A stretch of DNA of 26,350 nucleotides from a virus, in the IMG/VR virus record IMGVR_UViG_3300029448_006499, positions 1 to 26,350 of that record; one strand, given 5' to 3'. Each line of letters begins with the position of its first letter. Positions within the stretch are counted from its first letter, which is position 1. The notes beneath the pieces are model-generated. The model made no database searches, had not been told where the DNA came from, and saw nothing but the letters and a program-made list of their open reading frames with translations. Position numbers and translations under genes: made by a program. Below, piece after piece: positions 1 to 26,350 of the stretch.

Positions 1-712
1 GCGCAAAGTTACAAGGGAAGCTTTCTTTTTTTGTTGGGAATCTATTCCATTCCATACCCAGCTCAGTTACTTTAAAATTATTTTTATTAAACATAGCATT
101 AAGGAATGGCTGATCAAGGCAATGAGAACTATGTCCTGCGCTAGTCCACTTAGAATCTAACAGCGCATTTTTATGATTAAACCATTTTTCGTGATCATCG
201 AATGATTCTCTAGCTTTTAGCCTAGCACGTTTCTTCCAAAGCATAACTCCAGAGTTTATCATTCTAAGGTTAGTTGGAGCTGACTTCGAAGGAACCACTG
301 GTGCACCAAAGTCGGCGAATCTACTGGCTATCTGATGGTTTGCATTCCAATTAATTGGCACTGAGATTTCAGGAGCACGCCACTCTGGCCATCCAGCAAC
401 ATCTCCGAAATGAATGTCAAAGATGTTAGCATCCATATTTTTTGGCATCACATCTACATCTAAGTAGAGTACATTATCAAACTGGTCGAAGATCGGGTCT
501 TTATACAGCCTTAAAATTTCAAAAAAATTAGAAGTAGCATTGACATAACGATCTTCAAAGAAAAAATATTCTGCGTTATGTTTTTTAGCATACTCTCTAA
601 AATATTGCACAGAACGCTCAACCCAGTCAGGCTTGCCCTCTGTTGGGTAATGAACGCCTTGTTTGCCCACTCCATTAAAATTTAGATAGTATTGAAAGAT
701 AGCATTCTTCAT
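1..712 (-). CDS. Putative GT-A-type glycosyltransferase, 3' end cut by window edge
   Basis: The reading frame is open from an ATG at 712 to the window edge, giving 237 residues without a stop, so the C terminus lies outside. A DxD-type motif in the context LYLDVDVMP (Asp85 and Asp87), followed by a stretch describing a bound, modelled substrate region (NSGVMLW) and a late HCLDQPFLNAMF segment, is typical of GT-A glycosyltransferases of the GT8-like type that coordinate a nucleotide sugar through Mn2+. It follows the next gene upstream with a one-base overlap (TAATG), so it is probably translationally coupled and part of the glycan operon. Donor and acceptor sugars cannot be deduced. It is a distant relative in architecture of the genes at 712-1542 and 3338-4114. 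Confidence is high for coding and good for the fold class. Confidence 0.8.
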   Translation of the reverse strand, partial: MKNAIFQYYLNFNGVGKQGVHYPTEGKPDWVERSVQYFREYAKKHNAEYFFFEDRYVNATSNFFEILRLYKDPIFDQFDNVLYLDVDVMPKNMDANIFDIHFGDVAGWPEWRAPEISVPINWNANHQIASRFADFGAPVVPSKSAPTNLRMINSGVMLWKKRARLKARESFDDHEKWFNHKNALLDSKWTSAGHSSHCLDQPFLNAMFNKNNFKVTELGMEWNRFPTKKESFPCNFA

Positions 713-1542
713 TATTTTCGATCAGTGTGTAGTTTAATAAAAACGTTTTTCATAGATTCTTCTGCGATAGGATATTTAATCCACATCGGAGAGTATTTTT
801 TAAATAGCGCATCGAAGGTTTCTACCTCGAACATATCCTGTCCCTCTAGCCAACTACCTTTATTTTGAACAGGAGCCTCTTGTCCATCAACCTTCAGAAC
901 TTTAAGGCGATAAATGTCATTAACCAAGAGATAGTAAGAGTAAAGAATAAAGTCGAAATCCGAATAAAGAATTTTTGGCAGAACTTCGTTGTAATTAATA
1001 TAATTTAAAAAATCAAAGAAGTACTCCCTAGAGTAAACCGGAATATCATTAAACCACCAATATAAATTAAAGTCTCTTGTAATCTGCTTCAATTGTTCAA
1101 AGTCGATACTGTTAAAAAACTTTTTCGCTGGTTCAACACTTACCTTCGTTCTAATACCTTCATTATTAATTTCAGAAGCATATAAAGTTTTATTGTCTAC
1201 TATCGCTTTAAACTGTGTATCATAATCAAAGTTTTTAGTAAAGAGAGTGTCGACATCAATAACTGCAACATAATCAATATCTTTTCGAGTATTATAGATA
1301 TACCTCGCTCCATAAATTTTCTTTTGCGTAATAGGCTTTGGGCAGTAAAGAACTTCATCGCACACAATCGAATTAAACTGTAAATCTAAATTGGAAGAGG
1401 TAAAAGCTTTAGCCTCATCAGAGTTAGAAAATACAAGATAAAGATCATTATCATTAAAATGTTTATTGTAACTTTCAACGAATACTCTACCACGCTCAAA
1501 ATGTGGCTGATGAATCGGAGCTACGATAGCAGACTTATTCAT
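712..1542 (-). CDS. Putative GT-A-type glycosyltransferase
   Basis: A 276-residue protein with a hydrophobic strand leading into Asp96-Val-Asp98 (VAVIDVDTLF), the usual metal and nucleotide-sugar binding DxD of GT-A enzymes. The N-terminal strand (SAIVAPIHQPHF) and the aromatic-rich middle (YWWFNDIPVYSREYFFDFL) fit a glycosyltransferase but do not match a named subfamily that I recognise. No signal peptide or membrane segment is visible, so it should act in the cytoplasm. Its start overlaps the stop of the HAD-nucleotidyltransferase gene by one base and its stop overlaps the next start by one base, placing it in a tightly coupled operon of sugar genes. It likely transfers a sugar onto a phage or host surface glycan; this role is inferred from context. 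Confidence 0.7.
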   Translation of the reverse strand: MNKSAIVAPIHQPHFERGRVFVESYNKHFNDNDLYLVFSNSDEAKAFTSSNLDLQFNSIVCDEVLYCPKPITQKKIYGARYIYNTRKDIDYVAVIDVDTLFTKNFDYDTQFKAIVDNKTLYASEINNEGIRTKVSVEPAKKFFNSIDFEQLKQITRDFNLYWWFNDIPVYSREYFFDFLNYINYNEVLPKILYSDFDFILYSYYLLVNDIYRLKVLKVDGQEAPVQNKGSWLEGQDMFEVETFDALFKKYSPMWIKYPIAEESMKNVFIKLHTDRK

Positions 1543-2894
1543 TAGTTTCTCTCAAAATGATTAATATAGTAGTCTAAATCTTCTGGAGTGCCTAGACCCC
1601 ACATACCACTGGCATCATATGTACGAATGGTTTTATTATCTTCAATAGCTTCATTAAATACTGGACAAACATAAAATTCGTTATTTACACGAATATCTTT
1701 TTCAATCATCTGCTCAGCGTATTTAACAAAGTCAGAACCATGCTTCCAGTAGTAGTAACCGACTGTAGCATTATTGGAGATAGGATTTTTCTCAGCAACT
1801 TCTGTTACTTTTCCATACTCGTTTACTTTAGCGTAAGACCATTTAGGATGAGTGGCTTTAAATGTTACAATACCACCATCAGCATTAGTCTCCTGCATAT
1901 TGTACATAAACTCAACAGGATTCCAATCTACATATTGATCTGAGTTTGCAAAAAACAGAGGATCATCATTATCAATAAATTCTTTTGCTAAAAGAGCAGT
2001 ACAAGCCGCACCCTCTGTTATGCCATCAACTTCAATCACCTTACAGTTTGGTGCAATTAAGTTTAGCATGGCATCAAGATTATACTTCTCTCTATGTTCT
2101 TTCTGTACAACATAGATAAAGTTTGCCTCAAGCCCAAGATTTTCAGTAACGAGCTGAATCATCGGCTTATCATGCACTTGAATAAGAGGCTTTGGGAAAG
2201 TATATCCAGCCTGAGCGAAACGACTTCCTGCTCCAGCCATAGGAATCAAAACATTTAGCTTGTCAGATTTCCATTTATTCATCACATCTTCACCTTTTAA
2301 ATTAGAGAAAACTTTTTCTCTTGTCACGTCATAAGGATTATCAACACGAATATACTTAGCTTTACTCCTAGCAGCTGACAACAATCCCTTTGGTGAGTCT
2401 TCGACAATTAGAGTATTTTCTGGAAGTGTTCCCATTATTGACATAGCCTTCCAGTAAATCTCTGGATGAGGCTTAGAGTTTTTTACATCCTCGTTAGAAA
2501 GGACAATATCAACATACTCCATAAGCTCAGTTTTGGCAAGAGCTGTTAGGACAGTCTTCCTTACGGAGTTAGTACATACACCAATTTTGTAATTTTCTTT
2601 GGAGAGTTGCTTAAACAAGTCTACGATATGAGTTACTGGTTTAAGATCTGCTACCATCTCGATAGTATATTTTTGTTTGTCTTCTGAGATCTGATTGATC
2701 TTATGAGAATCCCAGTCATACTTCCGAGCAAGTATCTTTAATTTTGCTAAAGTTGGTAAACCATCAAATACATTGATGTGATGGTTTCTAGAAATTGCAT
2801 GCTCTGGCCCCAAGGCTTTGTTCAGAGCTTCGTAGTGAATTTCTTTGGCATCAATCAATACGCCATCTAAATCAAACAGAACAAGTTTAATCAT
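1542..2894 (-). CDS. HAD hydrolase fused to sugar-phosphate nucleotidyltransferase
   Basis: A 450-residue two-domain fusion. Residues 1 to about 205 are a HAD phosphatase of the beta-phosphoglucomutase type: motif I Asp8-x-Asp10 (LFDLDGVL), motif II Thr108 (VCTNS), motif III Lys141 (SKPHPE) and motif IV Glu165-Asp166 (IVEDSPKG). From about residue 213 a nucleotidyltransferase of the NTP-transferase family begins, with the nucleotide loop MAGAGSRF (219-226) and the FPKPLIQV segment (233-240), as in glucose-1-phosphate thymidylyl- or mannose-1-phosphate guanylyltransferases. It probably dephosphorylates or interconverts a sugar phosphate and activates a sugar 1-phosphate to an NDP-sugar. The order HAD then NTase within one chain suggests substrate channelling. 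It overlaps the GDPD-like gene by four bases (ATGA). The exact sugar is unknown. Confidence 0.85.
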   Translation of the reverse strand: MIKLVLFDLDGVLIDAKEIHYEALNKALGPEHAISRNHHINVFDGLPTLAKLKILARKYDWDSHKINQISEDKQKYTIEMVADLKPVTHIVDLFKQLSKENYKIGVCTNSVRKTVLTALAKTELMEYVDIVLSNEDVKNSKPHPEIYWKAMSIMGTLPENTLIVEDSPKGLLSAARSKAKYIRVDNPYDVTREKVFSNLKGEDVMNKWKSDKLNVLIPMAGAGSRFAQAGYTFPKPLIQVHDKPMIQLVTENLGLEANFIYVVQKEHREKYNLDAMLNLIAPNCKVIEVDGITEGAACTALLAKEFIDNDDPLFFANSDQYVDWNPVEFMYNMQETNADGGIVTFKATHPKWSYAKVNEYGKVTEVAEKNPISNNATVGYYYWKHGSDFVKYAEQMIEKDIRVNNEFYVCPVFNEAIEDNKTIRTYDASGMWGLGTPEDLDYYINHFERN

Positions 2895-3337
2895 CTATAT
2901 CTCTCAATATAATCAGAACAAATACCAGCGAACTCACTCACATCAGTATTGTCCCATTCTGGCAATACTGCAATCGTTCTGTTATATTTAGTAGAGGTTC
3001 TTTGACCTGGATAAGCCCATACCCATCTTCGAGAGGTCATTGTGTACTTATCACTCTCATGCCAGAAGTAGTTGAGGTAATATCGAGACATATGTTCTAA
3101 TGCCTCGATATTTTTACAGTGTACCCACAAATTCCATTTACGATTCATCAACCATTTAATTGGAATCTTGTACATAGGCTCATCGTGGCCAAGATAAAAC
3201 TTATCTTTGTGACGCCATACATCGATCTCACAATGATAACCATGATCTAGAGCCTGATCAATATATTCAGGATTATTCTCAAGATCTTTGTTAATCCCAT
3301 TTACATTACCACGATGAGAAATTAATGTTTTTCGCAT
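2891..3337 (-). CDS. Short GDPD-like phosphodiesterase
   Basis: A 148-residue protein with the catalytic signature of the PI-PLC-like TIM-barrel superfamily: His8-Arg9-Gly10 in LISHRGN, Glu37-x-Asp39 in CEIDVW, and His51-Asp52 in LGHDEP. In glycerophosphodiester phosphodiesterases these provide the two catalytic histidines and the metal ligands. Typical family members are 230 residues or longer, so this is a compact form that may lack part of the barrel. No signal peptide is seen. It lies between a glycosyltransferase gene and the HAD-nucleotidyltransferase fusion, directly abutting the former, so a role in glycerol-phosphate or sugar-phosphodiester metabolism for glycan synthesis is plausible. 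Family assignment is good; substrate is inference. Confidence 0.7.
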   Translation of the reverse strand: MRKTLISHRGNVNGINKDLENNPEYIDQALDHGYHCEIDVWRHKDKFYLGHDEPMYKIPIKWLMNRKWNLWVHCKNIEALEHMSRYYLNYFWHESDKYTMTSRRWVWAYPGQRTSTKYNRTIAVLPEWDNTDVSEFAGICSDYIERYR

Positions 3338-4114
3338 TTAAATTTGCTCCATTAGCTGATCTACATTTTCACCACGCTCTGGAAGTTTATCTTTTAGAAA
3401 AAAGTGGACAAAGTGGCACTCAGAGATTTTAGTGTTTGCAGTATATAGACCGTTCCATTTCCAGTGCATATGCTTCACAGGTACGTTGCGAGACTTCATA
3501 AAGTAGTTAAGTAGCGTCTGATCAGTAGACCATTTCCATGCACCGATACCATCAATAAATGGTTGAAACTCAGATAGTGTCATCCATTCATACGCAGGCA
3601 TATAAATGTAATCATAGAAAGAATGATTCATTAACATTAGTCCCATGTTATAAAATTCATATCCCAGCTTGTTTGGTTTAAAATCTAGTCCTTTCTTGCC
3701 ATGTAGATTATGATACTGCATTCGAGAATAGTTCTGAATCTTAGATGCATACTGTCTGTTAATCGGCATCTCACGTTCACAGACAGCGCCAAAAGGTTTA
3801 TCTGTACCAAACTCATCAAAAATATTTGGACTGTCTGGACGAATGTAAATATCGCTGTCGACGATAGCTATTTGATCATACTCTGGCAGCAGATCAAATG
3901 CGTTCTCTTTTTCATAAATCGGTAAATATCCAAGACGTGATGCACCTTCAGAACGATTTGACGTAAAAGGATTAGGATTAATCCTCAGCTTTGGTTTAGT
4001 CAAAACATAATGTTCAATGTTGTGCCTCTTGCAATATTCAGCTACTGATTGAATACAGTGCTGATATAACTTCGATGGTTTACCGACAGATACTTGATAA
4101 ATTAAGTTTTTCAT
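3338..4114 (-). CDS. Putative GT-A-type glycosyltransferase
   Basis: A 258-residue protein with Asp86-Ser-Asp88 (IAIVDSDIYIRP), the DxD site of GT-A nucleotide-sugar transferases, followed by a conserved acceptor/donor region (YEFYNMGLMLMN) and a late WSTDQTLLNYFM segment. This order (DxD, then a gain-of-donor loop, then DQ-[TL]LN) is like GT8/GT-A enzymes such as glycogenin-like and LPS galactosyltransferases. No membrane segment is visible. Its start overlaps the stop of the nucleotide-sugar dehydrogenase gene (ATGA, 4111-4114), and its stop is directly followed by the GDPD-like start. Likely a surface-glycan transferase; specific sugar unknown. Confidence 0.75.
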   Translation of the reverse strand: MKNLIYQVSVGKPSKLYQHCIQSVAEYCKRHNIEHYVLTKPKLRINPNPFTSNRSEGASRLGYLPIYEKENAFDLLPEYDQIAIVDSDIYIRPDSPNIFDEFGTDKPFGAVCEREMPINRQYASKIQNYSRMQYHNLHGKKGLDFKPNKLGYEFYNMGLMLMNHSFYDYIYMPAYEWMTLSEFQPFIDGIGAWKWSTDQTLLNYFMKSRNVPVKHMHWKWNGLYTANTKISECHFVHFFLKDKLPERGENVDQLMEQI

Positions 4115-4908
4115 TTTGATCGATGCGTAATATTAATGTCTCGAACAGATTCGATTAACGGTAGCTTTGTGTTATTTCGTTCAGCAAAATTTACGAAAGC
4201 TGCAGTATCTTTAGGTAAACAATGACCGCCCCAGCCATATCTGCCGTCTGGTCCAGGAACCTGATTGTGCGAATGGCCAATCCTTGGGTCGAAGCCGAGA
4301 GCATAAACTGTAGAGTCATAATCTAGCTGAGGGTGAACTTTCTGCATTAAATTATAAAGATCATTGAAGAAAGTTACACGCATAGCCAAGAATGAGTTTT
4401 CTGCATACTTAACATAACCTGCCTCTACAATATCAATAAAGACTTCATTCTTAATGTTTAAGCAAGACTGAAATACATTCATCCAACCCTCTGCTTGATC
4501 TGGCTCTCCGCCAATAATCATTTTATCCTCTGCTAAAAAGTCTTCAACAGCATTATGCCCACGGAGAAACTCTGGAGAGAAACATACATTCGGATAATTA
4601 TCTTTGAAGTACTGCAAGGTTTCAATATCTGTTGTCGATTTAACCAAGATAGGTTTACTATGACCAATCTTTTCGATCACATCAATGACAATAGAATCAT
4701 CACATTTACCATCATCACCTTCTGGTGTTGGCACACATACAACTGCTGCGTCGCAGTTCTTCATCATCTCTACTAAATCTTGATTATACTCGTCATATGC
4801 TGGATCAACAATATCATAATCAAGTAGGTCAGATTTATCAAAGGCTGCAGCCATGGCCTTACCTACATAACCATAACCGATAATACCAATCTTCGCAATA
4901 TTACTCAT
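4111..4908 (-). CDS. Nucleotide-sugar (UDP-glucose type) dehydrogenase lacking C-terminal domain
   Basis: A 265-residue member of the UDP-glucose/GDP-mannose dehydrogenase family. Visible are the NAD-binding GxGYVG (Gly11 to Gly16), VCVPTPEG (residues 58-64), the SPEFLRG strip (111-117), the central-helix Lys167 and Asn171 (YVKYAENSF) and the catalytic nucleophile Cys230 in GWGGHCLPKD. These support a four-electron oxidation of a UDP- or GDP-sugar to the uronic acid. Family members are usually about 390-450 residues; here the chain stops about 35 residues after the catalytic Cys, so the C-terminal UDP-binding Rossmann-like domain is absent, and the next frame downstream is a glycosyltransferase, not the missing part. 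It overlaps both neighbours by four bases, so no obvious frameshift explains the short form. Confidence 0.85.
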   Translation of the reverse strand: MSNIAKIGIIGYGYVGKAMAAAFDKSDLLDYDIVDPAYDEYNQDLVEMMKNCDAAVVCVPTPEGDDGKCDDSIVIDVIEKIGHSKPILVKSTTDIETLQYFKDNYPNVCFSPEFLRGHNAVEDFLAEDKMIIGGEPDQAEGWMNVFQSCLNIKNEVFIDIVEAGYVKYAENSFLAMRVTFFNDLYNLMQKVHPQLDYDSTVYALGFDPRIGHSHNQVPGPDGRYGWGGHCLPKDTAAFVNFAERNNTKLPLIESVRDINITHRSK

Positions 4909-5861
4909 ATAATTTTCCTGTAATCATTTAAATCAAACTCAGTACCATGCATCTTATATAGGTCTCTTTGATGATTAGTATATACTAACACCTCTGGATC
5001 GTCAATCAGAAAATCACAACCTCTACAAAAATCAGGATAGTTTCCTGTAGTATGTTGCTTCCTTAGCTGCTCGTATTCATGACCATTCCAAATTTCTTCT
5101 GCTGTATTATCTGACATATGCCCAAGAATAGCATCATCATCCCTACCGAGAACCTGACAACAAGGATGTACAGCACCCCACTTGCCTTGAGCGCCACCTG
5201 CTCGAATGACTAAGTCTGGTGAGAATGGTCGCCCACAAGTCTTTACCTTACCCTCTCGGCCATACTCTGGATCATATACACCTGACCAGTTATGCATCTT
5301 CCAGATTTCAGTCTTCACTCCAGCATTATCAACGATCTTGCGATATTGCTCTACTTCATAATCAATATTATCATTATCCATAACAAGATGATATGTCGCA
5401 ACAGTACAATCTGATCCAGAGTCTTCTACATATCTCTGCATGGCTTCAAGATTATTAATGACTTTTGTAAACTCTTTTGAGTTCATCCACGCCCAATATG
5501 TCTCTGGATTGTATCCGATGATAGAGAAACGAAAAAAGTCTGTACCAGCGTCTACAACTCGTTTCATGTAGTCGCCATGCATACGATTACCGTTAGAGAA
5601 CATAAAAGCTTTCGCTCCATGTTTCTTGACAACTCTTACATATTCATCAAGGTTACTATTAAGAGTAGGCTCGCCACTACCCTCAAGGTTAACAACCCGC
5701 AGTCCATTATTAACCAACTGATCAATAACACTCTCAAATCTTCCCAAAGACATCTTCTTTAGCCAGTTTTTACCTCTGCCGCCTGGTTGAGACTGTGGGC
5801 ACATCTGACATGAATAATTACAGCCACCATTAATTTCAATGACAGCACGATCAATGTACAT
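4905..5861 (-). CDS. Radical SAM enzyme with SPASM-like C-terminal domain
   Basis: A 318-residue protein beginning almost at once with the radical SAM cluster motif CxxxCxxC (Cys14, Cys18, Cys21 in GGCNYSCQMCP), followed by the SAM-binding glutamate strip LEGSGEPTLN. The C-terminal third carries several further cysteines (TCGRPF, HPCCQV, DFCRGCDFL) together with AEEIWNGHEYEQLR, the layout of a SPASM/twitch auxiliary Fe-S domain. Such enzymes do radical chemistry on peptides, sugars or cofactors. Placed between glycosyltransferase-like genes and a sugar dehydrogenase, it may modify a sugar or a glycan precursor; this is inference. It overlaps the gene upstream by 11 bases and the one downstream by four. 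Confidence 0.85.
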   Translation of the reverse strand: MYIDRAVIEINGGCNYSCQMCPQSQPGGRGKNWLKKMSLGRFESVIDQLVNNGLRVVNLEGSGEPTLNSNLDEYVRVVKKHGAKAFMFSNGNRMHGDYMKRVVDAGTDFFRFSIIGYNPETYWAWMNSKEFTKVINNLEAMQRYVEDSGSDCTVATYHLVMDNDNIDYEVEQYRKIVDNAGVKTEIWKMHNWSGVYDPEYGREGKVKTCGRPFSPDLVIRAGGAQGKWGAVHPCCQVLGRDDDAILGHMSDNTAEEIWNGHEYEQLRKQHTTGNYPDFCRGCDFLIDDPEVLVYTNHQRDLYKMHGTEFDLNDYRKII

Positions 5862-6648
5862 TTTTAAGTCTCCTTAGACTCTTCGCTTCTTGTATTAATG
5901 AATCAAAATACTTATCATTCAGCAAATCATTAAAATTTGGTAGGCATAATAATTCATATGGACCTGTCCTTTGAGTATACCCCTCAGGATAGTATTTCGT
6001 GTTTAATATGGATATAATAGGCTTATTAAGAACAGTCGCTATGTTATGATACATTCCTGCATATGAAAATACAAATTCACATGTTGAGAGATGATAGTAC
6101 ACTTCCCTAATAGGAGTTCTATAGTCAAGCTCCACAACATCAAATCTACTTTTTAGATAACCTAAAATTTGATGCCACTGATCTTCAGAGTAAGTGTTTA
6201 TTTTTCCGGCTCTTTGAAACTCGCTTTCAGGTTTTCCATATTTAAAAGAGATTGCATTCATATCAAACATCCAAAAACATACTTTACCCTTTTTCTGCTT
6301 TAGATTATTTCTAAAGATATCTACGGCAGGAATATCAAAAAAAGTTATATATTCTATTTTCTTATCCCACACAAATTTTTTATCTATTACTTCATGCTCA
6401 ACATTAATATCACAATCAACATCCAATTTTGAAAAGAGAAAGTTGGCTTTTTCTTCCCAAGGTTCTACATCTTCAAAGTGTGAATACTTATCTATAGATC
6501 GTTTTCCCCAAGAAATTTTTACATTTAAAATATCGGGAGAGTGTAGAAAGTTATATTTGAAGGCTGTTAATATAGACTTTCTAATAAGAGTGCCCATTAA
6601 CAGCCCTCCTGGTAGATTAATACTATCTATTAGATGTAATTTCGTCAT
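5851..6648 (-). CDS. GT-B-like putative glycosyltransferase, paralogue A
   Basis: A 265-residue protein clearly related to the neighbour at 6623-7378. Shared blocks include YSHFED, KVCFW-x-FD, VVEL-x-YRTPIREV, YHL-x-x-CEF and AGMYH or GGMYH followed by KP and a hydrophobic strand. The last part (CEFVFSYAGMYHNIATVLNKPIISIL) has the shape of the C-terminal donor-binding half of GT-B enzymes such as ADP-heptose transferases (GT9), where a Gly-x-x-His step precedes the nucleotide site. The N-terminal half is not recognised. The gene is noticeably AT-rich. It overlaps the paralogue by 26 bases and the radical SAM gene by 11. Glycosyltransferase activity is a moderate-confidence inference. Confidence 0.5.
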   Translation of the reverse strand: MTKLHLIDSINLPGGLLMGTLIRKSILTAFKYNFLHSPDILNVKISWGKRSIDKYSHFEDVEPWEEKANFLFSKLDVDCDINVEHEVIDKKFVWDKKIEYITFFDIPAVDIFRNNLKQKKGKVCFWMFDMNAISFKYGKPESEFQRAGKINTYSEDQWHQILGYLKSRFDVVELDYRTPIREVYYHLSTCEFVFSYAGMYHNIATVLNKPIISILNTKYYPEGYTQRTGPYELLCLPNFNDLLNDKYFDSLIQEAKSLRRLKNVH

Positions 6649-7378
6649 AATTTTTTATAAATATTGATGCTAATTCTTTTTGATCTACAACAATATCAAA
6701 AGAGTGATTTTGTTTCTCCACCCACTCGAGCATCACTTTCGGCTTTAAAATACAAAACATAGGTTTACTTAACATATTTACTAACGTATGATACATGCCG
6801 CCGTATCCAACACAAAACTCACATTCCCTTAAATGGTACATTACTTCTCTGATAGGCGTTCTGTAAGATAATTCTACAACTGTATATTTTTCGTTCAACA
6901 TATGATATAAATCTTCCCAATCTTCAGGAAACATTGAAAAAAGTTTGGCTTCAGTTTCTCTTGTTGATTTTCCTAAACGATTAGCTGAATTATATGTTGC
7001 ATCGAATCTCCAAAAACATACTTTATTCTTTTTTACTTTATTATATTTAAAAACTTCATACGCATTTAACTCATATGTTTTAAAAAAATTTTCGAAAATA
7101 GGAGGATTGCCATCTCGATAACGTTGTAATTTATGTGTTATATTTAATTTGCAATCACCTAAGTTTAGTTGAGATAAAAGGTAATTAATTTTTTCTTGAA
7201 AAGATTCTTGGTCTTCGAAGTGACTATATCTTAATATATGACCATCATACCAAGAAATATTTACATTTAATTCTTTTGGATTATTATCTAAACAATATTT
7301 AAAAACTTGCCAGATAATGTTTCTTCCTACACTTCCTATCAGCAAAGAACCAGTAAGATATAAATTATGCTTGGGCAT
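6623..7378 (-). CDS. GT-B-like putative glycosyltransferase, paralogue B
   Basis: A 251-residue paralogue of the following gene: both carry [LM]-[LM]-x-G-[ST] near the N terminus, then NV-x-ISW, YSHFED, KVCFW-x-FD, YRTPIREV and a GMYH step. The C-terminal portion resembles GT-B donor-site sequence (CEFCVGYGGMYHTLVNMLSKPMFCIL). Divergence is substantial, so the duplication is old or the two were acquired together from a family with several copies. The AT content is higher than in the conserved phage genes. It overlaps the exonuclease gene by 14 bases. The most likely role is adding a sugar in the surface-glycan pathway; substrate unknown. Confidence 0.5.
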   Translation of the reverse strand: MPKHNLYLTGSLLIGSVGRNIIWQVFKYCLDNNPKELNVNISWYDGHILRYSHFEDQESFQEKINYLLSQLNLGDCKLNITHKLQRYRDGNPPIFENFFKTYELNAYEVFKYNKVKKNKVCFWRFDATYNSANRLGKSTRETEAKLFSMFPEDWEDLYHMLNEKYTVVELSYRTPIREVMYHLRECEFCVGYGGMYHTLVNMLSKPMFCILKPKVMLEWVEKQNHSFDIVVDQKELASIFIKNYDEITSNR

Positions 7379-8039
7379 TATACTGAGAAATTACATCTTT
7401 TAGTTTATCAATCCAATCATCTCGATGCTCAACGAATACAATCGGATTATCATGATCTACTGCCATAATAGTCACCAGTTGAGTAATCGGCATACCTGTA
7501 CGTTCTTCCCACATAACAGCATAACCAGCCTCTTGCTTAAAGTAGTTATATACCATTGAACGAGTTTTGCGTTTCCTTGACGTTTTAAAGTCAATTATAG
7601 AAATTTGTCCATCAAATTCAGCCACACAATCAACTCGACCAGCGACACCAAGATGATCACTATAAAGAGGTGCTTCCTGCGCATAAATTTTCCCAATACG
7701 TTCATCCAAGATAGGTTTGATATCATTAAATGTATTAAGGATATGTGGCATATACCCTTCTGCATAATTTGGATCATTATCCAAATATTTTTCTACGATT
7801 GCATGGACGTCTGTTCCACGTCCAGCTGCTTGTCTTGAAATACGATTAGCCTCTTCCTCACCAACACGTTTACGCCATTCCATGATGGCTCTCCGAGTCA
7901 GGATAGAGAGGACTGTCGTAATAGAAGGTAATTTATTCCCCTCTGGAGTTACATACTTACGTCCAGAGGTTTTTGTCTCAGTTTCGAGATCAGAGTAACC
8001 AAAGTCGACTTCAACATGTTCAAAGATTTTATTTTGCAT
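7365..8039 (-). CDS. PD-(D/E)XK-family exonuclease
   Basis: A 224-residue nuclease of the Cas4/RecB-like PD-(D/E)XK type. His79 (GRGTDVHAIVEKYL) marks the helix before the core, Asp137 lies in GVAGRVDCVAEF, and Asp150-Phe-Lys152 in ISIIDFKTSRK supplies the D-x-K catalytic pair; a tyrosine/glutamine helix (YFKQEAGYAVMWEE) follows. This is the arrangement in MGME1-like and marine-phage exonucleases, which degrade single-stranded or host DNA during replication or takeover. The N terminus (KLPSITTVLSILT) matches the lead-in commonly seen before the domain. It is embedded between sugar-related genes, overlapping the cupin gene by 11 bases. Confidence 0.85.
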   Translation of the reverse strand: MQNKIFEHVEVDFGYSDLETETKTSGRKYVTPEGNKLPSITTVLSILTRRAIMEWRKRVGEEEANRISRQAAGRGTDVHAIVEKYLDNDPNYAEGYMPHILNTFNDIKPILDERIGKIYAQEAPLYSDHLGVAGRVDCVAEFDGQISIIDFKTSRKRKTRSMVYNYFKQEAGYAVMWEERTGMPITQLVTIMAVDHDNPIVFVEHRDDWIDKLKDVISQYNAQA

Positions 8040-8373
8040 AACCTACATCTTCACGAACGATATCGTTGTGATTGAACTCAGCCCAGTAAACTTCAAAGGC
8101 TGTGGTGTCTTCCAGAGCTTCAAACTGATGATATACTCCCGGTTTTACTTTAGTCCATTGACCTTCAACCAAGACTGTTTCATCTACTAGATCGTAATCA
8201 TTCTGCCAAACACGAATAAGAAATTTACCTTTTTCTACGTAGAAACCATTCCACTTGAATTCATGTTTGTGTTTAGAGCAAACTCCACCCTTTGTAGTCT
8301 CAATACGATGAAACTCTAGAGCATGATTAGCCTCAATTAGCTCTGTCTCACCCCATACTTTACCAGAAATCAT
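8029..8373 (-). CDS. Sugar-type cupin protein
   Basis: A 114-residue single-domain cupin. It starts with KVWGETELI, a lead-in often seen in mannose-6-phosphate isomerase type II-like and polysaccharide-locus cupins, then His35-Lys-His37 (metal ligands), NGFYVEKGKFLIRVW, and the second cupin motif around VKPGVYHQFEALEDT. It could be a sugar phosphate isomerase or epimerase, or a small regulator of glycan synthesis. It overlaps the ParB-like gene upstream by four bases and the exonuclease downstream by 11, so it is part of the same transcript as the glycan island. Fold is confident; activity is inferred. Confidence 0.75.
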   Translation of the reverse strand: MISGKVWGETELIEANHALEFHRIETTKGGVCSKHKHEFKWNGFYVEKGKFLIRVWQNDYDLVDETVLVEGQWTKVKPGVYHQFEALEDTTAFEVYWAEFNHNDIVREDVGYAK

Positions 8374-9137
8374 TCCATTATCCTATACTGTCTTTCAATA
8401 CAAAAATTGTTATAGTCGCAGAAGTATTCTAACACGAACTGCGCCAATCCTTCAATAGTATATAGTTCAATATTTAACATTTGATAACTGTTATCTATTT
8501 TACTGACTTTAACTCCATTGTGCCAAAAAGTCAAGGAGTTTTTTAAGCTATCTATTTTAGATAAAAAATCAACCTTAAATGACCAAAAATCTTCTTTCTC
8601 ATCAGTTCCTAAAAATTTAGAAGATACTAAATCATATTCATCAGAAGATACTTGTTGTTTTTGCACATACATCCAATAAACAGAGTCACCAAAAAACCCT
8701 TTTTTATAGAATAAATCATAGTCGTGACTTAAAGTAGCCTCTGAAAAAATTTTATCACTTTTATCAAAATCTATTATTACTGCGGGAATATTAACTTCTT
8801 TACATATTCTGTTAAGCGCATATTTTTGATGTCCAGGAGAAACGATATATCTTTCTCTTGACTTAATAATTGTAACAGGCGAAGAGAAATTTAACCCTTG
8901 CTTAAACAGTGCGTATATGCTTGAAGCTCTACCCAAAAGATCGATAGTATTTCTTAAAAGTAACGGAGGATTATCTGATCTCCATTTTTTATCGAGAGTT
9001 TTTATTTCCCATAATTTTACGAAATTTTGTAATTCTAAAAAATCTTTAGTACTGTCAACATCTAAAAGATTTTCTGAAGGACCATATTTTTCTTCACATA
9101 AGTTATAGAAAATAGATTCATATTGATCAAAGCTCAT
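8370..9137 (-). CDS. Unknown protein with degenerate ParB/sulfiredoxin-like motif
   Basis: A 255-residue AT-rich gene whose product I do not recognise as a whole. Residues 86-123 read as a strand (SPVTII), a second strand (RYIVSPGHQK, Gly102 to Lys105), a helix (ALNRICKEVN) and a third strand (IPAVIIDFD). This is the beta-beta-alpha-beta order of the ParB/Srx-like N-terminal fold, where GERR or GxHR binds nucleotide. The final Arg is Lys here. The neighbouring gene at 9127-10032 has a comparable block, so the two may be distant paralogues. There is no visible DNA-binding helix-turn-helix. It overlaps the cupin gene by four bases and the upstream gene by 11. Confidence 0.45.
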   Translation of the reverse strand: MSFDQYESIFYNLCEEKYGPSENLLDVDSTKDFLELQNFVKLWEIKTLDKKWRSDNPPLLLRNTIDLLGRASSIYALFKQGLNFSSPVTIIKSRERYIVSPGHQKYALNRICKEVNIPAVIIDFDKSDKIFSEATLSHDYDLFYKKGFFGDSVYWMYVQKQQVSSDEYDLVSSKFLGTDEKEDFWSFKVDFLSKIDSLKNSLTFWHNGVKVSKIDNSYQMLNIELYTIEGLAQFVLEYFCDYNNFCIERQYRIME

Positions 9138-10032
9138 TAATTATCTCGAACTTTTTATCCATTTTAAATTCTGATAGATCAATCCCCACATATCTCCAAA
9201 GCATATATTGAAATATGCCATATTCATCTTTAACATTAACTTTTATTTTCTTTTTTGCTGAATCATTTTGTAGAAATCCAACATACAATTTATCTCTATA
9301 GAAATAAGTTTCTTCTGAATATTGTTTAAATTCTATAGGATAATTTAAAATTATATTATGATGATCTAGCATAAAATTATCACGACTTTTATCATGTTGC
9401 TGCTGTAACATAGCATGACCTTTATGACAAAAAATTTCGCTTCTAGGAGTCATATTAAAAAAAAATTTTTCTTTAATTGTATAGTGATTAAGCCAATATA
9501 TATCAGGTATATCTTTTGATATTTTTTCAGCAGCTGATGTGCCAAAAGAATATACGATAGCCTCAAGATTAATACCCATAATTTTAGCGTAAAAAAATCT
9601 TTGTTGTCCTGTCACTACTAAGTAGTTATCTCTTGGCTCGTCATATAAAACTATGATTGGGTCATTAAATTTTTTATGTTTTAGTATTGCATCATGAAGA
9701 GAAACAAATGTTGCCAACACCCTGATCCAATAAGTATGTATTGAATTAAAAGGTAGTGTAAAATTAAAAATTTGGTGAAATTGAGATTCTGTGGTACATA
9801 AAATATTATCTAAAGGAAAATTTTTAGTCTTTCCGATAACATGATTGTAAATGTCAGAATGAACATTAGAATTTTTTTCAGAAAGTTCTTTATCAGGAAG
9901 AATTTCTTCTGAAGATTTAATTAATTTCTCATGTATTTCCTTACCTCTATTATAATCAGTATAATCTGAATATAAGTTTCTGGTCATAGATCTATAATTT
10001 AAATCATTAACATACTCATGATGTTTAAGCAC
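9127..10032 (-). CDS. Unknown protein with ParB/sulfiredoxin-like GQQR motif
   Basis: A 301-residue AT-rich gene (positions 9421-9480 have 12 G or C of 60). The start is a GTG at 10032 that directly follows the stop of the 57-aa gene; a GAGG stretch about eight bases upstream supports it. Residues 125-161 show PIIVLY, NYLVVTGQQRF (Gly142 to Arg145), YAKIMGIN and LEAIVYSF, which matches the ParB/Srx core: PI-x-V, GERR-like turn, helix, and a valine-rich strand. A DGQHR-type domain is an alternative. The first 90 residues are polar and unrecognised. No HTH or catalytic nuclease residues are evident. Function unknown. Confidence 0.5.
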   Translation of the reverse strand: MLKHHEYVNDLNYRSMTRNLYSDYTDYNRGKEIHEKLIKSSEEILPDKELSEKNSNVHSDIYNHVIGKTKNFPLDNILCTTESQFHQIFNFTLPFNSIHTYWIRVLATFVSLHDAILKHKKFNDPIIVLYDEPRDNYLVVTGQQRFFYAKIMGINLEAIVYSFGTSAAEKISKDIPDIYWLNHYTIKEKFFFNMTPRSEIFCHKGHAMLQQQHDKSRDNFMLDHHNIILNYPIEFKQYSEETYFYRDKLYVGFLQNDSAKKKIKVNVKDEYGIFQYMLWRYVGIDLSEFKMDKKFEIINEL

Positions 10033-10206
10033 TTAGTAAGCCTCATCCTCAACAAACTTCTTATATTTCTTCATATATTTTTCATTTTCTTCTTCGAAGA
10101 AGGTCTTAACACTAAAACCTTTTTTCTTCGGCTTACCCTCAAGGGTCATTTTTTTATTACGTCCGTTCTTTTTATTGCGTGGATCAAAACGTGTGAACTT
10201 AGCCAT
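10033..10206 (-). CDS. Small basic/acidic hypothetical protein (57 aa)
   Basis: A 57-residue frame beginning with ATG at 10206, overlapping the PhoH stop by one base (TAATG), and ending with TAA at 10033. The N-terminal half is strongly basic (FTRFDPRNKKNGRNKK, then GKPKKKG); the C-terminal half is helical and charged (FFEEENEKYMKKYKKF) and ends acidic (VEDEAY). The position, tight coupling on both sides and coherent charge pattern support a real gene. Similar small basic proteins next to phoH occur in marine T4-like phages, as far as I recall; the function is not known. It could bind nucleic acid. Confidence 0.65.
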   Translation of the reverse strand: MAKFTRFDPRNKKNGRNKKMTLEGKPKKKGFSVKTFFEEENEKYMKKYKKFVEDEAY

Positions 10207-10910
10207 TAACGGATCTCCAACATCTCTTTAGTCATAATATAATCTCGTACAAAACCAGACCGTACGATATCCTGCCATCCAAACTCAACAACCTCAAAGT
10301 CTTTCATATGCTCTACGATGTTCATGAATTTGAGTATCCCATTTCTTTCTTTATCCTTATCAAAATCTGATTGGTAATAATCTCCACAAGCTATAAATCG
10401 ACAATCTCTACCAAGTCTTGTGATCACCGAGTCTAGCTCATGGAAGTTTAAGTTTTGCATCTCGTCAACAATAACGATTGCATTGTTAAATGTTGTGCCA
10501 CGAATAAATGAAGTTGTTTCAAAATTAATTACACCTGTTTGCTTCAACTTATTCCATGCGTCACCGACACCAAAGAGCTCTGCAGTAATAGCCCGATATG
10601 GACCAGTATATGCATCCTTCTTATCTTCCTCGTTTCCAGGCAGATACCCAATATCTCGAGTGGGAACTACTGAACGAATAAGAACTATATTATCGTATGG
10701 AGTATCTTTGTCAAGCACTTCTTCGAGTGCGAGATAGAGTGCGATAAAGGTTTTGCCTGTCCCTGCACTTCCTGACAAAATTAAATGATTGTCTTCCTCA
10801 TATAGAGTAAAGGCTTTTTCCTGATTCTTAGTGATAGGTTCTATTTCAGGTAAATCTTCGAGCCGGAGTTTCATCGCATTCATTTTACGAATCTGTTGTT
10901 TACTAGACAT
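10206..10910 (-). CDS. phoH: PhoH-like P-loop ATPase
   Basis: A 234-residue PhoH-family protein. The Walker A loop GSAGTGKT is at residues 47-54, preceded by the typical ITKNQEKAFTLYEE lead-in; the Walker B is IVIVDEMQN with Asp149-Glu150; sensor-type GRDCRFIACGDYYQ follows. PhoH proteins are helicase-superfamily-1-like ATPases, linked to RNA handling and, in Escherichia coli, to the phosphate-starvation regulon; the gene is one of the most common auxiliary genes of marine phages. It overlaps the preceding small gene by eight bases and the following one by a single base. Family assignment is very secure; the role in infection is unresolved in general. Confidence 0.95.
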   Translation of the reverse strand: MSSKQQIRKMNAMKLRLEDLPEIEPITKNQEKAFTLYEEDNHLILSGSAGTGKTFIALYLALEEVLDKDTPYDNIVLIRSVVPTRDIGYLPGNEEDKKDAYTGPYRAITAELFGVGDAWNKLKQTGVINFETTSFIRGTTFNNAIVIVDEMQNLNFHELDSVITRLGRDCRFIACGDYYQSDFDKDKERNGILKFMNIVEHMKDFEVVEFGWQDIVRSGFVRDYIMTKEMLEIR

Positions 10911-11136
10911 TGATTGTATTGTTTTTGCCTGAGTTAGATTTGACTTTTTTTAAGATATCTTGCCAGCCTTGACCAGCTAAACGATGCGTTGAAATCCTAC
11001 CAGAAACTGTAGCTGGCATTTTAAACACTTGGGTATACTCTGGATTACCCTGTATAAAGGCTTTGAACTCCTCTAAAGGCATATTGACCTCGAAATGTTC
11101 CTGTGTTTCTTTATCTTTAAATGTGTAAACTGGCAT
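10903..11136 (-). CDS. Small conserved phage protein with FmdB-like start
   Basis: A 77-residue protein starting MPVYTFKDKETQEHFEV, the strand pattern at the start of FmdB-type zinc-ribbon regulators and of small proteins found near phoH in marine T4-like phages. The zinc-binding cysteines of FmdB proteins are absent: there is no cysteine at all in the chain. The C-terminal half (RISTHRLAGQGWQDILKKVK) looks like an amphipathic helix. It overlaps the oxygenase gene by 20 bases and PhoH by eight, so expression is coupled to both. Function unknown; the resemblance may mean only a shared beta-hairpin. Confidence 0.6.
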   Translation of the reverse strand: MPVYTFKDKETQEHFEVNMPLEEFKAFIQGNPEYTQVFKMPATVSGRISTHRLAGQGWQDILKKVKSNSGKNNTINV

Positions 11137-11644
11137 CTTTTATATCTTTAAATTGAACTGCGAAAGAGTATCTAGGTTGATTACTTGTAAATGAAGTTCC
11201 CTTGTGCCAAAGCCCTCCGGGAAACGCCATCAATCTATTTGGTATAGGCAGAACACCTACAATCTGATCATTATTTAGAATCTGTGTTTCTCCAGACATC
11301 ATAAAATTATATTTAGCTATATCCGGAAAATAAATTAGTGTATGACCACCTATTGCATCAGTGTGAAAATAAGTAGGAGTCTTTGGGTCATATTTATTAT
11401 AAATCGAGGCTCTGTGCTTATTTTGAATAATGTCCCTAAGATAATCATACTCTAAACAATATTCTATAATTGTCTGAGTTGATGCATCGGTAAAGCTTGC
11501 ATGAGAGACATATCCAGAATTATCAGAAAGAGGATCGTCAGGAGTATCGTTAACAGCCTTCCACTCTCTCGTCATTAGACGTTCATAGATCGCCTGATGT
11601 TCTTGTTTAGGTAAGAAGTCGTCAATAACTACTAAATCTTCCAT
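11117..11644 (-). CDS. 2-oxoglutarate/Fe(II)-dependent oxygenase
   Basis: A 175-residue member of the 2OG-Fe(II) oxygenase superfamily. The iron-binding triad is visible as His94-Thr-Asp96 (YFHTDAIGG) and His147 (FPGGLWHKGT), and Arg158 (SNQPRYSFAVQF) is the expected 2-oxoglutarate ligand. The YNKYDPKTPTYFHTD lead-in matches prolyl-4-hydroxylase-like and cyanophage 2OG oxygenases. Substrate may be a protein side chain, a nucleobase or a sugar; it cannot be told from sequence. No signal peptide. It lies between two small conserved phage genes, in the operon starting at the 13285 promoter. Confidence 0.88.
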   Translation of the reverse strand: MEDLVVIDDFLPKQEHQAIYERLMTREWKAVNDTPDDPLSDNSGYVSHASFTDASTQTIIEYCLEYDYLRDIIQNKHRASIYNKYDPKTPTYFHTDAIGGHTLIYFPDIAKYNFMMSGETQILNNDQIVGVLPIPNRLMAFPGGLWHKGTSFTSNQPRYSFAVQFKDIKDASLHI

Positions 11645-11647
11645 AAT

Positions 11648-11845
11648 TTAAAAATAATCATCCAACATTTCTATGCGATCATTAGCAGCAGCCATTTTAT
11701 CTAACTCTTCCTGAATCGCCTCAACAATATCGCTGTGTTCTCCAATACCTACGGATTGATTCATATAAACTAAGATATTTGTTTTCGCTCTCTCGAGCTC
11801 ACCCTCAGCATGCATTCGACAAGCTTTAATTAACTGATCTTTCAT
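11648..11845 (-). CDS. Small conserved hypothetical protein (65 aa)
   Basis: A 65-residue, probably all-helical and acidic protein (ELERAKTNILVYMNQSVG, then EAIQEELDKMAAANDR). It has a good ribosome-binding site, AAGGAGA, six bases before the ATG at 11845. It is placed between the tRNA pair and the 2OG oxygenase gene. Similar short proteins occur in other marine T4-like phages as hypothetical proteins, to my recollection. No catalytic motif is visible. It might bind a host protein, but nothing in the sequence shows this. Confidence 0.65.
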   Translation of the reverse strand: MKDQLIKACRMHAEGELERAKTNILVYMNQSVGIGEHSDIVEAIQEELDKMAAANDRIEMLDDYF

Positions 11846-11866
11846 CTTATCTCCTTAACTAAAAAA

Positions 11867-11942
<76 letters not shown>

Positions 11943-11950
11943 ACTGATAA

Positions 11951-12027
11951 TGGCCCGCCCTGCAGGACTCGAACCTGCAACCTACGGTTTAGAAGACCGT
12001 CGCTCTATCCAGTTGAGCTAAGGGCAG
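11951..12027 (-). tRNA. tRNA-Arg (anticodon UCU)
   Basis: A 77-base cloverleaf on the minus strand. Acceptor CTGCCCT pairs with AGGGCGG (one T-G pair), the D arm is GCTC...GAGC, the anticodon stem ACGGT/ACCGT is perfect around the loop CTTCTAA, and the T arm is GCAGG-TTCGAGT-CCTGC. The discriminator is G and CCA is encoded. The anticodon UCU reads AGA, an arginine codon used often in these AT-rich genes and often rare in hosts. It lies eight bases upstream of tRNA-Thr and just after the glycine-zipper gene in the same transcript. Confidence 0.95.
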
Positions 12028-12035
12028 ATAATAGA

Positions 12036-12560
12036 TTAATTACAATTTAGACTGCGACAGATAGTTACAGAAACATTCACTTCGATTTCGTCACCAACTT
12101 CATATTGATCGTCAACGATACCCCATCCTTGATATCCATTCCAATCATACTGGATAGTATAATCTTTAGGGACAGACTCGGTGCGTTGTACATAGCGAGT
12201 TGTACAAATTTCTTTTTCTTCATATCCTACGATACGAACCTGTGGCGCACGACCTGCTTCAGCGGCAACCACACCACCGATAACAGCACCAGCAACAGCA
12301 CCTTCATCTTTATCAGTTACTGCTTTGCCAAGCAAACCTCCAAAAACCGATCCAAAAAGAACATCTAATCCAGTAGCGCCTTGGGCTTGTACGTTCTCAT
12401 AAATCGGAACTTGTGTAATACCACAAGACTCGACAGGAACTGTTCGAACCACTTCGATCCAGTTAGGCTCTACGTCCACTACAACTGCATTCTCTGCTGC
12501 AGCTGGAGTAGCACATGCGCCCACAGTAAATAAGCTTAGGGCAGCAAGAATTCTTTTCAT
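12036..12560 (-). CDS. Exported glycine-zipper (17 kDa antigen-like) envelope protein
   Basis: A 174-residue protein with an N-terminal signal sequence (MKRILAALSLFTVGACATPAAAE). Cys16 could be a lipobox Cys, although Gly at -2 is atypical; cleavage by signal peptidase I after the Ala run is the alternative. Residues about 66-105 form a glycine-zipper segment (GSVFGGLLGKAV, then GAVAGAVIGGVVAAEAGR), as in the Rickettsia 17 kDa surface antigen and SlyB-type outer membrane lipoproteins. Four cysteines outside the signal peptide may form disulfides in the periplasm. It probably inserts in the host envelope. A role in superinfection exclusion or lysis is possible but not shown. SD AAGGAAA lies upstream of the ATG. 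Confidence 0.75.
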   Translation of the reverse strand: MKRILAALSLFTVGACATPAAAENAVVVDVEPNWIEVVRTVPVESCGITQVPIYENVQAQGATGLDVLFGSVFGGLLGKAVTDKDEGAVAGAVIGGVVAAEAGRAPQVRIVGYEEKEICTTRYVQRTESVPKDYTIQYDWNGYQGWGIVDDQYEVGDEIEVNVSVTICRSLNCN

Positions 12561-12584
12561 TTTTTATTTCCTTTTAAGTTTTGT

Positions 12585-13181
12585 TCACTCTCCGATAATG
12601 CGATTATAAATGTCTCTCCAACCTGAGACACGATTCTCAAAATCATACTCTCTATTGTGAGGTAAGTCAATCAAAAAAGCATCTAGACCGATATCTTTTC
12701 CGAGTTGAGCGTTTTTATACTTATCTTCAACCCAAATACAATTACTGTTTCTATATGGTTCAAGAGCTTCGTCTTTATCAGCGCCAGTATCTAAGCAAAC
12801 TAATTCATCTATTACACTCTCTCCGAAAAGATCATGTAAATTTTTTAATCTTGCTTTATATGCATACTTATTTAATGACATCGATGTGATAACACGAAAC
12901 ACGTATCCTAATTCTTCATGAATTTTTTTAACATATTTAACTGCGTCTAGATGTGGGGTTAAATATGCCATAGCGGCTGAATTATTAAACTCACGAACGA
13001 GATCTTCACCTGCTTCTTTGTTAATAAAATCATACCGTTTCCAAATAGCATATCCGGTATCGTCTTGTTCAGTATAACCACGTTCCAACATAAACTGTTT
13101 GAATCCAAAAAGCCAATCGACAAGCACGCCATCGCAATCTGTTAAGATAACTTTTTCGGCGATATTGCTTGAATATTCCAT
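12585..13181 (-). CDS. HAD-superfamily phosphatase (5'-nucleotidase-like)
   Basis: A protein of 198 residues from the chosen start. Motif I is Asp15-x-Asp17 (LTDCDGVLVDW), motif II falls at VITSMS, and the acidic motif IV is in WVEDKYKNA; the cap region is helical. This is the layout of phage HAD hydrolases related to 5'(3')-deoxyribonucleotidases, which dephosphorylate nucleotides or sugar phosphates. An ATG at 13187 exists, but the ribosome-binding GGAG (13192-13189) leaves only one base before it and seven before the ATG at 13181, so the latter is the likely start. It is the first gene after the 13285 promoter and its SD lies in the leader hairpin region. Confidence 0.8.
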   Translation of the reverse strand: MEYSSNIAEKVILTDCDGVLVDWLFGFKQFMLERGYTEQDDTGYAIWKRYDFINKEAGEDLVREFNNSAAMAYLTPHLDAVKYVKKIHEELGYVFRVITSMSLNKYAYKARLKNLHDLFGESVIDELVCLDTGADKDEALEPYRNSNCIWVEDKYKNAQLGKDIGLDAFLIDLPHNREYDFENRVSGWRDIYNRIIGE

Positions 13182-13186
13182 TAACA

Positions 13187-13250
13187 TACTCCAAAAAAAA
13201 AATAATAAAAAGCTGTTGGAGTAAAAGTATATTCCCCCGACCCCAACAGC
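13187..13250 (-). promoter_or_regulatory. Leader with two competing hairpins: terminator-like stem or SD-hiding stem
   Basis: On the minus strand the predicted transcript begins near 13250. Stem A pairs GCTGTTGG (13250-13243) with CCAACAGC (13219-13212), eight perfect pairs with a 23-base loop, followed by a T-rich tract (five T, then ATTA, then ten T), like an intrinsic terminator. Stem B pairs TACTCCAA (13223-13216) with TTGGAGTA (13194-13187), also eight perfect pairs, and includes the GGAG ribosome site of the HAD gene. The stems share CCAA at 13219-13216, so they exclude each other. The pairings are seen directly; a regulatory switch is an inference. Confidence 0.6.
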
Positions 13251-13256
13251 AACTGT

Positions 13257-13285
13257 ATTATATATTAGAATTTCTACTTAGTCAA
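13257..13285 (-). promoter_or_regulatory. Near-consensus sigma70 promoter
   Basis: On the minus strand, TTGACT (13285-13280; five of six matches to TTGACA) is followed by exactly 17 bases and then TATAAT (13262-13257; perfect). The predicted start is about 13250, which is the first base of the leader hairpin. It is read by host RNA polymerase, so the operon from the HAD gene through the tRNAs and phoH is likely expressed early. The -35 box contains the TGA stop codon of the 57-aa gene upstream. Confidence 0.8.
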
Positions 13286-13455
13286 GAAGAAAAAGCAGAA
13301 ATTTGCTCCTCTAAATCATTAATTGACCTTCCCAAGAAATCTCGTTTTAACTTTAGTTTTTTGACTACATCAAACTTCCCTTGTTTATTCATTTTGTATT
13401 CATAATTTTGAAGTTCACGGTAATCTTTTCTAAGTCTTTCGAGTTGAGAAACCAT
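13282..13455 (-). CDS. Small coiled-coil hypothetical protein (57 aa)
   Basis: A 57-residue frame from ATG at 13455 to TGA at 13284-13282. The product is highly charged and helical (QLERLRKDYRELQNYEYK, later KLKLKRDFLGRSINDLEEQI) with heptad-like leucine spacing, consistent with a short coiled coil. An AAGGA ribosome site lies about ten bases before the ATG. No relative is recognised. It fills most of the space between the DUF6433 gene and the promoter at 13285, and its stop codon is embedded in the -35 box of that promoter. Confidence 0.65.
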   Translation of the reverse strand: MVSQLERLRKDYRELQNYEYKMNKQGKFDVVKKLKLKRDFLGRSINDLEEQISAFSS

Positions 13456-13490
13456 ATTTAGATATCCTTTTTTAGTGCTATCATAATATA

Positions 13491-13922
13491 CTATACAGGC
13501 GGAATCAAATTAGGGTATGCCTCCTGTACAACTGCAGTGGTTAGACCCTTAAAAGGTTTTTTGTCTTTCATCTGCAATACGATTTTAGCATCTTGAGGGT
13601 GGATCGACTCAAGCAGCTGAATAAACATTCTTTCCACTTTGATTTTACCGAGCTTTTGAGCTTGATTTCCGGTAAAGTAACCAAAGTCTTTCCATTTTTT
13701 ATGAAGATTAGATGGAGCATTATGTGCGTCGCAAGCTGTGTAAGGTGGTGCGCCTTCAGGCAAGGATAATTTAATCCTTGGATGATAACAGCCTTGTATG
13801 ATCGTGCGCAAGGCTGTAGATTCATTTTCTTTTAAGATTTTAATTTTGTCTGCTTTTTTCTTTGCAGCAGATACTTTCTCTAAAATTTCGAAGACATTAT
13901 ATGTAATTCTACTCGTCGCCAT
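13491..13922 (-). CDS. DUF6433-family conserved T4-like phage protein
   Basis: A 143-residue protein from ATG at 13922, which has AGGAG five bases upstream; an in-frame GTG two codons earlier lies inside that site and is rejected. The pattern NVFEILEKVSAAKKKADKI, then LRTIIQGCYHPRI, LPEGAPPYTACDA and KVERMFIQLLESIHPQDAKI is that of the DUF6433 proteins common in cyanophage and other marine T4-like genomes. Function is unknown; it has no membrane segment. It overlaps the GIY-YIG nuclease gene by 14 bases. Family call by memory, without a search. Confidence 0.75.
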   Translation of the reverse strand: MATSRITYNVFEILEKVSAAKKKADKIKILKENESTALRTIIQGCYHPRIKLSLPEGAPPYTACDAHNAPSNLHKKWKDFGYFTGNQAQKLGKIKVERMFIQLLESIHPQDAKIVLQMKDKKPFKGLTTAVVQEAYPNLIPPV

Positions 13923-14331
13923 TATCACTCCTAATGTGTTTGGAGTTGACTCTACACATAATCAACTCGTTATAGTAATCTTCTCTTAATAATACATCAT
14001 TGTCAAACTGCAGTTTAGCTTCGTAGTAAGAACATTCGCCTTTAGTTCTGCAGAATTTTAGTATTTCTCTTTTGTATTTATCCAGACCATACTTTTTAAC
14101 TTCTTCTTTAAGTAAAATATTTGATCCATAGTAGTTGCGCCAATCTGATTCTTTTATTACAATTTTTCTACGGGTCTTTCCTTTTTGCTTTACTCTTCTA
14201 CGACTCCAGAGGATCTTCTTGCCGATATATTTCATGTTATTAGATAAGTTCGTTATGCGGTAAACAAATCCTGCATACTCTTCTGGAGGACTCTCAGGAT
14301 CATATACTTTTCCATTATAAATCCAGGTCAT
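13909..14331 (-). CDS. GIY-YIG nuclease domain protein
   Basis: A 140-residue protein with the GIY-YIG core: GFVYRITN (residues 21-28) and KYIGKK (34-39), followed by a basic stretch with arginines (SRRRVKQKGKTRRK), YYGSN, and a Glu-containing helix (KGECSYYEAKLQ) that would supply the metal-binding Glu. Such domains occur in homing endonucleases (Seg-type of T4), UvrC and small phage nucleases. No DNA-binding C-terminal module is visible, so this may be a free-standing homing or repair nuclease. It sits just downstream of two AT-rich sulfotransferase genes and overlaps them and the DUF6433 gene by 14-17 bases. Confidence 0.75.
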   Translation of the reverse strand: MTWIYNGKVYDPESPPEEYAGFVYRITNLSNNMKYIGKKILWSRRRVKQKGKTRRKIVIKESDWRNYYGSNILLKEEVKKYGLDKYKREILKFCRTKGECSYYEAKLQFDNDVLLREDYYNELIMCRVNSKHIRSDNGDE

Positions 14332-14935
14332 GTAGTTCTTTCATTTTATTATGATAATCATATTTATTCATAACGTCATATAAAGTATTTAAATGATAAT
14401 CGCTTAAATACTCTATTCCTTTCCCTGAACCACCGCCATTTAATAGAGTAGATTTTTTTTCTTGTTCATAAAACCAAACTTTTGATATTTCAGATTCACT
14501 TTTATTAAAAACAATTTTTTTAAATTCTTCTAGCCCATTATTTCCTATCAAATTTTCATATGTAATTAATATAAAATTTGGGTGAATATTTTTATATTCT
14601 ATCGCTGAAATATGATGTAATAATATATCTTCCCATGTATTACTTTTAAAATTTTGATTATAGGCAAAAGTTTGGTTATGCTTTCTACATTTATCAAATA
14701 ATGTTTCTTCTAAAGTTCTGTATTCAGCTTTCTTTAAATATTGAGAAATTAAAGTATCAAATGGATCTCTGATTAAATATATAAATTTTTTAGATTGATA
14801 GAGTAGGTTATTATGCATAATAAATTTATCATGTTCTCTAAATCCATGCGAAAATTTATATTCGCATTTTAAATCGGTTAACATACTTCTAAGCCAAGTT
14901 CGGCCAGAGCCAGGAAATGAGTAAACCACAATCAT
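14315..14935 (-). CDS. Sulfotransferase-like protein, paralogue A
   Basis: A 206-residue protein of the P-loop sulfotransferase superfamily. The 5'-phosphosulfate loop is FPGSGRTWLRSML (residues 7-19), and the 3'-phosphate motif is YLIRDPFDTLISQYLKK, with Arg and a Ser in the expected Arg-x-Pro-x-Asp...Ser arrangement. These enzymes transfer a sulfuryl group from PAPS to a hydroxyl or amine of a glycan or small molecule. At 206 residues it is at the small end of the family. It is AT-rich and lacks a clear Shine-Dalgarno site. It follows the paralogue at 14940 after four bases. Target glycan is not known; host PAPS would be needed. Confidence 0.8.
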   Translation of the reverse strand: MIVVYSFPGSGRTWLRSMLTDLKCEYKFSHGFREHDKFIMHNNLLYQSKKFIYLIRDPFDTLISQYLKKAEYRTLEETLFDKCRKHNQTFAYNQNFKSNTWEDILLHHISAIEYKNIHPNFILITYENLIGNNGLEEFKKIVFNKSESEISKVWFYEQEKKSTLLNGGGSGKGIEYLSDYHLNTLYDVMNKYDYHNKMKELHDLDL

Positions 14936-14939
14936 GTTT

Positions 14940-15599
14940 TTAAAAATCTTCGATTTGTTTCATTTTATTCCAATAATCTACTTCCTCAATAATTTTTTGC
15001 ATTCTTTTAATTTGACATGGCGTTAGCCATAACTTTCCATGTCCTACTAAACCACCATGTAATTTTTTACGTTTAATAAAATTATATTTATCTTCAAAAG
15101 CTGAATTAGTTAGAGCTCGCATTTTTACATTTTCATATGAAAAATGTTCCCAAACATCTTTTGTTATTTCTGGATAAATTTTTTTAAATTCTTCTATTCC
15201 ATTTTCTGCTCGTAAATTTTCATATTTAATTAATTTAAAATTACTATGTTGATTAGCTAAATGGACGGCAGATAAATGATGATTAATAATATGTGTCGGG
15301 CCATATTTTAAACGATTTTTTAAATTTACTTTTTGTTCAATAGTTTTTTTTATTCTGGATGCAAATACATCAAAAGGATTTCTCCAAAGATAAATTAATT
15401 TACCAGCCTCGCTTGAAAAATAAAAATCTTTTTTTGAAATAGTCCTATTTTTATGAGGCTGATTTGGTGGCACTGGAAGCTGAAACCCAAGGTCAACATC
15501 AAGTAAAAAATTACTTTGACGAAATTCAACTTGAAGATGATCTAAAATTGAACACATCCAAGTGTTTCCAGAACACATATACCCATACAACAAAATCAT
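14940..15599 (-). CDS. Sulfotransferase-like protein, paralogue B
   Basis: A 219-residue P-loop sulfotransferase-like protein: GYMCSGNTWMCSIL (residues 6-19) forms the PAPS loop and YLWRNPFDVFASRIKK the 3'-phosphate site. It parallels the next gene along its length, including FKLIKYENL versus FILITYENL and a shared NGIEEFKKI / NGLEEFKKI segment, so the two are tandem paralogues. It is very AT-rich (positions 15301-15360 have 11 G or C of 60). The ATG at 15599 is reached directly from a run of seven T that ends a terminator, so no ribosome-binding site is present. The P-loop requires this start. Role in sulfating a surface polysaccharide is inferred. Confidence 0.8.
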   Translation of the reverse strand: MILLYGYMCSGNTWMCSILDHLQVEFRQSNFLLDVDLGFQLPVPPNQPHKNRTISKKDFYFSSEAGKLIYLWRNPFDVFASRIKKTIEQKVNLKNRLKYGPTHIINHHLSAVHLANQHSNFKLIKYENLRAENGIEEFKKIYPEITKDVWEHFSYENVKMRALTNSAFEDKYNFIKRKKLHGGLVGHGKLWLTPCQIKRMQKIIEEVDYWNKMKQIEDF

Positions 15600-15632
15600 A
15601 AAAAAATAGCCTTAGAAATTAATCTAAGGCTA
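15600..15632 (-). terminator. Intrinsic terminator after nrdJ and zinc-ribbon gene
   Basis: On the minus strand TAGCCTTAGA (15632-15623) pairs perfectly with TCTAAGGCTA (15616-15607) around a six-base loop, and seven T (15606-15600) follow. A-T pairs extend the stem by two more bases. It should end transcripts from the nrdJ promoter. The ATG of a sulfotransferase gene begins at the very next base. Confidence 0.9.
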
Positions 15633-15641
15633 TTTATGAAT

Positions 15642-15791
15642 TTACATGCAGAGACATCCCTCTTCATATTCATGTCGATTCTCTTCAGGAACCTCATCTC
15701 CGCAAACAGGACAATATTCTGGAAGTGAATTATCTTCTACATGAATTACTGACTCTGCTTCGCAATGAGGACATTCAATCTTATATTTCAT
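15642..15791 (-). CDS. Small zinc-ribbon protein (49 aa)
   Basis: A 49-residue frame from ATG at 15791 to TAA at 15642. It holds a CPHC knuckle (Cys7, Cys10) and a CPVCGD knuckle (Cys27, Cys30), spaced like a zinc ribbon, plus a Cys-rich tail (EEGCLCM). A strong AAGGAG lies six bases before the start and overlaps the TAA that ends the out-of-frame NrdJ tail. It could be a zinc-ribbon adaptor or, given the location, a redox or assembly partner of ribonucleotide reductase; this is inference. Confidence 0.8.
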   Translation of the reverse strand: MKYKIECPHCEAESVIHVEDNSLPEYCPVCGDEVPEENRHEYEEGCLCM

Positions 15792-15800
15792 AGAAACTCC

Positions 15801-15884
15801 TTAGAAATCGATCTCACAGGCTCCGCCAGCACATGCAGCAGCGCCTAGTGTATCTACATCTGTAAATTTTTTCTCCGACAGCTC
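15801..15884 (-). pseudogene. nrdJ: Out-of-frame C-terminal tail of NrdJ with redox Cys pair
   Basis: In the frame one base ahead of the nrdJ frame, 27 codons run from the bases of the nrdJ stop region to TAA at 15803-15801. The end, DTLGAAACAGGACEIDF, has the CxxxxC pair typical of the flexible C-terminal tail of class I and class II ribonucleotide reductases (E. coli NrdA ends in CESGACKI), which hands electrons from thioredoxin or glutaredoxin to the active site. The downstream gene starts ten bases after this TAA with its SD overlapping it, as in a normal operon. So the tail is expected to be coding, reached by +1 frameshifting or separated by a mutation or sequence error. Confidence 0.7.
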
Positions 15885-18006
15885 AGATTTGTTGATAAGA
15901 ACGCTCAATCTTCTGCCATTTATGAATCAGATAAGCATCTTTCAAACAATACTCAGTTTTCTTTCTGTCGCCTTCAAGGTATTTATCAGCAAAAGATTCG
16001 AACCGACGAACCCAATCTTTCTTCAGAGTATTCTTTGAGTTCTCTGCAGAAATATCTTCGCCATATCCCTGAGCAGTTGAAGTTGCCATCCAAAGATCAT
16101 TAAAAGCAGCAAGTCCATCTACGACAAGCCCAGAAGCGAGGACAGCCGCAACGCCATACTTTTTAACCATTTCTTCAGCGTCGATAACTTCAGTATTTGG
16201 CGCTTGATTAAAATCCTTATCGCCAGAAGTAGACAAGAAAGAAATACCAGCAAAGTGATCCCGATTGCTATAAACATATTTTGCAACATCGTCCCAGTCC
16301 TCTACTAGAATGGTGTTTGATACGTTATGGGATACAGTTGGATCAGCGCAGAGCTCTGGATTCTTGCCAGCATTCACCCAATAGTTTTGAGCTTTCTTAA
16401 CAAGTTCGAGATGCTTAACGCCAATCAAATCATCTTTAAGGATAGAGCCTGTCTTTGGTGTGATAGGGAAAGATGCGACCCAATCAGTACCACCCGCAGA
16501 CCAAACAGAGTCTTCTACCATCTCAGGATTGGTTTTGGCAATAACCTGAGCCACTTCAGACTCTTTATTTAATTGGACGTTACGAATATACTGTTTAGAG
16601 TGTTCAGCATGAATTCCACTTGCAGTGCCCAAAAGTACAGAAGCATTGCCAGAAGGCTTAACGCAAGTAGTCCGAGCAGCAGCGTTAATCCCAAGAAGAT
16701 TAGCAACTCTTTTATTAGTCTCCTTAACAACTTTGGCTCCTTTCTCAAGAATTTTATCATTAAAAAGAATATCCGGATTATTCATCCAACCAGTGATCGA
16801 GACCCCAAGCAGAGCCTCACGGTCAAAGATTGCTTTAGTTGTGTCCGGAAGGAATTTAAAGTCTGTATAACCAGCTTGAAGTGTCCCGAGAATAGCAGCT
16901 GCTTCACAAGCCTTATAGAACGACTCCTCATCTACACACTGACCACCATTAATCTCTGTAAGATTACATCCCTGCCAGCCAGACTGTCCATCAATCTGTG
17001 GGAACATACCAATCTCAACACATGGATTAGTTGTATGTTCAGTAGATTCCACAAATACAAATCCTGGTTCGCCAAACTGTTTAATACTATCCATGATATT
17101 CATGAACTGTTCTTCAGTCGTTTCTTTACGAACAATCACAGCAGAGTTATTAGAACGTGCACGCTGTGGGTTATCTACAAACCAGTTACCAGTCTTAGCG
17201 CTCATCATTTCTGTGTCAGTTGGAGAGAACAAACAAATAGTAGCCGAACGACGCACACCACCAGATAAAACAGCATCTGCTACATGCATACAAATATCAT
17301 AGACGTTGATTGCAGAAAGCTGGACAGGACTTTTATTTTTAAGGATAACTCCTTGAATTAAATATTCAATACGGTCCAGCGCCTGACGTAGACCTTCTGG
17401 ACCAGGAGCTTTAAAGCCACCAGAAATCTTAGCGCCTTTTGGTCGAATATTAGTCAGATCAAAGAATACACGGCGACCTTCAAACTCTGGGTGAGTGCCA
17501 CCACCGACAAAGTATGAAGACATCAGAACGTCAAAAGCAGCTGCCCAACCTTCAATAGAGTCTTCAACAACATAACCTTTCGCTTGTTTCTTACGTTCAG
17601 TAACTTCAGGCAACTTATTCACATGATGCGTCTGAACAGAGAAACCTGCTCCTGCACCACAAAGTAGGATGTAGAAATATTCACCAAAAAATTCTGGACG
17701 ATCCACATAGGAAGAAGTGCAGTTATACATCTTCATCTGATGCTTCAGCAACTGGTCGCCGCCAAATTGTAGAGCACGTTGTGCGCCAAGTACACGTTTT
17801 TCTTTGTATGCTACAGTAGCTCTGACTAGCTCAACTTCAAGCGCTTCCGACAACTTATCTTCGTAATATCCTCTATGCATAGCCATGACACGGTCAACAG
17901 ATTCGTCCCAACTCTCATAACGGTTTTCATCATCAATATATCTGGAGTAAGACTCGTAAAACTTTGTTTGGGATAAGAAATCCCTCATGTCTAGACTATT
18001 TGTCAT
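15883..18006 (-). CDS. nrdJ: Adenosylcobalamin-dependent (class II) ribonucleotide reductase
   Basis: A 707-residue monomeric class II reductase from ATG at 18006. An in-frame GTG three codons earlier lies inside the AGAGGTG ribosome site and is not used. Cys96 (MYNCTSS), the Asn327-x-Cys329-x-Glu331 radical site (TNPCVEIG) and Cys347 (GCNLTEIN) give the active-site cysteines, and KPSGNASVLLGTASGIH and the GGVRRSAT segment fit the alpha-barrel. It makes dNTPs (or dNDPs) from ribonucleotides using B12, independent of oxygen. The frame ends with TGA at 15885-15883 without the usual C-terminal Cys pair, which lies in the +1 frame just beyond. A sigma70-like promoter precedes it, so it is an early gene. 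Confidence 0.93.
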   Translation of the reverse strand: MTNSLDMRDFLSQTKFYESYSRYIDDENRYESWDESVDRVMAMHRGYYEDKLSEALEVELVRATVAYKEKRVLGAQRALQFGGDQLLKHQMKMYNCTSSYVDRPEFFGEYFYILLCGAGAGFSVQTHHVNKLPEVTERKKQAKGYVVEDSIEGWAAAFDVLMSSYFVGGGTHPEFEGRRVFFDLTNIRPKGAKISGGFKAPGPEGLRQALDRIEYLIQGVILKNKSPVQLSAINVYDICMHVADAVLSGGVRRSATICLFSPTDTEMMSAKTGNWFVDNPQRARSNNSAVIVRKETTEEQFMNIMDSIKQFGEPGFVFVESTEHTTNPCVEIGMFPQIDGQSGWQGCNLTEINGGQCVDEESFYKACEAAAILGTLQAGYTDFKFLPDTTKAIFDREALLGVSITGWMNNPDILFNDKILEKGAKVVKETNKRVANLLGINAAARTTCVKPSGNASVLLGTASGIHAEHSKQYIRNVQLNKESEVAQVIAKTNPEMVEDSVWSAGGTDWVASFPITPKTGSILKDDLIGVKHLELVKKAQNYWVNAGKNPELCADPTVSHNVSNTILVEDWDDVAKYVYSNRDHFAGISFLSTSGDKDFNQAPNTEVIDAEEMVKKYGVAAVLASGLVVDGLAAFNDLWMATSTAQGYGEDISAENSKNTLKKDWVRRFESFADKYLEGDRKKTEYCLKDAYLIHKWQKIERSYQQI

Positions 18007-18055
18007 AGAACGCACCTCTTAATTTGAATGTCGATTTAGATTAGGTTGATTACTT

Positions 18056-18084
18056 ATATTAACTAAGTTTTAGGAAAATGTCAA
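18056..18084 (-). promoter_or_regulatory. Sigma70-type promoter for nrdJ
   Basis: On the minus strand, TTGACA (18084-18079, perfect -35) is followed by 17 bases and TAATAT (18061-18056; four of six matches to TATAAT). The start would be near 18049, about 43 bases before the nrdJ ATG. The -35 box contains the TGA stop codon of the holin-like gene, as in the promoter at 13285. Confidence 0.7.
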
Positions 18085-18536
18085 CGTTTAATTTTTTCTA
18101 TAGCTCTTGAGCCAAACCAAAACGAGATAATCGCAGCAAAGATTGCTTGTGATTGCTCATCCCAAATAACATCTGAAATAGACGATAAATCTTGCCCAGC
18201 TTTAATCGCTTCCATGACTAATACTATTTTATAAAATAAAAAGAATCCAAAGAAACAATAGGTGATAATTGGGCGAACACCCTTTTTAAGACCAGCAAAA
18301 AATCCAGTCTCTTGTGAAATAGCAATATCATGTTCGATGAGCCTTTTGTGCTCCTCATGATCAGCCATATCTCTTTTGTAATCAAACTCAGCATCTTGCA
18401 TCTGCATCTTAATTTCTGCAGACATTTTCATTTTAGCAAGTTCGTGCTTTTGCTCCTGCCCTTTATTGATTGTTTCTAAAATCTTGGGAGCAAAAGAGGT
18501 TCCAAAGCCAAGTAAAGATCCAAGAAGCGCAAACAT
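18081..18536 (-). CDS. Putative holin, 3TM (GTA-type) family
   Basis: A 151-residue protein with an N-terminal hydrophobic, glycine-rich stretch (MFALLGSLLGFGTSFAPKIL), a long charged helix (about residues 27-75), a hydrophobic segment (VRPIITYCFFGFFLFYKIVLVM) and a C-terminal hydrophobic segment (SQAIFAAIISFWFGSRAIEKIKR). This is the layout of the 3TM holins described for gene transfer agents and found in many marine phages; the RP-x-x-TYCFFGFFLFY element is characteristic. It would let endolysin cross the inner membrane, or be a tail-associated membrane protein. No endolysin is visible in the window. It abuts the upstream gene and ends in the nrdJ promoter. Confidence 0.7.
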   Translation of the reverse strand: MFALLGSLLGFGTSFAPKILETINKGQEQKHELAKMKMSAEIKMQMQDAEFDYKRDMADHEEHKRLIEHDIAISQETGFFAGLKKGVRPIITYCFFGFFLFYKIVLVMEAIKAGQDLSSISDVIWDEQSQAIFAAIISFWFGSRAIEKIKR

Positions 18537-19292
18537 TTATTCTTCCTTTTTACGCTTCAGAAATTTTTTAAATTTTAACGGTCTATCGACAATAGCAACA
18601 TCAGCCGTGGTTGTGCCTGCTGTTTCATTTTTCTGTTTAGTTTTCTTTTTCATTTTATTGATATATTCTCTATACACATTTGCTGCACTTTTTTTACCCA
18701 TAACTCTTGCCCTTTGTTCCATCGCTATAGCAGCTTGGATTTTATGGGCATGACTCCTACCAGAGTTTTCGATTTTCTTAACAGAAGCCTCTGCATCATC
18801 AACAGTAGCAAATTTTAAACCGTGGATGGTGCCTTCGGGATTTTCGTCTGTGTACAAATCTGAGTGTTTATCAGAGCCAGCTGGCTGTCCTTTTTTACGA
18901 GGAATGCGTTTGTGTTTCTTTTCCTCTATCTGATCGTACTCTTCAACTAATGTTTTGATTTCGTCTCTGTATTCTTGATCGAGATTCATCTCTTGTAGAG
19001 CATAATTATAATCCACGCCATACTGTTCTCTCAGTAAAGCTAATGCAGCTGCATAAGAAGCGATACGTGTTTTGCCTCCTGGAAATGCGCCAAGCAATCT
19101 TTTTAGATTAAATGTGATTCTATGAAAAAGAGTAAAGGTTGCACGTTCTTCAGAAGAAGTGATCTTCTTATCGGTTCTCTTACCATTCTCATCAATGATA
19201 CCAAGCTTATACGCTTCTGTCTTGTTGAAGGGTGTTACCAACAACTTCAAGAATCTGTACGTATAAATGGTATCTGTAATGATTGAGACCAT
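18537..19292 (-). CDS. Conserved marine T4-like phage protein, unknown function
   Basis: A 251-residue protein. The N terminus (MVSIITDTIYTYRFLKLLV, then KTEAYKLGIIDENGKR) is strongly conserved in cyanophage- and pelagiphage-like T4 genomes, to my recollection. Residues about 172-225 form a lysine-rich module (GLKFATVDDAEASVKKI, SHAHKIQAAIAMEQRARVMG) also seen in other phage proteins. A basic linker (EEKKHKRIPRKKGQPAG) joins the halves and the C terminus is very basic. It may be a virion-internal or DNA-associated protein. It overlaps the gene upstream by one base. No enzyme motif is seen. Confidence 0.7.
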   Translation of the reverse strand: MVSIITDTIYTYRFLKLLVTPFNKTEAYKLGIIDENGKRTDKKITSSEERATFTLFHRITFNLKRLLGAFPGGKTRIASYAAALALLREQYGVDYNYALQEMNLDQEYRDEIKTLVEEYDQIEEKKHKRIPRKKGQPAGSDKHSDLYTDENPEGTIHGLKFATVDDAEASVKKIENSGRSHAHKIQAAIAMEQRARVMGKKSAANVYREYINKMKKKTKQKNETAGTTTADVAIVDRPLKFKKFLKRKKEE

Positions 19293-19669
19293 TAAATCTT
19301 CCTCAGCGCCTCGACTACTTTTTTATCCATATGTATTCCTGCCAAGTCAGAAGAAGTTAAATAATTCAACTTAACTAAGAAACATTTAATTACTGTCCAA
19401 TATTTATGTTCTAACTTTACAGCAAGAAGTTTTGTCGCAATCTCAATACCAAATACATTATAAAAAACAATAATATGATTTATAATTAATCTCTCAGATA
19501 TTTCCTGAGTATCAAAGTATCTATTAATTAGACGTTTGATGTATTTAACTCTATTTAAATCGTCATAGAATTCCTCAGTGCTTGTACACTGAGGATTTTG
19601 ATAATGTTTAGCGGCAACGATTAGATAATTTTCTTCCGTTACTTCTATTTTTTCACTTAAAATTTTCAT
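19292..19669 (-). CDS. Conserved hypothetical protein, helical (125 aa)
   Basis: A 125-residue protein starting MKILSEKIEVTEENYLIVAAKHYQ, followed by FYDDLNRVKYIKRLINRYF and RLIINHIIVFYNVFGIE. It resembles small proteins present next to the tail or head genes of many marine T4-like phages, with the segment N-H-[IL]-I-V-x-Y-N-V-F-G as the best-conserved part. No membrane segment, signal peptide or catalytic motif is obvious. It shares one base with the next gene (TAATG), so the two are probably coexpressed. The function is unknown. Confidence 0.7.
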   Translation of the reverse strand: MKILSEKIEVTEENYLIVAAKHYQNPQCTSTEEFYDDLNRVKYIKRLINRYFDTQEISERLIINHIIVFYNVFGIEIATKLLAVKLEHKYWTVIKCFLVKLNYLTSSDLAGIHMDKKVVEALRKI

Positions 19670-19685
19670 TACTTAAAGACCGAGA

Positions 19686-20069
19686 TTATTCTCCAATTAC
19701 TTGAATCATTTCACTCTTAGTCATGGACATGTCAAGTGAAAGGTTTATATTTTTGGCCCACTGAACTATCTCAGCCTTAGTCATATTAGAAAAATTTGGT
19801 TTACGACTTAGATCTACATTGACATAAACTATATCCTCAACTGCTGGATCCGCCTCGGTTAGTAGTTCAGCCTCTGGTTCAGGCTCAGGGTTAGCCTCAA
19901 TAATTGGCTCTGGAGCTACTGTAACAACTGCTTCCTCCTTTGCAATATAATATTCGGTAATTTCTCTATCACTATGTTTACGAGAAACCAACAACTCTCC
20001 AGTCCTAGGATTAATCCAACCTTTTGATGTTGGCTTGGCGTCTTTTGCCCACGTAGGAGGTTTTAACAT
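19686..20069 (-). CDS. Hypothetical protein with proline-glutamate linker and HeH/SAP-like C terminus
   Basis: A 127-residue product from ATG at 20069, which has AAGGA about nine bases upstream; the longer frame would need a TTG. The N-terminal part (WAKDAKPTSKGWINPRTGELL) is a short conserved element; residues about 47-75 are a Pro/Glu/Ala linker with EANPEPEPEAELL; the C-terminal 35 residues (MTKAEIVQWAKNINLSLD, then MTKSEMIQVIGE) look like a helix-extended loop-helix (HeH/SAP/LEM-like) motif that often binds DNA or proteins at tips of phage structural proteins. Function unknown. Confidence 0.65.
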   Translation of the reverse strand: MLKPPTWAKDAKPTSKGWINPRTGELLVSRKHSDREITEYYIAKEEAVVTVAPEPIIEANPEPEPEAELLTEADPAVEDIVYVNVDLSRKPNFSNMTKAEIVQWAKNINLSLDMSMTKSEMIQVIGE

Positions 20070-20080
20070 ATTCAATATCC

Positions 20081-21058
20081 TTAACTATTTGTTTTCATTT
20101 TCGCCAAAGCTGCAGTAATACCATCGATAATTTCAGCTTTCAATGGGTTAACAAAAGAAGTATCACCTTTACGTTGATCGCCAAGTCTTCCTGGAGTTCT
20201 TTTTAATGCAGCCGTAGCTTCTTTTTGATTCTCTTTATATAGCTCTTCTGCATCATATGCAACTTCAGTCGTATGCTTATCAGCAAAATCTTTTTCACCG
20301 CCACGTGTAGCTAACTGCTTTTCATAAGAATCAGAGGTAGCATCATCAGGGCCATGCTGTGCGGTAGAACCTGCTGCTACAGCTTCATCCATCTCTTCTT
20401 TGCCCATTAGCGCATCATGGTTCTTCATTGCGTACTGATTTGCATCTTCTTCATCTTCAAATTTAGCAACGACCTTACCATCTTTATTGTATACGCAATA
20501 CATTTTCATTTCGTCATTGTACTTAACGTGTTTTTTTGGATCCATCTCCGTATGAGCAGAATCTTCTAAGTCTTTTTTAAGTTGCTTAGCCTGTCCAGCA
20601 TGAGCTTTGCTAGCACCTTTTAGTGCTTTAACGACTGCTTTAACTGTATCGGTGTCTTTTGCATCCAATGCTTCTTTCATAATAGCATCGGCAGTTTTAT
20701 CTTTCATAGTGACTTTATATTTCTTGCCACCGAATTCGAACTCATCTTGCCCAGCTTTTTTAGCAGCTGCTGCAGCACCCATGAATGCTGGAACATCTTC
20801 ATCTAAAACTGATTTAGGCACCCATGCAGCACGCTCTTCTTTAAAAACAACTGGAAAGGAAGTAGTCGCACCACTCTTAGGGTCCAACGCCATCATACGT
20901 TCTTTACCCTTAGTTGTGTTCTTATAATCTTTATGAACTTTTTTGAAATTATCACGAGAAATATGGACCTTACCATTTTTAATTTCATATTTCTTTTCTT
21001 CATTCAACCGGTTCTGTGCCATTTCCATCAAGGCTTTATGCATAGATTTAACAGACAT
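20081..21058 (-). CDS. Conserved phage protein, probably virion- or core-associated
   Basis: A 325-residue, charged, Lys/Asp/Ala-rich protein. It has a helical N terminus (MSVKSMHKALMEMAQNRLNEE), a conserved block (DNFKKVHKDYKNTTKGKE, then ALDPKSGATTSFPVVF) that I recall from cyanophage proteins of unknown function, and a middle predicted as helical (KAVVKALKGASKAHAGQAKQ). A small beta unit (MYCVYNKDGKVVAKFEDEEDA) follows. AAGGAA precedes the ATG at a suitable spacing. An L-x-E site occurs at residues 10-12 (LME), which may be a prohead-protease site, but the flanking motif is unlike that of the six genes downstream in the list. No enzyme signature is visible. Confidence 0.65.
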   Translation of the reverse strand: MSVKSMHKALMEMAQNRLNEEKKYEIKNGKVHISRDNFKKVHKDYKNTTKGKERMMALDPKSGATTSFPVVFKEERAAWVPKSVLDEDVPAFMGAAAAAKKAGQDEFEFGGKKYKVTMKDKTADAIMKEALDAKDTDTVKAVVKALKGASKAHAGQAKQLKKDLEDSAHTEMDPKKHVKYNDEMKMYCVYNKDGKVVAKFEDEEDANQYAMKNHDALMGKEEMDEAVAAGSTAQHGPDDATSDSYEKQLATRGGEKDFADKHTTEVAYDAEELYKENQKEATAALKRTPGRLGDQRKGDTSFVNPLKAEIIDGITAALAKMKTNS

Positions 21059-21068
21059 TTTTTATTCC

Positions 21069-21356
21069 TTACTTATTGAACAGGTAGGTGATTAAGGTGC
21101 CAAAACCACCTACCACGCCTGTAATGATTATCCAACTAATTCTATTTATAACATTTACGGTGATCTGATTCTTTTGAACCACCTTTTCCATCTCGCCAAC
21201 CTTTTCATAAAGGTTGTAAATATCACCTCTTAAGACCTTATGGTCTTCTTCTTGATTAATCAGTTTCTCTTCGACCCTTGCCAATTGGACGAGAACTTCA
21301 GAGAGCTTATCAATTTTACTTTCAATTCGATCCATACGCTCTGCATTAGTCGGCAT
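21069..21356 (-). CDS. Coiled-coil protein with C-terminal membrane anchor (XhlA-like)
   Basis: A 95-residue protein. Residues 1-65 form a coiled coil with heptad spacing (RIESKIDKLSEVLVQLARVEEKL, then YNLYEKVGEMEKVVQK). Residues about 71-92 are a single transmembrane segment (NRISWIIITGVVGGFGTLITYLF). This resembles XhlA-type hemolysin/holin accessory proteins, which act with holins in lysis, but a structural coiled-coil anchor is also possible. GGAG eight bases before the ATG gives a good ribosome site. It would sit in the inner membrane with the coiled coil cytoplasmic. Confidence 0.65.
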   Translation of the reverse strand: MPTNAERMDRIESKIDKLSEVLVQLARVEEKLINQEEDHKVLRGDIYNLYEKVGEMEKVVQKNQITVNVINRISWIIITGVVGGFGTLITYLFNK

Positions 21357-21395
21357 TTTTTATCTCCATAGATAATTTATTATTGTTATTATTAG

Positions 21396-21719
21396 TCAAT
21401 CTAATTCTGATACAGTTGTACCTTTTTCCCACATCTTACATGACCAATAGCGAGCTTTCCACTTCGGACCAGGATTTGTATCACACTTGTGTCTAGCTCT
21501 GAAACTTTTACGGCGAGCAGGATCGTCTCGTCTGATCTCCATGTTTGGATCACCAAAACCAAGCTTGATTACGTTACCTTTTTCATTTTTAACGTAAACA
21601 TAAAACTTTTTCTTACCATCGTTCGATCGAAAAGGATCGTTGAGCTTTACCTTACGACCTTTATATTCAGCCTGTTCTACGATTGGTTCTTCTTCTATAT
21701 GGCAGCCAAACGATTTCAT
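21396..21719 (-). CDS. Conserved T4-like marine phage protein with capsid-targeting-like N terminus
   Basis: A 107-residue protein. The N terminus MKSFGCHIEEE matches the motif shared by five other genes here. The body carries a conserved domain (KKKFYVYVKNEKGNVIKL, GDPNMEIRRDDPARR, FRARHKCD, ARYWSCKMW) that I recall as widespread in cyanophage genomes, sometimes fused to other modules. Two cysteines (RHKCD and WSCKM) and many basic residues suggest a zinc- or DNA-binding role. AAAGG precedes the ATG. Function is unknown; the N-terminal motif suggests packaging in the prohead, which is inferred. Confidence 0.7.
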   Translation of the reverse strand: MKSFGCHIEEEPIVEQAEYKGRKVKLNDPFRSNDGKKKFYVYVKNEKGNVIKLGFGDPNMEIRRDDPARRKSFRARHKCDTNPGPKWKARYWSCKMWEKGTTVSELD

Positions 21720-21722
21720 TTT

Positions 21723-22118
21723 TTACCTTTTAGTTAATCGATCTAGAGCTGAACGTTTTCTTTGGTAACTTTTGATAGAAGCTTCCATATCATCACCTTT
21801 GCTTCCTCCGCTTGGGCGTTTACGGATTTTCTCAAATTCAGAGTCGTCTCTCTTCATTCCTTTTTGCAATTTTCTCTTCATTAGCATTTTACCAATGCCT
21901 CTGAATGGACCTTCATTCACTTTCTTTGGGAGACCTTTATGCTTAGTGGAAGCAAAATCCTCTAAGTCTTTTTCCGACATACGATCAGCTAAAGCTTTAA
22001 CTGTATCTGAGACTTCATCCTCTGGAACTTCGCCTCTTTTATAAGCAAGCGCCAGACCCATCAACTTCTGCTGTTGTTGGGATGTAGCTTTTTCTTTTAG
22101 CTGTTTAAATGTAATCAT
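21723..22118 (-). CDS. DUF3008-like phage protein with capsid-targeting-like N terminus
   Basis: A 131-residue protein. The start MITFKQLKEKA is a variant of the shared N-terminal motif. Residues about 13-65 (QQQQKLMGLALAYKRGEVP, VSDTVKALADRMSEKDLEDF, ASTKHKGLP) match the DUF3008-like family common in marine phages and bacteria. The C-terminal half is basic (GKMLMKRKLQKGMKRDD, KRKRSALDRLTKR), consistent with DNA contact. No clear Shine-Dalgarno is seen before the ATG. A T4-late-like ATAAATA is about 40 bases upstream on the minus strand. Function unknown. Confidence 0.7.
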   Translation of the reverse strand: MITFKQLKEKATSQQQQKLMGLALAYKRGEVPEDEVSDTVKALADRMSEKDLEDFASTKHKGLPKKVNEGPFRGIGKMLMKRKLQKGMKRDDSEFEKIRKRPSGGSKGDDMEASIKSYQRKRSALDRLTKR

Positions 22119-22163
22119 TTTTCGATATTTCCATTTAATTAAGTGAAACGCTGATATTATTTA

Positions 22164-22412
22164 TTATTTCTTAGCTTTGGCCCAGAGATCTTTGTCTGCA
22201 GTTGTTCTCGTTTTACCGCCAGTAATAAATGAGTTTACACGTGCGAACGCCCATTGCTGAGGGGTAGTTCCTGGTCTATGTCCAGTTTTCCATGCAGCCA
22301 TACCACGGTTATAAACTTGCTTTAGGATCCCGTAAGAAATACCTGATTTTTCAGCCTTTTTTACTAACCCCGCAATCTTTTTTTCAGTTAAAAATGATTT
22401 AAAACTAAGCAT
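22164..22412 (-). CDS. DUF5824-family phage protein with capsid-targeting-like N terminus
   Basis: An 82-residue protein from ATG at 22412. A longer frame starting at 22514 is open but lies inside the adjacent gene; GGAGAGAG before the 22412 ATG and the shared motif MLSFKSFLTEKK decide the start. Residues about 15-64 (KKAEKSGISYGILKQVYNR, GMAAWKTGHRPGTTPQQWAF, ARVNSFITGG) are the DUF5824 domain found in many T4-like phages. Function is unknown. The gene overlaps the nucleotidyltransferase-like gene by eight bases. Confidence 0.8.
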   Translation of the reverse strand: MLSFKSFLTEKKIAGLVKKAEKSGISYGILKQVYNRGMAAWKTGHRPGTTPQQWAFARVNSFITGGKTRTTADKDLWAKAKK

Positions 22413-23469
22413 TTTTTCTCTCTCCAAACATTTGCTTGTACTTTTTAGTATATTTGCTTGGTTTAGTTTTAGCTTCTTTGTCTCCAGGAGCTGGTTTATA
22501 AGCTTTTGGATCATCGTCTCTCATCTTAGCTTGTCGTTTAAACTGAGCGTCTCTAGCTTTCTTTGTAGACTTAGCTAAACCTGTATGATACTTCTTTGGT
22601 TGCTGACCTTTTCTATCGCCAATGTCTGGATCTTCTGGAGACTTTCTTTCTTCCAAAGGCTCTACGTCAGTTAACCACTTACGCTTTCTCTTACCATCAA
22701 CTTCTACAATTAAGTAGTTTGATCCACAAAACTCAATCTTTACTACTTCGTCAGTTTCTTTAAGGATGACCGACTGACCAACAGAAAATAAATCTCCATT
22801 AACATATTCTTCACGGCGCTCAGAGACTTTCTCTAATTGTATGTGCTGAATAAACGATTTATTTTCATTGAGGTTCATTCCCTTGCGAACAGCATTAAAT
22901 AAATCTTTTGCCAGAGAATCAGAAACGCTCTTTGGCAAGCCAGTTAAGAATGAAGGGAAATCGTTGCTTTCTGCGTTAGCTCTCATCTTAGAGGCTGACA
23001 TACCAGAAACACCTTCAGCATCTGGGTCACGTTCGCCAGCAGAGATAACCTTTACTGAATTAAAATCAAAAAGACCATGACGAGCTTTTACGCCATTATA
23101 CTTTTTTAACAGAGTTTCAAACTCAGTAACTCTATCAGAACCTGCGACCATTACCAGATTCTTGATGCCACTATCATACATATGTACGGCCGCATCAATA
23201 AATGTCTTGACGGACTTGTCCATGATAATATTCCTTGCATGCTTCGGGAACATCTTTCTCATGAATTTTACTTTGGTCTGATAGTCAAGAGGGTTCTTTT
23301 TTGAATCTTGGGACTGAGAGGCAAAGATTTTATATACGTTGCCCCGAGCTTTGCTTGCTACAGTGTCGAGCAGCTTCTCATGTCCAGTAGTAGGAGGATT
23401 AAATCTTCCGAAGGCAAGGTAGCCAACAGAGTTCTGTTCCTCTAAATATCCTTTGAATGAACTAATCAT
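22405..23469 (-). CDS. NMNAT-like nucleotidyltransferase fused to basic phage module
   Basis: A 354-residue multidomain protein. Residues 16-170 form an adenylyltransferase of the nucleotidylyltransferase alpha/beta superfamily: the (H/T)xGH site is Thr27-Thr-Gly29-His30 (GRFNPPTTGHEKL) and an ISSTKMR-like site is SGMSASKMR (155-163). This could act on nicotinamide mononucleotide or a pantetheine- or CTP-type substrate. Residues about 225-270 are an SH3-like beta unit (VGQSVILKETDEVVKIEF), followed by a very basic tail with KPAPGDKEAKTKPSKYTKK, a module I recall from many marine phage proteins. The N terminus MISSFKGYLEE is the shared capsid-targeting-like motif. Its start overlaps the stop of the gene upstream by one base. 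Confidence 0.75.
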   Translation of the reverse strand: MISSFKGYLEEQNSVGYLAFGRFNPPTTGHEKLLDTVASKARGNVYKIFASQSQDSKKNPLDYQTKVKFMRKMFPKHARNIIMDKSVKTFIDAAVHMYDSGIKNLVMVAGSDRVTEFETLLKKYNGVKARHGLFDFNSVKVISAGERDPDAEGVSGMSASKMRANAESNDFPSFLTGLPKSVSDSLAKDLFNAVRKGMNLNENKSFIQHIQLEKVSERREEYVNGDLFSVGQSVILKETDEVVKIEFCGSNYLIVEVDGKRKRKWLTDVEPLEERKSPEDPDIGDRKGQQPKKYHTGLAKSTKKARDAQFKRQAKMRDDDPKAYKPAPGDKEAKTKPSKYTKKYKQMFGERKNA

Positions 23470-23855
23470 TATCTTCTCGTCACATCCAATCTTCTCTTGC
23501 TCGGAAGGAGTCTCTTAGAAATTGTTTTAACTGCACCTTTCTTCTGTGCCAAACGTTTTTCTACTCTCGACTTCTGAGCAGCACTCATAGAGCTTTTAGA
23601 CTTACCGCCATAATATCTCTTTGTCAAGATATCTCTTGCAGATTTACGTCCTCTCCTTTTAAGTCTATCAAGACTAGCAGGTCTCTTGAGCGCTATTTTT
23701 CTTTGACGTTGTAATTTTTGTTTACGTCTACGAAACTCAATAGATCTCTTTCGCCTTGCTGCGAAAGATAAAACTTCAGATACGGGTAAAGACTCCCCCT
23801 CACTAGGAGAGGAAGTCTCAGCTAATACAGAGAGGAAGTCTTTAAACCCGATCAT
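23469..23855 (-). CDS. Highly basic protein, probable DNA-associated internal head protein
   Basis: A 128-residue protein that is strongly Arg/Lys rich from residue 33 (ARRKRSIEFRRRKQKLQ, then RKIALKRPASLDRLKRRG, and RLLPSKRRLDVTRR at the end), with few hydrophobics. It begins MIGFKDFLSVLAE, the shared motif followed by an L-A-E site. The composition fits proteins packaged with or bound to phage DNA; similar basic proteins (RRKMARRMARL-type) accompany cyanophage head genes. It shares a base with the adjacent gene. No enzyme motif. The DNA-binding role is inferred from charge. Confidence 0.7.
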   Translation of the reverse strand: MIGFKDFLSVLAETSSPSEGESLPVSEVLSFAARRKRSIEFRRRKQKLQRQRKIALKRPASLDRLKRRGRKSARDILTKRYYGGKSKSSMSAAQKSRVEKRLAQKKGAVKTISKRLLPSKRRLDVTRR

Positions 23856-23856
23856 C

Positions 23857-24495
23857 CTAGAACTTGATGCCTACGCCAATTTTCATACCATCAGCAGTAG
23901 TGGTCCAGTCATTGACTGTGGTGTCGTCGCCGTCGTCAACAACGTCTACAGACCAGCTGTAGCTAACAGATACGGAAGCTTTGTCGTTCAGTGCGTGCTC
24001 GTAACCGATTCCGTAGGAAGCGCCACCCCAACCAACAGCGATTTTACCGTCAGATGCGAGGTCCATGGAACCACCCAGCCAGATGTACTCTCCGCCGATG
24101 ATACCTGGATTGATCGTAAGAGTTGGGTCGATAGTTACGTCGCCCCACGTATTACCGTCTCCACGGCCAATCAGGTCTGTACCAGATGTTGCACCCCATG
24201 AGTAGATAATGCTAGTATCAAGGGAAGCGTAACCAAGGTCTGCGCCTGTGCCGAGACTGATCGAATAGTCATCAGCAGAATTATCACCACGGTCAACGAG
24301 TGTGAAACCTGCATCTACACCGAAGCCAGCAATGCCCAACTCTGCCCCAACGGTCCAGTCAGCATTACCTTCTAGATCGGTAGATACACTGAGAGTTGCG
24401 TTGGACGCAAGAGCAGATTCATTACCAGCAGCATCTTGAGCAATTGCAGGAGTAGCTACAGACATAGCTACAATTGCGGAAATAAGATATTTCAT
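23857..24495 (-). CDS. Exported outer-membrane beta-barrel (porin-like) protein
   Basis: A 212-residue protein with a clear signal peptide (MKYLISAIVAMSVATPAIA, cut before Gln20), followed by alternating polar/hydrophobic beta strands with aspartate- and glycine-rich turns (VSVSYSWSVDVVDDGDD, GWGGASYGIGYEH), and a terminal Phe (MKIGVGIKF), the signal for outer-membrane assembly. It resembles small porins and OmpW/OmpA-like barrels. The gene is GC-richer than its neighbours (33 G or C in 24001-24060). SD GAGGAAC precedes the ATG. It is likely host-derived and inserts in the host outer membrane. A role in altering receptors is speculation. Confidence 0.8.
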   Translation of the reverse strand: MKYLISAIVAMSVATPAIAQDAAGNESALASNATLSVSTDLEGNADWTVGAELGIAGFGVDAGFTLVDRGDNSADDYSISLGTGADLGYASLDTSIIYSWGATSGTDLIGRGDGNTWGDVTIDPTLTINPGIIGGEYIWLGGSMDLASDGKIAVGWGGASYGIGYEHALNDKASVSVSYSWSVDVVDDGDDTTVNDWTTTADGMKIGVGIKF

Positions 24496-24506
24496 ATTGT
24501 TCCTCT

Positions 24507-25730
24507 TTATTTACTCCAACCCTTTAAAATCGTTGGGTCAAAGTTTTTTGTTGAAAATTCATAGCGATTAACGAGCTTGACAGCATTACCCCCAAGCTTA
24601 TCAATAGCAACGTAACCTTCAGGCCCAGTTGATCTAAACCCGTTAGTTGTCTTAACGAAAGTCTTAATATTTTGTACTTCACTTAGTTTATTTATAAGAA
24701 GCAACTTAGCGAAAACTATAGATTTTTGTAGATCAAAAATTCTCTTAAGACTTTTTTTATTCTCCGATGAGAAGAATTCTAGAATTTTAGAGAGAGCATC
24801 TCTTTGTGTTTGTTTGCCACGTTCGGTCTTTCTTTTATCAATCTCTTTCTGATACTTATTTTCAATCCAATTAATTAGATTTCGAACGTGTTGATCAGTG
24901 TCTCCAATAATCGTACCGCTACGAACAAATGTATTATTAAAAGTCTCAATCAGCTGCGCCAGCTTTTGATTTTGCTCAAGTGTCCTAAGTGTTGAAGAAG
25001 AGATTTGATTGAAGATTTTACCTGCTCTTGAGAGATTCGCATCAACACGCTTTGTCTCTTGAGCCGAAAGTGTTGCTACATTAGTTAAGTCACGGAGCAT
25101 AGCATCCTGCTGCCAGACAGCAGAAGTCTTCTTTAACTTAGTAACATCAACACCATACGAGGCTCTCATAGTTTCAAATGTTTCACCTGTATATGTAGTA
25201 TGCCAAACTACTCCGATTTTTGCTCTTTCAATTTCTTTGCTATCCTTTCCACCCTTTTCGACAGCATAGACAATTGTATTAGGATGAAACGTGATGTAAT
25301 CCAATCCATCGATCTTTTCGGATTTGAGATCAGATTTCGTAAAAAGTAAATCACCTTGGATAACTCCTTTAATACCTAAGTTGGCAAAGTGCTTCAGAGA
25401 CATTTTAAGCTTTCTAGCCAAGTCTCCTGTTACACCATCATCATCAATATCTTTTTCTGTTTTATAAACAACAGGGTTCTTGTTAAAAATACCCTTCTTA
25501 GCAACAAAAAACTTACCATCTCTAGGATCAGTGCCAGCAAAAACAGCAGGTGCACCATCCCACTTAACACTAACGCTTCCATCCTGCTTACCAGAAAGCA
25601 TATCACGCAGAGAACGAAGAGCCAATATAGCTTGGCGTGTTCCGTTCACTCCACCGTAGATAACCTTATCTTCGATGTGAGTCATGTGTGTATTCTTTTG
25701 TTCAGTTATGTGTTGATTAAAACTTTCCAC
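24507..25730 (-). CDS. DUF6267-like protein with ligase-type KWDG motif
   Basis: A 407-residue protein from a GTG at 25730 that overlaps the upstream TAG by one base. The GTG start gives the N-terminal motif MESFNQHITEQ. It matches the DUF6267 family of cyanophages as I recall it. Residues 53-64 read VSVKWDGAPAVF, with Lys56-x-Asp58-Gly59 as in motif I of ATP-dependent DNA/RNA ligases and capping enzymes, where Lys carries AMP. A later GVIQGDLLF could be a downstream nucleotidyltransferase motif. A long helical region (about 235-340) follows. Covalent nucleotidyltransferase activity is a hypothesis. A perfect T4-late-like TATAAATA lies inside the gene at 24696-24689. Confidence 0.7.
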   Translation of the reverse strand: MESFNQHITEQKNTHMTHIEDKVIYGGVNGTRQAILALRSLRDMLSGKQDGSVSVKWDGAPAVFAGTDPRDGKFFVAKKGIFNKNPVVYKTEKDIDDDGVTGDLARKLKMSLKHFANLGIKGVIQGDLLFTKSDLKSEKIDGLDYITFHPNTIVYAVEKGGKDSKEIERAKIGVVWHTTYTGETFETMRASYGVDVTKLKKTSAVWQQDAMLRDLTNVATLSAQETKRVDANLSRAGKIFNQISSSTLRTLEQNQKLAQLIETFNNTFVRSGTIIGDTDQHVRNLINWIENKYQKEIDKRKTERGKQTQRDALSKILEFFSSENKKSLKRIFDLQKSIVFAKLLLINKLSEVQNIKTFVKTTNGFRSTGPEGYVAIDKLGGNAVKLVNRYEFSTKNFDPTILKGWSK

Positions 25731-26350
25731 TATTGATAAACCTTTAAATATACTGATGATTCGGGTAACGATGATCCAGAATAATTTGCAATATAATCTA
25801 CAAAATCGTTTCTCTGTTGTTTACTTGCTTTAACCAATCCGTAAAATATATAAGCAACCGCTAATTTTACATGAATTACACCTAAATTTTGATTATTCAA
25901 TTCAGCTTTAAATGTAGATTCATCAACTGGTCTATCTTTTACAAGAGGAGATTTTTGAATGGTATCTACCATCATCCAAAAATTATCTATTGCGAGTTCA
26001 TCTTTATTAGCAATCGCTTGAGATTCTAGTTTTTGTTTAGTATTATCTGGATAAGTATAATTCATAAATCGTTTGGCTGCATCTAGTTGTGGTCCTTGTC
26101 CTGCACGACCACCTCTTGCAGTTTTTAAAAGTATTTCCATATTCAATGATCCAAGATAAGTTGGCGATCTTACATCGACTTCTAAATTATCTGAAAGAGA
26201 TAATCGTCCACCTTGTGCAGAAAACATTGATTTAGCTCCGGCAATTTTCATACCTTCTAATTCATATTTTTTTACAAATTTATTTGTTCTATCACTATTT
26301 AATACAGAACTTTTCATTGCTTCTTCTTTTACAACCTTTTTCAATGAAAT
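25730..26350 (-). CDS. Unknown conserved phage protein, 5' end open at window edge
   Basis: The reading frame is open to the window edge; the first possible start in the window is a TTG at 26344 and an ATG at about 26317, but upstream codons are also open, so the N terminus may lie outside. Visible features are a mixed N-terminal region (KKYELEGMKIAGAKSMFSA), an RGGRAGQGPQLD element and a helical C-terminal part (NLGVIHVKLAVAYIFYGLV). I do not recognise the family. The stop TAG at 25732-25730 overlaps the GTG start of the next gene. It belongs to the same tightly packed block and is likely a virion or assembly protein; function unknown. Confidence 0.6.
   Translation of the reverse strand: MSLKKVVKEEAMKSSVLNSDRTNKFVKKYELEGMKIAGAKSMFSAQGGRLSLSDNLEVDVRSPTYLGSLNMEILLKTARGGRAGQGPQLDAAKRFMNYTYPDNTKQKLESQAIANKDELAIDNFWMMVDTIQKSPLVKDRPVDESTFKAELNNQNLGVIHVKLAVAYIFYGLVKASKQQRNDFVDYIANYSGSSLPESSVYLKVYQ

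Follow-up and report, generated by a model that had tools for sequence, protein, structure and literature searches.

The class II ribonucleotide reductase (RNR) gene nrdJ of this virus very probably owes its displaced 3' end to a recent and unique 11-nt deletion, which would have shifted the frame of a conserved phage gene either as a real allele or as an assembly error. We read the nrdJ of the window (the whole viral DNA record analysed here, 26,350 bases) as a gene broken in an ordinary way, or as an assembly error, rather than as a case of programmed frameshifting. The ORF lies on the minus strand, probably starts at ATG 18006 (707 aa), as in an intact relative, rather than at GTG 18015, and stops at a TGA (15885-15883). 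Past this stop, the +1 frame encodes a redox tail of 27 codons (15884 to 15804) that ends ACAGGACEIDF; the translation of the tail frame is SELSEKKFTDVDTLGAAACAGGACEIDF, terminated by a TAA at 15803-15801. An earlier note on this DNA had described the same stop and the same +1 tail with its CxxxxC pair, and the minus-strand ORFs bear this out, the tail being identical in protein to that of the nearest relative, contig L001 (Table 1).

Table 1. Features at and around the 3' end of nrdJ in the window
Feature	Position	Strand	Basis
nrdJ, class II (RTPR-type) ribonucleotide reductase, 707 aa, premature end ahead of the redox tail	15883..18006	-	ORF, PHROG 367, TIGR02505 (under its cut-off), identity to L001
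Probable junction of the 11-nt deletion relative to other contigs	15885..15888	-	DNA alignment with L001, L002, L007 and L006
Out-of-frame nrdJ 3' remnant: redox tail with CxxxxC and the original TAA	15801..15887	-	Translation equals the L001 tail; motif fully or almost fully conserved among relatives
49-aa zinc-ribbon protein with C-terminal CLC, untouched by the break	15642..15791	-	ORF; same gene in L001

The deletion is seen most directly by comparison with close relatives. The closest contigs among the matches listed, L001 and L086, are 94% identical to the window in DNA and carry 11 extra bases exactly at the junction, where their nrdJ frame runs through uninterrupted. Alignment with L001, L002, L007, and L006 shows that these 11 contiguous bases are absent in the window only. 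The missing stretch has TC at both ends, leaving the deletion point uncertain by 2 nt, and it maps to 15888/15885 and not to the nearby runs of A (15890-15888 and 15872-15867). Because 11 is not a multiple of three, the loss throws the tail into the +1 frame and creates the TGA. Of the explanations put forward in the earlier note, a frame broken by mutation agrees with the additional bases in relatives, whereas a homopolymer error in AAA is at odds with a difference of 11 bases of mixed sequence. The comparison with related phage nrdJ genes that the note had called for finds a single continuous frame in the homologues, an outcome that the note had named as a refutation.

The displaced tail is not a chance ORF, as its protein is the same as the L001 tail and all three DNA differences over 87 bases are synonymous. 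Over 706 nrdJ codons upstream of the junction, synonymous codons account for 100 of the base changes between the window and L001, and non-synonymous codons for 18. Together with the synonymous changes in the tail, this ratio argues that nrdJ was under purifying selection until recently. The product of L001 is 738 residues long, and its last 31 residues are missing from that of the window. The uneroded state of the tail fits a very recent event, although it would equally fit selection on a tail that is still translated.

A survey of relatives places the window copy apart from nearly all others. From IMG/VR, we took the best 80 of 391 relatives by match quality, a ranking that favours intact genes; when these are queried with the L001 protein, which is intact, the full enzyme is in one frame in 74 of them. 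Contig ends cut the gene in five (L045, L053, L056, L057, and L062), and the remaining one, L013, has a break of its own. In L013 (IMGVR_UViG_3300028844_000075, 5130-5653), 83 nt of the tail are absent compared with L019, taking away the second tail cysteine and the stop; judging from this alignment, the nrdJ tail has been broken here a second time, independently. A second set was drawn as the best 80 of 528 by the same match-quality ranking, and the two sets overlap in contigs. In every relative that spans the junction, the frame is continuous into the tail. A frame-blind scan by tail DNA pattern was meant to avoid the bias towards intact genes, but it required the second cysteine and thus misses cases like L013. 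It returned at least 119 stretches, and of the 116 matches examined among those listed, 114 are open upstream, one is cut off by a contig edge (L209), and one (L270) is broken elsewhere, about 80 codons upstream of the tail; L183, with 68 open codons and then the contig edge, was counted as open. Degenerate and exact patterns of the window junction match no other viral contig, in a search that may omit records very near the window.

The 96-kb contig L086/G009, which is nearly identical to that of L001 (99.97% over 11,573 bases, 3 mismatches), served as reference for the remainder of the window. Among 28 sense-strand ORFs of this relative that have a match in the window, only nrdJ shows a frame break; of two other rows that matched in two frames, one reflects a paralogous sulfotransferase and the other an ORF start extended too far, across a tRNA. 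At 14315-14935 and 14940-15599, the window has two tandem sulfotransferase-like genes, both matched by a single gene in the 96-kb relative, and at 11867-12027 it has two tRNA genes, Thr(TGT) and Arg(TCT). The ORFs at 22405-23469 and 22164-22514 were considered as a second frameshift and rejected, since an ATG belonging to the downstream ORF overlaps the stop, an arrangement also seen in L082. These overlapping ORFs of 354 and 116 aa (window 22164-23469) correspond to one fused 590-aa gene in L084, and the region is a natural gene split or fusion, not a frameshift. One-off broken genes do occur elsewhere in related contigs, as at the nrdJ end of L013 and in the cytidylyltransferase gene of the 96-kb L086 contig (L280, 3797-4402), where one of the 3 mismatches makes a premature stop; the contig of L001 and the otherwise almost identical L082 read through at this place.

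Apart from its end, the window protein has active-site residues expected of a class II enzyme. It matches PHROG 367, ribonucleotide reductase, with an E-value of 1.3e-96, and its best NCBIfam match is TIGR02505 (RTPR) at E 3.9e-52 and 177 bits, against a cut-off of 340. The active-site cysteines and the NPCxE motif (C96, N327, C329, E331, and C347) are invariant in all nine aligned sequences, the window included; these residues would have their usual catalytic roles, and the profile alignment to the PDB does not extend to them reliably. The C-terminal redox cysteine pair, which a class II RTPR carries on the same chain, lies out of the NrdJ frame in the window. PF00268, the ferritin-like small subunit that a class II enzyme does without, matches neither the window nor the 96-kb relative, as expected for this class, both records being fragments; in the latter, one RNR large-chain match was found, and no small subunit, glutaredoxin, or thioredoxin. 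In Pseudaeromonas phage KLEP7 (OM654377.1; L279, 1162-1339), nrdJ is annotated as two ORFs about 180 bases apart that adjoin the codons of the catalytic-cysteine motif. This gap looks like an intron, and it matches no Rfam family at the gathering threshold.

The earlier note had also raised a programmed +1 ribosomal shift at CAA CAA ATC TGA G that would supply the tail in a fraction of molecules, which we now regard as highly improbable. The stop is a TGA and the tail is in the +1 frame, as in prfB, and the sequence of the tail is uneroded. However, relatives would be expected to share a programmed shift, and the junction is present in none of them. The +1 motif of prfB combines a Shine-Dalgarno-like sequence inside the gene with CTTT as the slippery site and, in most cases, a C following the TGA (PMC12421855). 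In the window, there is no AGGGGG-like internal Shine-Dalgarno upstream of the TGA, the P-site codon with the base after it reads ATCT, not CTTT, and a G instead of a C follows the stop. The RNA of this stretch folds about as well as shuffled versions of it (z 0.20), which also speaks against a structured stimulatory RNA at the junction, and searches of the available literature listed no report of a frameshift in phage nrdJ. Readthrough of the stop in frame 0 was rejected, as the continuation is unrelated sequence that meets a stop after about 20 codons. An intron at the junction was likewise rejected, as Rfam matches nothing in the window besides the two tRNAs and the relatives hold more bases, not fewer. 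Alternatively, the tail might be made as a separate short peptide, for instance from TTG 15908, and act in trans on the truncated enzyme. A 35-aa ORF with this TTG start is present, and work on a dimeric class II enzyme reports that activity returned when two mutants were mixed, electrons passing from one subunit to the other; the same paper, however, reports that a tail domain expressed on its own failed to restore activity with TCEP (PMC5704485). By eye, there is no properly spaced Shine-Dalgarno before TTG 15908, and a split tail occurs in no relative examined; we regard this reading as extremely improbable.

The missing bases themselves may have either of two origins. An assembly or sequencing artefact, with an intact nrdJ in the real virus, is the less likely one. 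In its favour, the window is a single contig, the comparable relatives are all intact at the junction, and no RNR besides NrdJ was found in the 96-kb relative, so that its loss might be costly. On the other hand, 11 mixed bases with a 2-base end repeat are atypical for a short-read, homopolymer, or repeat-collapse error. As the missing stretch is of mixed sequence with so short a terminal repeat, and as no further break was seen among the 28 compared ORFs, we think that the deletion is probably genuine, at least in some members of the virus population.

If the allele is real, its consequence for the enzyme can be outlined. In class I and monomeric class II RNRs, a C-terminal cysteine pair is the relay by which thioredoxin or glutaredoxin supplies the active site with electrons. 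The deletion would shift the frame and end translation at the TGA after 707 codons, and the last 31 residues would be lost along with the CxxxxC pair, which in this enzyme type accepts electrons from thioredoxin to reduce the active site again. The product would then be NrdJ without its tail, and its turnover with thioredoxin would be slight or nil. Tail mutants of the dimeric class II enzyme are described as active with DTT and inactive with TCEP, a reductant that acts through the tail only (PMC5704485), and a phage monomeric NrdJ is described in another report as using host thioredoxin (PMC6459318). These findings suggest that the window protein should be a poor catalyst in the cell. Since the 96-kb relative has the one RNR and none of the partner proteins sought, a virus with this allele would presumably depend on enzymes of its host or on intact relatives infecting the same cell.

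The gene downstream offers one way in which a tail-less enzyme might still work. The zinc-ribbon gene closely follows the TAA of the tail, as the earlier note had stated, with its ATG at 15791 and a GGAG immediately 3' of the TAA. L001 has the same gene 9 nt past its intact nrdJ stop, and a tiny zinc-ribbon gene is found 3' of nrdJ in many related phage contigs. The protein has weak matches to PHROGs 4875 and 5602, both of unknown function. Among 80 relatives, the zinc ribbon is present with CLC in 20 and without it in 15, while 38 have none by pattern and seven are cut or without the tail. In the clade of the window, the conserved C-terminal CLC brings the protein to six cysteines, four of zinc-ribbon type plus the pair. 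It is possible, from this cysteine content, that the zinc-ribbon protein is a redox partner. That its CLC pair delivers electrons in trans to a functional tail-less NrdJ, so that the tail is dispensable, seems very unlikely.

With nrdJ read as a broken copy or an assembly error, one candidate programmed frameshift is struck off the list, and a base-by-base comparison of the junction with near relatives emerges as a simple test that settles such cases. A real allele would be a natural tail-less class II RNR, at most a control for electron-transfer studies.

Compared with the programmed +1 shift of release factor 2, prfB, the window has the TGA stop and the +1 continuation in common but is without the internal Shine-Dalgarno, the slippery CTTT, the C after the stop, and the conservation. 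With the monomeric adenosylcobalamin-dependent class II RNR (NrdJm/RTPR, TIGR02505; PDB 1l1l, ribonucleoside triphosphate reductase), it shares sequence similarity in the catalytic barrel, and its relatives also end in a CxxxxC redox tail; in contrast, the score falls well under the TIGR02505 cut-off, the phage branch is divergent, and the window copy has no tail in frame. The six-cysteine zinc-ribbon protein of its clade recalls the cysteine-rich domain in which dimeric NrdJ ends. The nearest system is the NrdJ of the IMG/VR phage group (L001, L086, and others), with 98% protein identity to L001 over residues 1-707 and the same neighbours; unlike the window, all complete members of this group except L013 keep the tail in frame.

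Follow-up and report, generated by a model that had tools for sequence, protein, structure and literature searches.

Six genes lying between positions 21,396 and 25,730 of the window (the whole 26,350-nucleotide stretch of viral DNA analysed here) open with a leader of 9-13 residues that combines an aromatic residue with an [LI]-x-E motif. The leader is very probably a capsid-targeting and cleavage sequence of the T4 type, carried by modular, basic cargo, from which we infer packaging, cleavage, injection and a role in counter-defence or nucleic-acid protection. Head packaging of the tagged proteins is strongly supported. Mostly unrelated and including two likely enzymes, they probably travel within the virion and may enter the host together with the phage DNA; injection and the functions of the cargo are the more speculative parts.

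The tagged block

The first-pass annotation had listed six genes with their N-terminal sequences, and all six ORFs were found where it had placed them (Table 1). The common N-terminal pattern it described holds strictly in four of the six; MITFKQLKE is a short form (F-x2-L-x-E), and in MIGFKDFLSVLAE the [LI]-x-E is displaced by three residues. The strict pattern used throughout, M-x(1,3)-[FY]-x3-[LI]-x-E, was applied at called starts and matched five of the 41 in the window, compared with 0.14 expected; four of these five belong to the block, while the start of the remaining one, at 12585, is itself doubtful. The gene caller misses some true starts (TTG or GTG codons, or an upstream ATG), making the called-start counts conservative, and starts were rechecked by reading in frame upstream.

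Table 1. Genes of the tagged block and their leaders, in window coordinates (arrows, predicted cut)
Feature	Position (strand)	Length	Match or remark
phrog_7595 protein	21396..21719 (-)	107 aa	phrog_7595 from residue 15
Leader MKSFGCHIEE	21690-21719 (-)		phrog_7595 protein
DUF3008 protein	21723..22118 (-)	131 aa	Pfam PF11450 from residue 11
Leader MITFKQLKE	22092-22118 (-)		DUF3008 protein; short form
DUF5824 protein	22164..22412 (-)	82 aa	Pfam PF19141 from residue 20
Leader MLSFKSFLTE	22383-22412 (-)		DUF5824 protein
NMNAT/cytidylyltransferase-like protein	22405..23469 (-)	354 aa	Pfam PF01467 from residue 18; PHROG 3041/395
Leader MISSFKGYLEE↓Q	23437-23469 (-)		NMNAT-like protein
Basic protein	23469..23855 (-)	128 aa	pI 11.9
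Leader MIGFKDFLSVLAE	23817-23855 (-)		128-aa basic protein; displaced form
DUF6267 protein	24507..25730 (-)	407 aa	GTG start; Pfam PF19782 (E 1.9e-102) from residue 13
Leader MESFNQHITE↓Q	25701-25730 (-)		DUF6267 protein
phrog_1462-type protein	25730..26350 (-)		3' part only, by alignment; N terminus beyond the window

The leaders lie outside the annotated domains, which begin at residues 11-25 by Pfam and PHROG matches. These domain starts, the cyanophage homologues described below and the presence of one leader per fusion all indicate that the leader is separable from the mature domain. The proteins had been described as otherwise unrelated, which is right in that they belong to distinct families and has to be qualified in that their modules have been recombined into fusions in relatives, namely NMNAT with DUF5824 and DUF6267 with NMNAT. 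The NMNAT-DUF5824 fusions have a single leader per polypeptide, the DUF5824 leader being missing where that domain is fused behind NMNAT. All six cargo proteins have a pI of 9.6-11.9, and a pI of at least 9.5, found here in six of six, is reached by 6-14% of the proteins of related genomes. Basicity is not specific to the tagged forms, since several untagged DUF6267 and NMNAT homologues are also basic.

Confinement of the leader to the locus

The search for the motif across related phages proposed with the first-pass annotation gave strict matches confined to the cargo locus in the five closest genomes: C48C1 and the large metagenomic contigs G001, G002, G003 and G004 have four strict called starts each, and all 20 are in this locus. 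The strict pattern is absent elsewhere in these five genomes. Across 80 non-independent loci, each chosen for its resemblance to a single protein of the window, 178 strict starts were found in 1264 genes compared with 1.8 expected, essentially in the cargo families only. As a control, the same pattern recovered IPI, IPII and IPIII of T4 plus one other gene. Relaxed patterns also pick up residues of the protein body, as with the false positive MLVFSELTEEN in phrog_407, and were dropped as evidence.

DUF6267 and the NMNAT-like protein

The leader is present in all 78 complete DUF6267 starts of close relatives. In 59 distinct relatives its constrained positions are F (58/59), F, Y or H (57/59), I, L or V (59/59) and E (59/59); the codons there vary synonymously, and the remaining positions are variable, except for a frequent T ahead of the E. 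Between the constrained positions the leaders have diverged widely while the cores stay conserved. The GTG start proposed at 25730 is credible, as the F stands at the aligned position in 58 of the 59 distinct relatives, which mostly have ATG there; GTG is also the start codon of the DUF6267 gene in relative L073. The cyanophage-type DUF6267 genes have the leader in none of 81 cases, starting instead with M[AT]-KN-x-H, either at the predicted cut or no more than two residues from it. In an HTVC008M-like clade there is a short M..L-x-E leader only, with the aromatic residues mostly gone.

The gene is syntenic with NMNAT, and the core of its product contains an invariant KWDGAP, of which KWDG was compared with the KxDG of ligases. 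RNA ligases recur among the weak BFVD matches of DUF6267, and Foldseek gave a weak match to 1xdn (E 0.39, probability 0.30); hhalign against T4 Rnl2 gave no significant profile match, and a fold search of the PDB gave no significant match. A literature search, with most subscription journals outside its reach, returned no paper mentioning DUF6267.

The 354-aa protein has the domain and the (H/T)xGH- and SxSxxR-type motifs of the NMNAT/cytidylyltransferase superfamily: PF01467 scores 27.5 bits against a cut-off of 21, the PHROG match is to a cytidyltransferase, and the motif residues of NPPTTGH and SGMSASKMR are invariant in aligned relatives. NCBIfam NMNAT models fell below cut-off, and a sequence search of solved structures gave no match. 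In 61 distinct relatives, including four rows first scored as misses, its leader has the form [SGNR]F-x-x-[YF]-[LI]-x-E. In Melnitz (EXVC043M), a Methylophilales phage, the leader sequences are LINFSKYITE for DUF6267 and MKKFSEIIE for NMNAT.

The small basic proteins and the upstream gene

Close relatives of the 128-aa protein keep FKDFLS..[ILV][AT]E; the leader of wider relatives is F-K-D-[FY]-[LIM] and lacks L-x-E. The leader motif of DUF5824 is found in 25 of 42 distinct relatives, some others having FKQFNEN instead, and L-x-E is missing both in some DUF5824 relatives and in some relatives of the 107-aa protein (p107). DUF3008 relatives begin MITFKQLQE, MKFKELQE or MIDFFQLRE. Close relatives of the phrog_7595 protein begin MKSFGCYIDE or MKTFGCYIDE, and the C48C1 version begins MKKFKQYIDE.

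The tagged block reaches further upstream, the gene before DUF6267 often being tagged in relatives, and this slot holds different families in different relatives. Among phrog_1462-type relatives some begin MKSFKSFITE, MLRFKAFLLE or MLRFRDFLTE and others are untagged. The AlphaFold model of one such relative has a pLDDT of 88.6 with residues 1-11 below 50, apart from which the model is confident; these residues are predicted to be disordered, and residues 3-8 are modelled, at low confidence, as a short helix. A search of the PDB with the confident model of the phrog_1462 family gave no fold match. A PD-(D/E)XK nuclease reading of an upstream family of about 255 aa (KYADV...WLEVK), made by eye and without Pfam support, was set aside.

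Head genes and genome setting

The window is a 26-kb fragment that stops short of the head genes, and the evidence on gp21 and gp23 comes from relatives only. A gp21 protease (PF03420) scores above cut-off in Melnitz, C48C1, HTVC008M and S-H9-2 and in three of six large contigs (G002, G003 and G004). Where T4 gp23 has FLTE↓A, that of relatives has FLTE, FLGE, FLSE, HLTE or ALNE, the site being assigned by position. The block adjoins replication genes rather than head genes, and the T4 late-promoter motif TATAAATA is not enriched in the window (three sites compared with 2.8 expected).

Proposed mechanism and alternatives

The proposal of a T4 capsid-targeting sequence cut by gp21 is supported at the level of sequence by the constrained positions, the starts of untagged homologues near the cut, the single leader per fusion, the confinement to the locus and, in relatives, gp21 and the gp23 site. 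As the prohead assembles, the aromatic residues among the first ten or so amino acids would anchor the protein in the scaffolding core; a gp21-type prohead protease would cut after [LI]-x-E, removing the leader, and the mature basic protein would remain in the head alongside the DNA. The cargo is modular and comprises the NMNAT-like nucleotidyltransferase, DUF6267, a number of small basic proteins and, among relatives, upstream proteins that vary. If T4 Ip1-3 and Alt are a guide, the mature proteins would probably leave the head with the genome and be active before phage gene expression.

One alternative gives the tagged proteins a structural or assembly role in the prohead core, as scaffold-like or DNA-condensing components; they would then be retained or degraded and never reach the host. 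It draws on the gene adjoining gp21 in C48C1, which begins MRTFKELREA and resembles MITFKQLKE of the window, on the four of six cargo proteins that are small and very basic, and on gp23 itself, which in several of these phages starts M-x-S-[FY]-D-x-L-[IV]-E. We regard it as unlikely, though deserving some weight: NMNAT-like and DUF6267 are improbable head builders because catalytic-type motifs are kept in the NMNAT-like protein and the two form an untagged syntenic pair in cyanophages, and differing families occupy the tagged slot upstream, as would be the case with cargo.

That the leader is an amphipathic segment docking with some other phage or host complex, or associating with a membrane, and having nothing to do with the capsid, is very improbable; its spaced aromatic and aliphatic residues could form a helix, as in the low-confidence AlphaFold segment, but this would leave unexplained the invariant E, the homologues whose starts coincide with or adjoin the cut, the resemblance between the leader end and the gp23 site, and the fact that the same pattern finds IPI-IPIII. 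Least credible of all is a likeness due to chance or common descent, through start-site bias or closely related loci. The non-independence of the 80 loci and the false positives of relaxed patterns speak for it, but several non-homologous families are tagged, the strict pattern is confined as described, and the leaders have diverged between constrained positions over conserved cores. Points counted against the capsid-targeting reading are the window's fragmentary extent, which takes in neither gp21 nor gp23, the short HTVC008M-like leader, the family members without L-x-E, the replication-gene setting, the absence of late-promoter enrichment and the basicity of several untagged homologues.

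Following the capsid-targeting reading further, it is quite possible, and put forward tentatively, that a widespread marine T4-like lineage uses a transferable, self-removing tag to load its heads with a swappable set of enzymes, comprising an NMNAT-like enzyme, DUF6267 and variable upstream proteins. On this view the set would be injected to serve pre-early in counter-defence or genome protection, whereas in cyanophages these enzymes would remain ordinary cytoplasmic proteins, untagged. If the reading is true, a ten-residue pattern would predict which proteins of abundant uncultured marine phages are packaged in the head and probably injected, as the same kind of pattern did for the internal proteins of T-even coliphages. 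DUF6267, DUF5824, DUF3008, phrog_1462 and phrog_7595 would then be candidates for acting at DNA entry, and the tagged and untagged orthologues of one enzyme pair would allow a natural comparison bearing on why a virion should carry an enzyme.

Comparison with known systems

In T4 IPIII, residues 4 and 7 serve targeting and residues 8 and 10 processing (PMC9026906). The alignment with the T4 capsid-targeting sequence noted in the first-pass annotation is borne out, the constrained DUF6267 positions corresponding to these four. As in T4 IPI, IPII and IPIII, there is a leader of about ten residues with aromatics at 4 and 7, [LI] at 8 and E at 10, on several unrelated small basic proteins per genome, with a gp21-type protease in relatives. 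Unlike the T4 system, the phages here are marine T4-like phages nearest to members of the Kyanoviridae (T4 belonging to the Straboviridae), DUF6267 and an NMNAT-like protein are among the cargo, modules occur both fused and separate, and one leader is short and one displaced. The mature parts match DUF6267, cytidylyltransferase, DUF5824, DUF3008 and uncharacterised PHROGs, with no named internal protein among the Pfam and PHROG matches, and it is by these matches that they are set apart from the IPI, IPII and IPIII families.

Enzyme cargo has a precedent in Alt, a head-packaged, injected ADP-ribosyltransferase that is processed by gp21 in the T4-type head (PMC9026906); compared by description only, the block differs in that no ADP-ribosyltransferase was found in it. 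Cyanophages S-H9-2, S-8S53 and S-CAM3 have orthologous DUF6267 and cytidylyltransferase genes in the same order near replication genes, unlike the window without any leader on DUF6267, and S-PM2 has a DUF6267-cytidylyltransferase fusion. Its proposed delivery to the host links the block to giant phage SPN3US, in which a prohead protease processes head proteins that go on to enter the host (PMC5694885), and to the polyvalent proteins, multidomain proteins predicted to be injected (PMC5512222). A literature search that left subscription journals mostly outside its scope returned no discrete transferable leader of this form across separate enzymes in marine T4-like phages, and on capsid-targeting sequences in marine or cyanophage T4-like phages it returned one review. 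The type of system is already known from T-even phages, while the clade and the enzymatic cargo look new.

Leaders of the tagged proteins

On re-reading of the coordinates, all six ORFs and N termini of the tagged block lie exactly where the first-pass annotation had placed them. The common pattern proposed there, taken strictly as M-x(1,3)-[FY]-x3-[LI]-x-E, holds for four of the six; one of the others is a residue short, and in the second the [LI]-x-E is shifted. With a simple gene caller, strict matches were found at 5 of the 41 starts in the window versus 0.14 expected from internal positions, the fifth being a doubtful start at 12585. Domain matches begin downstream of the leader in all cases tested.

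Features of the tagged block, its surroundings and related loci (loci prefixed L belong to relatives)
Feature	Position	Strand	Remarks
MKSFGCHIEE	21719	-	strict leader
MITFKQLKE	22118	-	short form, one residue fewer than strict
MLSFKSFLTE	22412	-	strict leader
MISSFKGYLEE	23469	-	strict leader
MIGFKDFLSVLAE	23855	-	[LI]-x-E displaced
MESFNQHITE	25730	-	strict leader; GTG start
DUF6267 domain	from residue 13		
Cytidylyltransferase domain	from residue 18		
DUF5824 domain	from residue 20		
DUF3008 domain	from residue 11		
phrog_7595 match	from residue 15		
phrog_23027 match	from residue 25		
212-aa protein, Sec-type signal MKYLISAIVAMSVATPAIAQ	23857-24495	-	untagged; outer-membrane-like composition
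Glycosyltransferase-like gene(s)	within 1-9000	-	by eye
HAD + nucleotidyltransferase fusion	1542-2894	-	by eye
Sugar-nucleotide dehydrogenase-like	4111-4908	-	by eye
Radical-SAM-like	4905-5861	-	by eye
Two adjacent sulfotransferase-looking genes, YSFPGSGRTWLRSML and YGYMCSGNTWMCSIL	14315-15599	-	by eye only
~255-aa family, KYADV...WLEVK	L054:9246-10004	+	tagged; homologues L102, L111, L119
RimK-type ATP-grasp protein, MTQKFSQFITE	L018:382-1431 (Melnitz)	+	tagged, outside locus
Zeta-toxin/P-loop-kinase-like protein, MKTFAELQE	L014:4603-5271 (Melnitz)	+	tagged, outside locus
NMNAT-DUF5824 fusion, also with phrog_7595-like domain	L002:7359-9311 (Melnitz)	-	single leader
NMNAT-DUF5824 fusion	L004:7938-9728 (HTVC008M)	-	

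In 59 dereplicated DUF6267 sequences, aligned on the core, the constrained leader columns are F (58 of 59), I/L/V (59) and E (59), with F, Y or H (28, 18 and 11) three residues after the F and T commonly preceding the E (50); the remaining positions vary. In T4 internal protein IPIII, targeting depends on residues 4 and 7 and processing on residues 8 and 10 (PMC9026906). The constrained columns agree with these, bearing out the proposed likeness to the T4 capsid-targeting sequence (CTS), and the agreement is not built in, because the alignment was anchored on the core rather than the leader. Synonymous codons alternate at the constrained positions (TTT/TTC, ATA/ATT/ATC/TTA/CTG, GAA/GAG), so selection acts on the protein. 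The 61 distinct NMNAT relatives carry [SGNR]F-x-x-[YF]-[LI]-x-E, including four, first scored as misses, whose leaders were read by eye. Separate DUF5824 relatives have leaders such as MITFKSYLAE and MIRFSQYITE, and a subset has FKQFNEN, without L-x-E. Counting against the CTS reading, the 128-aa basic family has an incomplete motif, as do some relatives of DUF5824 and of p107 (phrog_7595).

As a control, the strict pattern was applied to T4, where it picked out IPI, IPII and IPIII, the three internal proteins known to bear a CTS, and one further gene. All four matches in C48C1, the closest named phage, map to its copy of this locus (61.8-68.4 kb); in four large metagenomic relatives of 96-152 kb the locus likewise holds all 16 strict called starts, four in each. 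Melnitz has two of its four matches there, and leaders are present on both its DUF6267 and its NMNAT protein; HTVC008M has one unrelated match and cyanophage S-H9-2 none. In 80 IMG/VR loci, 178 of 1264 called genes have strict starts versus 1.8 expected, counts that are not independent events as the loci are mutually related. These starts are essentially limited to the cargo families, with none or nearly none in conserved neighbour families.

The leader as a module

The leader is a module. In all 81 loci sampled, DUF6267 of cyanophage type has no extension, its M[AT] start immediately preceding the K-N-x-H core, within a residue or two of the cut predicted in the tagged form (E|Q-KNTH); the S-H9-2 NMNAT likewise begins directly at its domain. 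The phrog_1462 family, encoded upstream of DUF6267, starts either MKSFKSFITE-ATMFGSM or MFSKM. Where NMNAT and DUF5824 form single polypeptides (L055-L059), the leader is at the front only. Internal VSFKEHL (Melnitz) and VSFKSFDEE (HTVC008M) lie at module joints of such fusions, and are possibly relics of former leaders. A tagged phrog_1462 protein modelled with AlphaFold (mean pLDDT 88.6) has residues 1-11 below 50; in the DUF6267 model, weaker overall, residues 1-17 are disordered.

In the DUF6267 tree, taken as unrooted, the window-like and Melnitz-like groups, both with aromatic leaders, fall together (99/93), as do the HTVC008M-like group and most cyanophage-type sequences (97/83). HTVC008M-like leaders (L141-L220) are shortened (MELLNE, MLLVE, MYNDLLVE), keeping L-x-E in place and losing length and usually the aromatic residues. 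Erosion of an early leader in one branch and stepwise gain are both possible.

Proposed cargo and neighbouring genes

The DUF6267-NMNAT pair probably acts together, since the two genes keep their synteny close to replication genes whether or not the phage carries the tags, and are fused in some phages. The motifs NPPTTGH and SGMSASKMR are retained in the NMNAT-like protein. An invariant KWDGAP in DUF6267 recalls ligase motif I, but structure and profile comparisons with ligases were not significant. The slot upstream of DUF6267 holds differing tagged families in relatives: phrog_1462, phrog_13937 and the ~255-aa family, which has no Pfam match and, by eye only, the look of a PD-(D/E)XK nuclease core. 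Judged by their leaders, the Melnitz ATP-grasp and P-loop-kinase-like proteins are candidates for further cargo.

The Sec-signal protein is flanked by the tagged genes for DUF6267 and the basic protein, a place conserved in the closest relatives. A run of sugar or surface-polymer type genes at 1-9000 (-), seen by eye only, is unusual for a T4-like phage.

Protease and predicted cleavage site

The window, a fragment of 26,350 bases, has no head genes, and the protease and its site were therefore examined in relatives. The prohead protease gp21 (Peptidase S77) was found in Melnitz, C48C1, HTVC008M and S-H9-2. Of six large tagged contigs, three encode it, and the rest may be mere fragments. At the position of the T4 gp23 site FLTE|A relatives have FLTE, FLSE, FLGE, HLTE or ALNE, ending as the leaders do. 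Their gp21 starts MKLI-x-E, comparable to LIE-9 noted in T4 gp21 (PMC9026906). A small gene adjoining C48C1 gp21 starts MRTFKELREA, resembling the window's short form. The major capsid protein gp23 of C48C1 and three metagenomic contigs (G002, G003, G004) starts M-x-S-[FY]-D-x-L-[IV]-E-K-W, also like the short form.

Proposed pathway and relation to T4

In the most likely pathway, the aromatic residues of the leader would dock each protein into the prohead core; cleavage by gp21 behind [LI]-x-E would then leave the mature form in the head with the DNA. Such packaging and cleavage are very likely. The high pI of all six window cargo proteins (at least 9.6, against roughly one protein in ten at that level in related genomes) supports packaging weakly, because several untagged orthologues are also basic; against it count the adjoining replication genes and the lack of any late-promoter signal seen. 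T4 Ip1-3 enter the host by injection and inhibit GmrSD restriction enzymes (PMC12373910). On that model the mature proteins would go on to be ejected with the genome; that they are injected and have a function in the newly infected cell is rather likely, with less confidence than packaging. The main rival to delivery is that some tagged proteins belong to the core or serve to condense DNA in the head, and are not delivered effectors.

Internal proteins directed by a CTS are a familiar feature of T-even phages, where the signal has served to find the genes for them (PMC12373910, which cites Repoila 1994). No description of a tagged set like the present one was found in the openly accessible literature that was searched. 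The leader is the same as in the T-even system, here in marine T4-like phages near Kyanoviridae, whereas the cargo is modular and mostly unrelated, includes likely enzymes, and has untagged orthologues in cyanophages; a CTS-type leader on such partly enzymatic cargo in these phages appears to be new.
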